This document shows positions 1 through 64,000 of a stretch of DNA of 64,000 nucleotides, in pieces. Position 1 is the first letter of the stretch. Each line of letters opens with the position of its first letter. The DNA comes from Cyanodermella asteris (taxonomy: Eukaryota > Ascomycota > Lecanoromycetes > Ostropales > Stictidaceae), in contig UYJD01000014.1 of the NCBI GenBank assembly GCA_900618795.1, positions 942,930 through 1,006,929 of the forward strand, in the 5' to 3' direction. The position numbers were made by a program, and so were the translations under genes. Under the pieces are notes generated by a model. It was not told the origin of the DNA. It searched no databases and saw only the letters and a list, made by a program, of their open reading frames with translations.

Positions 1-1
1 G

Positions 2-364
2 TTCTGTCGGGCCTTTCCAGGGCTACAGAGGCTGCGGATGAGATTGAAGTCAACCCCCCCCCCCCCGACGCCGGAAGCATATGGATACATAGATGCCAGA
101 GCTGCCGGTCAGTTACGAGAGGTGACCAAGCGCATGATTGTGGCGGTAAGGGGCTTTAGGAGTTTGGAAGTGACTGTGGATGGTCTTCTGGTGGACGAGA
201 CTGCAAGACAGGTCGAGAGGGCCGTTGCGACATGTTTAGCTGCCGATTATGATTTTGAGCGGTCAGAACGAGAGGCGCTTCAAGGGGTCGAGCTGCAGTG
301 TTTTTGGGCTCCTTGGGCAGGAAATCTGGTACACTGGACTGTATATATGGATGATTACTGGTAG
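2..364 (+). CDS. 3' end of a hypothetical gene cut by the window edge
   Basis: The frame is open from the first bases of the window to a TAG at 362-364 and encodes about 120 residues, so this looks like the last exon of a gene whose beginning lies outside. The segment opens with a leucine- and arginine-rich stretch (LQRLRMRLKS), has a helix-like middle and ends in aromatic residues (WTVYMDDYW). That style resembles the C-terminal parts of fungal F-box or 2EXR proteins, and a 2EXR gene follows on the same strand at 913. A run of 13 cytosines at 54-66 lies inside the frame and could hide a sequencing length error. No domain is recognised with confidence. A weaker 207-codon frame without an ATG start lies on the other strand, so the call is tentative. 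Confidence 0.38.
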   Translation, partial: FCRAFPGLQRLRMRLKSTPPPPTPEAYGYIDARAAGQLREVTKRMIVAVRGFRSLEVTVDGLLVDETARQVERAVATCLAADYDFERSEREALQGVELQCFWAPWAGNLVHWTVYMDDYW

Positions 365-912
365 TAGCCTTCTGTGAAAATGGCTGTCGACTACTATCGG
401 ACTATAGCATGTCATGACAGGTGGGAGCTTCAGCGGGTGTGCCCCTGCAAAGCTGCCTGTTTCAGGGGGCCCACACCGGGAACACGGCGCCCCAGCCATT
501 TCCCCAGCAGCTGCAACTTGACAAGCTTTTGCTCTCGCAATGACCCCAGCCTCACAAAGGAGTAATCGCTGCCGCAGTCTTTCCATCTCTGTAAGGCTAG
601 AGACGGTCACGCCGCGGGAAGGCCCTAAGCCGGGCTCGTAGCGAGATGCAGGACTTGCGCTGCTGTTCACAGTAGCACCAGGCAGCCATCTCCAGCTGAT
701 GTTGTACTTCTTCGATTTGAACTCAATCCCTCGGAGACTTCGGGACGACTTCTTCTCGACGCGCATTCTGACGTGTCCAGACTTACCATATCTGATCCTT
801 GAGTAACTTTGTGGTCCAATAACGAGCGTGACGGAGCTCCCATATTTGGTTAAGAGCCATTGACGAGATTGGCCTACCCAGAGCACCAGCTTCGCGTCGA
901 TTGACGGCGACC
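365..912. other. Intergenic, no gene recognised
   Basis: This stretch separates the partial gene from the 2EXR gene. The minus strand has an open frame through much of it, but it begins without an ATG and shows no known motif, so I do not call it. The final part should contain the promoter and leader of the gene at 913. Confidence 0.5.
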
Positions 913-1953
913 ATGCCTCCCTTTCCGTTCCTTAACCTACCTACAGAAATCCGTCGATTGATCTACACACATGCTTATCCTCCAAAAGAGATTGAAGTTG
1001 AGCCTTTGGGCGGCCGCTTCCATTCGCGTGCTCTTCGTGATGGGTCCGCAGAACAGACGGAGCTATTTGCTAGCGATATGGCATTTGGCGACAACGACGA
1101 AGAACACCCAAGCCGAATGGCTCGTCTTTTCGCCCAAAATCCGAATCCAGATGTGACGGTCTTTACCCGTATGCTTACTTGTTTGGGTCCTATTCCAGTT
1201 CCGCCGACAGCATCATTGGCTCGAGGCTTTACGAGACCACCGCCGGCCCCCTCAGCGGGACGAGTCGCGAAGGCCTTGATGTGTTCGAAATGTGGAGGAC
1301 CACGAGATCCAATAGACGAGGTTTCAGCGAGTAACGGTCAAAAGGGTGGGTCTGACGCCAACCCTCGGATGATCAGGGCCTCAAGGGGCCGATGTTGGGC
1401 GTGTATGGAGACTGGACATGGACTGCTCCATACGTGTCGTTTCGTCTTTAATGAATCAATCGACATATACTACGACCAAGTCCGGCCCTGGTTCAGCGAT
1501 AACGGTGCCCTGCTCCGTTTCGTGTACTGCGTCTGGAGCCACGGTCACGCATCCCTTGTCCGACAAATCGGGCTACGCTTCGGCATCATGTGGGCTACCG
1601 ATCTTCTAGCGGAGTGGCGAGACGGTGGTCTAAGATATGCGCTGCCTGGAGTCAGGACGATAACGGTTGATTTTCGCGGTAATTACCCTGATGATGATGA
1701 CGGCGAACTGCCCGACGTTGAGGAGTACCCATACGAACTCGAGGCGCTTGGGCCAGTTCTGGCCGGGTTCTATAAAAATGGTAAAGCGGATATCCAGGTA
1801 CAGGGATTGGCACTTCCAGAGACGAAAGTCTTGGTCTGCAAGACGATCAAGAGCGGTGATTTGACCGAGTGGAATGGGCACAACTTTCGGGCCGCAGCGG
1901 CAGCTGCGCGGGGAGAGGAGTATGTTGACTCGGAAATGGAGCAGGATGACTGA
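913..1953 (+). CDS. 2EXR (F-box-like) domain protein
   Basis: A 346-residue protein beginning MPPFPFLNLPTEIRRLIY, which matches the N-terminal signature of the fungal 2EXR/F-box-like family (FxxLPxEIRxxIY). These proteins are abundant in Pezizomycotina and mostly uncharacterised; an adaptor role in ubiquitination has been proposed from the likeness to F-box proteins. The middle has two Cys pairs, CSKCGG near residue 120 and CWAC near residue 160, followed by HTC, which could bind zinc. The C-terminal part is acidic and ends SEMEQDD, after an alanine run. I chose ATG 913 because the upstream in-frame codon at 901 is TTG. The frame needs no intron. Family membership is fairly sure; function is unknown. 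Confidence 0.78.
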   Translation: MPPFPFLNLPTEIRRLIYTHAYPPKEIEVEPLGGRFHSRALRDGSAEQTELFASDMAFGDNDEEHPSRMARLFAQNPNPDVTVFTRMLTCLGPIPVPPTASLARGFTRPPPAPSAGRVAKALMCSKCGGPRDPIDEVSASNGQKGGSDANPRMIRASRGRCWACMETGHGLLHTCRFVFNESIDIYYDQVRPWFSDNGALLRFVYCVWSHGHASLVRQIGLRFGIMWATDLLAEWRDGGLRYALPGVRTITVDFRGNYPDDDDGELPDVEEYPYELEALGPVLAGFYKNGKADIQVQGLALPETKVLVCKTIKSGDLTEWNGHNFRAAAAAARGEEYVDSEMEQDD

Positions 1954-2401
1954 CAGGGATCTGTGCACGTAGTGAAGACTGTTAGCGACGGTATGGCGTC
2001 CACGTGGAAGGCATCATTCATCACCGGTTGCGGTCACGCGGACCCGTGACGACTCCTCGTTAAGGTTTGCTGTGAACAGTCAATGCCACTGGTTGCGCCA
2101 ACGGGAGTCTGAAGCAACCATGGCTGAACCTAGTGTACAAACAGCGGGCGTCTATTGTCAATCGAGTGGCAGTCTCATTATGCTCTTACTTGGTATGGCA
2201 AATCACACGGGCTTGGGCCCTGAGGCCCCGAACGAATGGCGTCGCTGCTTATCCACTTCGTTCTTATGAGGTTCGGCTCCCTACCCTTGACGTAGCACAC
2301 AACTCGAATCGTTATCAAGCCGGTTCAAAACCCAGAGCACACTGCTGCGGAAACACTGACAGCTCGAATCAAAAGTGATCACACAAAGGTTCACGTCCAT
2401 C
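1954..2401. other. Intergenic
   Basis: The 3' flank of the 2EXR gene and the leader/promoter of the O-methyltransferase gene. Short open frames here lack motifs. Nothing further is recognised. Confidence 0.5.
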
Positions 2402-3643
2402 ATGGCAGTTTCAGAAAACTACAAGTCGATTCTAGAGCGGCTGTCCAAGATACCCGAGGACAAAATCGCCAGCGATGCAAAGACGCGCAAGGAAGCCATT
2501 GCTTTGAGCCGCAAGCTGACCGTTGCTCTCGAGCCACCGATCAACCGCGCTACGGATCTCATGTTTGCTGTGAGTCCAAGTTCACATTCATCCATCTACC
2601 GAGCCGTAAAACTGACCTCACTGCAGCCATACGCAACCATCGCAGCCAGGATAGCAATCGACCTGAATTTGTTCGAATTGTTGCAGTCCGTCGGAGGACC
2701 CATTTCGACATCAGAACTGGCCAAACAATCAGGTGGGGAGGAGCTTCTCGTCGGGCGCCTGCTTCGTCTCCTAGCAGCTCTGGACTTTTTGCATGAAGAT
2801 GGCCCGGACTTGTGGTCTGCCACGGAGACGACCAAAGCTGTTGCCATTCCCGCCATCACTTCTGGCCACAGGATGATCTACGACTTATCCATGTCTGCCG
2901 CCATTAGTGCGCCGAAGTACCTACGTGAGGTCGGTCACGTCTCTCCAAGTGAGCCTGCGGATGGACTCGTGCAGTACGCCAACCAAACCAAGCTTTCGAG
3001 TTTCAGCTTTGTCCAGTCCCAGCCGGCAATCTTGCGCGATTTTAACAACTTCATGGGAAGCACCATGGGCGAGAGACCGTATTGGTATGACTGGTATCCA
3101 GTTGAAGAGAAACTCTTGAAGGACCTTGATCCGTCGCGACCGCTGCTTATCGACATTGGTGGTGGAAAGGGCCACGATCTGCAGGCATTCCACCGCAAAT
3201 TTCCCGGCCGCGGCCAGTTAATCTTGCAAGACTTGCCGCAGGCATTGGATGCAATCGAGCCGGACTCTCTCGACCCCGCCATCGAACGTTCGGTGTACGA
3301 TTTCTTCACCGAGCAAAAGGTGGTAGGTGCTCGTGCATACTTCTTCCATCACATACTGCATGACTGGAGCGAGAAGTATTGCCTGAAGATCCTAGCCGCT
3401 TTGCGAAGTGCAATGACTCCAGGTTATTCGAAGCTGCTCATCCACGATTTGGTCCTCCCTGACTCCAAGGCTACTGCATATCAGTGCATCTGGGACCTGA
3501 CCATGATGAGCTTCAATGGTGCGATTGAGCGTTCGCGTAAGCAATGGACAGAGCTTCTTGAGAAAGCCGGATTTGAGATTGTGAATTTCTGGGCCGACGA
3601 CGAGGACGCTGATGGCTTGGTGGAAGCCATGATAAAGGCATGA
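2402..3643 (+). CDS. SAM-dependent O-methyltransferase (COMT-like, plant/fungal family 2)
   Basis: One 57-nt intron at 2570-2626 (GTGAGT donor, CTGAC branch, CTGCAG acceptor) is a multiple of three; removing it joins LMFA to PYATIAARI, which reads like the family, and gives 394 residues. The N-terminal part is the dimerisation helix domain. The methyltransferase domain has the SAM motif IDIGGGKGHD at about 231-240 and FHHILHDWSEKYC at about 296-308, where His301 is the expected catalytic base. Such enzymes methylate phenolic hydroxyls of polyketides and other aromatics. ATG 2402 was chosen over the upstream GTG at 2375. The gene ends 49 bp from the end of a decayed MFS transporter on the other strand, suggesting it was once part of a secondary metabolism group. 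The substrate cannot be told from sequence. Confidence 0.9.
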   Translation: MAVSENYKSILERLSKIPEDKIASDAKTRKEAIALSRKLTVALEPPINRATDLMFAVSPSSHSSIYRAVKLTSLQPYATIAARIAIDLNLFELLQSVGGPISTSELAKQSGGEELLVGRLLRLLAALDFLHEDGPDLWSATETTKAVAIPAITSGHRMIYDLSMSAAISAPKYLREVGHVSPSEPADGLVQYANQTKLSSFSFVQSQPAILRDFNNFMGSTMGERPYWYDWYPVEEKLLKDLDPSRPLLIDIGGGKGHDLQAFHRKFPGRGQLILQDLPQALDAIEPDSLDPAIERSVYDFFTEQKVVGARAYFFHHILHDWSEKYCLKILAALRSAMTPGYSKLLIHDLVLPDSKATAYQCIWDLTMMSFNGAIERSRKQWTELLEKAGFEIVNFWADDEDADGLVEAMIKA

Positions 3644-3692
3644 ATGGGGTAAAGTACACCAGATAGGGATCAGTTAGATCCACAGCTGCCAT

Positions 3693-5078
3693 TCAAATTG
3701 CAGCACGCAATGTGCACCCAATTTTCAAGACCCTTGATAGAGCCAAGAACGCTGCGCTCGTTGCAATAAGACCACCGCACCAACCAGCCAATGCAGGCCA
3801 TCAGCCAGCACTGCTCAAGGCTACCCCAGCAATAGACTCAGCAATCAGAGCGCCGCTCTCGGCCGTCAGTATGGTCATGTCGAGTCTGACACCGATTCTG
3901 GCGTTGCCCTTGTCGCTAGCACTGACGACTCCGGCTACTGGAAAGCCATGGAACGCGCCCGCCAGGATGCCGAGAATGACCGCCTAAACTATGATGCAGG
4001 AAATCAACGATGTCAACCCAAGAACGTGGATAGTGCCCGGACGGTCAGCGTCTGCAGAAGGAACGATGCGGTCTAGGAGAGTGGTCCCATTGATGATGAC
4101 GATGTTGTAAAAGGCCAACAATCGACTGCTATTGGTGTGCTCCAGGGCGAGTAGACTGATATAGTACAGAATGTAGTATAAACCCATGTATCCTGTCGCT
4201 AGTCCGGCGTTCAGCGCTAGGTATGGCTTGTCGGTGATTGCGGAAACATCCACTAAGGAGAGGATAATAGAGTGCGCCTTGGCTGCAAAAGCCATTGGCC
4301 ACGAGTCTTCCTTGGTATCTGTCGTTTCTGGAAATCGCTTGTGAGGGAATTTCATGACAAGCGGCGGTAGTACTGAGGCTCCCAAGCGGATTAAGACAAG
4401 GACGCGAACAGTCCAAGCAAAATCGAGAGAGTCCTGAAGCCGAGAGAGCGCGACTGGGAGAATGCATAGCACTCACCTGCGGCGCTTCCACACGAAGCTA
4501 ACCCCATTTCCAGTCCCGTACTCCTTCTGAAATGCATGGAACTAAATGCAGGCGCCGGCAGATAAAGCCATCCAAAGCCCAGCCCCATCTCGATGCCCTG
4601 TGTAAGGAGGTACCGCCAATACCGCGTGCATAGGCTCAGCATGAAGAATCCAAACACTGAAAGAATTGATCCGACCCAAAGCAACGACTTGAAACGTCCC
4701 GCATCGAAAATTGGGCCGATCAGAAACGAGACTGCGAACATCAGGAATGCTTGAAAGGATCCGACCGGGCGATGGCTGATGGCGAGTGGTCACGTAGCAG
4801 GTCGATTGTGTGGTATGTTTGAAAGACTCCGCAGGCGTTCAAAAGGCCCCTGCGAGGATTAGTATACGAATGATGATGCACGGAATCTAGAATGAGGTAT
4901 ACCATGGGTTGAGGTTCAGGCAGAATCCACCCAGCACCTGAAGCCATGCCATGACATCCCCCGGTGCTTCCGAAGCTCCCTGACGGCTTGACTCTACGAT
5001 GGTCGCTTCGTGATCAGGGAGAACACGAGCTACTTCTCCAGAATTGGGAGGCACATAGGGCCAGTCAGCAAAAGTCAT
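3693..5078 (-). pseudogene. Decayed MFS transporter (monocarboxylate-permease-like)
   Basis: Pieces in several frames line up in order with a fungal monocarboxylate-transporter-like MFS protein. The start at 5078 (MTFADWPYVPP) runs to a typical intron at 4850-4902 (GTATAC donor, TACTAAT branch) joining NLNPW to GLLNACGVFQTYH. The frame then shifts near 4768 (SPSAIA to GSFQAFLMF) and again near 4455 (GSAAG to LPVALSRL). In-frame stops fall at about 3984 and within the last transmembrane region (SSAG, stop, WPALAGWCGG). The remaining hydrophobic helices are recognisable to the C-terminus. Two stops and two shifts make sequencing error an unlikely full explanation. It lies tail to tail with the O-methyltransferase, where a transporter would fit a metabolite export role. 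Confidence 0.8.
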
Positions 5079-6434
5079 GATGCACTCCGAAACAGGCTTA
5101 GTGGTGGGAGTACAGTGGGTTAGGGGGCTGCTCCCGCTGTCACGTCACCTATTAATGATCGACTTCAGGGGACAGGGCGAGCCAGTTCTGGTCGATGCCA
5201 GGTCCGGGTGCATCATGATTTATGCACGCTGGCCTTGACAACATTGTCAGTGTATGCATTCCCTACTAGATGTCGCAACAGCTGTGCGAATCGCATAGCT
5301 GGCCGATTGCATCGACCAAATATCCCTGGTAATTCCATGGCTGTGTGTACCTGTGCTCTTCCTGTCCAACTCTTCGAGTCTGAGGACAAGCGCATATCGT
5401 TTTTCGTCGCATGAAAAGATCTTACATATTTGGTCGGATCTTTGCTGCACAGAGGTGCTCGGATGAAGATCAGGCTGGACACTTGCGCACTTAGCGGCGT
5501 GACTAGCTGGATTCTTAGCTGGGCGAACACCTACTTAGTCGCACCGCTAAACGTAGGATCGGGGGCGGCTTCTTTTGCCCCGCGTCGCACGTCTCCACTT
5601 TCCATTGCGGTCACGTGTTGGCCACAGCCCAGCCTTTGGCCTCGGCCATCCGTGACGCTACCTCTCCTCCACACACCATCCACCGACCCTTCAACGACCT
5701 CTTTGGAAGACCAGTGCAGGCTTGTCTTCCCAATGTGGTCACTCCGTTCTGCATGGCTGCAATAGGGGTCCATGGCGCTTAAAGGCGTCGCTTGAAAGGA
5801 TCACTTTCCTCTCTGCACTAGTCTCTTCGTAGGCTCCGATTCTCGTTCACGATGATTGGTCGGAATGAGCAGTATCAGTTACGTGATTTCGAGGTCGCTC
5901 TCCCAGCTTCTGAGCCTCCATCAGCCCACACATTCGAAGCTGACCAATGAACGATGCACCAGCTGGGATGGCTGGTACCGTGGACCTGCACGCGGGCCGA
6001 CGTGTTGAGCCTCTGCGACAATTGCAGTGGAACGAGGCTGCCGCGTTGCATTATTGTGCAATCGTCGCAACTTTGTCCGCCAGTGCTGATCGACGAGAGT
6101 CGAGAAGCGGCATGACCGCCTATTATTTTCAAGACCCAAACGCCACCAGCCATCATGGCAATGACGATGAATCCTTCGCTCCGTGAGCTAATCGGCTCCT
6201 CTTCCTCAACCTCGTCGATGTACACGATAGGCTTGGAGCGAGAGCGAGAGCGCTGCCAGGAAGTGGTGACTGCCATGCTGGAATGGGCTAGCCTGTTGAC
6301 TTCAAAACCTCCCGATGTCCCCTGTCTCTTTCGTCTGCATGTCCGCCCGACCTGTGCTAGAAGGAGTCTTTGTTCTTGTACTCACGCTTGCGCTTTTGCG
6401 CAGGTCCTTTACTTCGGCACTGTCCTTCATCAAG
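5079..6434. other. Intergenic, with one weak small gene candidate
   Basis: A 1.36-kb spacer between the transporter relic and the HET gene. Apart from the weak candidate at 5875-6276 nothing is recognised. The end includes the HET promoter. An in-frame upstream ATG at 6315 would add 40 residues to the HET protein. Confidence 0.4.
5875..6276 (-). CDS. Possible small single-span membrane protein
   Basis: An ATG-initiated frame of 133 codons. The start has an RSRSRS basic patch followed by an acidic patch (DEVEEEEP) and then a hydrophobic stretch, GFIVIAMMAGGVWVLKIIGG, at about residues 34-53 that could be a transmembrane helix. The remainder has no motif and is of ordinary composition. It would be transcribed divergently from the HET gene. 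The first half reads more like a real protein than most chance frames in the window, but the second half may be read-through of an unspliced intron. No family is recognised, so this is a low-confidence candidate. Confidence 0.25.
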   Translation of the reverse strand: MAVTTSWQRSRSRSKPIVYIDEVEEEEPISSRSEGFIVIAMMAGGVWVLKIIGGHAASRLSSISTGGQSCDDCTIMQRGSLVPLQLSQRLNTSARVQVHGTSHPSWCIVHWSASNVWADGGSEAGRATSKSRN

Positions 6435-9400
6435 ATGGCTTTGCAGGAGATCCTAAAGAGAGAACCGGAGCGGTACAAATACACGCCGCTTCCAGTTGGT
6501 AATCAGATACGCATGCTACGACTCCGACCCGCAGAGAACTATGACGAAGCGTTGAGTGGGGAGCTCATCGAAGTTGATTTGGACGCCAAGAAGATCGAAG
6601 GCTTCGAGGCCTTGTCATGGGTTTGGGGCAACGAAGTTCCGTCCGTGCCGTTGCGGCTCTTCAAACCCGACGATCCTTCGTCTCGCGCGACAACTCATCC
6701 GATCACCAAGAATCTCGCAAGTGCCCTGAAACGACTCAGATATCAATATATGCCTCGAAGGTTGTGGGTCGACGCAATCTGCATCAACCAGGCCAATCTT
6801 GACGAAAGAGGCAGTCAGGTGCCGCTAATGGATTTGATCTACGGTCGATGCCATCGAGTTTGCGTGTGGCTGGACGACAATGTCCAAGTAGAAAAGGATA
6901 GACCTTTCGACGCCGGCCATGCCTTCAATTTCATCAGAAAGCAAGTTCTTGATCTGTGGCATTTCGATCGGGTTACAAGTGAAGAGAAGAACTCTGACAA
7001 TTGGGTCTCACTTGTCCACTTGATGACCAAAAAGTGGTTCAGCCGGCGTTGGGGTACGTACAACGGATTGCTTTCATTTGCTCTGCTAAGCTGTCATAGT
7101 CATTCAAGAGATCGCTTTGGCTCCTAGCGCTCGCGTGTACTGTGGAGAACATCAAATGGAATGGACTGATTTCGCCGACGCCGTCTCGCTCTTTGTTGAA
7201 GCGGAATCGGCTACTCACCGACTGTCGGACATTGTCAAGGGTGACAAGAACTTCAATCACATCCAGGGTCTTTTTGCAGATGTACATACCATGGGCGCCA
7301 CGTCTCTTGTCGAAATGACGAACAATCTCTTCAGAATCACCCCTGAAGGTGTCCGCAAGCCGTTATCCAACCTGGAGCACCTTGTTTCGAGATTGTCGAT
7401 GTTTGAGTCCTCAGAGGAACGCGACACAATATTCGCGCTCCTCGCTATATCAAAAGATACCGCCCCGCCAACTGGGCGGCTTACCCGGCGAGTGAGAGAT
7501 AAGGAGAACCTCAAACGCCACCTTAGTCGCCACCCAGAGACGCGATGGAAAGGCATGCAAGACGCGGCACAGGAAGTAACAAACATCCTTTGCGACAGGC
7601 TGCAGACCCGGGCTTATCCGGTCTCTTACAAAGATGCTGTGATAGATGTATATCGAGATTTCGTCAAATTCTGCATTCGACATTCATGCTCACTTGATAT
7701 CATCTGCCGGCCTTGGGCTCCGAAGCCTGACCTGAGCAAGCCAGACATCCGCTCGAAGCCCTTTCCAGACAACGTGGAGCCCAAATACATTTCGCCTGGA
7801 GAGCTTGAAGCACGGGATGAGCCACCGCACCACATTCGGCCAAAAAATGACGATGAATCCGAAGACGAATATGAAAGCTCCAATGACGCCGATGACAAAG
7901 CGGCCGAGGCCGCTCAAGATGATCAGGTATGCCAGTCCCGCGTCTACACCGTCATCGTGACTGTTGCACAAAAGAACGATGCAATCTTATTTCACTGTCC
8001 ATGCTGCTAATAAATGTCTCAGAATTCCTCGGACTCTGGGAAAATGTCGGATTCCGCCTCGCCAGGCACACCTTCGGCAAGGGCTTCCGGTGAAGAGCAA
8101 CAGGCCAGTCCAAATCAAGAGGCCGCCAATGCTGAAAGGAACAAGAGGAGAACAGGTCCTCAGCCAGACATGCCGTCATGGATCGCAGACAAGAAGAAGA
8201 CAGCGTTCTATTTGACAACCCATAATCTGATGGGTCTCAAAGTCGAGCGACGAAATGCGGATCCTTTGGTCGGTTCTCCCGAAAAGCCCATTTACAGCGC
8301 CAGCGGAAATATCAAAGCACAACGTACACATATCACGTTTCAAAGTCGAAGTGAGTACGATCAGAGTCTCGTGGTAGAAGGCTTCCATCTGGACACTGTG
8401 GACAGAGTCAAGGTGCCGGCCAGCTTGGGCAATATCCCAGCCGACTGGCTCGATCTTGTGCAATGGGACGAGAAGTCAAACGCGCCACAAGATCTATGCC
8501 GGACATTGGTCGGTGATCGAGGGCCTAAAGGATCGAACCCACCTCCGTTCTATCTACGAGCTTGTACTGAGGTCCTGAAATTGATGAAAGGCGGCAATGG
8601 TCTTGACATATTGAAAACGATTAACGAGAGGAAGTGTACCATCGTTGCCGAGTTCCTTCGAAGAGTCAGAGAGGTGATTTTCAATCGGCGTCTGATCAGA
8701 ACGACCGGCAGAGACTACCAGAAACGGTACAAAAAGGTTGTGGAACAGACAGCGGGGTCTCCAGGTACCGTTGATGAGGAGGAAGTCGTCCAAACGACCA
8801 TCAAGACGATTACGAAAGGAGCGCGACTTGGGTTGGCGCCGTTCGAAACTGAGCACGGAGACCTGATTTGTGTTCTATACGGATGCAGTGTTCCTGTCGT
8901 GCTGCGGGAGGAGAAGAAGAATCCTACGGAGAAGGCGGAAGAGCTTGAGAAGACAGTCGAAGAGCTCCCTCAGAAGTTCCTCAAAGCGGTGCGAACTATC
9001 GAGCGACGGCGTCGCTTTCGAGAAACTTTCCGCAGATCCATCGACACTCTCGACGAGTGGGAGGATGCCAAATACAAGAGCAGCCCTGAGATGCAAGAAA
9101 AGATGAAAGAATGGAAGGACAATCTGTACGAAAACTACCAGAGATCATGGCGAAAAAGGATCATGGCCGACCAAGGTATCCAGACCGAGAGCCCCGAAGA
9201 GAATGATCCCATCCAGTCGGATATCGGCCGCCAGCCTCGAACTGATTCCGCTGAGGCACTCACTGGAGCAGCTCACAGCCAAGTCCCTGGTGGCACAGAA
9301 GCAAGAGATCAAGCGGAAAAGCCCGTCCAGAGCAGGAGCCAGAGTCCAAGCAAACCAGTTGAGCCCTCAATGGGAACTGCTGGGACTGCTGCCTCCAATG

Positions 9401-10043
9401 GTGCAGCGCAGCGCGGCCGAGCGGAACAAATGGTACAGAGCGAGCACCAGTCTTCAACTGAGTCAGCGGAGATTCCTTTTCCATCAGATCCAGGGACCTC
9501 AGGTTCTGATGACAACATTCACACATCGACAGGATCCGGGGCGACTTCCAGTCATTCACGGTCAGAACAAGGCAGTCCAAGGAAAAAACCGCTGTCGATC
9601 AGTGAGAAGCGGAGAATGGAGGATGTCAAAACCGAAGAACAAAGAGAGGCCTTGTTCCACGAAGCTTGCAACTGGAAGGAAGCGGTCGACGAGATGCGGC
9701 GCAAAGCAAGTGACCCCAGAAATGGAGACGACCATGTCTTTGAATTCCAATTCGAGTGGAAGATCGATTTGGTGCAACTAGCCCAGAAGATGCCAGAATG
9801 GCCGAAGTATGTGAAGCCATACAAGGTGAAGGTGACGGAAGAACAGTACTACAAGGTAATAGGAGAATGCTATCTGGACGACATGATGAACGGTGAAGCA
9901 TTGCAAGCAAGGCAGTAAGTCCGTCCCAAATATCTGCATACTCTTCCCATTATTCACCTCCCCTTCCCACCCCACGACTACTGAGACTAACCTCTCCCAG
10001 TGGAAGCGAGCAATGCAAGGACAGGAAATTCGAGCTTCGTTAA
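6435..10043 (+). CDS. Large heterokaryon-incompatibility (HET) domain protein
   Basis: Four exons are inferred: 6435-7053, 7100-7926, 8023-9914 and 10001-10043, giving 1126 residues in a continuous frame. The HET domain is at the N-terminus: FEALSWVWGNE, then LWVDAICINQANLDER, and RRWVIQEIALAP created by the first splice. HET proteins mediate allorecognition and programmed cell death in fungi. After the domain comes an acidic linker (DDESEDEYESS), a Ser/Pro-rich region, a second folded region of unknown family, a long low-complexity Ser/Gln/Glu-rich stretch and a Lys/Glu-rich end. The last intron (9915-10000) has a GTAAGT donor, ACTAAC branch and CCCAG acceptor; without it the protein would stop at 9918. 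ATG 6435 (MALQEILKREPERYKYTPLP) puts the family's YTPL start near the N-terminus; an upstream in-frame ATG exists at 6315. Confidence 0.85.
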
Positions 10044-10778
10044 GATCCGCAAGTTCTGTAATTTGTGTTGTCACGTTGCGGGTGTGGCATATGACTGATT
10101 CTCAACATGGAAGCAACTCCGTGCTGCTATACGTGTAATTAATGTTCCTGGAAACGATTTGAGTCATGAAGACGGCGTCGGTCCGGCATACGGGCTTTTG
10201 ACTAGCTTGCGGAGGCATCTACCTACTGAAATATCTGCTCAGGTGGTTGCTGAGGTACTTGGCTAAAGAAACCCGCTAGCACCGCTAAGAGAGCCTGTTA
10301 TCAGTGCCCGCTGATGATCACCTCAACAAGGCTTGTACGAATAGTAAATGCACCCACACAAATGCATTAGCCCCTCAAAGGCTACCCATGGGAGTAGCTG
10401 TGTACACAGCTTCACAGTTGGCTACTTGTGTACTCGTAGATATAACCTAAGGTAGAGCATCCAAGGCAGGCACAAGAGCGCATGCGTAAGAACTTCTGTC
10501 AGCTCGTCTCACGCTCTCCTTCACATTTCGCTCAGAAAAAAAAAATCGCATTACCAGGGAACACACCAAACTCGCTTCACGAAGGTGTGTCAAAGCTTCT
10601 CCGTGCTGCCAATCTGACTTGCATGCGGTACGGCCAAAGCTCTGGGTCGAGGATGTCGATAGATCGTCTGGTAGCAACAGAGACAATCAACCGCGTGGCA
10701 TCTCATGGAGTCTGGGCTTCCTTCACGATGACCACCCTTCTAAATAAATTCGTCACTCATTTCGCATTGCCCGGGGTA
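10044..10778. other. Intergenic
   Basis: The shared 3' flank of the HET gene and the convergent nnf1 gene. It is fairly AT-rich with no recognised gene, repeat or RNA. Confidence 0.5.
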
Positions 10779-11543
10779 TCATAGTTTACTTCCATTCATG
10801 TCCTTTTGAATCTCAACCAACTCCTGTCGTAGTGCCTGACCATCGACAACCGCGCTCAGAGTCTCGTTGGCGCCCTCGAGATCCTGGACGACTGCTTCAA
10901 GCTGACGCACCAAGGCTTCCACCTCATCTCTCTGTTGCTCAATGCTCTCCGCCAGCCGGTCGTTCTCTGCACTGACACCTTCAATTTTGCCCTCGAGCTC
11001 TTTCGCGATAGGTTCCAGTTCCGGGGCAAGATGCGCCCCAAAGAGTGCCTCCGGAGGTAAGGTATGCGGTCTGTTCAAGCATCAGCAAAGCTCGAGGAGT
11101 GGAGTTCGTTTCCCCTCGTCTGCGAGCCACACTCACGGGATCGGTCTGTCTCCGCCTTCCTCTTCCCAGTTGGCCTTTCGCACCTTCGCGTCTTTGACCA
11201 GCCCTTCCAAGTCGTTCAGGCCTCTCACAACGTCCCTCTCGCCCACGATCCCGTCAAACTCGTTCCGCGCTTTCGTCTCGATCTTGCCCACGATCTGCTG
11301 CCATACGCTGCGCAAGACGTCGGGCCGCCGGGCCGCGGGCGTCGGGAAGCAGGCTGCAAAGTTATCGTAGTTGCACGTCTTGGTCGTGTGCGCTAACGCG
11401 CGATTGAAGACTTCGTTGAGCTGGGTTGCGAGGCGACCGGGCGCGGCGGGGGATGGTGAACGAGGTTGCGCGCCATTGTCGGCGGAGCCGCTAGGCCCAT
11501 CGGTACTCATGGCGGTTGTCGCGTCTGGATTGGCATTGTCCAT
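10779..11543 (-). CDS. nnf1: Kinetochore MIS12-complex subunit Nnf1 (PMF1-like)
   Basis: Two exons (11543-11137 and 11070-10779; intron 11071-11136 with GTGAGT donor and a TGAACAG acceptor) encode 232 residues. The segment GRLATQLNEVFNRALAHTTK through YDNFAACFPTPA, LRSVWQQIVGKIE and FDGIVGERDVVRGLNDLE matches the Nnf1 domain very well. The rest, after PPEALFGAHLAPEL, is a heptad-rich coiled coil (about residues 150-225), as expected for assembly with Mis12, Dsn1 and Nsl1. Nnf1 links centromeric chromatin to the Ndc80 complex and is essential in yeasts. The start is ATG 11543; the codon just upstream is GTG. The N-terminal 40 residues are disordered. Length is normal for fungi. Confidence 0.92.
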
Positions 11544-12045
11544 CACAAAGTGTCCAATAGCTGCGCTACCTATGGAGATGAGAAGGTTCGATTCAGTCGC
11601 GTTTCTGGTGGGAGAGCGAAAGTAAACATTGGCACTAGCCTCGGCATTTTAGTCGTCCCGCGGGAGGCCGCGATATGTTTGCAGTACTCTCCCAATCACC
11701 AGGACTTGTCTCCACAAAGGACCATCACGGCCATCTATGGAAGTGAATCAAGGCGAAGCATGCTCATCCACAGCACCCCTTGCAAAGTGACAGGATCATT
11801 CCTTCGTTTGACCATCCCGAGTTGCTACGACCTTTAGCCCCACGGCTGAGCCGCCATCGGTCCGATGAAATGCTAGTCTACAGCAGTAAACAGTTTGTAT
11901 GCTGACATTCGCGGCTACCCACATGACCTTTCATCTTCTTCGTTCGGCCTGATCTGCCCTAGGCTAGCATGTCTGTGCGGGTGTATACCATGGACATGCC
12001 AGACGCTGTGGGTTCACTGCCAATCGAGGTTCACTGTCAATCGAA
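11544..12045. other. Intergenic
   Basis: The nnf1 promoter lies at the left end of this spacer and the 5' flank of the F-box relic at the right. No further gene is seen. Confidence 0.5.
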
Positions 12046-12711
12046 ATGCCCCCAAGAAGCTCACAATGTCACTCGATCTTGACCATACCTGAGATTATTG
12101 AGGTCGTGCTAGCAAGACTACCGATGAGAGAACCTTTGAATGCCCAGAAAATGTGCGTAACATGGCCAAACATTATCACTACATCCCCTCTTCTATAGAA
12201 GCTGCTGTTCTTTAGCCCTTCGAAGCTTCCCAAAACGCCCTTGCTAGTGAACGAGCCCCCGCGTGGAATGAACCCTTTGTCGGAGGAGTTGTTCTTTCCA
12301 TGGTTCGGCCCACATCGAGAAGAACACGGAGAGAGCTATGCGGATCTTTCGAGGCTGCCATCTACCCTCAAAGTGTCAAAGGCGGCGATTTTCCGGCGCG
12401 AGGCAAGCTGGTGCGAGATGCTAACAGCGCAACCCCCTTACACGACCTTCGAATATGTCAGGTTACACGAAGACTTCTATATGAAGGTCTGGGTTGGATC
12501 CATCGGAGTACTGATGGTATTAGCATGGGTCTCGTCCATGATCAGGCCGAGGCCATGCCTAGAGATGGCTCCTCGTTCTATGCTCTCCACGGCGGAAGAT
12601 TTGGGTTTGATCATACTGCTGACTCCAATACAGTGCAGAGCGAGGCACTGGAAACATCGCCAGACTACTTGCGACCGCGCATTTTCGGTAGTCCGGACAG
12701 GCTCACGTTGA
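12046..12711 (+). pseudogene. Broken F-box protein gene
   Basis: From ATG 12046 the frame encodes IPEIIEVVLARLPMREPLNA, a clear F-box start of the kind common in Mycosphaerellales, then SPLL, an in-frame TAG at 12196-12198, and continues KLLFFSPSKLPKTPLLVNEP in the same frame. In related proteins this position is usually Gln, so CAG to TAG is the likely change. The frame stays open to 12711 (FFPWFGPH, then a region without clear motif). A second frame on the same strand is open to 12854, so a further shift late in the gene is possible. F-box proteins recruit substrates to SCF ubiquitin ligases. A stop suppressed or spliced out cannot be excluded, but there is no good intron around it. Confidence 0.65.
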
Positions 12712-13085
12712 TGAGGCGCCAATGGGGAGAAGTGGGCCATCGCGGTAAAAGATATCCTCAAGTCTTTTTCCGCCCTCATTCGCGAGATATTTGCATGAAA
12801 ATGACCCGTGTCAATGGAGATCTGGTAATGTTTGACCAATTTAGGAGACAGTGAATGGCGAAGTTATCACCCCAAGTCGCGAGTGTGGAGATTCCACCCT
12901 TATGGACTAGCTCACTTCATTGTTCACGCACCTCCCGTTCACACGCTTGGTGTGAAGCCTTTCCGCGTCACACCTTCGTCTGTGCACCCAACAGCATCGA
13001 TCCTTGGGCGCCCTGGATCTTCGCGTTTGATTTGACAACAATCCATTTGCAAATTTCTGTTGCCGAATCGGATCAAAGCTCTACC
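12712..13085. other. Intergenic
   Basis: The spacer between the F-box relic and the P450 gene. Open frames here lack motifs; the right half should contain the P450 promoter. Confidence 0.45.
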
Positions 13086-14809
13086 ATGGATGAGTTCATT
13101 GCAGATGCAAGCTCGGCTTGGTCAGGACCATTCACGTTCCGCTGCCTTGTCACTATTAGCATTTGCCTCGCTTTGCTTCCTATCCTAGCTCTGCAGCTAC
13201 CCAGACGCGCAGCTTTCCCGGCAAGCTTACCATGGGTTGGCATCGGCAATGGATGGTTCGCCACAACCCGAGCGTGTGTTCGAGACATTGTGTATGCATT
13301 CGAAAATGTCAAAGAGGGCTACGAAAAGGTAATCAAGTTCTTATGCCTGGTAAACCCAGCTGATCAAGACAGTATTCAAAGCACGGACGCCCGTTTGTGT
13401 TACCCTCGTCCACCCTGCACCCAGAAGTCATCCTGCCTCTTAACTCATTGAGCTGGTTGAGCCGGCAGCCGGAGAACGTCCTCAGCGCTCATTCTGTACA
13501 TGAAGAACGTATTCAAGTCCACCACTTCGTGCAGAGCAACAATGTACCCGACCATGACTTCATTGAGCTTCGAGATCTTACCCGTGCCCTCAACAAACTC
13601 ATACCGACCATGTGGGATGAGATCAGCACCACTCTTACCGATATTTGGGGCACGGATCATCAGGAATGGAAGCAAAGTAATGCCTTCAGCTGCGCGGCTG
13701 ACGCGATCATGAGAATCAACAGCCGCATTTTCGTTGGAGAAAAGATGGCACGCAACAAGGCATGGAGGGAGACCGTGAAAAGATATTGTGGCCAGCTAGG
13801 CTTCTGGGGCAACCTCTCGTTCCAGATGATGCCTAAATTTCTTCGACCTTTTCTGATGCCAATTCTGGCCATCCGTGCCAACATGTATCGGAGAAGCGCT
13901 GAGCGAATTTTAGGCCCTATCGTCAAAGACCGCTTGACTCATCGCTACGAAGAGACGCCGAATCCCGACTACGTTGACTGGATCATCAAATATGCCGATA
14001 AGGAACAAGACTGGAAACGCTTGGATCCAATTATCATCACCGGCCGCATTCTGATCGCAAACTTTGCAGCCTTTCATACATCCATCCTGTCAATGGTCAC
14101 TGCTTTCTACAATCTCCTTGCGATGCCTGGCTTCCATCAACATTATCAGGAGCTGCGAGATGAAATACGTGATGAATACATCTGCTGCAAGGGCCAGTGG
14201 ACAAAGGAGAGCCTGGCAAGATTGGTCAAGCTCGACAGCATGCTGCGTGAACCTATGCGCTTTGGTGTGCTCACCGTCCAATCTTCACGAGGTCTGCGCC
14301 GCGACATCGTTATAGAGGGTGGTATCACGCTACCCACTGGCGAGCATCTTTCGAAAGGAACAAGAATTGCGGTTCCCAGCTCTTCAATCATGCTGGACGA
14401 TGATGTCTACGCAGACGCGCACGTTTTCAAGCCCTTCCGTTTTGTCGAGCAGCAGAACGACCCAGCACGGAAGCTTCCAGATGAGAAGCAGGAGCATCTC
14501 CGCGTGATCGGCCTCAAACTCACGTCGCCCGGGCCTGAGCATCTCGGTTTCGGATATGGCAAGACCGCTTGGTAAGTCTCTTGCAGAGAAGTCATGCACT
14601 GGCGAGGTTGACACATGCTGATTTCCACTTTTAGTCCAGGCCGATTCTATGTTGCACAGGAGCTCAAGCTCTTCTTTGCTTGCGTTATACTGAACTACGA
14701 CATCGAGCCACTACCTGAGGTGCCACAAACCTGGCGTATGGGAGCTTTCAACATTCCGAACACGAAGGCTGAGATAAGTGTTCGTCGAGTCGATGTCTCA
14801 TCGGGCTAG
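13086..14809 (+). CDS. Cytochrome P450 monooxygenase (microsomal)
   Basis: Three exons, 13086-13328, 13373-14571 and 14635-14809, give 538 residues. The N-terminus has a membrane anchor (CLVTISICLALLPILALQLP, about residues 20-39). YSKHGRPFVLPSS follows the first splice. The I-helix region is FAAFHTSIL, the ExxR motif is EPMR within LDSMLREPMRFGV, the PERF-like element is FKPFRF, and the heme loop reads GFGYGKTACPGRF with Cys481. The last intron interrupts that Cys codon (TG|T), which supports the splice model. The family style is that of fungal P450s related to ent-kaurene oxidase-like enzymes acting on terpenoid or polyketide substrates; the substrate is unknown. All core motifs are intact, unlike the P450 relic at 34 kb. 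The first intron donor (GTAATC) is weak. Confidence 0.88.
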
Positions 14810-15120
14810 CTGAAGTTGCAGGGACTCGATGACTGATCATGGCCGTTGCGCCAGATAGTTAATGCACATGCGCATCTGCTTGTTGAAGATAGGTGAAGCT
14901 ATTAGCATTGGAATGCATCAGAAAGACCTACATCTTGCTACGTGCTTGACACAATGCAGTGGCCGCCGATGATGTCCGCAGACGACGCTTTTGCTTACTG
15001 TATATCGCACACAGAATGAGTGAACGACCTGGCAACATCATCGTAGCTGATGGCGGCTGACCGAGATTCTTGCGCCCAATATTTCTCCTTCGGTATGCGC
15101 CAATGTACTCGGATAATCGT
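14810..15120. other. Intergenic
   Basis: The 3' flank of the P450 gene and of the convergent EthD relic. Nothing else is recognised. Confidence 0.5.
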
Positions 15121-15676
15121 TCAGGCTTTCTTCTTTAGCGTGCCGTTTTCATACGCCTTCTTCCAGGCCTGGTGGGTTTTCGTCGACTGCTCGAGTTCAA
15201 GTACAAGGTTTCCACCATTGTCTTTAATCCACTCCCCATTAATGAATTATCGATGCGGTCTCCCTTTATTGTTCCCTAGGGCAACCAGACGGCAAGATCC
15301 CTTGTTCGGACCTGCGAAGTATCGACACTCGTCTGGGATGATTTCTCACTCAAAATAAGCAGCGCGCGTCGCTTTCTCCTGTTCCGTGCCCGGCACCTCA
15401 TCAGGAATGCAGATTTAACCCAATATTAAAATCTTCGATGTCGACGCCGGCGGGCAACTTCGATGGGTCAGCGATACGGGGATTCGGAATCTGGACGGAA
15501 TGTGTGATGCCGCAATCCATTGTCCTGAAGTGCGCGTGATCCAGCCAGCCAACATAAAAGTCTTCCTTCGAAAGGCCAGGATTCTTCTTGAGAAGAACGT
15601 GAGGGTGCCCAGCCGCAGCGCTACCGTTACCGCTACCTCCAACACCTTAGCTCTTGGCAAGGGTGCTTTCAGCCAT
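15121..15676 (-). pseudogene. Decayed EthD-domain gene
   Basis: Starting at ATG 15676 the frame reads MAESTLAKS, then TAA, then continues in the same frame to VLLKKNPGLSKEDFYVGWLD, which is the typical EthD start (LLKRKPGLS-EEF). It continues through THSVQIPNPRI and LPAGVDIEDFNIGLNL. A shift near 15420 moves to a second frame (PDEVPGTEQEKATRAAYFE, IIPDECRYFAGPNKG) with two more in-frame stops, ending FINGEWIKDNGG and a Lys-rich tail at 15121. EthD-like proteins occur in fungal aromatic polyketide clusters, for example as decarboxylases or anthrone-type oxidases. With one shift and three stops this is a relic. The family call rests on a short stretch and is moderately sure. Confidence 0.55.
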
Positions 15677-16894
15677 GATGTCAAAGCGATACAATAAGAC
15701 GTGAAGACGAACAGCTCCCTCAAGTGAGAATCGTCGGCATGAAAGCATCAAGCAAGTTGGCTCCAGCTTGGGTTGCAACCCTCGTTGTATCGCGCTCAGG
15801 GCCTGATTGCAGGTCAATAAGTTGAGGCCGACTCAGCCGCACTTGGAGTTGCAATGGCCTTCGGGCTCGAGAGGATGGGGCCTTCTGATTGACCATGTCG
15901 ATTAAGTTTTCAGAGAGGTGGCTGGCGAAAGTATCGCCTGCTGCCCACCGAGATCTTACCGTCCAATTTGAAAAAGAACGAGAACGGGAGGTTCACTACC
16001 ACAGCGGCAAAGACCCCGAAGCTGATGGTTGGCAGTTCGCAGTCGACACTAACTCGTCACGTCGGTTCATGGTCACACTACACCTAGGAAGTCTAGCGCA
16101 GCGTGAAGTCGTATATGAAGCGTGTACAACGAACGGGACGGAATTTGGGAGGCAGAGTGTCCTTCGGGCTCTGCCATGTCTATGTGGTCAATCAACCCTG
16201 TGCTAGCGATTCGCACACAGTCTGTCTTTAATGTCTCGACTGGGACTAAAATATGCAAAACTTTCTTTGGTCAGATTGTTATGATTGAGGACTTTTTGCC
16301 AGGGAAATCGGGGCTCAAACTTGATCGAAGGAATTCCCATAAGACCCTCCGACGCAACGCCACGCCTGTGAGGCGTATCTCACAGACGATAAGAATTTTT
16401 CCATAGCGCACTCAATGGTGGCGTTGTCCATCAATGTCACNNNNNNNNNNNNNNNNNNNNNNNNNNNNNNNNNNNNNNNNNNNNNNNNNNNNNNNNNNNN
16501 NNNNNNNNNNNNNNNNNNNNNNNNNNNNNNNNNNNNNNNNNNNNNNNNNNNNNNNNNNNNNNNNNNNNNNNNNNNNNNNNNNNNNNNNNNNNNNNNNNNN
16601 NNNNNNNNNNNNNNNNNNNNNNNNNNNNNNNNNNNAGCGATAGGCGTCTGGTACTGTTGGCATTCTTCGCAGCGCTACCATCTGCACACCGTATCGGATA
16701 TTTCGTGACTCGGGAACTCATCCGCCAGCCGTTTGCTGGCTGATCTGGGCTTCATTTGCGACCTCCTTTGACCGGCTCGTGAGCCTCTCCGATGCAACGC
16801 TCTTACTTACTGAATTGATTTCGCAAACTCATCTCTGCATTATTGGTCAAATGGGCCAACTTGGTCTTCTGAAGCCAGATACACCCCGGAGTGA
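15677..16894. other. Intergenic, contains the assembly gap
   Basis: A stretch of 1.2 kb with a 195-base gap inside. Short frames on either side of the gap have no motif. It may hold sequence lost in assembly, so absence of a gene cannot be claimed. Confidence 0.45.
16441..16635. other. Assembly gap (195 Ns)
   Basis: An unbroken run of N from 16441 to 16635, joining scaffolded contigs. Frames spanning it are artefacts. Gap size may be an estimate. Confidence 0.99.
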
Positions 16895-18740
16895 TCAGCG
16901 GAAGACTGGTCGGATCTTGCCGTTCTGTCTGTCCTGCAGACGTTGAGGCAAGCGACTCGAGTACCTGATCATGATTAGTGTGTTCCTCTTTCAAAACTGT
17001 CGAAGCTCTCACATATGTTCCGTCCACCCACACAGAAGCTTCCTCGTATCGGCAGGATCGATAATTTCCTGAATGTTGAAGTTTGCGGCCGTTCGGACCG
17101 GATTCTGAAGCCTTCGATAGTCCTCCATGAGCTCGTCGTGCAACTTTTGTCTGTTCTCTCCCGCTTCCTTTAGCTCTCGAGCATGACTGGCTACTCGATG
17201 TCAGTACGAGTGTATAGATTTTGTGGTTGTCACAAACCTTCCACGCCACCCTCGAGCGGTAGGCTTCCCGTTTCCATACTTGGCCAGCCAACTCGCATTT
17301 GCGGTTCCCGGCAATCAGCCTGGAGACCTCCTGCTACACCATAACACTTCCTCACAATGACACTGAATATGGGCATCGTGGTCTGATAGAAAGACTTGCC
17401 CAATTCAACTCCCCACTTCATGGTCGCATTGCGTTCAGCCGCAGTGCCGATAGCATAGCCAGGGCAGTCAATCAGCTGTACTACCGGTATGTTGAAGCTG
17501 TCGCACAAGTTCAGATGCCGGAGCATCTTTTGTGCGCCCTGAGCATCGGTCGCTCCACTTGCAACTTCGGGGTTATTCGCAATGATGCCCACAGGTCGAC
17601 CATCCAGTCTTGCAAGTCCAACAATTGCAGTCAGTCCCCATCCTGCACCAATCTGGAAGAACGAGCCTTCGTCAACCACCGCATCGACAATACGCAACAT
17701 TGCATATGCCCGCTGCCGTCTTCGCGGAACGACTGTTCGCAACGAGCTGACATCCCTATTGACCTCATCCTTACTGCGTATGACCGGTGGCAACTGGGTG
17801 TGTCCACAATCCGGAACAAAACCCAGGAACGTCCTGATCTGCTCAAAGCATCCCTTCTCATCCGGCGCGGCGTTGTCGACTGTCCCGTTCGTGCAGTGAA
17901 TCGCAGGCCCGCCGAGTTCACTCGCCGATAATCCCTCCTCGAACGTCGCCTTCGCGACTACCCACGGACCAGCATTGAACAGCGCGCCCACGTCCGCCGC
18001 CATGACCGAGAAATGGCAAGACGTCGACCCAGCCCGATTGCCGGTCCCAGAATCGCAGATGCGTTTGGGATACCCAAGTCGAGCTGCTGCGCAACCTGCT
18101 TGAAACCGGGCATGGGTGGTACATACGAGAAGCCATCCCGCTTGATCGTGGTCACGCTGCCTCCCCCAGAGCTGCCATCAACCAGCTTGATCACGGGAAT
18201 CCGTAGATCCACGGCGACTTGCTCGAGGAAGACGGTTTTTGCACCCGTCGCGCCATCCATGTGCCCGGCCCGAATGCTGAAATCGTCTGCCGTGAAGCAC
18301 ACTTTGCGTCCGTCGATCAGACCGAGTCCTTGGACGTTGTTACTCGGTACGAAGGACTCAATCTCGTCTTTGCCGGGCGAGATCTGTTTCCATTGCACGG
18401 TTCCAGACGCGCTACCGATCTCCCGGAAGGAGTCCGGGTCGAGGAGCTGCTCGATGCGTTCGCGGACCCATAGCTTGCCGGAGTTTTTCTGTTTGATGTA
18501 GCCTGAGCTGTTGGTCGGAGGCGTTTGGGCGATCTTCTGAAGCTGCTTGACTTGGCCAAGGACGTCGGACCAGTCGGCTGGGAGCTGACTCGAGGATGTT
18601 TTGCGACGTCGGCGGGTGCTGGTGTTGGCCGTGCTTGGTTCTGAAGAGGCTGTTCGGTCTGAATCCTTCAAATGCTGAGAAACTTGGTCGAGACGTTCTT
18701 TGGCCGACCCCTGCTTGCTCTTCGAGCCGCTGTCGGTCAT
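16895..18740 (-). CDS. Acyl-CoA carboxylase beta (carboxyltransferase) subunit, with an apparent frameshift
   Basis: A biotin-dependent carboxyltransferase that would move CO2 from carboxybiotin to an acyl-CoA. From ATG 18740 a Ser/Lys-rich leader of about 60 residues is followed by the N-domain (GLGLIDGRKVCFTADDFSIR, SSGGGS) and the C-domain (RAYAMLRIVDAVVDEGSFF, IANNPEVASGATDAQGAQ, CPGYAIGTAAE, RKCYGVAGGL). Introns at 17191-17237 and 16965-17012 restore a family-like end, EHMYSSRLPQRLQDRQ to GKIRPVFR. Between GPAIGLG and SCHFSVMAADVG (about 18025-18035) the frame changes with no possible intron, so about three codons plus one base seem to be missing. Either the copy is inactivated or the sequence has an error there. 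It is divergent from the alpha subunit gene. No mitochondrial presequence is evident. Confidence 0.8.
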
Positions 18741-19032
18741 TTTTGTCCAGAGTAGAGGAGACTCAATCTCATGACCGACATTGCCCAGCTCGACGGTTGA
18801 GATCGAAATGGGTTTGCATTCCGAATCTGGCGTCAGAGGGTTCTGAAGGTGCTTCACGCTGTGAGTTCGGCAATGCGGAGCTCAACCTCGGCACGTCATC
18901 CGGGAGCTCACATCTCCACATTCAACCTCCCATTGCATGGCAATTGTCCTGCGTAAAGGTGCCTATGAACATACGGTCTTCAGCATTTCGTGCACAACAA
19001 ACGCTGGGAACTTAATTAATCAAAAGGTCATC
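18741..19032. promoter_or_regulatory. Shared divergent promoter of the two carboxylase subunit genes
   Basis: The start codons of the beta and alpha genes lie 292 bp apart, head to head, so this segment must hold both promoters and would allow coordinated expression of the two subunits. No specific binding site is identified. An open frame upstream of the beta start reaches 18857, but it begins with GTG. Confidence 0.6.
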
Positions 19033-21155
19033 ATGAAGCGACTGCTTGTCGCCAATAGGTGGGTATCTTAATTTCCTCGAACCTGATGTTCATATTCGAG
19101 TTATAATCTAATATTCAAATTATGATTTCGACAATGTAGGCTTGGACAATACGAAACTGTATCCTCGGACTGACAGTGTATATTCTGCACAATCATATAC
19201 TGACGACTTTTCAGAGGCGAAATTGCGGTCCGCATCCTGTCCGCAGCTCGCGAACTCGACATCTGCGCCATCGCCATCTACGCTCCCAATGACGCCAGCC
19301 ACATCAAGCATGCCGACGAGGCCATCTCTCTTCCCAAAGCCGCCTCTTTCATGGACGTCAAACATCTCGTCTCGCTGTGCAAAAAGCACAAAATCGACGC
19401 CGTGCATCCCGGCTACGGCTTCCTTTCAGAATCGCCCGATTTCGCGACAGAGCTCGAAAAGGCCGGAGTCCAATTCATCGGACCCTCTGCTGAGCTCCTG
19501 GCTGCGACAGGCGACAAGTTGAGTGCTAGACAATTGGCCGAAGAAGCTGGGGTGCCCGTATTGCCGGCGCTCAGGGAGCCGACAAAGGAGGTAAGTGTCG
19601 TTCGGGAGTTTGCGGAGAAGGTCGGATGGCCAGTCATGTTGAAAGCGGTGGACGGCGGAGGAGGAAGGGGCATTCGACTGGTCAGGGAAGTGGGAGAGTT
19701 GGATGGTATGTTTCAGCGGGCGCAGGCGGAGAGCCCAAGTAAAAGTATCTTCGCGGAGAAGGCAATGGTAGATGGGTGTAGGCATATTGAAGTGCAGATC
19801 CTAGGAGATGGAGCGCATGTGAGACATTTCTGGGAGCGAGAGTGTAGCATTCAACGACGGTAAGACGTTTCATTTGTGGAAGGGAGGCGTGAAGAGCTAA
19901 CAACGGCAGGTATCAGAAAATAGTCGAGATAGCTCCATCCACCCTGCGTAACGGCAATGACGACGCCATCGTAGAAGGAGTCATCCAGTCTGCTTTGAAA
20001 ATCGCTAGCCATATTCGCTACCGGTCGCTTGGCACGTTTGAGTTCCTAGCGTCACCATCGACGCGAGAGTACTATTTCATGGAGATCAACCCGCGACTGC
20101 AAGTCGAACACACCGTGTCGGAATGCATTGCCAATATCGACTTGGTGCACTTGCAGCTGATGATTGCAGATGGAAAGAGTCTCAAGGACATTACCACCAT
20201 ACCCTCTCACCGGCAGCCAGCCCCGCCGAACACATCGATACAACTGCGAGTAACAGCAGAGGATCCTCGACGTGAGTTTGCGCTTTCGATCGGACGCATC
20301 AATGCTGTCGCCTTGCCAGGCGGCAATGGAACACGAATCGATACACACATTGAGCAGGGCAGCGTGGTATCAGCAGATTTCGATTCCCTCCTGGCAAAGG
20401 TGATTGTAACAGCCCCGAGCTATGACCTTGCCATTGGAAAGGGATTGCGAGCACTTGGGGACCTAACAATCGAAGGTATTACCACAAATTCAGACCTGCT
20501 GAAGGGTATATTGCTGTCCGAGACTTTCCAAAAGGCGCAATGCGATACACAGTGGCTGGAGAAGAATCTGCAAGCTGCAATTGAATCGGGGACGAAATAT
20601 CAAAGAAGTCAGAAACGACCATCTGCTTTGAGCCAGTCAAAAGCACAGTCATCGGTTCCGAAGGCTTCAGGAGGGCTGTCAGTGAAGAAAGGCGACAGCT
20701 GGAACGTCTCGATATCCGGTGCTGATGACAAGGCGACTTTCGAGCAGACCATCCAGGTCTCCAAGCTCATGCGTAACGATCTGCCGCATAGCTTCGCGGC
20801 GCAGGTCTCTGGCAGAGATGGGACTGCCTTCACGGTACGTCTATCACAAGCAGATCAATCGCTCGTCGGCGGCGAGGGTACAGCCAACAAGCGGAAGGGC
20901 GACTTCAAAAACCCGGCCCATCTTGTGTGTCCTTTGTCCGGACAGCTTGTTGAAATGTTGGTTGACGAGGGGGATGAGGTGAAGGAATCTGACGCCGTCG
21001 CAATAATTCGGCAGATGAAGATGGAGCTGGAAGTTCGAGCGCACAGAAAAGGTGTTGTGCAAGGAATTTGGGATGTGGATGATGGCGACAACGTCGAATC
21101 AGGGATGCTCGTGTGTGAGATTGCCGAGGATTCGCGGCCGCGAGAGAAGTTGTGA
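19033..21155 (+). CDS. Acyl-CoA carboxylase alpha subunit (biotin carboxylase plus biotin carrier)
   Basis: Three exons, 19033-19058, 19215-19859 and 19910-21155, encode 638 residues. The tiny first exon gives MKRLLVANR, joined by a 156-nt intron to GEIAVRIL, the universal biotin carboxylase start. The ATP-grasp domain shows GYGFLSESPDFA, VMLKAVDGGGGRGIRLV, HIEVQILGDG, the metal-binding EINPRLQVEHTVSE and a C-terminal carboxylase domain. A linker of about 150 residues leads to the biotinyl domain with RQMKMELEV; Lys594 is the biotin site. It lacks a long mitochondrial presequence, unlike typical methylcrotonyl- or pyruvate-carboxylase subunits, so a cytosolic enzyme is possible. The divergent beta gene is its natural partner. 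The acyl-CoA substrate (acetyl, propionyl, methylcrotonyl or other) cannot be told. Confidence 0.9.
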
Positions 21156-22364
21156 GGTTTGCTGAGTGTCAATTTTATTGTGCTCTGCTGGCAGAATGAG
21201 ATAACTCAACAGACGATTTCAGAGAAACTTCCATCCAGACGACGAGCACCGGCGTCACACCTGAGCTGCTTCAGTTTCCTCATTCCTCCATGATCGTTTT
21301 TCGTGATCTTCTACGGCACGAACGGCACCGGTGAAACTCTAATTAGCAACGATCCACCACCATGTGGCACGAGTCTCGTGTCATGTCCGAGGTAAGTGCA
21401 GAATCAGGATAATCTTCACATGGAATGGCCTGCAGGCTCCACCCCAGTGTGGAGTGTCTCACGGCAGGAATTAGCCGTGAAAAAGGACATTCGTAGGCGC
21501 TTAGCCACGAGAGGAGCTCTCACGTGGCTTGACATGTGGCCCATATCCTATCAAACAAGCTCGAGATTGAGATGGTCGAGTTTCAGCCCCGAAGTTTCCC
21601 GACATTTGACAGCGGGAACCGGTCTTTTGTTTTCAGCCTCAGGTACTCGCACGGCGAGTGAAACAATAGCCGCAACATGGCTGCAGCGTGAACGTGACGA
21701 GACGCGAATTTGCCACCCGCCTCACGAAGGAACAGGGCAGATACGCACGTAGGACGGCGAGATGCCAGGCCGAGCAGAAGTCCGAGACGAGCGACGTCGG
21801 TGCGAGCGAGCCAATCAGCGCAGTTGGAGAGTCTGATCTTGGCGTCACGAGATCTGGACTTGTTCGCGTTCAGCTCTCCGGCACATCTGGTCACACGCTT
21901 TAGCTTCACGACCGCCCAATGTCTCAGACTTCCGGGGCTTGCGATCCCTGTTTTGACGGCGTGCCTGCAAGCCGTCCGTTTGCTTTGGGCCAGTGCAGCG
22001 GCGTCGAAAAGTGGATGCCTCGGGCGCAGGAACAACTCAACCTCGGAATGCCACCACGGCCCCGAGACTGTCATGTATCTTCTCTCACGACACGTTGCTC
22101 TTCCATCTCATGGTTGATGTTCCACCCAGATCCGTATTTCGTATCAGATCCTCTGTTGCGCCGGTGTCCCGAGCACGACTGATTCATTGATCTAACGTTC
22201 CTGTGCTTCGATTCCGACAGCCTCGTGCAACCCCTCTGCAACTGACGAGCGTGGCCCCGGCATGAGCTAGGTGCAGGAGCGCCACACGAGGTGTGGAGAA
22301 CGCGTTGCGCGACATCTAAATCTCCGACAAACGGCAATATACAATCCATAATCCTTTCACCGCC
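21156..22364. other. Intergenic (1.2 kb)
   Basis: The spacer between the carboxylase alpha gene and the Zn2Cys6 regulator. Overlapping frames on both strands over 21.6-22.1 kb have ordinary composition and no motif. It is a long upstream region for the regulator; several CACG/CGTG elements are present but no site is assigned. Confidence 0.45.
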
Positions 22365-24124
22365 ATGTCTGAGCGACCCGATCGCCCAAGGCTGGGCCGC
22401 AAGGGTAACAAGAAAGTCCGAACAGGATGTCGGACTTGCAAGTACGATTGCCAATCCCTGAAACGCAAGACAGCCATCTGACAGCTTTCCATAGGATAAG
22501 GAAGGTCAAGTGTGATGAAACAAAACCCTTTTGCGTGCGTTGTCAGAGCAGTGGCCGCGTCTGCGATGGGTACGCACCTGTTCCGCCTCGTGCCAGGCGT
22601 ACAGTTCCTATCATCCGAACCGACGAGGACGACTTCACCCGAGACGATAGCTCTGACGGCACCCTCGTGGTCCGGTCCCCCACGTCACGCTCAACTACGG
22701 TCGACGTATCTTCTCCATCTCTGAGCCTCATCCAACCAACTGATGACAGCAGCGCCATTTTACGGCTCTTTCACAAGCGGACGGCCCCGCGATTGGCTGG
22801 CTTCATGGATAGTTTTTTCTGGAACGAGCTCGTGTTACAAGTCGGCGACATTGAGCCAGCCGTTTTACATGCCTTGGCAGCCGTCAACCATATCTTTGAC
22901 TACTGTGAGACCACCAACGACAAGCCTACAGAGTCGGTCCACCAGCGCCTCTTGCACCCTGCCTATTCGACCGGGCTCAAGGAATACAATACCGCCATCG
23001 GCGAACTCGTCAAAAGATCGCGGAGTACCAACCCTGGCGATGAAAGCATCCACCTTGTCTGTTGCGTGCTGTTTGTTTGCATAGAAATGTTGGCCAAGGA
23101 AAGGACGGCTGCCATGTCGCACTTTGATCAAGGACTACAAGTTCTTGCAGGATATGCAGTCGGCACCGAACAAAATCCAGGACCGCTTCTGCGAGCCGAC
23201 ACTGTCCGCGAAACACTCGTTCCTATTTTTCGTCGCTTGAGCCTTCAGGCGATTTTGTTTGGACGCCAGCCGCCTTTGTTGCCGATCTTCACTCACACAT
23301 TCAACGACGAGGGTCTAAGATCAAACGCTCCGTTCCGCACCATGCACGAAGCCAACGATGCCCTCGTCGCGATTTTGGATCACGGTCTTCGCTGCGTTAA
23401 CGAAATCATTGGGTTGAACAACCAGAAGCCTGGAGTGAAATATGAGCCAGAGAGGTGGATGTTGATGTTCGAGACAATGAAAATAGGTCGCGACGCTATA
23501 CTGAACGAGCTCAGTATCTGGATTCAAAACTTCTCCCCTGTCGCGGCCATCACGGTCGCAACGACGTCGACAGACCCAAAAGCCAAACTCGGTTGCAACA
23601 CACTGAAAATACTACATTTGATCGCCGAGATCTGGGTTTCGTGTATTCTCGAGACCGCCGAAACATCTTTCGACAGTCAGGTGACCAATTTTGCGACGGT
23701 CGTCCATCTTGCTTCAGATATCCTGTACATGGAGAAGGGCTTCGGCGAAGACACACGGAATCCGGTATTCGTGTTTGAAATGGGCGTGTTGGCCCCGCTC
23801 TACTTCACCGCTACCAAATGCAGGCAACGACGAGTACGACGAGCCGCTCTGATCTTGCTGCAGCAGTGGCCACGAAGAGAAAATATGTGGGATCCGGTAA
23901 CGATTTCGAAGATAGCAACTCGAATAATTGAGATCGAGGACAAGGAGGCGCTGGATCCCGATGCACCGGACGACGTGTGGCCACCAGAATGGAAACGCAT
24001 ACACAAGATGGACGCTGCTGATGATGTGGATGAGGATGGCCAGCAAGTCACATCCTGCATGTTTCACCGTAAACCTTGTGGACTTGATGGAGAATGGGAA
24101 CTCATCCAGGAAACCCTCCAATGA
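22365..24124 (+). CDS. Zn2Cys6 transcription factor
   Basis: Two exons, 22365-22441 and 22495-24124 (intron 22442-22494, GTACGA donor, CTGAC branch, CATAG acceptor), encode 568 residues. The binuclear zinc cluster is built across the splice: GCRTCKIRKVKCDETKPFC and VRCQSSGRVCDGY, with Cys22, 25, 32, 39, 42 and 49 all present. A basic N-terminus (RKGNKK) precedes it. The remainder resembles the fungal-specific middle region with a helical fold (FWNELVLQVGDIEPAVLHAL, HLVCCVLFVCIEML). Such proteins bind CGG triplets and usually control local metabolic genes. A PRISE-type reductase follows 667 bp downstream on the same strand and is a candidate target. Specificity is unknown. Confidence 0.92.
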
Positions 24125-24791
24125 CCAGGATTTTCGACCGGTTGCACTCGCAAGTATGGATCATGAATTACGACGCAAAATGTACGATAACGACTCGCAC
24201 CCGCACGAGGTGAAACGGGGTCCTTGAGTCCAAGGGGGAGACTACGAGATCGGCAAAGGCGGCTTGCATGACGGAGCGAAAGGAACATATCATTGTACAA
24301 TATCACATTTCTAATCAAATCGCTCAACCAGCGAAGACAGCCATTTCCAAAGCAGCGTTGCACAAGTTAACTATTCACAGGGTGCTGCAAGCAGGGCAGT
24401 TACTGGGTGGTTCAAGGCTGACTCAGCAAGGATCACGGGCCACATTCGAAGGAGCACGAGCCTCGCTCGCCTTTGCGTGTGAGACCATGATGCCATCAAG
24501 AGCTCATCAGAGCCGCGTCCTTTTCCAAACCATCTAGCAAAGTCGGGCTCAACTGCCACAACTGAACAGACGGTGGATATGAACGGTGAGGTGACGTAAG
24601 ACCCCACCTCATTCCATTCGCAAAGCGCTATGTGAACCGCCTCGACGGGTGGGGCGAAAGCTTAAAGCTCAGAGTATATTCAACAGACATAAGATGGCGA
24701 TGGTGCGCCGACTTTCGTTTTTGAAATAGGTAGATGCAGGCAATAGCGGCCATTCGATATCTTCAGCACCAGCAACTTTGAATATTCCGAC
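24125..24791. other. Intergenic
   Basis: The 3' end of the regulator gene and the promoter of the reductase gene. No other gene is seen. Confidence 0.5.
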
Positions 24792-25964
24792 ATGAGCGGA
24801 CACCATGCCCTCGTCTTCGGCGCCAGCGGGATCCAGGGCTGGGCCATCACCAATCAGATCCTCAAGGAATACCCCAATCCCACCACGTTCTCCCGGGTGA
24901 CGGCGCTCAGCAACAGAAACCTCCCACTGGAGTCGACGCTCTGGCCACAGACCGGGAAACTGCACGTTGTGAACGGAATCGACCTCTTAACAGAAGGTCA
25001 GGATGGCCTGGAAAGACGCATGAAAGAGATTTACGACATTGAGATGGTATCCCACGTCTTCTTCTGCGCCTACGTCCAAGACTCCGACCCAGCCAACGAA
25101 TGCAAGTTGAACGAGGATCTCCTCGTACGCGCCATCACGGCGGTCAGCCGTTTGTCGTCTGCGCTCGAGTTTGTGGTCCTTCCGACTGGGACTAAGACGT
25201 ACGGCGTGCACTTGGTGCAGGACTTTCCTTTCCGAGATCAGCTGCCGCTCAAGGAATCGCATCCTCGAATCCCCGAACCGCATGCTTCCGTCAACTTCTA
25301 CTACCACCAGGCTGATGCACTGAACAAACTGTCCAAGGGGAAATCGTGGACTTGGTGTGAGCTTCGGCCGGATGTCATCGTTGGCTTTGCTCCACGTCAG
25401 AACGTCTTCGGTCTTGCGGAGGAATTTGCCATATATCTCTCAATCTTCGCAGAATTGCATGGCAAAGGTGCGCAATGTCCTTGGCCGGGCGCCCTCGACA
25501 CTTACAATGCAATCTCGAACGATGCCTCACAAGACACAATTGCGCAATTTGCGATATATGCCTCCTTGCGTCCCGACGCTTGTGGAGGTGGCCAGGCATT
25601 CAATGTCGCAGATATCGCGAGACCGGCGGATTGGGCGGAACGTTGGGTCGCAGTGTGTGAGTACTTTGGGCTGGTCGGCATCCCACCAAACCCAATGCCC
25701 GAGCACGGTTGGGCTGAGTTCCATAACCAGCACAAGAGTACTTGGGAGGAGATGGTAAAGAAATATGGGCTTAGAAGCAATGGCATGATTGGTGGCCCAA
25801 CCTCGGCGATGGCTGCAAACATGATGCAGTTCATGGACTTTGACCGGACTGTTGACATAACAAAAATGTTGGCGACTGGTTATCGACCACCCGAACGTCC
25901 GGACACAGAGACAGCCTGGATCACCGCCTTCGACCGCTTCCGGCAGGCAAAGATCATCCCGTAG
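24792..25964 (+). CDS. PRISE-type NAD(P)-dependent reductase (progesterone 5-beta-reductase/iridoid synthase-like SDR)
   Basis: A single-exon protein of 390 residues starting at ATG 24792. The N-terminal Rossmann motif HALVFGASGIQGWAI is followed by an SDR arrangement like that of the fungal PRISE group: VSHVFFCAYVQ, LPTGTKTYGVH, FYYHQADAL and WCELRPDVIVGFAP. The Tyr in FYYHQ is the catalytic tyrosine of this group, which reduces activated carbon-carbon double bonds with NADPH. Later parts (GQAFNVADIARPADW, MPEHGWAEFHNQHKSTWEEM) are also typical. Fungal members occur in secondary metabolite clusters, though many are orphan. It ends 67 bp from the end of ku70 on the other strand. The substrate is unknown. 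Confidence 0.88.
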   Translation: MSGHHALVFGASGIQGWAITNQILKEYPNPTTFSRVTALSNRNLPLESTLWPQTGKLHVVNGIDLLTEGQDGLERRMKEIYDIEMVSHVFFCAYVQDSDPANECKLNEDLLVRAITAVSRLSSALEFVVLPTGTKTYGVHLVQDFPFRDQLPLKESHPRIPEPHASVNFYYHQADALNKLSKGKSWTWCELRPDVIVGFAPRQNVFGLAEEFAIYLSIFAELHGKGAQCPWPGALDTYNAISNDASQDTIAQFAIYASLRPDACGGGQAFNVADIARPADWAERWVAVCEYFGLVGIPPNPMPEHGWAEFHNQHKSTWEEMVKKYGLRSNGMIGGPTSAMAANMMQFMDFDRTVDITKMLATGYRPPERPDTETAWITAFDRFRQAKIIP

Positions 25965-26031
25965 ACGAGCTGATGGAGCCTCGCCATACTAAGCATAGCA
26001 GTGGCAGCGTTTCGCATCATCAGATCATTAA

Positions 26032-28011
26032 TCATTTCCTCTCGAAATATTGCTCCACTCTTGCGACGAGTTCCGCTTTCTTTCCCGAGCCCCTTATTCC
26101 TTTCTGTTCGAGCCAGTCCTTGAGATCTGCGACTTTGAGCTTGTCAAGTCTGTTGGCCTCGAACGATGAGCGCATTTCTTTATCTGACAGCGCACCAGTT
26201 GATCCAGTCTTCACTTTCTTGGGCCCTTCTTCGCCGCCGATTCGGACGTTGCCGGCGACTGCTCGCTTCGCACCCGGTGCACTAAGGGCACCAGCCACAT
26301 CGCGATTCTCATCCTGCCACTTTCGATGATGCTTGTCGAGCTCTCCGCCCCAGTCTTGCACATAAGCGCCAGCGCGCTTGTCGATTTGTCTGTACTTGGG
26401 CACCGTCTTGTCTTCCGGCTGAACGGGAATATCTTCATCCAAAGCCATGGCTTGCAAGATCTTGTAATGCCACTGTAGAGCCGGATTGGGATACCTCTCG
26501 GGAGCATACCTTGCTTTTGGAAGCTGAAGCTGTCCGATGATCTCTCGCATTTTGTCAATCACAGGGTCCGGCGCGACGATATTCATGGTCTCGGGATCTT
26601 TTCGAATGTCATCTGCAAACGGTAACGGCACAATCCACATGCCAGGAGGCATAGTTTGATCTCCGTCCTCGTTAAGCTGTTCTTCGCCAGGTAGGATCGC
26701 TGCCATGACTGGGGCGGCATTCTTCCTCGCAATGAACCATGCAAGTGCCATTTTCTTGCTCTTGAGCAATTTCAGCTGCAGTGCGGAGAAGACTCGTGTC
26801 GATCCGACAAACCCTTCTTCTGACGGATACAAGAACGTGCTCGGCCTGAGATTTGCCCAAAACGGAACTTGGTCCATTGACTTGAATCCAATTATGCGAA
26901 TGACGGGGTCGCCAAAGTTCCTGAGTCCAGAGATCTCATCGGGCGTGAAGGTGATCTGGGCTCCGCCAAATTTGTACGCTTTCCGTATTTCCATCTTCTC
27001 AACTGGCCTGCCCGAGTCCGATTCGTGCCGAGTGCTCTGACTGAGGACAATCTCGGCTTTCTCGCCTTTGAGCCAGATGTAGGACTTTCGCGCTGGCTCC
27101 TGCTTTTTGAATATGATGTAACCTTTGACAGATATTTGCAGCCCAGGTCCAATCTCTAAGGGTAGGTTCGAGAACAAGGCTCGTTTGGGCACTGATCGGG
27201 ACTTGATGGACGATAGCAAAGACTGGAGTAAAGGTATCCCCTCTTCTACTGAGGTCACGCGTGCGTCCCTGTCGACCGGTAAAGGAGCTTCAGGATCCGA
27301 AGGTATGTTGCTGTACAGTATGTTGTTGTAGAATTTGCTCTTGTCGAAGGTGTGCGCGTGTTTCGAAATCGGGAACAGTTCAATCGTCACACCCAAGTCG
27401 TACAGATCCCTAGCCCGAACAGCAGCAGAGTCGCGCAAGGACTTGTCCGATTGATGGGGGTTGTCATCATCGGTGACAACGAACAGCCGTCTGGAGGCAA
27501 AATTCGGTGCTTGAGTAGTGAATATCCGGTTGGCACTGAAAAGCACATTTGCTAATGGAACCCTCTCTGCCGATGGTTTGACCACACGAGCGTACTCCTG
27601 TGGATCCGTAACAAGGTCTCGCAAAGTTCTCACCTCATCCGCCGATGGAACGCACAAGTCAATCAGCAGGTACGAATTTGGATGTTCGACCTCACCTCGC
27701 GTTGCCTCGTCATCCTGGAACTTGGTCTCCTCGGTGCCGTAGAGCAGTACGCCGATCATGTCTTTTGGGTTTGAAATAATGCGCTGCTGCATGAGCTCGT
27801 AGGCACACTTCAGCGCCGCGGATGCAGGACTGTCGTCGTTGTCGCGTTTGCGCTTTGAGGAGGTTTCTGGTGCCTGTGGAGGCTTCTCCAGCATAGAGGG
27901 GCTGACTTCGATTGCGAAGATGATGGCATCTTTCTGTGCTTGGTATTGGATGTCATCGACTTCCTCTTCCTCATCGTCAGCACCGGGCCGGCATGAGCGT
28001 TCTTCAGACAT
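26032..28011 (-). CDS. ku70: Ku70, DNA end-binding subunit of non-homologous end joining
   Basis: An intronless 659-residue protein. The vWA-like N-terminal domain (DAIIFAIEVSPSML, MIGVLLYGTEETKF, RLFVVTDDDNPH) is followed by the Ku beta-barrel core (ISVKGYIIFKK, FTPDEISGLRNFGDPVIRII, EGFVGSTRVFSALQLKLL) and the C-terminal arm. The last about 40 residues form a SAP domain (LDKLKVADLKDWLEQKGIRG). Ku70 pairs with Ku80 to ring DNA ends, recruit ligase IV and help protect telomeres. Length and order fit other filamentous fungi. The start is ATG 28011, preceded on the genome by an 860-bp spacer. The acidic N-terminus (ADDEEEEVDD) is usual for the family. Confidence 0.97.
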   Translation of the reverse strand: MSEERSCRPGADDEEEEVDDIQYQAQKDAIIFAIEVSPSMLEKPPQAPETSSKRKRDNDDSPASAALKCAYELMQQRIISNPKDMIGVLLYGTEETKFQDDEATRGEVEHPNSYLLIDLCVPSADEVRTLRDLVTDPQEYARVVKPSAERVPLANVLFSANRIFTTQAPNFASRRLFVVTDDDNPHQSDKSLRDSAAVRARDLYDLGVTIELFPISKHAHTFDKSKFYNNILYSNIPSDPEAPLPVDRDARVTSVEEGIPLLQSLLSSIKSRSVPKRALFSNLPLEIGPGLQISVKGYIIFKKQEPARKSYIWLKGEKAEIVLSQSTRHESDSGRPVEKMEIRKAYKFGGAQITFTPDEISGLRNFGDPVIRIIGFKSMDQVPFWANLRPSTFLYPSEEGFVGSTRVFSALQLKLLKSKKMALAWFIARKNAAPVMAAILPGEEQLNEDGDQTMPPGMWIVPLPFADDIRKDPETMNIVAPDPVIDKMREIIGQLQLPKARYAPERYPNPALQWHYKILQAMALDEDIPVQPEDKTVPKYRQIDKRAGAYVQDWGGELDKHHRKWQDENRDVAGALSAPGAKRAVAGNVRIGGEEGPKKVKTGSTGALSDKEMRSSFEANRLDKLKVADLKDWLEQKGIRGSGKKAELVARVEQYFERK

Positions 28012-28872
28012 TGTGATGAGCTCAGTGAGCTTGTGACACGAGGCTAGCCTGCAAGAGGTCGCAACGCGCAGGGGAGAGCAGTCTCCTTTTCGCGCTGCAA
28101 GACAATATGCTCACGGGACTTGAGGGTGAAAAGAACGAGGGTGATGCTTCACGTCAATTGCAGATCAATTTCGTACATTCAGAAGCGCGGGCGTGTCTCA
28201 TGCAATCACGCCTCTCACGCAGGCCGCCACAAGGCAGAAGCGCACGGTCCATCTCGCCAACTCACGTGACTCGCTGCTTGCCTGCTTCTTCGAGAATACC
28301 ATTTCGATCTCAGTAAATATGTAAGTTGTCGGTTGGAACTTCAGAAGTAGTCTCACCCATACGTGCGCCGCCTCTGCCAAACGACCTCATTGCGACATGA
28401 CCACAAACGCAAGTATTCTTGGACATGTGACAATGCGTCAAAAAGGCCATCCCAGTGGCCCGTGCATCGATGATCCCAGTCGGCGGATCCACCAGAAATC
28501 TATGCAGCGGACAACCCGGACACGAACACGAAAACATGGTCGATGCATTGCCATTCGCCCTAGAGCAACGCTGCGGGTGCGCTGAGCGCTGGCATTGGTT
28601 TCTGAGCACAAGTAATCAACTGCAAGCCCATGACACAGCGGGAGGTGAGAACGAGCTCGTGTCGATTCTGATATCTTATTTTAAAGCCAAGGGGTCAAAA
28701 TCGGCGCGAATTTTGCTTGTGGAACCCCAAACAAGCCTGCCACCTCGTGTTAGGAAATTAGCTTGGGGATAGGCCCGATCTTGGCTACAGGGTCGCTTCT
28801 GTATAAAACATCATTGTCTGTTGTTTTATTCGTGTCTTGTCTGCGTCACGTCTCCAGACTCAAGTCCTCATC
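28012..28872. other. Intergenic, divergent promoters of ku70 and the secreted protein
   Basis: An 860-bp region between two genes transcribed away from each other. No third gene is seen; a TATA element near the right end is listed separately. Confidence 0.5.
28801..28808 (+). promoter_or_regulatory. TATA box of the small secreted protein gene
   Basis: GTATAAAA lies about 70 bp upstream of ATG 28873, the right distance for a TATA box with a short leader. TATA-containing promoters are often tightly regulated and highly inducible. Confidence 0.5.
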
Positions 28873-29469
28873 ATGAAGTCGATTTTCTTTACTGTCGGTT
28901 TCAACATCTTGGCATCAGCATGCACAACTCCCCTTCTTGTCGACTCCTACGCCAACGTCACGACAACTGGGACTAATGCCGTCGGTGCGTACTCTTCCGA
29001 CGACGGAACCTGCCAATCAATCTCCTCTGCCACAGGCTCCGAAACCCTCTCTCTCACACCCGGCACGAGCAAATGCTACTACTACACCAACTTTCCCAAC
29101 AGCAAGCCCGAAGACGCCGTAGGTGGCGGCCGATCCGACCTTCAGTTCACGCTCACGCCACCCACCATCAACTGGTCATTCAAAATCAACATCAAGTCAT
29201 GGAACGGGACCAACCTTGCGGACTCGTACTACACTGCGACGGGCACGCCGAGCGGGCTGCAGACGCTCAGTATCCCGCTGACGAGCTTCAACGGACCTGA
29301 TGTGCCGAATCTGAGGAATATTCGAAGCTTTGTCTTTGAGAGCTTCGGTAGTCTGGGTCAGGAGTGGCAGATTGGAAAACTTTTGTTGCTTTGCGCGCCG
29401 GCGACCACAACGACGAAGGCTGTGACCACTTTGAGCACGTTGACCACCAAGAGCTCCACCACTGCCTAA
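28873..29469 (+). CDS. Small secreted protein with a beta-rich domain and Thr-rich tail
   Basis: A protein of 198 residues from ATG 28873 (upstream in-frame TTG at 28837 is not used). The N-terminus MKSIFFTVGFNILASAC looks like a short signal peptide. The mature part, beginning around CTTPLLVDSYAN, is rich in Ser, Thr, Tyr and alternating hydrophobics (YSSDDGTCQSI, DLQFTLTPPTINWSFKINI, SFVFESFGS), suggesting a beta-sandwich like galactose-binding or carbohydrate-binding folds seen next to fungal glycan-active enzymes. The end, ATTTTKAVTTLSTLTTKSS, looks like an O-glycosylated linker and stops abruptly, without a following catalytic or cell-wall domain. Cysteines are few. The function is unknown; binding to a glycan surface is only inference. 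Confidence 0.7.
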   Translation: MKSIFFTVGFNILASACTTPLLVDSYANVTTTGTNAVGAYSSDDGTCQSISSATGSETLSLTPGTSKCYYYTNFPNSKPEDAVGGGRSDLQFTLTPPTINWSFKINIKSWNGTNLADSYYTATGTPSGLQTLSIPLTSFNGPDVPNLRNIRSFVFESFGSLGQEWQIGKLLLLCAPATTTTKAVTTLSTLTTKSSTTA

Positions 29470-30195
29470 GCAACATGCGCCATAGTTTAAGGGCGCTGCT
29501 GATGATGCTGATGCGAGCGTCAAGTATCACGGCTGATTCCACAGACACTGGTGTGGGGTGCGCCATCGAGACGTACCGCAAAGTTTGTCCAGATACGCAC
29601 CCGACAGCAATAGTTTCTACCACGAGTGGTGTTTAGGACCGTATTTATATAGACTGAAGGACACCAGTATTGCGCCCACGCTATGAGACGAAATGTTCGG
29701 AGAACTGTGACTTTGCCAGTTCATCTCAGCGCAAAGCACTTGTGACATCAACGGCTTGTCAATGTTGCCTTGTCCCCATAAAGCTTTTTGCGGTGAGCAT
29801 AAACGAGAATTTAGACTCACAGCTTGACGCCATGCTCACAACAATGATCTGTCGCTTGTGGGATCCGCCAAGAAGGTCTTCCTGTCTTAGGAAGAGTGTC
29901 TGACTGAAATTGAGCAAGCTTGATCTCCCATGTCATGTGCTCCAAATGAAAATGTTGAATTCGCTCTTCCCGTTGCTGAGTTCGCCGTTGTTGACAAATG
30001 CTAGTAGGCCTTGACGGGTGCCTGAAGTTGCCCCGCATTTACCTAAAATAAGCACCCGCATCATGTCATGCACGTGTATAACAAGAGCCTCTCGTGCTCC
30101 ACTATGGCGCCGCGAACCACGTTCTCGAATTCGAGACTCCGTACCTACCAACGCTCACGACGTGCCAAGTCAAAGTTCAATCTTGGATTCGCACA
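29470..30195. other. Intergenic
   Basis: Between the secreted protein and the methyltransferase. Only short frames without motifs are seen. Confidence 0.5.
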
Positions 30196-31053
30196 ATGAC
30201 GGACCAGTCACAATCATCACATACTTACACACAAGGCCACTCAAGCCACACGACAGCGAATCATGAGCGTCGTAAGGCCGACACGGATGCCGCGTTTCTC
30301 ATCTCACACATCAAGCCAACAGACCGGATCCTCGATGTCGGCTGTGGCCCGGGAACGATAACCACCAGTTTCACCAAGTACGTCCCCGAAGGCAGTGTCA
30401 CCGGCATCGACATCTCCTCTGCTGTTCTCGAGCGAGCCACTAAACTAGCCCACGAAGCCAGAATCCCAACACAGGGGCCCGGCTCCGTCACCTTCGCGCT
30501 CGGTAACATACTCGGTACCCTCTCCTACGCCGACGCGAGCTTCGACGTCGTCTTCGCCTCCCAAGTCTTCGGCCACCTGCCCACCCCCGAAAGCAGCCTT
30601 CGGGCACTGGCCGAAATCAGACGCGTCCTGAAACCGGGCGGCATCTTCGCCTCACGCGACGGCATCGAGCAGCACTTTTACCCGAAACGCTTCAATCTCG
30701 ATCGTCTGTGGGGCGGGAACCTTCTCAAGTCCATTCGCAAGGGCGCACCGGTCCCGGACCCCACGGGCACGATGATGGCGGCTCTCCTCCGCCAGGCAGG
30801 CTTTGATGTGGACGGTGGCAAGGTCCGGACCGGGGCGATGGCTCAGGTGCAATCTGAGCCGGAGAAGAGGAGATTCCTGGCGTCGAGGGCGAAGGGCCAA
30901 TTGACTGTTGGCGATCCGTTTCGTCAGAGCTGGCTGGATGCGGGAATTAGCGAGGCCGAGATTGAGGAAACTGTGAAGGCGGCCGAAGCTTGGGCAGAGA
31001 CGGAGGATGCGTGGTTTTTGGCTGTGCAGGGTGAGGTTTTGGCCTGGAAGTAG
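30196..31053 (+). CDS. Class I SAM-dependent methyltransferase (UbiE/COQ5-like)
   Basis: A 285-residue protein from ATG 30196 (the in-frame extension upstream has no clear support). Motif I is ILDVGCGPGTITTSF, motif II GSVTGIDISSAVLERA, the acidic loop FDVVFASQVFGHLPTPE and the post-II segment VLKPGGIFASRDGIE, all of the Methyltransf_11/25 type. The C-terminal part (WLDAGISEAEIEETVKAAEAW) is common to a group of uncharacterised fungal methyltransferases. The acceptor could be a small metabolite; there is no partner gene next to it to suggest which. The gene is unusually GC-rich compared with its AT-rich flanks, consistent with strong codon selection or simply with intergenic AT bias. Confidence 0.88.
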   Translation: MTDQSQSSHTYTQGHSSHTTANHERRKADTDAAFLISHIKPTDRILDVGCGPGTITTSFTKYVPEGSVTGIDISSAVLERATKLAHEARIPTQGPGSVTFALGNILGTLSYADASFDVVFASQVFGHLPTPESSLRALAEIRRVLKPGGIFASRDGIEQHFYPKRFNLDRLWGGNLLKSIRKGAPVPDPTGTMMAALLRQAGFDVDGGKVRTGAMAQVQSEPEKRRFLASRAKGQLTVGDPFRQSWLDAGISEAEIEETVKAAEAWAETEDAWFLAVQGEVLAWK

Positions 31054-31910
31054 AGATGATTTGACTTGGAATGCTTGTAATCACGCGAATATGCATTCAT
31101 CAATATAGAATATAGATCATAGAGTATAGATGCAAATTATAGCATGAGATCGACTATTATTGATGTTTATACCCGGAGATTGAGAGACTAGGGCGCGGGA
31201 GAACTCGATAAAGTCTTAATCATTACCGAGCTCATTGCAAGAGCGTGCCGAACGTCAATGGCAACCTTCACCATTCAAGTAGGAGTCCATGTCGTCAAAC
31301 CACAGCAGGTTTGAATTTGGGTCCGAATCTATTGAAGCTCGGCCTGAAGATGGTGAGGTTTCGCACGCGTGACTTCAATCCCGCGACCTGCAGAGACGAG
31401 TAGGGGATGATGCAAGCTTCCCTCGAATCACTTCACAAGCCTGATTCGATCGTCCTATTCTTCTCCACTTGCTTACCAGCTGATTCGACCCTATACTTCT
31501 GCGACTGTACGTGCAACCATAAGCTTCAACGCTCTAGGGATCTTGATGACGGGATGTTGAATCTGATTCTCACCTAAACCCTGGTTCGCGGCAGCCGCTC
31601 GGCCCTCCCAAGTAAGGTACCTTTTTCCAACACCAGCTTCAAACACAGCGACACAAAATGGACCCGATTCCGCCCATTTCTGTCTGCGAAACCACGTCCC
31701 TTCGTGACGTCTCGATCAAGATCGAATGCGATAAGCTGCCGTCGCAGATCTTGTAAGCCTAGATTCGGACGATATGAAAGCACGAGGGCTTATCATCCGA
31801 GCTAGATCTGAACCCAATTGAGGAATCTCGCACCACTTTCAGAGATGGGCTAATATACACTCATATTATATACAAGCCTGCTTGCGATGGTGGTATACAA
31901 AGGCTGTCAA
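31054..31910. other. Intergenic
   Basis: Shared 3' region of the methyltransferase and ferrochelatase genes, with an AT-rich start. I looked for a tRNA around 31.35 kb and rejected it. Nothing else is seen. Confidence 0.5.
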
Positions 31911-33218
31911 TCACTCCACAACACCCCTAAGATTACTCGTTCCCAGCCGATCTGACATGCTCGCAAAGAATTCCTTTTGCGCACCACAGCGCTCGTTGGT
32001 GCAATTCTGGCAACGAAGGCCCATCTGTCTGCTGCAAGCCTCTCCACTTTCGAGGTGAGACTTGGCCAGATCTGCCAGAGCTTGAATGAACACCTTGCTC
32101 CCGTTGAGACTTTCCGCCCTCTTGATACCTGTAGCCCCCATCTCCTGCGCCTCATGAATGACCTCTTGGTCCAACTCAAACAGTGTCTCGATGTGATCGC
32201 TGGTGAACGCAATTGGGACCAGAATCATGTCGTTGTAACCCTTTTTGACGTAATTTGGCACGGTGTCTGACGTCTGCGCCCCAAGCCATGCGCTAGGTCC
32301 AACTTGGCTTTGCCAGCACAGCTTGTAGGGATTCTTCATTCCCAGGCGGTGCATCACAGCGTATACCGTGGCCGCGACCTCTGCCGGATAGCTGTCGCCC
32401 CTGTTGACAACCGACATGGGAAGTGAATGCGCTGAGAACAGTAGCAAGACATTATCTCTCTTTTCAGCGGGATACGTTGCCAGCTGGTCCTCGATGTTCT
32501 GTGCGAATGCCTCCACCAATCCCTTGTGTTGGGGCCATCGATCAATGACACTCCACGTAATCTTGCCGTCCCCGTCTGCACTCTCTTTGCCCTCCAATCG
32601 GTTCCTCCACTTCCACAGCTCGTTCAAACTCGACCCAGTCGTTGAACAGCTGTACTGAGGGTATTGCGTGAATGCCACCGCGCGACCTCCCTTTCCGTTA
32701 CCGAATCCGTCATCCAGCAACTGCTGATACGTCGTTTCTGTCAGTGGCGCCGCATATCGAAATGCAACGTACGGTCGATGCGGCGCCGTCTCCGGACTCA
32801 TCTTGTCCAGCAGCTTGCACATCTCCTCCGCTTGGTGCTCACTCCACTTGCGAATTGGTGACCCGCCACCAATATCGCTGTACTGCTTTTTTATTTTGGG
32901 CGTCCGCCTCTTGCTGATCAGGGGGCCGAGATAGGGCTGTAATCGGCCGAGAGGAATTAGGTCGCCGTCGGCGAAGAGCCGTGAGAGAAAGTCCTCCACC
33001 TCGTCGGTTTTCGAGGGTCCGCCCATGTTAAGCAAAACCATTGCGGTACCTTGCTTGTTGGTAACTGGATGTACGGCTGTAGCGAGACTGCGCGTGAGGG
33101 TTTCGGGCCTTGTTCGCCATGGTTGGGATTTGTAGAGTGGTGTGGGCACACTGCCGACTGGGCGGAGAAGGGAAGAGGAGGATTTCGCAGCGCTGGTGAT
33201 AGGATTGCGCAACGCCAT
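31911..33218 (-). CDS. hem15: Ferrochelatase, mitochondrial
   Basis: An intronless 435-residue protein that inserts Fe2+ into protoporphyrin IX, the last step of haem synthesis at the inner mitochondrial membrane. The first about 50 residues are Ser/Arg-rich and lack acids, a good mitochondrial presequence. The core begins GTAMVLLNMGGPSKTDEVEDF. Further landmarks are YSDIGGGSPI, FTQYPQYSCSTTGSSLNE, LFSAHSLPMSVVNRGD with the catalytic His264, and FTSDHIETLFELD. The four cysteines of the [2Fe-2S] cluster are present at Cys191, Cys403, Cys406 and Cys411, in the spacing of the animal and fungal enzymes. The start at ATG 33218 fits the family length. Confidence 0.97.
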   Translation of the reverse strand: MALRNPITSAAKSSSSLLRPVGSVPTPLYKSQPWRTRPETLTRSLATAVHPVTNKQGTAMVLLNMGGPSKTDEVEDFLSRLFADGDLIPLGRLQPYLGPLISKRRTPKIKKQYSDIGGGSPIRKWSEHQAEEMCKLLDKMSPETAPHRPYVAFRYAAPLTETTYQQLLDDGFGNGKGGRAVAFTQYPQYSCSTTGSSLNELWKWRNRLEGKESADGDGKITWSVIDRWPQHKGLVEAFAQNIEDQLATYPAEKRDNVLLLFSAHSLPMSVVNRGDSYPAEVAATVYAVMHRLGMKNPYKLCWQSQVGPSAWLGAQTSDTVPNYVKKGYNDMILVPIAFTSDHIETLFELDQEVIHEAQEMGATGIKRAESLNGSKVFIQALADLAKSHLESGEACSRQMGLRCQNCTNERCGAQKEFFASMSDRLGTSNLRGVVE

Positions 33219-34114
33219 TGCTGCAGCTGGTGGTAAAGGATCGGGTCTGGATAGGGTCTGGGGATATACGGGGAGGGCAAAATGGGGTGGGTGTCCCGAG
33301 AAGCTTCAAAAGTGTCCGGATGGCTGGCGGCCGAGGATGGCAGATGGCGTGCAGGAACGATGACGTCAGCACACTCAGGTCTTTCTTGCACACGGGAGAT
33401 GCAATTTTCACCGAGTCGTCGCGAATTCACGGACCCAATAACGACATTGAGGAGTGAGGCTGCGCACACGGATAGGAGGATACACTTGTACTCAACTAAG
33501 CTGAGCTGTACTATGATTACGGAGACCCGTAACTTTATTGTCGACCCGCGAGCGTGGATGGAGCCCAGCGTTGCGGTCGGCCTTGCCGCATTGCCCGAAG
33601 AGCCGCGAGATAAGCTCAACCTCTGATCTCTCAAGAACATGCCAAAATTATGTATGGCTATCGCTGTTTCCAGAGTTGGCATGCGGTAGGTTGATAATCC
33701 GGTCTTTGCCGTCATGTCTCGAACCCAAAGCATCGACGGGTCTGCAAAAGCTTATACCTTGCCGTACGGCGTAAGCACGGTAAGAACCAAGAATTTTGGG
33801 TAGAAATGGAAAGACTGATCTTGCCACGCAATATGTACATCGTGAGAACGCTCATCAGCCTGTCAATCGCTTCGGTGTATCCGTTGCTTGTACTTCCAAC
33901 ATAATCGATCACGGCGTTCTCTATTCTATTTCTGACTGTATGCCTGGGCTCGACCAGCTATTATTTCTGAGACCTCTTGTCGACTTACCAGAAAGTTAAA
34001 GCGATTGGCCTCCCAATCGTGCTTACACCTGTTCATCCGCAAACATCACTATGAATAATCGTCTTGGTTCCCTTTTGACCATTCTTCTAACGCTACCTCC
34101 CGGCTTGGCTGAGT
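33219..34114. other. Intergenic
   Basis: The promoter side of ferrochelatase and the 5' flank of a P450 relic. No gene is seen; the missing N-terminus of the P450 may have been in the right part. Confidence 0.45.
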
Positions 34115-35566
34115 TTGCGCCTTGAAATGTGCACATATGGAAGTGAGCACAGTCTCAAATTCAAACAATGCGAAGTTTTCGGCACCTCATACGTTCTTGT
34201 GGGACCTGGCTACATGGAAGTTTGGACCGCCGATCCGGAAATGATTACCTCGATCATGAATCGCCCACGGTCTTTCCCCCAGTCGTGGCCGAGCATCCGA
34301 GTGCTGTCGATTTTTGGGACCGAATACCGTATCAAGTAACGGAGACGACTGGTCGAGGAAGCGCAAGGTCATTGCACCGATCGTCAATGACAAGATCAGA
34401 CAGTCCGTATGGGATGAAAGCCGAGAACAGGCCGACGAAATGACGAGGTACTTCCTGGCACAGCTCAAGGGAACGAAGTCTGGCGCTGATCAAAGCATCA
34501 AAGTCCTCCGTCAGGTTGCAATCAATGTCCTCGGCGCAGCCGGATATGACCAGCACCAGAAGTAGTCGTTGGACTCGCTGGAGCAGATTCCTGAGGGGCA
34601 CCAGATGAGCTACATTGGCTCTTTGCTGCAAGTGCTCAGGTTCCTGCCCGTTGCTGCGTTTATTCCTGGCTGGGTCCTGACTTTGCCATTCATGCCCGAG
34701 GGAGTCCAGAAGACGAAGACCGCAATGGACGAGTCCGAGGCGCATGCGAAGGAATTAGTGGCCAACGAGCGGGCATCGGGAAGGGACGCGCAGGATAGGA
34801 CACTACTGAGCATCACCGTGAAGACGTCTGATTTGGGCAAGATGAAAGCAGGAGAGGGGAAGTCGGAGGTCTACCTCACTGAGCATGAGATCCAAGGGAA
34901 CATGTTGCTTTTCACCGCGACGGGGCTCGACACGACGGCAATGCTATGGCATACGCCATCGGGCTCATAGCGCTCAGCGACGAACTGCAGGACTGGCTTA
35001 TCGAGGAGATTGACGAAGTCATGCCGCCAGGCCACGAGGTCTCCTACCAAGCCGCATTCCCAAAACTCAAGCGTATGGTTGCGGTCATGTTCGAGACGCT
35101 ACGTGTCTACACACTGGTAGCGCATTCAACGAGGGTTGTTCATGGTCCTTAGATGGTCACATCATCTGATGGGAATACTTATCCGCTGCCCGATGGCCTC
35201 GACATGTTCATCAGCCCCGGGTTGGCCCACAAGGATCCCAAGCACTGTGGAAAGGATGTGCAAGACTTCAAGCCGCAGCGATGGTTCGACAAGGACGGAA
35301 CATTTGTGCAGCGAGAAGGTCGGGTCTTTGCGTCGTGGAGTTCCGGTCCGAGAGTGTCTCCTGGAGCGAAGATGGCGCAGCTAGAGTTCGTCTCCGCGAT
35401 GGTGAATATCCTGAGGCAAGCTAAGGTGCGGCCTGTTGTTTTTCCAGGGGAGAGCATGGCAGATGCGAAGACATGGATCGCAGGTGTGATCGAGGACAGC
35501 CAACCTCTAACCACGCTTGAAATGAAAAGACCAGGGGATTTGAAACTGGAGTGGACGAGAAGATAA
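34115..35566 (+). pseudogene. Cytochrome P450 relic
   Basis: Fragments in order match a fungal P450: VGPGYMEVWTADPEMITSIM, then after a one-base shift near 34315 GPNTVSSNGDDWSRKRKVIA, an in-frame TAG near 34563, IPEGHQMSYIGSLLQV, the I-helix TATGLDTTAM, another shift near 34945, MAYAIGLIALSDELQDWLIE, FETLRVYT, another in-frame TAG near 35150 and the haem region SSGPRVSPGAKMAQLEF. In that last motif the position of the invariant haem-binding Cys is Ser. The N-terminal anchor is not found. With two shifts, two stops and loss of the cysteine this copy is dead. It lies just before a dead Zn2Cys6 regulator, so two neighbouring genes decayed together. Confidence 0.85.
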
Positions 35567-35661
35567 CTGTTTTGCAATCAGACGTTGAGATGAATGCATG
35601 GTGCGCCCCAAAACGCGCTCCAGGTGCTTCATCCTCCGCGCTCCTCCACCTCCCTACGTAC

Positions 35662-37337
35662 ATGTCGGCTCAACAAGCCTTGTACGCTCGAGCCTGCAAA
35701 GCGTATCGTGAGAAGAGACGAGGCTGTGACAAGCAGCTGCCCAAATCTAGACTGCGCAAAAGTCGGTCGAGCTTGCGAATACCCTCCAACACTCAGTTCA
35801 CCTGCAGCCTCGGCATCAACACCGCGCTTTCAGCGACCCAAGGCGACATCACGACCGAAAGCGCTTGACTTTCTGGCCAACCCGCCTTTGAACTTTGCGT
35901 CCTCGGTATCGCCCTCTCCGAGTTCTCCCCTAAAGACAACAAGCTCGGCAGCACCATGGTTTCTGGACTCCGCCGCTCCGCGCAACCATCACTTTCCCGG
36001 AGATGGCGCTATTCGATGGGCTGCTTTGGGTCATTCTCCTATTCAGATCACGGCTAACGAAGCGAACGACATTATGAGAAGATATGCGGACACAACTCAC
36101 CAATGGCTTCCTGTCGTATCTATCCAAAAACATGGTTCGTCTGCTCAGTGGACAAAACGGTGCAACTATCGAAGCAGCGAATGTATCAGCCTTGCTCTAC
36201 ACCATGGATCTTCTATCCAATCGGCGAACATCTCGAGGTCAAGACTTGTATGAGAGATCAAAGTGGCACTCCGAGTGTGCGGGCAGAATGCCCAAACTTC
36301 GACAATCTTGCTTGTGGCAGAAGTCCTGCTTGCTTTTTACGAACCTGGACAAGCGTTTTTTCCCGATGCATACCATCGCGCAGCTCATTGTAGCCGCATG
36401 TGTCTCGTACTTGGGCCTCACGACAGAAGAAAGGCGACTCAGCTATTGGGTAAGGCCCATTCTTGGAACAGAGCCGAGGAGCGACGCAGGCTCTGGTGGG
36501 CCGTGCTAACACTGGATCGTTACCTTCATGCTGGCTTTAGGTTTCATCCACTATTTATACCTACGATTCCGCCAAACGAAATCATCCCGGCAAACGAAAA
36601 CATGCGGGATTTTGGTGACATGGCTGTGAATCCGCCTCTTGTGATGAGCATCGAGGGACCTACTCAGGTTTCACCTTATGCACGGGTATGCCAGGCAGCC
36701 TACCTGCTCGGTAAAGTTTGTGAGCATGTCAATGAGAACCCAACCACTAAGGATCCGGATGTTCATTTTCACAACGCGTTCCAGATCTCCGAAGCCACCA
36801 TGTCCCTCCTCACATTGATCGAGCAGGAACGTACTTCGATCGAAGAATCACACAAGCTCTTCACGAGCCGTGCCCTATGCTTCTCGGCCCTCTTACTGCT
36901 CTATGGCGTCCACTCGCGCATCGAAGTGGACGAAGTCGAAGTGTGGGATCGCAACTGAGGCCAGAGACAGGACCTCCAGCAACTTGCACTCGACGGCTAC
37001 AAGACCATCGCACCGCGTGTCGGCGGTCTGGACTCAAGAGATCCATGAGCACATCACACGGGAGGGCGGCAGGATTGAATTGAGTCCACTGATACTCAAT
37101 TGTTTGTACTCGGCTGCTGGGGTGTATGCTTGGTAACTGAGAGAGACATGGGATGAGATATACTACATGAATCGGATCGACATACGAAGGACGCTGCGAG
37201 AACTACAGACAATTTGGGCGCTTGCATGTAAGTTCTCAGTCGGGCTCTGCTGGGGATAATGCTAACCGCATACAGCGGATTATCTCTCTTTACTTGAGGG
37301 AACAGAAATGGCTAACAAGAGAGCATTTCCTCGCTGA
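35662..37337 (+). pseudogene. Zn2Cys6 transcription factor relic
   Basis: ATG 35662 opens MSAQQALYARACKAYREKRR and GCDKQLPK, the first half of a zinc cluster in which the second Cys is Tyr; a shift then leads to CAKVGRACEYPPTLSS in another frame. The middle homology region follows in pieces (THQWLPVVSI; ANVSALLYTMDLLSN; VAEVLLAFYEPGQAFFPDAY; AEERRRLWWAVLTLDRYLHA), with at least two more shifts. Stops fall near 36956 and 37135 before the last recognisable segment, LRELQTIWALA, which joins over a plausible intron (37229-37275) to DYLSLLEGTEMANKRA. Loss of the zinc ligand and repeated shifts show a pseudogene. It is 95 bp from the P450 relic, like a regulator and its target in a former cluster. 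Confidence 0.78.
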
Positions 37338-37388
37338 TCTGCGATTCGACCTGAGCTCGACGCGCGTTCAATTTGACCTGTTAGCCAT

Positions 37389-38524
37389 CTACTCTCTCAA
37401 AGGGACCGTGTCCACCCATGTGTAAGGCATCATGCTCTCCACAAAACGGTCGCCGACTACTTCAACCTTCTTCAGCGCCTGTTCAATGTCCGAGTTCTCC
37501 TTGCTCGACAATTCAAAGTCAAACGAGGCGATGTTTTGGTCAAGATTAGCCTCTTTGGTTGTCCCGGGAATAGCGAAGAAGTTGTCACCTTGAGCTAGCA
37601 CCCACTGCAAAGCAAGCTGCCCGGCGCTACAACCCTTGGCTTTGGCAATCTCCTCGATCGTGTCGGCTAATTCCAGATTGCGTGGAAAGTTCTCTTCCGT
37701 GAAACGAGGCATTGTCAGCCTTCTGTCGTCCTTGTCCAGATCCGCACGCGAACGAATCTTCCCACCGAGCATCCCTCGACCGAGAGGCGAGTACGCCACA
37801 ATGGCGACACCGAGCTCTTTGCAAGCATCAACCAGGCCGTTGAGCCTAGCCTCGGTCGAAAAGGGCGAAAACTCAATCTGAACAGCGGCGATGTGATGGA
37901 CTTTGCAAGCTCGTCTCAATGTGTTTGCTGAGCATTCGCTGAGACCAAGATACCTGATCTTTCCGGCCTCTTTCAGCTCGGTCATGACTTTGACAGTCTG
38001 CTCGATCGGAATTTGAGGATCAATGCGATGGCAATAGAAGAGGTCAATCGGATCCCCATCCGCTAGCTTTAGACGCTTCCTGCTACGCTCGCAGGCGTCG
38101 CGAATGTACTGCGGGTCGTTATTCGGCTCCGGCGCCTTTCCTGGTGGCGCCCAGATGCCGAATTTGCTGGCTAGGAAGATGTCGCTCCTCTTGCCGCTGC
38201 GTTCAAACCACCTGCGCACATTAGCTCCGCCGGCAGTCCAAAGTGGCGTCTCAAGGTACCTGGCGATTATGTCCTCGTTGTCTCCGTACACATCCGCGCT
38301 ATCCCAGTTGACACAGCCATGACTGTAAGCGTAATCGAGAAAAGCCAGACGTTCGTCGTCTGGACGCTTCGGCCCATATGACATCGACAAGCCCATCAGT
38401 CCAAGTCCTAGATTCCTGTTACCCTCAATTGGATTATATGTATAGTGAGCAATGACGGACCTTGGGCTGGGATCATGGGCCTGTTTCTGCCGAGTTGTCG
38501 TCTCGGGATCTGAGCTGGAGGCAT
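37389..38524 (-). CDS. Aldo-keto reductase (AKR13/YakC-like)
   Basis: Two exons, 38524-38461 and 38407-37389, encode 360 residues; the intron 38408-38460 joins PRRQLGRNRPMIPAQ to GLGLMGLSMSYG, restoring the family start. The donor (GTCCGT) is not ideal. The TIM-barrel motifs are WDSADVYGDNED (catalytic Asp57 and Tyr62), LASKFG (Lys103), LFYCHRIDP (catalytic His), IRYLGLSECSA, VQIEFSPFS and AYSPLGRGML. The C-terminal NADPH-binding segment is AIPGTTKEANLDQNIAS. Such enzymes reduce aldehydes and ketones, and also act in detoxification. The gene ends 51 bp from the end of the regulator relic on the other strand and itself looks intact. Confidence 0.92.
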
Positions 38525-38945
38525 AATGAGGGTTGGGGTGTGTTCTGAGGTGTAAGGGGCAAGTCAAATCGACCGAGGGAGAGCTTCTTCCTCGCTATAC
38601 ATGCAATCCAGAATTCTCGTCAGTCGCATGCTGGATGCGGAGGCCGGCGCGGGGTCGGGTTGATTGCGTGCGGGCATGGATACGATAAGTACCTACTGAG
38701 CATTGTAGCCTCTGTATGCAGATCCAGTTGGATGCTGTGACTTGGGTCAGTGATTCCGAACTCGATCGGAGAATGATCTCACGATGACTCATTCTCACCG
38801 ACATACCGATGGTCGAATGATTCTACTTTCAGAGATACAATCTGGTCGCACATTCATTCCGAGAAAGTATTGATGCTTTTCATCAAACGCTCAAACTGTA
38901 TATTGCAAGAACACGCCCAAAGCCAACGCCATGCGTAGAACGCCC
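38525..38945. other. Intergenic
   Basis: The aldo-keto reductase promoter and the 3' flank of the next minus-strand gene. No feature is recognised. Confidence 0.5.
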
Positions 38946-39872
38946 TCATTTCTGCAACATCCTCATAGTGTTCATCTCCCTCCCCACCAAGCCCTTCTTC
39001 ATCGCCGTTGCCATCGCATCCCTCCCACCGCCCGTCAACATCTTCATTCTCGAAATCAGCACCCTGTGCATCGCCATCTGCAGATCCATCTTCTGCCTTG
39101 CCGCGTCCTTGACCTTCTCCGCCGTGCCCCGATCTTCCATCCGAACCGGCTCGACGCCGCCCTCCTTCACCAGCAAGAAGACATCCAGCACCGCTGCGCA
39201 AAGGCCCTTGACCTGCTTCTTCGCATTCGCCTCGTTGGCATCGTTGACCAGCTCCTCGTCGCTCTCCCAGTAAATTGTGTCCACGATGCCCACGATCATG
39301 GTATCCCACTCGAATTTCTCGCGGAGAATGTTCGGATGCGAGAGCGCAACAACGTCGATGCGCTCAATCTCGAGCTCGAGACGAAAGATCTCGCGGCTCG
39401 TCCGTCGGGAACAGAAATGAACTTTCGCGCGCCCGTTGACCGTGTGAGGGGCCGATTTCTTCAAACTCGGCTGCTCGTCGTGGTACTCGAATTCGGAGTA
39501 TACGAACCACTTGTCCTTCTCGCTCGATTGAGGCCCGCCAAACTCGCTCCCTTCGGTCATCGACTTGGTCGCGATGACCTCGTCCCGCCCGGGGACGTGT
39601 CCCTCGAGGAGTTCCCACACCTGCGCTCCCGACAGCAAGACGGGCCAGCTCGCGGAGGCCGGCCTCTGGATTTCGCGCGGTGGAAGCGGAAGGTCGGAGG
39701 GTCGCGCGTGGTCGCGGGGCAGCACATGTTTGGGCCGCCCGTCCGACACCATCACGTACCCGGAATGCTCGATGACATTCTGCAGGTAGCTCACATTGTC
39801 TTTGCTGTTCCTGCTGCGCGGCGCACGCGCGGAAGCGACAATGTTCTTGGGCGTGTACAGTGCCAATGCCAT
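38946..39872 (-). CDS. Conserved-looking hypothetical protein
   Basis: An intronless 308-residue protein from ATG 39872 (MALALYTPKNIVASARAPRS). The sequence has a folded look: SYLQNVIEHSGYVMVSDGRP, a proline-rich segment, WFVYSEFEYHDE, REIFRLELEIERIDVVAL, EWDTMIVGIVDTIYWES, then a helical part (AKKQVKGLCAAVLDVFLLVK) and a Met/Lys-rich C-terminus. There is no signal peptide or membrane span. I do not recognise a family. The strong codon pattern across one frame, against poor alternatives in the other frames, supports a real gene. It is followed upstream by 1.6 kb without a gene. Confidence 0.7.
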   Translation of the reverse strand: MALALYTPKNIVASARAPRSRNSKDNVSYLQNVIEHSGYVMVSDGRPKHVLPRDHARPSDLPLPPREIQRPASASWPVLLSGAQVWELLEGHVPGRDEVIATKSMTEGSEFGGPQSSEKDKWFVYSEFEYHDEQPSLKKSAPHTVNGRAKVHFCSRRTSREIFRLELEIERIDVVALSHPNILREKFEWDTMIVGIVDTIYWESDEELVNDANEANAKKQVKGLCAAVLDVFLLVKEGGVEPVRMEDRGTAEKVKDAARQKMDLQMAMHRVLISRMKMLTGGGRDAMATAMKKGLVGREMNTMRMLQK

Positions 39873-41497
39873 TATTGCGTGCGCCCAGCGACGCCGAGAG
39901 GGAAAACAAGAACGAAGGTGGGGAAGAAGGGGGAGGGACGAAAGTGGACACGCACCGGCTTCTGGAAGGTGGCGTCGAACGTTTTCTTCTTATTGCATTG
40001 GACTTGGGGCGGACGCTAGGAGGGTGTTATGGCGGGTAGGATTTTTAGTCGCTTCCCGTTCGGCCCCGACGGCAAGATATCGAGATGAGGATGCCATTAG
40101 GGGAATACGACTGGTCTAGAGGGTCTGGACGGCTTTTGGATGTGGAAACGAGATAGCGCAGGTCGAAATCGTGTGCGTGAGACAGCTCATCTTCCCCATT
40201 GTTTGGCCCTTCCCATCTCGTCAAGAATTGCGCCATAAGCGTCTTACTTTGCATTTTGCTTTCAGGGCGGGTATGTCTTGGTCGAGTCTGTTGCAGTAAT
40301 GTTGATCTCTGTTTGTTGCATGTCAGCAATGAGCCTTCGAAAACCCCAGACGCGACCGGCATCAATGTACTCAGAAGCAAGGAAGTCCGAGCTACATCGG
40401 CTCGCCTCAAAATAGGGTACCAAGTTCGACCCGTGGCAGTGTATCACTTGCTGCTGACCCATTGCAAAAGCTCAGTGCACCATTCTCAGGATTCGGTGCC
40501 GAGGCGGTGTTCGTGTCCAACCTTTTGTGCATCGCCGTGAATCACGGGCGCGGCCATGTGTAGAAAGCGCACACAAGATACGAGGGTGTAGTTGACCATG
40601 TGGGGGGACCCCACGGTACCCCGGCACGTAAGCGAGTGTATACAGGCATCGGGTGGAATGCTAAACGACATTGCGCTGCTCGTATGATCCATGCGATGCG
40701 GTCTTGTCGTGCATGGTCGTCAGCGGTGTTTGAAAGAGGATTGCAAGCGTTGCTATGAATTCACCTGTGCTATGACTCGGAAAGCGTGAATGAAGACACT
40801 TGTAGCTGGTAGCTGGGAGCTGGTAGCTGGCATCGTTAAATCACAATTTGATCTGTTCTCTTGTTTGTCGAAAAGCGTTAACAAGCGGAGAGCGTGGGCA
40901 CTGCGCGTTCACATATCTCGATGTCCGTCTTGATGGTGGCCTTCGCGAGCAGTCTCTTCAAAGGAATAGGAAGTTGAGTATTGACATCAGGATAGGTGGT
41001 TATCTGCTAAATCAAGTAGCCTGTGATAAATGTGATGAACCCATAAAGATGCTGATCATCCCAATGCTAGACTTAACTCTATTACTGAACAAAATAGCTT
41101 GTTCAAAATGGTGTAGATTGGCAAACATGCAAGCCACCAAACAGTGAATGAGGCTTGGGGTGCCTAGATGTAACATTGTCCCCATACATTGAAGGTGACC
41201 AGGAGGATTATCTTGTTGCAGACATACATAAATATATGGTCCTTGACCAAGTCCTTGACCAAACATCCCGGTCCACAGCTCCTGCAGCCCAACGAAATTC
41301 TGGAAGAGTTTCAAGACATCATGCATTTCGGGGCTGCCTTCAAACCTATATAACTGCAGCAAAATTTACAAAGAGATCGAGATATGCATTGCTGGTCAGC
41401 TCGGCTAGCGTCTGTACAGCAGAGACGGCAGACATGTTCAGCAAGGCGGACGGGCGAATCTGGCGAGTCGCCTTCGAGTGCATTATCAAGCACTCCG
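39873..41497. other. Intergenic (1.6 kb)
   Basis: A gene-free stretch holding the promoter of the hypothetical gene at the left, a short tandem heptamer repeat at 40802-40829 and the 3' flank of the enoyl-CoA hydratase gene at the right. Short frames here have no motif. Confidence 0.45.
40802..40829. repeat. Short tandem heptamer repeat
   Basis: Four consecutive 7-bp units of the form GTAGCTG, the third being GGAGCTG. It is a small minisatellite in a non-coding region. Confidence 0.85.
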
Positions 41498-42946
41498 TTA
41501 CAGTTTGCTCGCGCTCACACCCGCAATCTTCCCTCCAGTCGACTCCCAAGCCTCGACTCGACTCTCAGTTTCCGCCGCCAACTCTTGCCTCCGTCCCGCA
41601 AGGCTGTCGACCAACCCATCCTCTTCCGCTTGCTCCAAATCCAATGTCTTGATCAGATCTCGATAAAACTCCTCCTTGAGCTGTCCATAAACACCACTGA
41701 CACCCTTCTCTACCAAGCCCTTCGCCTTGACCATTTCGAGCACCTCATTGATGCCACCGACGCCATCGACGAGGCCGATACTCTCCGCCTCCTTACCACC
41801 CCAGCGCTTTCCTTCGAGCGCCAAGTGTCTGAACACGACGGCTGGGAATTTGGTGCGGAATAGGGAGCTCATAGCGGGGCGGAGGGGCGCGCCGAAGTCG
41901 ACTTCGTTGAGGCAGAGGTAGCCGCGGTCTGGATTCATGATGCGGTAGTCGTGGGCTACGGCCGTCATGAGGGCGCCGGCGAAGGCGTGGCCGGGCATAA
42001 GAGCGATTGTGGGCATGGGGTAGCTAGACGATGGTCAGTCACGTTCCCGTTCATGCCGAAATGTGTCTTGATGGTACAGCTGGTATTGAAAGTAACGATG
42101 AAGATCAAGGCAAATAAACATGACGTCTATGACCGGGTCTCTGAGCGGCAACAAGGTCCCTGGTTTCGGAGATGTTCAATCGTGGAGACGAGAGTTTGTT
42201 TCAAGGAGCGGTGACGTTGGTAGGCAAGAGGCAATCGTTCAAGTGGCCGCGTCTTGCATTCAGCTGAGGACCACGGTGAAGACTTTTACTCGGGTTCGGT
42301 GATTATCTCGCCGCATTCAGTAGGCGCCGCAAAGATTGTAAAGTCGATAGCTGAGGATCCATCTCCCCAGGCCGATCGACGGTACTTTCTGTCAAATCGG
42401 AGAGTTGAAGGTCCTCGCATGGACAAGGCTGGGGAATGCTGATGTTGGCTGACAAGGCTGATATTCAATACGCGGGATGTTCTGACGATCCTTGCTCCTG
42501 CGGCGTAGACTTTTGCCTACACGGGATCGAAAGACATTGACCGATGGCAGTCCATCGATGCGGGCTGCATGCGAGATTGCACTCTCGGAGACCGAACGAA
42601 ACTGTTCAAGCAATGATGCAAACTAAGAATGAACTTACGTCAGTAATCTGCGCCACAGCGGATACAGCGTATGCTGAAAGAACGACTGAGCCGAAGCAGC
42701 CTCAAGGTCCAAGCCATTGCCATAGAATTTGGCGATGCCAGAAGTCGTCACAACGACACCGCGGGGCAGTTTTTGTTCGATGATGTCCAGAGCAAGGAGG
42801 AAGGCCTTGTTGAAATCAGGCAAAAGGCGGTTATCGGGCGGAGACGAAAAGGTAAGGAGGTAGACACGGGGTGCCGGTTCAGTGCAGATGAAGCTACCTC
42901 CTGTTGCCTCGATGGGCAAGGTGAACAAAGAGGGCACGGGCGCCAT
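41498..42946 (-). CDS. Peroxisomal enoyl-CoA hydratase/isomerase
   Basis: Exons 42946-42639 and 42023-41498 encode 277 residues of the crotonase family. The N-part shows VYLLTFSSPPDNRLLPDF and GVVVTTSGIAKFYGNGLDLE, the latter the usual oxyanion-hole loop. After the splice come YPMPTIALMPGHAFAGALM, MNPDRGYLCLNEVDFGAPL and KEAESIGLVDGV. The protein ends SKL, a canonical PTS1 signal, so it should act in peroxisomes, probably in beta-oxidation of unsaturated fatty acids like yeast Eci1/Dci1. The intron (42024-42638) is 615 nt, far longer than any other here, yet has a GTAAGT donor, CTGAC branch and TAG acceptor and joins LLT to YPMP exactly as in homologues. ATG 42946 gives the expected length. 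Confidence 0.9.
42024..42638 (-). other. Unusually long intron (615 nt)
   Basis: The intron of the peroxisomal hydratase gene. Its borders are consensus, but it is four times longer than the next longest in the window. I found no terminal repeats or coding domain inside. Confidence 0.7.
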
Positions 42947-43455
42947 AATGGCGAAGTTGTTGAGACGGGGAAGTTGATAGATTTGCAGGCAAATTGCAGG
43001 GTGTGGGGAGTTTCGGAGAGTGCAAGTCTCGTGAGGGCTCGGGGGAGGATGATGACCAGGCAAAGTGTCTTGAGGATAAGGCTGGGGGCGAAAGTCGAGC
43101 AAGAATCACGCCGTAGTGGAGTACTTTGCGTGAGATTAAGTGTCAAGCAAAAGTTAGGCAACAATGTCGGGATAGAGTCAACATATCGTCGATGCAGCTT
43201 GAGCGAAGCATGGTCGCTTACTGAAATGAACCTCGGCTGTTCACTGGGCCAAACTAGTCGTCACATGACCTACTCCAAGTCGTGGTCGGATTATGAAGCA
43301 CGGTAGTAAGTCGAGTCCGAGCCAATGCTTCATTGGTCGATTATTGTAATCTTCGTAGGTCTAGCATCATCTACGTAGCCGCCACAACCGCAGTCCGTCA
43401 GTATGTACAAATTCCCGCCGTCTTTGCCCAAAATCATGCTTCTCGTGTACTTTTA
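42947..43455. other. Intergenic
   Basis: Promoter region of the hydratase gene and 3' flank of the squalene epoxidase gene. No other gene is recognised. Confidence 0.5.
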
Positions 43456-44973
43456 TCATACCTTCAATTCGCTGAAAATGAATGGGAAAATGACGACGCA
43501 TGCCTTCCAAAAGATTGCTACTCCGTCAAGTGGCAGAATGGGTAGTCTCCAAATAGGACTGCTCGCGAAGACCATCCATATTGAAACCAGGGCGACAGCG
43601 AAAAAGTGGTAGACGAGTACCAGCGGCTGTCCTATGATTCCGGCAAGCAAGCTCACAGGCTCATCCACGCACTTTCCGCCATACTGAAAGTAGCGGAAAC
43701 ATCCTCGCTGCAATGCGCGCAAGCTGTTGTCGTCTGCCGCAAACAATGAATACAAAGCCATGGCCAAGATATTTATGACAGATGTAAGACCTTTCCTCTG
43801 CCAGTGAAAAGACTTCCAGACCTGGTTCATGCTTTTGTGGTCGCCAAGATCAGGAATGTCTTTCACGAGATCTCTGAATAGAACGACATCATTCAACGCG
43901 ACAGTCATACCACCACCGGTCAATGGATGGCGCATATTCATGGAATCGCCCAACAACACCAGCCCATGCTTCTTCAGGCCCTGAGTCGTCGGTGGGAGCC
44001 AGCTATTCGGCATTGACCGTGGCTTGAAATCCTCCATAGCAGCCTCGAAGGATGGTAAGATGGTCTTTGGCAAATTAGCTTTCACGACGGTCGAGAAATG
44101 ATTCTTGACACCGCCTGCTGCAACTGAAGCTGTCGGGCATCTTTCGGGCACGTCGACCAATATTCTTGTTTCGTGAGTGCCGATTTGGTAGAGCAGGATC
44201 GGGGGCATATCGCCGAGCACAACGTGCCCATGATGTTCGTACGGCAGGTTGCAATCTTTCAGTTCCAGGCCATAAAACTTTGATCGTGCCTTTGGCGTAT
44301 GAGGATGGAGGACTTTGCGGAATACAGAGGCGTATCCATCAGCCGCGATCGTCAAGGGCGCGAAGAAGAAATCTGCCTCGCCATGCGTCGAAGCACTGAC
44401 GCCGAGGACGGTGTCAGGGGTATAGGTGGATTGTATAGGAGCTTCGGCCTTTGTTTCGAAAATAGAAATGTTCGGCTCTCGCATGCAGGCCTTCCGGAGC
44501 GCTGAAATGAATTTCCCGTGGTGAAATGAGCGTCCCTGTGGCCGCAACGATTGGGCGTCCTTTATTTTCGGTTCATCATTGTCGAGGGCGATATTTGTTC
44601 TGGGGCCTGCCAGATTCTCGGGATACGGAATTTGTACGGGCTGGCCATGATAGAAGATCACGTATCCATGCACAGAAATCGCGTCGATGCCCTCCAAGCA
44701 GTCCCGCAATCCCAGCTGTGTCAGCGCCTCAACACCTCCTGGTTGTAGCAGTTCCCCTACAATTCTGTCCGGCTCTTTCATGGATCTCTCGAGTAGAATG
44801 ACGCTGCGCCCTTGGCGGGCCAGCGTCACCGCCAAGGCGCATCCGATTATGCCAGCTCCGACAACAATCACATCGGCGCTGTGATGCTCCTGTCTTAATC
44901 TGAAAGCCTCTTCATGTTGCTGCTGGAGCGAAGGGGGAGGAGAGGGAGGTGGCGTATCGAGTATATAGGGCAT
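43456..44973 (-). CDS. erg1: Squalene epoxidase (squalene monooxygenase)
   Basis: A single-exon protein of 505 residues that converts squalene to 2,3-oxidosqualene in the endoplasmic reticulum, the first oxygen step of ergosterol synthesis and the target of allylamine antifungals. The FAD motif is DVIVVGAGIIGCALAVTLAR (residues 34-53), followed by GELLQPGGVEALTQLGL and GRSFHHGKFISALR. The second FAD motif is LLGDSMNMRHPLTGGGMTVA, and the C-terminus has NILAMALYSLFAADDN, CFRYFQYGGKCVDEPVSLL and hydrophobic membrane helices. ATG 44973 (MPYILDTPPPSP) was taken; the frame is open upstream, but there is no family support for the extra residues. The Pro-rich leader before the FAD domain is usual. 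Confidence 0.94.
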   Translation of the reverse strand: MPYILDTPPPSPPPSLQQQHEEAFRLRQEHHSADVIVVGAGIIGCALAVTLARQGRSVILLERSMKEPDRIVGELLQPGGVEALTQLGLRDCLEGIDAISVHGYVIFYHGQPVQIPYPENLAGPRTNIALDNDEPKIKDAQSLRPQGRSFHHGKFISALRKACMREPNISIFETKAEAPIQSTYTPDTVLGVSASTHGEADFFFAPLTIAADGYASVFRKVLHPHTPKARSKFYGLELKDCNLPYEHHGHVVLGDMPPILLYQIGTHETRILVDVPERCPTASVAAGGVKNHFSTVVKANLPKTILPSFEAAMEDFKPRSMPNSWLPPTTQGLKKHGLVLLGDSMNMRHPLTGGGMTVALNDVVLFRDLVKDIPDLGDHKSMNQVWKSFHWQRKGLTSVINILAMALYSLFAADDNSLRALQRGCFRYFQYGGKCVDEPVSLLAGIIGQPLVLVYHFFAVALVSIWMVFASSPIWRLPILPLDGVAIFWKACVVIFPFIFSELKV

Positions 44974-45512
44974 ATTGTAGGCTGTGGTCAAGAACGACAG
45001 CGCATTGTGTACAACAGACGCAAACTGTTGTCTTTTCGGCAACTTGTAGATTGAAATGAGTCTCGCCACGGTCTCGTGATCCACAGGTACGATACGGCGG
45101 TGGTAGACTGATGGCGTGGATCGCAGACATTCCGGCGTCCAGGAACAAAAGCATTCAGGGTCCAACGTCGGAGCTGAGCGGAGCCGTGTCGCGCCACACG
45201 TGAAACCTGCAGCACGGACCAACGGATAACTCGTAGCATCATCAGGACCAACTCGTTAACCATCGCGTCCTTCATTTATATTAATTACAAGCATGTAAAG
45301 TCGAAGAACCCTTTCCACACGCCAAATCCCCATTACCATCGGTCAGCCTGTCTGCTACAATCGACAGATAAGGATCCAGCGTTATCTCAAACCCCTCCAC
45401 CGACTTCCTCACTGGTCAACGTGGAAACATGGTCAATAGTATACAAATCTGTAACGATGTCAGTTTTGGCAAATTGAAGAAACCACCGAGGGAGGTTAGA
45501 TGCCTACCAAAG
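44974..45512. other. Intergenic
   Basis: Promoter of erg1 and 3' flank of the next gene. No sterol-regulatory site could be assigned with confidence. Confidence 0.5.
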
Positions 45513-46206
45513 CTATCGTCTGTTGTCGTCTCTGCGCGATGAGCCTGAGTACCTGTGCTTGGATCCACCGCTCCCGGCCCGACTACCCCCATCGTCGCGA
45601 TTAACTTGACACCACCGCCGATGCTGGCCAGAAGCTGATGGCTGTTCTGAGCGTTTGGGTTCTTCACAGGGTGGAGCCGCATAGAAGAGTCCCCTATCAC
45701 TTGGCTGGTCTCGAGGACAATACGAGGAGCTACCAGCAGGTCGCCGCTGCGTAACATAATACACTGTATCTCGACTTGAGGATCCCCCATCTGACGGGCC
45801 GAAATATCTGGGTTGCTCTTCCTCATGACATAACTTCTCTTCTAGGTCAACAATGTCGTCATCGTATGATCGAGCTGCGAAGGCGTCGTAACCACTTCGT
45901 CGGGGTAGATCGTAAGTAGAAGCGCCCAACGCTCTGCTTGACTGCTGAGGCGAGGTAAGGTATGATCGATAAGGTGGCGTCCGGCCTGATTGTTGGCTTC
46001 TGGGGGATTCGTTTCTGTGGGATGAGGACGTATGTGTCCCAGCAGCATATTGCCGACTTGATGGCTGGCTCGATCCTTGTCTCTGGGGATCATGGGAACG
46101 AGACGACATGCCACGGGAATATTCCGGAACTCTGTCAAGTGTGTCAGTAAGACCCTTTCTAGATGTTGCGAGGAACAAACATGTCTTGCGGGTAGTCTTT
46201 AGTCAT
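45513..46206 (-). CDS. Disordered Ser/Arg-rich hypothetical protein
   Basis: Two exons are inferred, 46206-46181 and 46131-45513, giving 214 residues starting MTKDYPQD. The intron (46132-46180) has a GTTTGT donor, CTTACTGAC branch and GACAG acceptor, and the joined frame is continuous. The protein is dominated by Ser, Arg, Gly, Gln and Tyr with many SS and RS pairs (GSSQPSSRQYAAGTH, RSYDDDIVDLEEKLCHEEEQ) and ends SRRDDNRR. It has no recognised fold, signal peptide or membrane span. The acidic patch DDDIVDLEE could be a short helix. Such composition is typical of lineage-specific fungal proteins. The gene call rests on the long frame and the neat intron only. Confidence 0.5.
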
Positions 46207-47976
46207 CTTGAAGGCTGATTTTATATCGAGATGTTTGAAAAAGGGTTCCAAGTTCTGACAGTCGATGTTGGGAAGCGAGGCTCAAGAGTCAAGTGTCAAG
46301 GATTGAGCGTTGATTGTGAGCGTCGAAGAGCTAGAGTGGAGAGGCGAAAGGTCAAAGTCAGATGCGAAGAGTCGAAAGTTGACAACCGAAGGAGTATAAG
46401 TGTGGGCGGAGTCGCACGTGGATGTCGAAAGGACGAAGGGCCAGGAACGACATTAAGTATGGCAAGCGGCTCTGCTGATCTGTGGCTTGGTTCTTCTTCG
46501 CAGCCTAGCAATCGCAACAGCGATGGGAGCTTCAAGTCACAAGTCAGTGCTGGTCGAAATTCGACACGACTCATCACCACTGCCCCATGCCTACACTAAG
46601 CCTCTAAACGGACACAGCAAGGCGATGACACTGCCTTTGCTCTCCGACTATAAGGCCCTGGACAGGAGTTGCCTTTGGACGAGATGCCAGGTGCTTTCAC
46701 GTTGATTTGACGTTGATTTAAGACTTTGAAGCCTCGGGAACTAGGCCAGCCGCATCGGGGACTGTGGCGAGAGTCTGCCGTACTGGACTTTGCCAGCGCG
46801 CAGTCAGAAGCTTTGCACTCCGGAGGTGCGAGTTTGAACAGCCCCATTGTCCGTTAGGCCAGCTTTCCATCATGTCGTCAGTCTTTGCTGGAGCTCGGTG
46901 CGTGCTCAGCTGCGCCGAATCCACTTTTCATGCCCATGGTCTACAAGCAGCTGGCTATTCCAGCCCCTTTTTCTCTCCGCAAATCTGCCTCTAAGGATCT
47001 CACCTGAGGACAAAGGCTTCGACCTGGTGGCAAAAAGCACACAGCCACATTTCGGTGAGAAATAGGGGCCAGGATCAGTTTCCTGTGAACCCCCCGACCA
47101 CCCCAATCACGGCCCAAAACAACGTTATGACCTCCATTGGATAGCATTGGTTATCCTTGCTCGTCACGCAAGATCTGCCATGCGACTTCCAGCAGTCACT
47201 GCGCACCACAACCAGGTCGTACGGGCCAGGTTCTCAGCTCCGGTGTGCATCTACTTGGGAACCTTGGGTACCTCCGGGAGGGCTCAATCCGTGGCTGAAC
47301 GTTCCTGCTGATGGACCCACTCGTTGGGACCACTCATCTATCGAGTCTGGCTTTCCTCGAGGCATTCATCTGAATTCCCTAGGGCATTTTTGCAGGCATT
47401 CTTCTCAGGCATCTGTTCGCAACTTTACGAGCATTATCACGGCATAAAAGGCCCTCGGAGGGCTTTATCAGCATCCACACAACCCCGATACTTTTTTTCA
47501 AGTTGCCTCTTCCGTCGACGATTGTTGGTGGTGCTTGATCGAGCTACTGCAGCCGTCACACACGGACCGACCCGCTCTGCAGCACACATGGCAGCCGTGG
47601 ATTTTAGGGCTGTCACACACGTGGAATGATGCAGGGACCACCCTTCTCGTACGCTGATACTTCAGTGGGCCCTGTCGATTATCGTAAACCTGAGCTCACG
47701 CACTCTCCTCACCTCAGATGCCAATTCACGAAACCCCCCCCCCCCGAGACAGCCATTTTGGCAAATTCGAAATCGATAAAAACTTTTGATCAGATGCGCC
47801 ACCGGCTCATAGGTTGAATATAGAGGGCGCAAGAAGCAAGGACGCTTTTGACCCCGAGCCTGCTGTCGATCAAACCCCATCCATTACATTATATTGCTTT
47901 GATCTCTGTTGAAGGCTCACAGCACAAGAACAGATGCCTTCGACCCGAACTCCTTACTCCGCCAACTCCCTCCAAT
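46207..47976. other. Intergenic (1.8 kb)
   Basis: A long stretch without a recognisable gene. At 46.26-46.39 kb the plus strand has purine-rich, slightly repetitive sequence around GAAGAGTCGAAAGT-like units. A run of ten cytosines lies at about 47736-47745. Open frames have no motifs. Confidence 0.45.
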
Positions 47977-50385
47977 CTATGGTGGTATCGCACCTGACAA
48001 TAGTGAGACAAAATCATGTTCCTCGCTCCCGGGCCGAGATGTGTCCATAGCAGAAGGCGCGCTGAACGACATATCATCCTCATCGTAAGCGAGCTCTTCT
48101 CGAAGTCCGGCGATCTTGTGTCCTACCCACAGTATCCTTTGGATTCGTGCTGACGCCATGAATTTCTTCTCGAGGACCTGATCATCTAAATCCAGATCCG
48201 TTGTTTCCGTCCAGCCTTTTGGTAAGTAGCCTCGCGAGAACACGAGGCCCTGCAACGTTCTGTCTTCCGGCAAAGGCGAGCTGCTAGCTCCTGCGTGGAC
48301 GGGAAATCCGGAGGAACAGATCTCAATCGTCATCGAGGCAGCATTTGCGTACAGATTGAGCCAGCCCGCCATTTCGATCCAGGGAATATCAAAGCCGATC
48401 TCTTGCATTGCTCTGTTCGACTTACTGAAGCTCAGTATCATCACGAAGAAGACATGAATCAAGGGATGCAGGTTTTGGTCCTTTGGTTTCTCGAGGGCTT
48501 GCCTGAAGATCACCATTGCCAACGTCATAGCAGCCGTCATTGTGTTTTTCGATGCAGCGTATTCATTTGCGCTGAAGGTGTCGAGAACCGCCGAAGCGCC
48601 CATAATGTTCAAATGGTTGCTAATCATGTTGTCAAACTCGGGCTGTCCAGATGAACCGATGCCGAGAGCAGAACGCAAAAACGATGCAGAAGTTGCATTT
48701 GCGCGGCTCGCGCCGAACTGCAACAGCAGTGCTGACAGGATCACAGCGACGTCAACTCCCAGGCGTTTCAGATCTTGTTGCTGTTCTGCAGCTTCGTTCA
48801 TCAGTCTGTGGAGACCGTTGTTCTGGAGATCCTGCAGACTGCAGCTGTACTCGGCGCGGCTGCCTTTGCCGCCAAGCGTCAGCGCAGCGCAGACTCGCAG
48901 CACGGTGTTCAAGGTCGGCGACAGCTGATCAATGACTTGCGGCTCCTGAGCTTGGATCGGCTGAACCAGGGCTGTTGCGCTTTTCCGAGTAGGGAGAAAC
49001 GGAATGAGGCCGGTAAGTGCTCTTGCGTAAAGACTCAGTTGCTGCAATGAGAAAGCAGGAGCCAGAATCGCGCAGTGGTGATACAGACGCGAGATCTGAG
49101 GATTCAACTGGATGGCACGCCCGTACCAGTCCTGAGCGATCTTGGTGAAGATGGATCGCTCCTCGGGGTTCTCCGCAAGAGCGAGTCGATAGCGGCTCAA
49201 ATCCCCGATGCATTCTAGCCAGGTAGCCTCAAATTGAGGCACAGTTTCGAGAAATAGCGTCATATGGTTGAACGAGATCAGTATGAAGGCGATCATATGT
49301 TCTCGGCTATCTGGAAGGCGCATTCGAAGCACCTCTAAAGGTGCATGGATCCCGTGGCGCCACATGCGTGCAGGGATGGAATAGCGGCCAATGAGTAGTC
49401 TCAGGGCAGGACTGGCGGCAGGATGCTGACAGGCGAGGCACAGGTCGTGATGCTCATGCATGAGCACCTTATGGTCAGCAATGAATGCCATGTACTCCTC
49501 CTTTGTCTTTGTTTTCCGGTGTGCGGGATCAACCTGCGCTTCCCGAGTCTCCACTGCGTCAATCCGAATTACCTTTTCTTCATTGCGAACGACAAAACGA
49601 TATATGGTGCCAACCTCAGTGTGAAGCTGCTCCGTTGTTATAGTGCGAGTTTGAGGTTGTAAAAGCACCTCGACCTCTTCATCATCATAAGTTGTTTGCG
49701 AGTCTGTGTCCATAGCATCGGAGTCGACCGACTCGCCTCCGTCAGACAACTCGGCTGATCTCCCAGATGAGCCGGCAGACTTCTCCGACAAAGCCTTGAG
49801 CAGCTCCCCCGGCGGATTCTGCAGCCTCTCGACTCTGGTAGCCTGTGGTACGTTCTCATATTCCCGGCTGTCAAGTCCGCCTGGGTCGCCTGGAGGCCTA
49901 CTTCGCACTCGTGCGGAAGGCCCTCTGGTAGATGTCCTTCGCTTATGAACTTGGCTCGATTCCGGATTCACAAGGGCCGATCGGGATCTCTGTGGTCTGC
50001 TGGGCAATTGTATCCGATTTCTAGGACTAGTTGGGGACAAAGATGTCTGTGCAAAACTACCAGCGCTTGGCTGGGGATTGGACACATTGCCACCCTCTGG
50101 ACCACCATGGTGATCTGGATTGGCCTCCGTATAGCGTGTAGAACTTCCATGTGCAGCTAAGGAATCCGCCGCGTCATGCGGTAATCTTCTATTGTTGTTA
50201 TCTGCGTTGTAGACATTGTGACTGTAGCATGTCAGGTCCACTGCCAAGAATGGTGATTAGATGAGATGGTAGGTAAGCTTCACGTACTTGTTTTGTCGCG
50301 AATTATTATGTCGGCGCGGCGCACGCCTTGCCCAAAACTTTACGCCGGGTGGTGAAGGCCCCTTGGGTTGACTCTGTTGCGACAT
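47977..50385 (-). CDS. EST1/SMG-like DNA/RNA-binding domain protein
   Basis: Exons 50385-50288 and 50188-47977 are inferred, 769 residues in a continuous frame. The first 200 residues are disordered (Ser/Pro/Arg-rich, then acidic). A helical region from about residue 260 contains REHMIAFILISFNHMTLFLE, then WLECIGDLSRYRLALAEN and WYGRAIQLNPQISRLYHHCA followed by LAPAFSLQQLSLYARALT. This TPR-like sequence is that of the EST1 DNA/RNA-binding domain shared by telomerase factor Est1 and the SMG5-7 proteins of mRNA decay. Filamentous fungi have several such paralogues of unclear role, so neither telomere nor decay function is assigned. The splice at the 5' end (donor GTACGT, acceptor AATAG) is a choice among alternatives; the main exon is certain. 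Confidence 0.8.
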
Positions 50386-53300
50386 TACGGCCGGCTGACC
50401 AAAAAAGGAAAATGACGGCTTTGCCTGGATAAAATACAGCAAAAGCTGCCCCGCCCGCGGCGCGCCAGACTTGGTGTCGCGCAGCCTCGTCGTCGAGTCG
50501 CGCGATTCTCGAGTCCGGCAAGGCCTTCAAATCCTGGCAAGTGCCCGGATTCTATCAGGCTCGGGCTGTCGAGTCCGTCTGAATGAACTGGTTGGAAAGC
50601 AGAGAAGGATAACAAGTGGCGGACTTTCGGCTCGGGGAGGCTCGCGCGGATACCAGCTTTTGTTGGCTGGAAGTCATCGGATCAGGTCAATCATGCAGTA
50701 TTTGCCGTGACTGGTGTGTTACGCACTTTCGGGGAAGAACTGCGTAGATGTCGACGGGACGATAGACAAAGATGCAAGCCTGTGGAGAGAGCATTGCAAT
50801 ACAGTCAAGCAAATCTAACTCGTTCCGCAGCAGCGACCGCGCTTTAAACACAGTCTGCGGCTCAACACCGGGGCGCGGACACTTTTGCCTTACGCCTTGC
50901 ATTTGCATTAGCGGCGACGTAGTATCGCCTTATTAAGGCACCAGAATTTAAAAACTGGAGAGGGGTAACATATACGTTGCCTGTAAAGTGACCGATCGCC
51001 TGTTAAATACATAGTTCGCGTCTGCTTCGCATCTGCACGCTCTAGCATACCTACACGACATATAATATGGAGAGGAAAGGGGGAATACTTTTTGCTATTT
51101 ATCCTGGCAATCATGAGGCTCTTGCTCGCACCCCGATCACGTGGCTCTAGCATTCACGCTGCGTCGAGCTTACCGCCACCATGGCAGCCTATAGAGTGCA
51201 CCTGTAGACTGACTGGATACTCAGGACGACTTTTCGGAGCCAGAGCTCGCAATTCGAGCTATGCTGATTGATGCCCTTCCCATGGTGCGTGCCAATCTGC
51301 CGTTCTCGGTGCCCGTGGCCGCCTTTAGCTTGGAGGAAAAGGCTACGACCGGTCACAAGCAATGCTACGCCTTTTTGCGATCTGTGCAGTGGCGCCTTCG
51401 ATACTCATGATTCATCGCTTTCGGTCAGAGCCATTGATAGATACCTTTAAGAGGTTTGCCTACTCGCCTTCCTACACTGTTCTCGGGCACGTCTTCCAGT
51501 CTTGGCTGTCAATTCTCAGCAGTCCGCGTCATCGATGTGGAGGAAATTTTCAACATTTTAGCTCACAAATGGCGGTCTGTCACCGCTGTTTTTGAGCACG
51601 ACAAGAATGTGAATGGGACGTTGTGGCTTTGTCCAAAGACGGTCTCATCAATGCAATGTCCTGATAGACCGAACGGTTAGTCAAAGCTCATACCCGAGGC
51701 AAAGGACCGTAAGATCATTGCATGATATCAGGAAAGCTCAAAGTCACGCATTAAGCGCTCATAACGCCCTTTTTTATGAAGTTGTCTTCTTGGAGCTGAG
51801 CTTATCAGATTTAATGCATCTCACAACATCTCCACTTTGCGGCGCAATTAAAATACAGCGCGATGAAAGCGACCACTTTGGTGCGACCAACTCTTCATCG
51901 ACGTACTTTTCTTTTTGGCAATGTCGATATGAAATGAGGTTGATTATGGTCACGTTTTCAAGCATTGGGGCGAGTATGCATCCATCCGCACCTATCCGAC
52001 TGCTAGACGCTGGTGGATACCTTTCCAGATCGGAGTACCGGCCACAGAACCCGGTCTGACGGGACCGGGAAAACCATTCCGCCCTTTGGGATCTTTCCCC
52101 GACCTATCTCTGCCTTCGGAGAATGGGAGTCTCAAGCCCACAGGAGTCTATTCCAGGGCTTCAAAGTGATAATGCAGCATCCACAAGGCTCGGGGAGGTC
52201 AGCCCGGGCAGCTGTGTCCGCACCATCCGCTTATTTCGAGCTCGTCTATGGCGTGAGTGTAGGTCAATTTCACTACCCTTACATGTAACGAAATGATGTC
52301 AAACTCGTGTACATGTCATACCCAAAGCGATATCAGTTGGGATATCATGGCGCGCGTGCGCTGTTGTGACGAGGCAAAAGTCGGGTTCACAACCAAGCAG
52401 TCGGTTCTCAGTCAGCGACAAGAGAGTCATCGCCCAACATGGTTCAGATCTTGATTCAGGTTGAAAATTCAAGCTATCAACAAGTGGCTGCCAATAAGAG
52501 GAAACCAATAACGCCTACGCCCAATGATGCCCAATCTAATGCGGTCCGCGATTCACAGCTACGTGTTCGACAGGCGGCTGCTGGTGTAGACGTGCCGGAG
52601 CGTACGGACCTTCGAATCCGCTGCAGCGGACCGTGGAGTCTACGCTTCCGGTGGTGAGAGGACAGTGTGACACGAGATTGCAGCCCACCGCTCATTAGTC
52701 CCTCTCCGGTAAGTTTTTTCTGCCGGCGGAACTTGAAGCCCAGTCCGTATCAGAACCATTGAATGTGATGGTGTGCTGCAGCGAAGAAAGTGATCGAGCC
52801 AAGCAGGTGGCCAGAAGGTATCTGAAGGCGTTTAGTGCTACGAGATTGACGATTCAAGCTTTCGTATTGGATGTATGCGATGGATTTGTGTAATTTGATT
52901 GATCGCTTTCTTGAGGTAAGACAACAGTCGACGAAATGGCTTCACTGCAGGGGCTGCAGCAGAAGGCGAGGATGTTCACCGAGTGAAACCCTAGACCTAC
53001 CTTGCTGGTTGGCAGAGTCATGTCACCGCCGGACTTCAATTGTAACGCCGGGTAGACGGAGCAACGGACGACTGGAATGTAAGATGTTCCAGCTTTCTGG
53101 TTCACCGTCATGCTTGTGAGATGCATAAGCTGATGGTCCGCGCTGAGTGCGAGCATACCGGTGGTCGTTTCTGGCACACAAGAAAACGCATTGTTCCGAT
53201 GATAGCCAGACTTGCCTCGACTGGGATCACGATGTTGCGATATTACGTCTATGTGGCGGCCATCATCACCCCATATGAGCACAAGCCCTTGCCTGGGGCG

Positions 53301-53436
53301 TTCTTGGTACTCATTTGTTCAGATTTGATACCGTGCTTGGCCATCGAGTTTTACTTACTATTCTTAGAACACAAATGTCTTGCCTGGGGCGCCGATGATA
53401 GAATTCATTTGTGAATCGTGAGATTGTACCCATTAA
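50386..53436. other. Longest gene-poor stretch (3 kb)
   Basis: No complete gene is recognised. The left end must hold the promoter of the EST1-like gene. Around 51.26-51.41 kb a short plus-strand frame (DALPMVRANLPFSVPVAAFS, EEKATTGHKQCYAFLRS) reads protein-like and may be a gene scrap. At 52.95-53.28 kb the minus strand has a protein-like frame ending at a GTAGGT donor-like site, but it lacks an ATG. Two copies of CTTGCCTGGGGCG lie about 85 bp apart near 53.3 kb. Confidence 0.4.
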
Positions 53437-55464
53437 TCAAGCAGAAATTTCGAAGCCTCGAATGGCTCCTTCTTCCTCCCAGCTCTCAAGATGCCTTAGA
53501 AAGGATGGCATGCCCTCTCCCCAAGGTGCTTTCCTTGCAGCTGCCATTTGCTGCTCCGGAGACAGCCTCGCACTCGCTCCCTCCCCGTTAAGGTAGCTTG
53601 GTGTGCAACTGCCGATAGCTGCCATACCCAAAGACCTCATTGCAATCGCGTCGCCCCAAGCCACTTCTGCCTCGGCAGTGGGCTCGAGTACGAAGGTCTT
53701 GTCCCCATCTTTGCCGGTCTTGGCCGCCCTTTCCTGTGCCTTGTTTAGGATGTGAACCATGTTCTGCGCCATTCGATCGACAACCTTTGCGTAATTGGCG
53801 CTGGCGGCGAATTGAGAGAGCTGGAGCATGAAGAAGTTTGGAAAGCCGTTTGAGGTCAAAGCATGAAGCGTGTTCCAGTTATTGTTGTACTTGTCGTCGA
53901 GCGAGACACCGTTGCGCCCTGTGACTTTGATGCCGGCGCGTCCGGCTGGGCTTTCGCCTGGATACTTGTATCCCGTGCCGAGAACGAGAAGGTCGACTTG
54001 CAAGTCTTGGCCGTTGACGACCATCCCCGACTCGGTAAATTTGTCGATGCTCCTGCCGTTGGTGTCTATCAATTCGACGTTCGGCTGGTTGAATGTGGGG
54101 AGGTAATCGTCGTTGTAGCAGGGTCTCTTGCACCAGGTCGGATACCACGCCTTGAGCTTCTCCGCCGTCTCTTTGTCTGTGACAACGTGGTCTACCCTTT
54201 GTCGAAGTCGTTCTGCCCGCGGAAAGTCGAGCTCATACATCTGCTCCACGTATTTTGGAATGTCTTCCGGCCTTCTAGGAATGCCTGCGCCGCCAGTGAG
54301 AGCCTTATACGCAGGCGCAAATGTCCAACCGTCTTTGACAAGATTGACATCAGGGACGTCCGGGTAGTTTGCCAATCTTTGATCGAAATTTCTGTTTCGA
54401 TCGTACTGCCAGCCTGGATGTGTGGCCACCTCGCGTTTGAATGTCTCCGGGTCGGTTGCATGCTGGCCTCTCCAGTCGATAGAGGAAGGGGTACGCTGAA
54501 TGACGTACAGCTTTTTCGCCCACTTGGCCAGATGAGGTACAGCTTGGACTGCAGTTGCGCCGGTACCGAGGATTGCCACGGTCTTATCCTTCAGCTTCTC
54601 CATATCGGGCTGATACTCGGTACCTCCTGTTAAACCATAGTCCCAGCGAGAAGTGTGAAAAATGTCGCCCTTGTAACCTTCAAGTCCATCCACGGCGGGC
54701 ACCTTTGGCACATGAAGAACGCCTGGGCAAAACAGCATGAAAACAGAAGAAACAGCGACCGGACTATCTGTGTCCTTCAAGGTGAACGTCGTCTTCCAGC
54801 GTTTGGTAGACTCGTCCCATTCAGTTGACGACACCTGCGCTTGAAATATGGCATTTCGCCGCAGATCGTATTCATCCACGAGGGAATTGAGGTAGCTGCG
54901 AATCTCATAGCCGTATGAGTATTTGTGCTTTGGGATGTACCCAGTCTCTTCCAGCAGTGGGAGGTAAATGTAGCTCTCAACGTCGCATGCCAGCCCTGGA
55001 TAGCGGTTCCAGTACCACGTCCCGCCGAAACCGCCAGCCGAGTCGAGAATCCATATGTCGTCAGCTGTCACGCCGTTTCTTCTCAACCGGATGGCTGCAC
55101 TGACTCCAGCCATTCCCGCTCCAAGGATGATGTACTGGACCGAATCTCCGTTTTTCACGGTCCTGGCCCGTCCAGCGTGCGGCTCAGTTGCAGCGAAAGG
55201 ATCATCCTGAAAATGCTTGAGTTTCGCCGATGCATCGAGATTGATAAATTGAGACAGACCATCGGCCCGGAGTCGCCTATCCCTTTCTTGATCGTATTTG
55301 ATTCTCACCTTCTCACTTGCGCTTCGAGATTCGTCAGTACCGAGGGAAGCTAGCGAAACGTCGCCAGCAGCGCTTTTTTCCAGAGCCACGTCCGCGGCAT
55401 CCGTCACCACGGCACTGTCAACGGCCTGCGCCGCATGTCTCTGCGTGCTTTGATCTTCTGCCAT
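53437..55464 (-). CDS. Baeyer-Villiger-type flavin monooxygenase
   Basis: An intronless 675-residue flavoprotein. After a roughly 110-residue leader come the FAD motif YIILGAGMAGVSAAIRLRRN, the marker GGFGGTWYWNRYPGLACDVE and the BVMO fingerprint YKGDIFHTSRWDY (family form FxGxxxHTxxW). A second Rossmann motif, VAILGTGATAVQAVPHLA, binds NADPH. Later segments (RPCYNDDYLPTFNQPNVELI, DLLVLGTGYKYP) are usual. Such enzymes insert oxygen next to a ketone using NADPH, giving esters or lactones. The long C-terminal part fits the larger fungal members of the group, some of which act on steroids or polyketides. ATG 55464 was used; three codons upstream the frame begins with TTG. No partner gene lies close by, so the substrate is open. 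Confidence 0.93.
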   Translation of the reverse strand: MAEDQSTQRHAAQAVDSAVVTDAADVALEKSAAGDVSLASLGTDESRSASEKVRIKYDQERDRRLRADGLSQFINLDASAKLKHFQDDPFAATEPHAGRARTVKNGDSVQYIILGAGMAGVSAAIRLRRNGVTADDIWILDSAGGFGGTWYWNRYPGLACDVESYIYLPLLEETGYIPKHKYSYGYEIRSYLNSLVDEYDLRRNAIFQAQVSSTEWDESTKRWKTTFTLKDTDSPVAVSSVFMLFCPGVLHVPKVPAVDGLEGYKGDIFHTSRWDYGLTGGTEYQPDMEKLKDKTVAILGTGATAVQAVPHLAKWAKKLYVIQRTPSSIDWRGQHATDPETFKREVATHPGWQYDRNRNFDQRLANYPDVPDVNLVKDGWTFAPAYKALTGGAGIPRRPEDIPKYVEQMYELDFPRAERLRQRVDHVVTDKETAEKLKAWYPTWCKRPCYNDDYLPTFNQPNVELIDTNGRSIDKFTESGMVVNGQDLQVDLLVLGTGYKYPGESPAGRAGIKVTGRNGVSLDDKYNNNWNTLHALTSNGFPNFFMLQLSQFAASANYAKVVDRMAQNMVHILNKAQERAAKTGKDGDKTFVLEPTAEAEVAWGDAIAMRSLGMAAIGSCTPSYLNGEGASARLSPEQQMAAARKAPWGEGMPSFLRHLESWEEEGAIRGFEISA

Positions 55465-56293
55465 AACGACGAGCAAGTGAGACTAAGCAAGCGCTGGTGC
55501 TTCCCACGGGAGAAGACCGGCACAAGTGAAGTTGCCGTGGCTGGCACTATATACCCTGACGTTGTTCGGCTTTGTCTAGGCCCATGTCCAGTCGCACATG
55601 ATCATGCAATTGCAACAACCTATGAACCCTCGACACAGTTGGCTTTCGTTCCTCGTTTATCATGAACAGGGGAGCTACTGGCGAGCAGCAGTCCCCAACG
55701 GTTGCAAGCGATACGCTCGGCCAGGGTCTGCGACACCTTCGCCATGGCGGAATACGTTTGAGCCGTTGAAGAGTGCGGAGACGATAGAGTTTGGGGGCGG
55801 CGGTTCTGCATGATCGATCGAACTCGGTGGAACAGACAATCCGCAGGCTGTCTCAATTTATGCATATCTGAAACGTACCCGTGAGAAAGCTAGCTGTTAG
55901 TCGATGTTTGACACGAGCGCGTATGCGAGCCTGCGACGCTTAATGGGCGCCTCATCTCATGGCGCTGCTTCTGTCGCTCATTTTACAACATTTTGCGTGG
56001 TGCCACTTTGCCGCCAAGACGGATGCTCTGGAGGGTGACTTGCGCTGTATAAGGTTCCGTGACTTGCCCCGGCTATCTGATGACTGTGGGAAGCATTGGC
56101 GGCCAGACAGCCTATTTTCGGTCCGTGAGCCGAAATGTAGGGCTCGTATACGTCGTACTTGGGCATGCAGTCCGCAAGCTGAAGCCGAGCGGCTATGAAT
56201 CAACAGTGGAAGGGCACAGATGAGAATGAGGTGGGCTTCCTTGAACGCCAGAAGCGCTCATATCGTTACTCATATATAGCGCTGATCGCGGAT
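55465..56293. other. Intergenic
   Basis: Promoter of the monooxygenase gene and 3' flank of the macro-like gene. No gene is seen. Confidence 0.5.
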
Positions 56294-56986
56294 TTACATG
56301 TCATGTGTGCGCTCAACCTCTTCGCTAATCTCCAACGCCCTCTTCCAATCCAAAGCACTCCACTTTTGTTCATTTGCACGAGCCTCATCAAAGTGACGAA
56401 GAGCGAGAAGTGCCTGAGTGGCCCATTTCCAAGGACTCACCCGACCTACACCCGTAGCCAACGGCGTCATCAACAAGCTCGATATCCTATCTGACCCCTC
56501 GCACGTCTTGTTCCACTTGTCGATAGCACAGAGCAGACTCCACATGCATTCGTATACGATTTCACGATCCCACTTCACAACCTGCGGGGACCGCATCGTT
56601 GGGCAGACAGCAATGAACCTGCATCCCCGCCGGTTGGTTTGCTTGCCAATGTCAAAGGGGACGATGGTGCAGGTTCCTGGTGGGGCGAAGCCCTTCCATT
56701 CTTGGTACAGGTGTTTCTGAACTGCGCGTGTGAGGGCATAGTAGTCGGTCGATGGTGAGAATTCTCTGGAAAGAGCGTCGTCGAAGGCACCGTCCATGAA
56801 ACCGTAGCTGTTGGCCGGAGACACGGCGAGGTCGAAGTGAACGGACCGGTCCAGCATGTTCAGCGAGCCTTTGTGCTTAGACAGCGAGTAAGAATCCGGC
56901 AATGGATACGCTTCAAGCGCCTTTTCGAAAGTATCCATATCGGCATCATGATAGGTAAGAAGATGGATGTGCGGAAAGTGGACCAT
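56294..56986 (-). CDS. Macro-domain-like protein
   Basis: A 230-residue intronless protein from ATG 56986 (MVHFPHIHLLTYHDADMDTF). The segment FDLAVSPANSYGFMDGAFDD is the nucleotide-binding loop of macro-like domains (VSPANSxGxMDGGxD), followed by TCTIVPFDIGKQTNRRGCRF, VPF...CRFIAVCPTM and LLMTPLATGVGRVSPWKWAT, the second loop that closes over the ligand. Macro domains bind or hydrolyse ADP-ribose and its protein or acetyl esters. This fungal type is longer than the minimal domain and has no other domain attached. The conserved Gly-rich features are present, so binding is likely; hydrolase activity is not certain. The TTG codon four codons upstream was not taken as start. Confidence 0.8.
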   Translation of the reverse strand: MVHFPHIHLLTYHDADMDTFEKALEAYPLPDSYSLSKHKGSLNMLDRSVHFDLAVSPANSYGFMDGAFDDALSREFSPSTDYYALTRAVQKHLYQEWKGFAPPGTCTIVPFDIGKQTNRRGCRFIAVCPTMRSPQVVKWDREIVYECMWSLLCAIDKWNKTCEGSDRISSLLMTPLATGVGRVSPWKWATQALLALRHFDEARANEQKWSALDWKRALEISEEVERTHDM

Positions 56987-57686
56987 ATTGTTCGTCAAAA
57001 AAGATGAGGAACAATAGCAAATTCGTAAAATCTAAATCTGGAGATTATTGGTATCTGTATGTGCAGTCAGAACGAAAGTCCAAGTAGACGGACGCGATGC
57101 ATCACAGGCTGTGCAAAGTTCTGCCTGAGACCAGTCCCGGCATTTCTAATCTGCTTCAGCCTTGCCCCCCTCAAAGACATAATTGGACATGATTGGGTGC
57201 AAGACGTGCGAACAAGTGGTATCTAGTGGAGGATCGACAGGCAATGCTGGCTGATGGTTGATGGCAAGGCAGAACAATTCCTCACGTAAACCCGCAAAAG
57301 CCATGGGAAACTCCTCCCTCGCGGGACGGGCTCGAAATCTCAGGGTCAAGAGAGCTTGTCATATTTTTTGGACCGCGATGTCCTTCACGGGCTCGAATAT
57401 TGTATGATCAGGATGTGATAAGGGCAAAGATGTAGCTTTGGAGAAACAAAGATGCGTCTGCTCACGTGTTGGAATCTGAAGGAGGGGTCCGCTGATCTGT
57501 CATTGGCCCGTGCGCCGCATCCCAGGTGACTGATATCAGAGTCAGACAGGAGTCGATTCGGCTTGCATGTACGTGTATCTTTCTCTCTAGTTGTTCACAG
57601 ACCTCGACATCATCGAACCCAGACGTTACGACCTGGACATAGACCAAATCATCCGATCGCCAAGTTCTGGAACACCAACATTCAAG
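56987..57686. other. Intergenic, divergent promoters
   Basis: A 700-bp region between the macro-like gene and atg3, transcribed apart. A frame open into atg3 from 57591 lacks an ATG. Nothing else is recognised. Confidence 0.5.
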
Positions 57687-58759
57687 ATGCAGAAGGCACT
57701 CCGCAGCATGGTGGACGCTGCCCGCGAACGCCTTGCCCCCGTCAAAACCACCTCCACCTTCCGCGCCACGGGTCAGATCACGCCAGAAGAGTTTGTCCTA
57801 GCGGGCGACTATCTCGTCTACAAGTTTCCCTCGTGGGCCTGGGCGCCGGCTGCGTCGAAAGCACAGCAAGTCGCCTATCTCCCCGCAGACAAGCAGTACC
57901 TCGTCACGAGGGGTGTTCCGTGCAGGAGACGACTGGATGAAGACTTTGCTGGCGATGCGGGAAAGGGGGAGAACATGGTCGGTGGCGAGGATGGAGACGA
58001 AGAGTGGCTGAACACCGGCGGTACTCCGAAGCGGGCGCACGAGAGGGATGTCAAGGCCTTGGAGGGGAGCCAGGGGGATGTTGAGCAGGGCGGTGAAGAC
58101 GAAGAGGAGATACCGGATATGGAGGACGAGGATGATGATGAGGAAGCTATCATAAGAGATAACTCTGCTGGGGGACCTAATGCGTATGTTGCCCCGCCAA
58201 TATGCATGGAAGAACGCTTTACTAACACGAACACAGGCCGATGCGAACGTACACATTATACATCACCTACTCTACGTATTACTCGACGCCGAGGATGTAC
58301 ATGTCCGGCTACTCATCACCAGGAACGCCTCTCCCGCCAAACCAGATGCTCGACGACATTGTTGGGGACTACAAGGACAAGACCGTCACGTTAGAAGACT
58401 TCCCTTTCTTCGACACGTCGGTGAAGATGGCCTCCGTCCACCCTTGCAAACACGCATCGGTGATGAAGACTTTACTCGATAGAGCAGACGCAGCTATGAA
58501 GATTCGCAAGACGAAGGAGAAGAGGGGCATCAGCACAGGCGACGCTGGCCTCGAGGGCCTTACCGACGACGCACAGAAGCTCAGCCTTGGAGGCCGACAA
58601 GACGCACACGGAGCAAACGATGCCGAACAGTGGGAGGTTCTCGAGCAAGATGACGAAGACGAGGCCGCTATCAGGGTAGACCAGTATATTGTGGTCTTCC
58701 TTAAGTTCATGGCTTCGGTCACACCGGGCATTGAGCATGACCAGACCATTGGCGTTTAG
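57687..58759 (+). CDS. atg3: Autophagy E2-like enzyme Atg3
   Basis: Exons 57687-58183 and 58237-58759 (intron 58184-58236, GTATGT donor, CTAAC branch, ACACAG acceptor) encode 339 residues. Atg3 transfers Atg8 from Atg7 to phosphatidylethanolamine in autophagosome formation. Landmarks are [20 protein letters not shown] near the N-terminus, an acidic flexible region ([19 protein letters not shown]), the post-splice [40 protein letters not shown] with catalytic Cys236, and the C-terminal [20 protein letters not shown]. The family's Trp-containing Atg8-interacting motif may be WEVLEQ around residue 300, as in other fungi. ATG 57687 gives the expected start. All essential parts are present. Confidence 0.96.
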
Positions 58760-59169
58760 CTTTGAGATTTCTGTGTTCGTTTTTTTGATGGGAGACTCAG
58801 GAACTCATGGTGCATTGGCCGCGGCCATGATTTTAAGGCGTGAGCTGTAATGATTTACAATACAATCATACAAGCAGAACCTAGACTTTTCGGGGACACC
58901 ATCCGTCATGCGAGCGATTGCGCGCCGTCAGTAGAGCAAGTTTTTGCCAACTGTGATAGGTCAGCCTCGCCATTTTCCTAGTCGGGAAATCGAGCCACTC
59001 TCCGAACCCCACACTGTAGGCATTCAGGCAAAGGCGTGCGCTAGTTCAAAGTCTTTTGTTGAGCCTTGACATATCCGGTCGTCGAGAGCAATGGCACGAG
59101 TCGCGGACCCATGCGACGGCAAAAGGTATTCAGATAATCGAGGTATGTGAATTCCCCACCTCTTTCTCC
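58760..59169. other. Intergenic
   Basis: The shared 3' flank of atg3 and alg5. No feature is recognised. Confidence 0.5.
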
Positions 59170-60470
59170 TCATGTCCTTTTGTAGACACCCATCAACCAA
59201 GCTCCACGAATGACCGCGAGTCCCCATGCCATGCCTAAGGAGTCCCAGACCACATTCAGCTTGCTCCCTTTGATCTCCTTCCAACCCACAGGCACCTCCG
59301 CAACCTCAATGCCCGCCGATTCCGCTAACATTAACATTTCAACGTCGAATATCCACCCTTCGCTATGCATGTATGGAACAATATGCGGCAATGACCCACG
59401 GCTGAAGAGTTTGAACCCACACTGTGTGTCCCCAATCTTCGCCGTCTTTGGTGGGGTCATCAACTTCAAGAAGATATGAAACGACCTCATGAGAAAGTTC
59501 CGCAGCGGACTCCGCTTGACGACCGCTGGCGTATTGACCATGTGTGCCCGACTGCCCACACTCACCGCCGGCAGAGTTCCCGGCGGCGTGGCATCCACGC
59601 TGTCGGCTACGCTTCCGAGTCCTGCCGGTGATAGCTCCAATGCACGACAAGCGTCCAAGACGGGCCCGAGATCGCTGAAGCGCGTAGCGCCATCTGCATC
59701 GGCAAATAGAGCGTAACATCCTCGAACATGCCGTAGGCCGTGTGTCACCGCGCCTCCTTTTCCCCTGTTCTTCTCCAGTGTCACGACGCGTAGATTGGAG
59801 CGCGATGCCGGAGGCAGCTGCTTGCGGGCGAACGTGAGGGCCGTCTCAATCGTCCGGTCTGTCGATCCGTCCGAGACGATCAGGATCTCGTAGCCGCTGG
59901 GCGCTGCTGGATGGTGCTGTGCGCCGGTGACCTCCGTCGTCCCATTTGCCTCTCCACTGGCTTCCTTGCCTTTTGATTTCGCAGACTTGCTTTTCGAGGG
60001 CGTGCGGGCGGCTGGTGTACCTGAGGCGCCGTAGTGTTGTTCCAGATATGCCGCCGCTTCCGTCAGCATAATTCCAAGGCGTTCCTCCTCGTTGTATGCG
60101 GGGACGACCAGCGAGACGAAGATTTCCGCGGGTTCAATGGCGACTGAGGCCTTCCCGCCAGCTTCCTTCGTAGCTTGGTATTTGTCCAGCCAGCATGGTA
60201 GCTGCTGGAATTTGCGCGTCGACCCGTCTTCTGTGATATACGTGCAAGTCTTTTCTGATGAGAACGGCGCTCGAGGTGTAGAGGCGACTATAGTCAATGC
60301 TGTATATGTCTGCGTCTGTCAGTCAATGGATTGCCTGGCATGCACCACAGTCAACGTACAAGCACGAGAAGGGCGACGAGCAATCCCGCCGCAATTCCTC
60401 CCAGAACCGGCAGAGGGGTCTGCGCAATTGTGCGCGCAACAAATTGAACGATATCCATGATTGTTGCCAT
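59170..60470 (-). CDS. alg5: Dolichyl-phosphate beta-glucosyltransferase
   Basis: Exons 60470-60360 and 60309-59170 encode 416 residues. Alg5 makes dolichyl-phosphate glucose for N-glycan assembly at the ER membrane. The first exon gives a membrane anchor (VLGGIAAGLLVALLVL) and the intron (GTACGT donor, ACTGAC branch, CGCAG acceptor) joins it to TYTALTIVASTPRAPFSSEK. The GT2 domain has SLVVPAYNEEERLGIMLTEA, ILIVSDGSTDRTIETAL, EKNRGKGGAVTHGLRHVRG, the DAD metal motif in ALFADADGATRF, FHIFLKLMTPPKTAKIGDTQ and CGFKLFSRG. A Lys/Ser-rich insert of about 45 residues (KSKSAKSKGKEASGE) sits between the first two motifs, longer than usual. Length is otherwise normal. Confidence 0.95.
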
Positions 60471-61369
60471 AGCTGGACTTTTGGAAGAGAGTGTGCTCGG
60501 TCATGCACTGTATAAGGAGGGATGATGGTATTCAGATTGGATGATATGAGATGCTGAAGCTCATCATCGGGTCAGGACCATGCGCGCAGACATTTAGACG
60601 GAAGACAAAAGATCGGATCCCGCCTCGCGAGGCGAGCTGGAGGGGACGTGTGCGTATACGAGTTGCGCGGCTTAATAGTATATAGTCGCAGCCGGTGTGG
60701 AGGACAGATTGTTCCTAATAAAAGTATCCTTGCGCTGATGCTTGCGGAAGGATCGCCCCGAACTCAATTTCGCGATCTACAATTCAGCGGCTTGCGGCTC
60801 GTGTAGCCTTCCCCACCGCATCGGTGACCGTTCAAGCAATAATGCTGCATTACTTATCTGAGATACACACGCCGCGAAGAGACGAAAGAATCTCCTCGGC
60901 ACCACTGCCATCCTCCAGTGTGCTGACGAGTCTGTTGGCAGGGTTCAGGCGAGGCAACCTTCCCGTTAACGTCGCACTTCTTTTGGAGACATGTTTCAAT
61001 ACATGAACTCGGCTAAATCCATAGCCAGGACTTACATGGGCCGCTATACGGAAATTCGGCTGAATACCTGGCATTGAACTTGGTAAAATGCTCGACTGAG
61101 TACCTCGCGTTCGAAATATCTGGCCAGGAAATTCGTAACATGTTTCAAGAACAATTCCACAGGATTTCTGGAATAAGTTCTCACAAAACACTCCAGGCAA
61201 TTTCGGTACCACTTGTGGCGCGAATAATAGATCAGAACCAATCTTCCTATATAGCTCAAAGCTCATCCGTCTTTTACGTCACTTAATAGCAAACCGCATT
61301 GCTACATGCCAGAGTCGCCTGTGTAGACAATTTCACCAGACACTCGAGGCCTTCGCCACGATCCTTCTC
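60471..61369. other. Intergenic, with one weak frame
   Basis: The alg5 promoter and the 3' flank of the acetyltransferase gene. The only candidate is the weak frame at 60850-61266. Confidence 0.4.
60850..61266 (-). CDS. Weak orphan frame of 138 codons
   Basis: An ATG-initiated frame (MSFELYRKIGSDLLFAPQVV) of 138 codons without known motif, signal peptide or membrane span. Phe, Pro, Gly and Ser are common. The words PKLPG and SSMPG, each followed by FxN or QPNF, hint at a degenerate internal duplication. It lies alone between alg5 and the acetyltransferase. It could be a lineage-specific gene or chance. Confidence 0.2.
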   Translation of the reverse strand: MSFELYRKIGSDLLFAPQVVPKLPGVFCENLFQKSCGIVLETCYEFPGQIFRTRGTQSSILPSSMPGIQPNFRIAAHVSPGYGFSRVHVLKHVSKRSATLTGRLPRLNPANRLVSTLEDGSGAEEILSSLRGVCISDK

Positions 61370-62092
61370 TCACTTCGTTCTAAACTCCTCCAACCGCTTC
61401 CTCTGCCGGCCCTCTCCATCAAAGTTCCCCTCCTCCAACCAGCTCTCCAACTCCGACCTCCTCGCCGGCCACTCCTCATCCGTAATACTGTACCACGCCG
61501 TATCGCGACTCCGTCCCTTGACCACAAAGTGCTTCCTGAAGATCCCCTTGAACACAAACCCGAGCCGCCTCGCCGCACGGTTGCTCGGCGCGTTCAGCGC
61601 ATGACACTTCCACTCGTACCGCCTGTATCCGAGACCCTCGAAAGCATATCTTGCCATCAGGTACATGGCCTCCGTAGCCGCCGGCGTCCGCTGCAACGCC
61701 GGCGAGAACATGATGTTTCCGACCTCGATGCTCGCGTGCACCGGATCGATGCGTAGGTACGAGGCCACGCCTAGAACTTTCTGGCCTTCCGGGGCTGACG
61801 AGTCGGTGTCCCTGTTGGAGAGGATGGCGTAGAAGAGCGGATTCGTACTGGTGGATTTGGTCGTGAGGTTTGATCTGAAGGTGGCGAGGTCGTGGTACGG
61901 GCCGTCCAGCATGTAGTCCCAGAGGTGGGCGTGCTCGTCGCCGCAGACGTGCGGATACAGGGCGTCGGCGTGTTCGGGCCGGAGAGCTACGAGCGTTACG
62001 TAGCGGCCGGCGAGAGGCTTCTCGTTGGAGGGGAGTGGTCGAGGGATTGGATCGACTTCGGGGCCCAGAGGGTTCGGAGGTCGTGAACTCAT
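61370..62092 (-). CDS. GNAT-family acetyltransferase (RimJ/RimL-like)
   Basis: A 240-residue intronless protein from ATG 62092. The start is a Pro-rich leader, then GRYVTLVALRPEHADALYPH, the usual GNAT_3 beginning (VxLRPLxPEDADALY). The fold continues with FYAILSNRDT, GVASYLRIDPVHASIEVGNI, MFSPALQRTPAATEAMYLMA and YRRYEWKCHALNAPSNRAAR, where the last contains the N-x-xS-x-x-A-x-R-LGF element typical of acetyl-CoA binding. The end (WLEEGNFDGEGRQRKRLEEF) is common in fungal homologues. It would acetylate an amine of a protein or small molecule; yeast relatives are uncharacterised. It ends before the KEX2-type repeat gene on the same strand, 535 bp downstream of it, with no evident link. Confidence 0.9.
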   Translation of the reverse strand: MSSRPPNPLGPEVDPIPRPLPSNEKPLAGRYVTLVALRPEHADALYPHVCGDEHAHLWDYMLDGPYHDLATFRSNLTTKSTSTNPLFYAILSNRDTDSSAPEGQKVLGVASYLRIDPVHASIEVGNIMFSPALQRTPAATEAMYLMARYAFEGLGYRRYEWKCHALNAPSNRAARRLGFVFKGIFRKHFVVKGRSRDTAWYSITDEEWPARRSELESWLEEGNFDGEGRQRKRLEEFRTK

Positions 62093-62627
62093 ATTGCAGG
62101 TCTCTGTGTGGAATTTGGCTTATGAGGCCCTTGACCGATTTTTGATGACTCTCACTTGCTTCTGAGACATGGAAGGTGGAGTGAGCATGGTATTTATGTC
62201 GTGCGGACTTAGACGGGTGTCCGGTGGAGGATGAGTTGAGTCATTGGTTTTGAGTTACGGATTGCGAATCCTGCAGCACGTTGTCAGCTTTTGCGGGTGT
62301 CTATGATATTTGGTGTGATAGACTGATAGACTGCCAGGATCGTACCCGAAGTTCTTTTAGGAAGGTACATCCAGCGCGAAGTCATCCATCCCTGAGAGGA
62401 CAATTATCACTTCAGCGGGGCGGTGCCGAATATCACGATGCCCGATGCTCAAAGTCAGCAGTATGGCGCGTTCTTGAAGTGAACATGAAGTTCACATGGC
62501 AAGAAAGACAAATACTTCTTTCATGGCTGACGATGAAATTGTCAAATGAGTGTGCAGAAGCTCGCTACCTAATACCCACCATTCAGATCTCAGGTCCAGC
62601 ACCTTGACTCTAGTCCACAATTCCCAC
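62093..62627. other. Intergenic
   Basis: Between the repeat-protein gene and the acetyltransferase, both on the minus strand. No gene is seen. Confidence 0.5.
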
Positions 62628-63763
62628 TCAGCTCATGCAGAGGGCATTCCTCTTCCCAAGCCCACCAACCTCATTGTTCCTCTTACTCCACTCTTGATAC
62701 GCCTCCACCGTACCCGGAGCCCTCTTCCACTTCTGCAGCGCCTCCACAAGTTCATCGTCCTTCCTGACCAACGCCGGCCTTCGCCCATGATCCTGCAACT
62801 GCTCCAACTTGGCCTCCGCGGCAATCTGCTCAGCAATCTGCTCGTCATCATCGCCGGCCCCATCGCGCTTCACCTCCACGGAAGCCTGCTCGTCCACGGC
62901 CGTCGCAAATTGCTCTTGCTGATCCTCGCTCAGGCCGATCTTGGAGAGGATGGAGGCCAGGAAGGAGTCTTGAGTCGAGCGCTTGCTGACTGCGGCGGCC
63001 TCCGCGGATTGCATGGCGACGAGGCTCTGGGCTTGTTGGATTGCGGGAGCGCCGAGGCCTGCTTTTTCGAGGATGCGGGTGAGGAAGGCGTTCTCGGGAA
63101 GGGCGCGCTTTTCGTCGGCCTTTGAGACTTCGTTTTCTTGGGCTTGCTGGACGACAACGTCTTTGGCCTGAGCCGCCTGGTGGTCACTCAGACCGACCTT
63201 CAGGAGAATGCGGGTAAGAAAATCGCTGCTTTCGATGGAGCGCTTGCCGGCTTTCGCGGCCTCGTTCTCGGTGGCTTGCTGGGCGACGACGTCTTTGGCT
63301 TGGGCGAGTTGGTTGTCGTTGAGGCCGACTTTTTCGAGGATTCGGGTCAGAAAGTCGGTGCTCTGGATTGAGCGTTTGCTGGATTTGGCCTCGTTGACCT
63401 GACTCTCCTGGTGAATCACATCCTTGGCTTGTGCGATTTGAGCGTCGTTGAGGCCGACTTTCTCCAAGATGTTGGTCAGGAAGCTGGCGGGTTTGGTGGA
63501 GCGTTTGTGCACGTGAGCACCAGGGAAGCGGACACCAAATGCTGGGTAACGGCGCTGTAGTGTCGCCTATGAGCTCTTAGCAAGGACATCGTCGCCTGTT
63601 TGAGCGGTCATGCTCATACCTCATCAACGCCCATCGCGCGCTCGGCCTCGATCCTGGCAAGATCTGGGTGTGCCGCATCGGAACCCAGGTCAGAGAATGG
63701 AACTGCACGAGCAGCAGCCTGCTCTGCAGCGAGTGCAACGGCAAGGAACGTAATGTACTTCAT
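62628..63763 (-). CDS. Secreted KEX2-processed repeat protein (peptide precursor)
   Basis: Exons 63763-63620 and 63566-62628 (intron 63567-63619, GTATGA donor, CATAG acceptor) encode 360 residues. The N-terminus MKYITFLAVALAAEQAAARA is a signal peptide, followed by an acidic pro-region of about 50 residues. Nine Lys-Arg pairs follow, the recognition site of the Golgi protease Kex2. The first six bound five tandem repeats of 41, 42, 43, 40 and 36 residues with the shared core FLTRILEKVGL and a Gln/Ala-rich second half (LAQAKDVV). After repeat five comes an acidic spacer and three short KR-bounded ends (APGTVEAYQEWS, NNEVGGLG, NALCMS). This is the layout of fungal KEX2-processed repeat proteins, which include mating pheromones, precursors of cyclic peptides and hyphal surface repellents. 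The long amphipathic cores resemble surface peptides more than the short cyclic ones. Function unproven. Confidence 0.85.
62865..63506 (-). repeat. Five tandem KR-bounded coding repeats
   Basis: Within the peptide precursor: repeats occupy 63500-63378, 63371-63246, 63239-63111, 63104-62985 and 62978-62871, each separated by a six-base Lys-Arg codon pair. Repeats 1-3 are closest; 4 and 5 have diverged and shortened. The conserved part is the first about 28 residues of each. Confidence 0.88.
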
Positions 63764-63887
63764 TGTGAACGACGGTGAAAACGAGTGACAGTAGACTTGA
63801 GCCGGCCAAGTCACGTAGGACACCTGCAATTCAACTATGAGGTGGAAAACGATACAAAGGAAAGCGACACGAGCATCACACAAAGCA

Positions 63888-63897
63888 ACTTATAAGA
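63888..63897 (-). promoter_or_regulatory. Possible TATA element of the peptide precursor gene
   Basis: A TTATAAG-type element on the minus strand about 125 bp upstream of ATG 63763. The distance allows a normal leader. Support is weak. Confidence 0.3.
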
Positions 63898-64000
63898 ATT
63901 CGTCTGATGTTCCAAGGGCTGGGAATGAAGGGGTCTGTACATAGGCAAGGGGCCTACGCACAAAGTCGGAGGTTGGCTTAAGGAATGTCCGTCTGCCGCA

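What the first reader, a model, noticed from the sequence alone, without database searches (positions are those of the whole stretch)
62628..63763. A secreted KEX2-type repeat precursor with unusually long amphipathic peptides
Seen directly: a signal peptide, nine Lys-Arg pairs and five tandem repeats of 36-43 residues with the core FLTRILEKVGL. Known: fungal KEX2-processed repeat proteins yield pheromones, cyclic peptides (usually under 15 residues) or hyphal repellents (35-50 residues, as in smut Rep1). Inference: these long amphipathic peptides with Gln/Ala-rich tails would act at the cell surface or be secreted, a peptide family I do not recognise.
Basis: partly seen in the sequence, partly recalled or inferred. 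Interest (0 to 1): 0.8.

Follow-up and report, generated by a model that had tools for sequence, protein, structure and literature searches.

The report
Fungal precursor of five helical peptides
A fungal gene appears to encode a secreted protein that is cut at Lys-Arg sites into five related but non-identical helical peptides of about 40 residues; it belongs to a known class of fungal peptide precursors, and what these particular peptides do is unknown.

Summary
On the minus strand, exon 63763-63620, a 53-nt GT-AG intron and exon 63566-62628 give a 360-residue protein. It has a likely signal peptide, nine Lys-Arg pairs (20,000 shuffles: mean 1.47, maximum 7) and five tandem repeats of 36-43 residues between Lys-Arg pairs; each repeat outscores 2,000 shuffles of itself. 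[quoted passage not shown] The length is not unusual: KEP motifs run from 3 to 352 residues, and Rep1 and Hum3 of Ustilago have 34-55- and 31-36-residue amphipathic units. 'Long amphipathic' needs correcting: only the first 11 or so residues form an amphipathic helix (p=0.0002); the second helix is not amphipathic (p=0.42). AlphaFold models one repeat as a two-helix hairpin (pLDDT 82). The repeats are old and diverged. Best reading: a set of linear, unmodified secreted peptides, probably neither pheromone nor cyclised RiPP. No fungal sequence collection was available, so no orthologue could be sought. New member of a known kind; function open.

The parts
63620..63763 (-). exon 1: ATG, signal peptide (about residues 1-20, ITFLAVALA h-region, ARA|VP cleavage placed by eye with the -3,-1 rule, recalled) and start of pro-region
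63567..63619 (-). predicted 53-nt intron, GTATGA...CTCATAG, phase 0
   Evidence: an alternative acceptor ending at 63555 gives a 65-nt intron
62628..63566 (-). exon 2, open to stop TGA at 62630-62628
63501..63554 (-). single-copy peptide YPAFGVRFPGAHVH between RR (residues 53-54) and KR (69-70), with its flanking dibasic sites
63372..63500 (-). repeat 1, 41 residues + KR
63240..63371 (-). repeat 2, 42 residues + KR, exact core FLTRILEKVGL
63105..63239 (-). repeat 3, 43 residues + KR
62979..63104 (-). repeat 4, 40 residues + KR, more diverged
62865..62978 (-). repeat 5, 36 residues + KR, most diverged
62721..62864 (-). acidic segment without a match to the repeat profile, ending in DDELVEALQKW-KR
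62631..62720 (-). three short C-terminal pieces: APGTVEAYQEWS-KR, NNEVGGLG-KR, NALCMS

Best explanation
The gene encodes a KEX2-processed repeat protein (KEP), probably of a filamentous ascomycete. The protein enters the secretory pathway through its signal peptide, Kex2 cuts after the Lys-Arg pairs in the Golgi, Kex1 trims the basic residues, and five linear, unmodified peptides of 36-43 residues are exported with a few short spacer peptides. Each peptide is a short amphipathic helix, a Gly-Leu turn and a longer polar Gln/Ala-rich helix. The most likely mode of action is extracellular: the amphipathic helix docks on a hydrophobic interface (hyphal wall, air-water boundary, a partner peptide or a foreign membrane) while the polar helix stays in solvent. 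Shown by computation: reading frame, repeats, dibasic spacing, constraint between repeats. Predicted: signal peptide, intron, helical hairpin. Inferred from the class: secretion, cleavage, trimming. Inferred only: interface action. The confidence given is for the processed-precursor reading; the first two rivals are versions of its last step, not alternatives to it.
For: Spliced 360-residue frame with a likely signal peptide and nine KR. Repeats far above shuffles and regularly spaced by KR. Repeats fill 56% of the protein and KR/RR cleavage gives 12 fragments, which meets the published outline. pN below pS in the 25-codon core in 10 of 10 repeat pairs. Helix 1 mean moment 0.57, p=0.0002 (the floor of 5,000 shuffles); helix 2 p=0.42. 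Hairpin model mean pLDDT 82.4. No Cys, Tyr or Trp in any of the five repeats (sequence). No DUF3328 match in the 46 other window ORFs scanned with Pfam. HET, Zn-cluster and Fungal_trans matches nearby suggest a filamentous ascomycete (inference).
Against: No transcript, mass-spectrometry or orthologue evidence. The stricter screen of PMC9769878 is not met: at 70% identity repeats 2 and 3 match only each other, where a fragment must match two others. pN and pS are nearly equal for one core pair (repeats 2 and 4: 0.31 and 0.35). The 284-residue model from one sequence is poor (pLDDT 53.7, pTM 0.26), and AlphaFold favours helices in short peptides (general knowledge). Not every KR need be cut. 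Mature peptides are net acidic (-1 to -6), which does not suggest binding to anionic membranes.
Confidence: 0.75

Rival explanations
1. Hyphal-surface structural peptides that work like Rep1/Hum3 of Ustilago: released peptides assemble on the wall and change wettability or attachment.
For: Similar layout and unit length: Rep1 and Hum3 are described as having 34-55- and 31-36-residue amphipathic repeats with Kex2 sites (PMC4617103, passages). Amphipathic helix 1 across the five repeats.
Against: Rep1 peptides are described as forming amyloid-like fibrils, whereas these are predicted helical, mostly hydrophilic and acidic. No sequence comparison with Rep1 or Hum3 was run.
Confidence: 0.3
2. Secreted interaction peptides (antimicrobial, host-directed, or membrane-acting in the manner of candidalysin).
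For: KEP products include candidalysin, a 31-residue amphipathic peptide (PMC5784256, passages). The repeats are non-identical, as if serving different targets.
Against: Net charge -1 to -6 and a second helix that is not amphipathic, unlike a typical cationic lytic peptide (general knowledge). Neighbours include several housekeeping genes, which is weak evidence either way.
Confidence: 0.25
3. The chain is not cut into single peptides but acts as a secreted string of helical hairpins; the KR pairs are linkers.
For: Repeats are diverged (36-74% identity to repeat 2) with pN below pS, as in a repeat domain; no experimental cleavage.
Against: 9 KR against 1.47 expected by shuffling, at regular places although the residues before them vary (note that I delimited the units by KR). 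The multi-repeat model shows no packed domain (pTM 0.26; single sequence, so weak).
Confidence: 0.15
4. Alpha-pheromone precursor or ustiloxin/dikaritin-type cyclised RiPP precursor.
For: Both use the same precursor layout. Of the 7 non-repeat pieces, 5 begin with XA or XP (VP, YP, PA, AP, NA), as a Ste13 site would; whether this exceeds chance was not tested, and the VP piece follows the signal peptide.
Against: 0 of 5 repeats begin with XA or XP; no Tyr in any repeat; no DUF3328 match in the 46 other ORFs scanned. But 18 of the ORFs listed were not scanned, exons under 110 codons were not listed, and only 237 bases upstream of the ATG lie in the window.
Confidence: 0.04

Closest known systems
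KEX2-processed repeat proteins (KEPs; PMC6339444, PMC7329392)
   Same: Signal peptide, at least three similar units, dibasic sites between them, repeats packed in one region
   Different: Repeats more diverged than the 'identical or nearly identical' motifs of the definition; unit length in the 25-50 class, not the commonest one in Dikarya
Ustilago Rep1 and Hum3 (PMC4617103, passages)
   Same: Precursors with Kex2 sites and amphipathic imperfect repeats of 34-55 and 31-36 residues
   Different: Those are basidiomycete proteins; Rep1 peptides are described as amyloid-like, these are predicted helical; Hum3 also has a hydrophobin domain, no match for which appeared here at E <= 1; no sequence comparison run
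Candidalysin precursor Ece1 (PMC5784256, passages)
   Same: Signal peptide, seven KR in 271 residues, product matured by Kex2 and Kex1
   Different: Our mature peptides are 36-43 residues and acidic against one 31-residue toxin; homology not tested
KEP type G-7 (#12) of PMC7329392 with weak SAP/HeH/Ish1 labels
   Same: Labels of short helical motifs (their nature recalled), 18 ascomycete genera, 49 of 50 without DUF3328 within 15 genes
   Different: None of SAP, HeH or Ish1 was reported for our protein (E <= 1) or its repeats (E <= 10); membership could not be tested because the sequences are in a supplement

Membership tests
KEP | N-terminal signal peptide | tested here: met
   h-region mean hydropathy 2.64, basic residue near the N-terminus, small-x-small motif; this home-made criterion is met by 119 of 5,000 shuffled copies of the protein. 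SignalP was not available.
KEP | at least four fragments after KR/RR cleavage | tested here: met
   12 fragments after removal of 20 residues; rule
KEP | at least three tandem repeats of 8-100 residues between Kex2 sites | tested here: met
   five units of 36-43 residues; leave-one-out 21.0-72.4 bits against at most 14.7. Rule; its exact repeat scoring, and the FIMO step, were not reproduced
KEP | repeats fill at least 15% of the protein | tested here: met
   50% by the published formula, 56% actual
KEP | stricter screen of PMC9769878: one fragment at least 70% identical to two others | tested here: not met
   repeats 2 and 3 are 75.6% identical; no other repeat pair exceeds 63.2%; two short pieces match only each other (my BLAST settings may differ from theirs). 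This is one group's search cut-off, not the class definition
KEP | actual cleavage by Kex2 | not testable with these tools
   needs mass spectrometry
Ascomycete alpha-pheromone precursor | Ste13 XA/XP dipeptides after the Kex2 sites of the repeated peptides | tested here: not met
   0 of 5 repeats; 5 of 7 non-repeat pieces do begin with XA or XP, not tested against chance
Dikaritin/ustiloxin RiPP precursor | conserved Tyr in the core | tested here: not met
   no Tyr in any of the five repeats (sequences)
Dikaritin/ustiloxin RiPP precursor | DUF3328 genes nearby | tested here: inconclusive
   no match in 46 other window ORFs; 18 listed ORFs not scanned, small exons not listed, one flank outside the window
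Rep1/Hum3 repellents | sequence homology; amyloid-like surface-active fibrils | not tested
   no Rep1 or Hum3 sequence was fetched; fibrils need experiment
KEP type G-7 (#12) | reciprocal BLASTP E < 1e-30 over 70% of the length (rule seen) | not testable with these tools
   supplement not readable; the Pfam labels SAP/HeH/Ish1 were not reproduced

The most novel reading that the evidence does not exclude
One precursor releases five non-redundant helical-hairpin peptides, kept distinct and not homogenised, that act as a graded set (different partners or co-assembly) at the fungal surface. That would be a KEP-derived peptide class with a defined fold, distinct from pheromones, cyclic toxins and amyloid repellents.
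Probability: 0.2. Interest if true: 0.55.

Novelty: new member of a known kind. Interest (0 to 1): 0.3.

Why it matters
[quoted passage not shown] A precursor whose products are long enough to have a predicted fold, and whose repeats are diverged yet constrained in the core, is a convenient test case: five peptides of defined ends, one gene, one knockout.

Tried and rejected
Other candidates in the window: among stop-to-stop ORFs of at least 60 codons, two others carry 4 or more KR: 8014-9915 (4; no Pfam match) and 26035-28110 (5; Ku70). They were not tested for repeats. The core pattern FL..IL.K.GL occurs five times in the six frames of the window, all in this gene.

Family searches: six Pfam families at E <= 1 for the protein, all below their gathering scores (best Xre-like HTH 8.9e-05 and SAM_SMF 0.00033). 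On single repeats only SAM_SMF returns, 1 of 5, E 0.051. I take these as chance. NCBIfam: two matches far below cut-off. PHROGs and PADLOC were not searched. PDB sequences: none at E <= 5 for the protein, one match at E 8.4 for the repeat profile, taken as chance. Foldseek on PDB: 220 matches at E <= 10, none at E <= 0.001, 50 shown; best E 3.8. Most of those shown are estrogen-receptor domains; the closest by TM-score is a helical hairpin of the Mob1-Lats1 complex (5brk_B, TM 0.82 by query, E 4.4). No relative can be named.

Relatives: plasmids none (tblastn); viral contigs 106 pattern matches, 0 relatives; bacterial/archaeal genomes 24 pattern matches, 1 locus, L001. L001 is a chance FLTRILEKAGL inside a 315-residue bacterial ORF that looks by eye like a substrate-binding lipoprotein; rejected. 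The squalene epoxidase ORF was used to look for close fungal contigs among viral contigs: 1 pattern match, 0 relatives. No fungal collection was on hand, so these absences say nothing about fungal orthologues.

A profile comparison with the SAP domain of the window's own Ku70 gave no match (probability 0.4%; single sequence on that side, so weak). A bacterial promoter/terminator scan upstream found 0 and 0, which is uninformative for a fungus.

Papers: LEKVGL found in 0 papers. The listings, seen as titles and abstract starts, name no such sequence; supplements and most subscription journals were not searched. PMC8329847 was opened for one passage, which was only a reference.

Full report
Gene model. 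The finding lies on the minus strand at exactly the stated coordinates. ATG at 63763 opens a 144-nt exon; a 53-nt intron (63619-63567, GTATGA...CATAG, phase 0) joins it to an exon open to a TGA at 62630-62628; the product has 360 residues. A 65-nt intron with a downstream acceptor is also open and removes four residues. A search for a signal-peptide exon joined to exon 2 by a GT-AG intron succeeds in the real upstream DNA and in 22 of 2,000 dinucleotide shuffles. The criteria were mine and were set with the real exon in view, so the first exon is probable, not proven.

Architecture. There are nine KR pairs against a shuffled mean of 1.47 and maximum of 7 in 20,000. Five consecutive units between KR pairs, of 41, 42, 43, 40 and 36 residues, share eight invariant columns (F7 L8 I11 L12 K14 G16 L17 Q24 of repeat 2). 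Leave-one-out profile scores are 58.3, 72.4, 64.0, 28.1 and 21.0 bits, against at most 14.7 among 2,000 shuffles of each. Neither the first 70 residues nor the segment after repeat 5 matches the repeat profile. The pro-region ends with a single 14-residue piece between RR and KR. Two short C-terminal pieces (DDELVEALQKW and APGTVEAYQEWS) resemble each other (p 0.0007 for that pair, 0.033 allowing for all pairs of the eight non-repeat pieces).

Age and constraint. Synonymous differences between repeats are high (core pS 0.35-0.96). pN is below pS in the 25-codon core in 10 of 10 pairs and in the edges in 9 of 10. dN/dS could be computed for 7 of 10 core pairs (0.06-0.83); three were saturated, and one pair (2 and 4) is close to equal (0.31 and 0.35). 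The comparison is between repeats of one gene with few codons, so it is qualitative: the repeats are old and not recently homogenised, and the core seems constrained. That they are not interchangeable is an inference.

Structure. A model of 284 residues from a single sequence is poor (pLDDT 53.7, pTM 0.26) but helical. Repeat 2 with the other four as alignment gives helices 4-15 and 19-41 with mean pLDDT 82.4 and pTM 0.51; AlphaFold tends to favour helices for short peptides (general knowledge). Helix 1 (11 residues) is amphipathic (mean moment 0.57, p=0.0002, the floor of 5,000 shuffles); helix 2 (18 residues) is not (0.16, p=0.42); mature peptides carry net charges of -1, -2, -4, -1 and -6. 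An 18-residue window test over whole repeats found no excess moment in any of the five (p 0.19-0.97). So 'long amphipathic peptides' is true of about the first third only. Foldseek found no significant relative.

Context. Pfam matches name ordinary fungal genes: a GNAT acetyltransferase (61370-62092), a family-2 glycosyltransferase (59170-60297), an Atg3/Atg10-type protein (57591-58756), squalene epoxidase (43459-45255), ferrochelatase (31914-33305) and Ku70 (26035-28110). Besides the KEP, 46 window ORFs were scanned with Pfam: 45 of the other 63 listed, and the GNAT ORF. None matched DUF3328 at E <= 1, 0.01 or 0.05. The 18 others, exons under 110 codons, and the flank beyond 64000 (237 bases from the ATG) are unseen. 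A HET domain and fungal transcription-factor domains suggest a filamentous ascomycete; the species was not identified.

Comparison with what is known. The class is KEX2-processed repeat proteins. PMC6339444 (first of seven parts, sections 6, 10 and 24, and passages read) gives the pipeline rules, whose outline is met here (SignalP, TMHMM and FIMO steps not reproduced), and motif sizes of 3-352 residues. PMC7329392 (abstract and outline, sections 6 and 13, passages) counts 7,878 KEPs in 838 types plus 2,560 stand-alone ones, so an unfamiliar sequence is common in this class. The stricter 70%-identity screen of PMC9769878 (section 14 and passages) is not met. Rep1 and Hum3 (PMC4617103, passages) show that long amphipathic Kex2-type repeats are known. 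The repeats lack the Ste13 starts of pheromones and the Tyr of dikaritins, though 5 of 7 non-repeat pieces begin with XA or XP and the search for DUF3328 was partial.

Verdict. A new member of a known kind. Processed-precursor reading about 0.75; the biological role remains open, with interface action as the leading but unproven idea.

Noticed in passing
window 62679-62759 (-): Two short C-terminal pieces, DDELVEALQKW-KR and APGTVEAYQEWS-KR, look like a second degenerate repeat pair, the second with an AP (Ste13-like) start; weak support.
   Followed up: partly
window 63507-63548 (-): A single-copy 14-residue piece YPAFGVRFPGAHVH between RR and KR, unlike the repeats.
   Followed up: no
window 34566-35563 (+): Cytochrome P450 matches split over two ORFs; fungal transcription-factor domains lie at 36254-36955 and 22409-24121 and a PRISE-like Rossmann protein at 24747-25961. 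The split is probably introns.
   Followed up: no
window 6300-7124 (+): HET (heterokaryon incompatibility) domain ORF, consistent with a filamentous ascomycete.
   Followed up: no
window 17233-21152: Carboxyl transferase ORFs (minus strand) and a biotin carboxylase/biotinyl ORF (plus strand) lie side by side and divergent, perhaps the two subunits of an acyl-CoA carboxylase.
   Followed up: no
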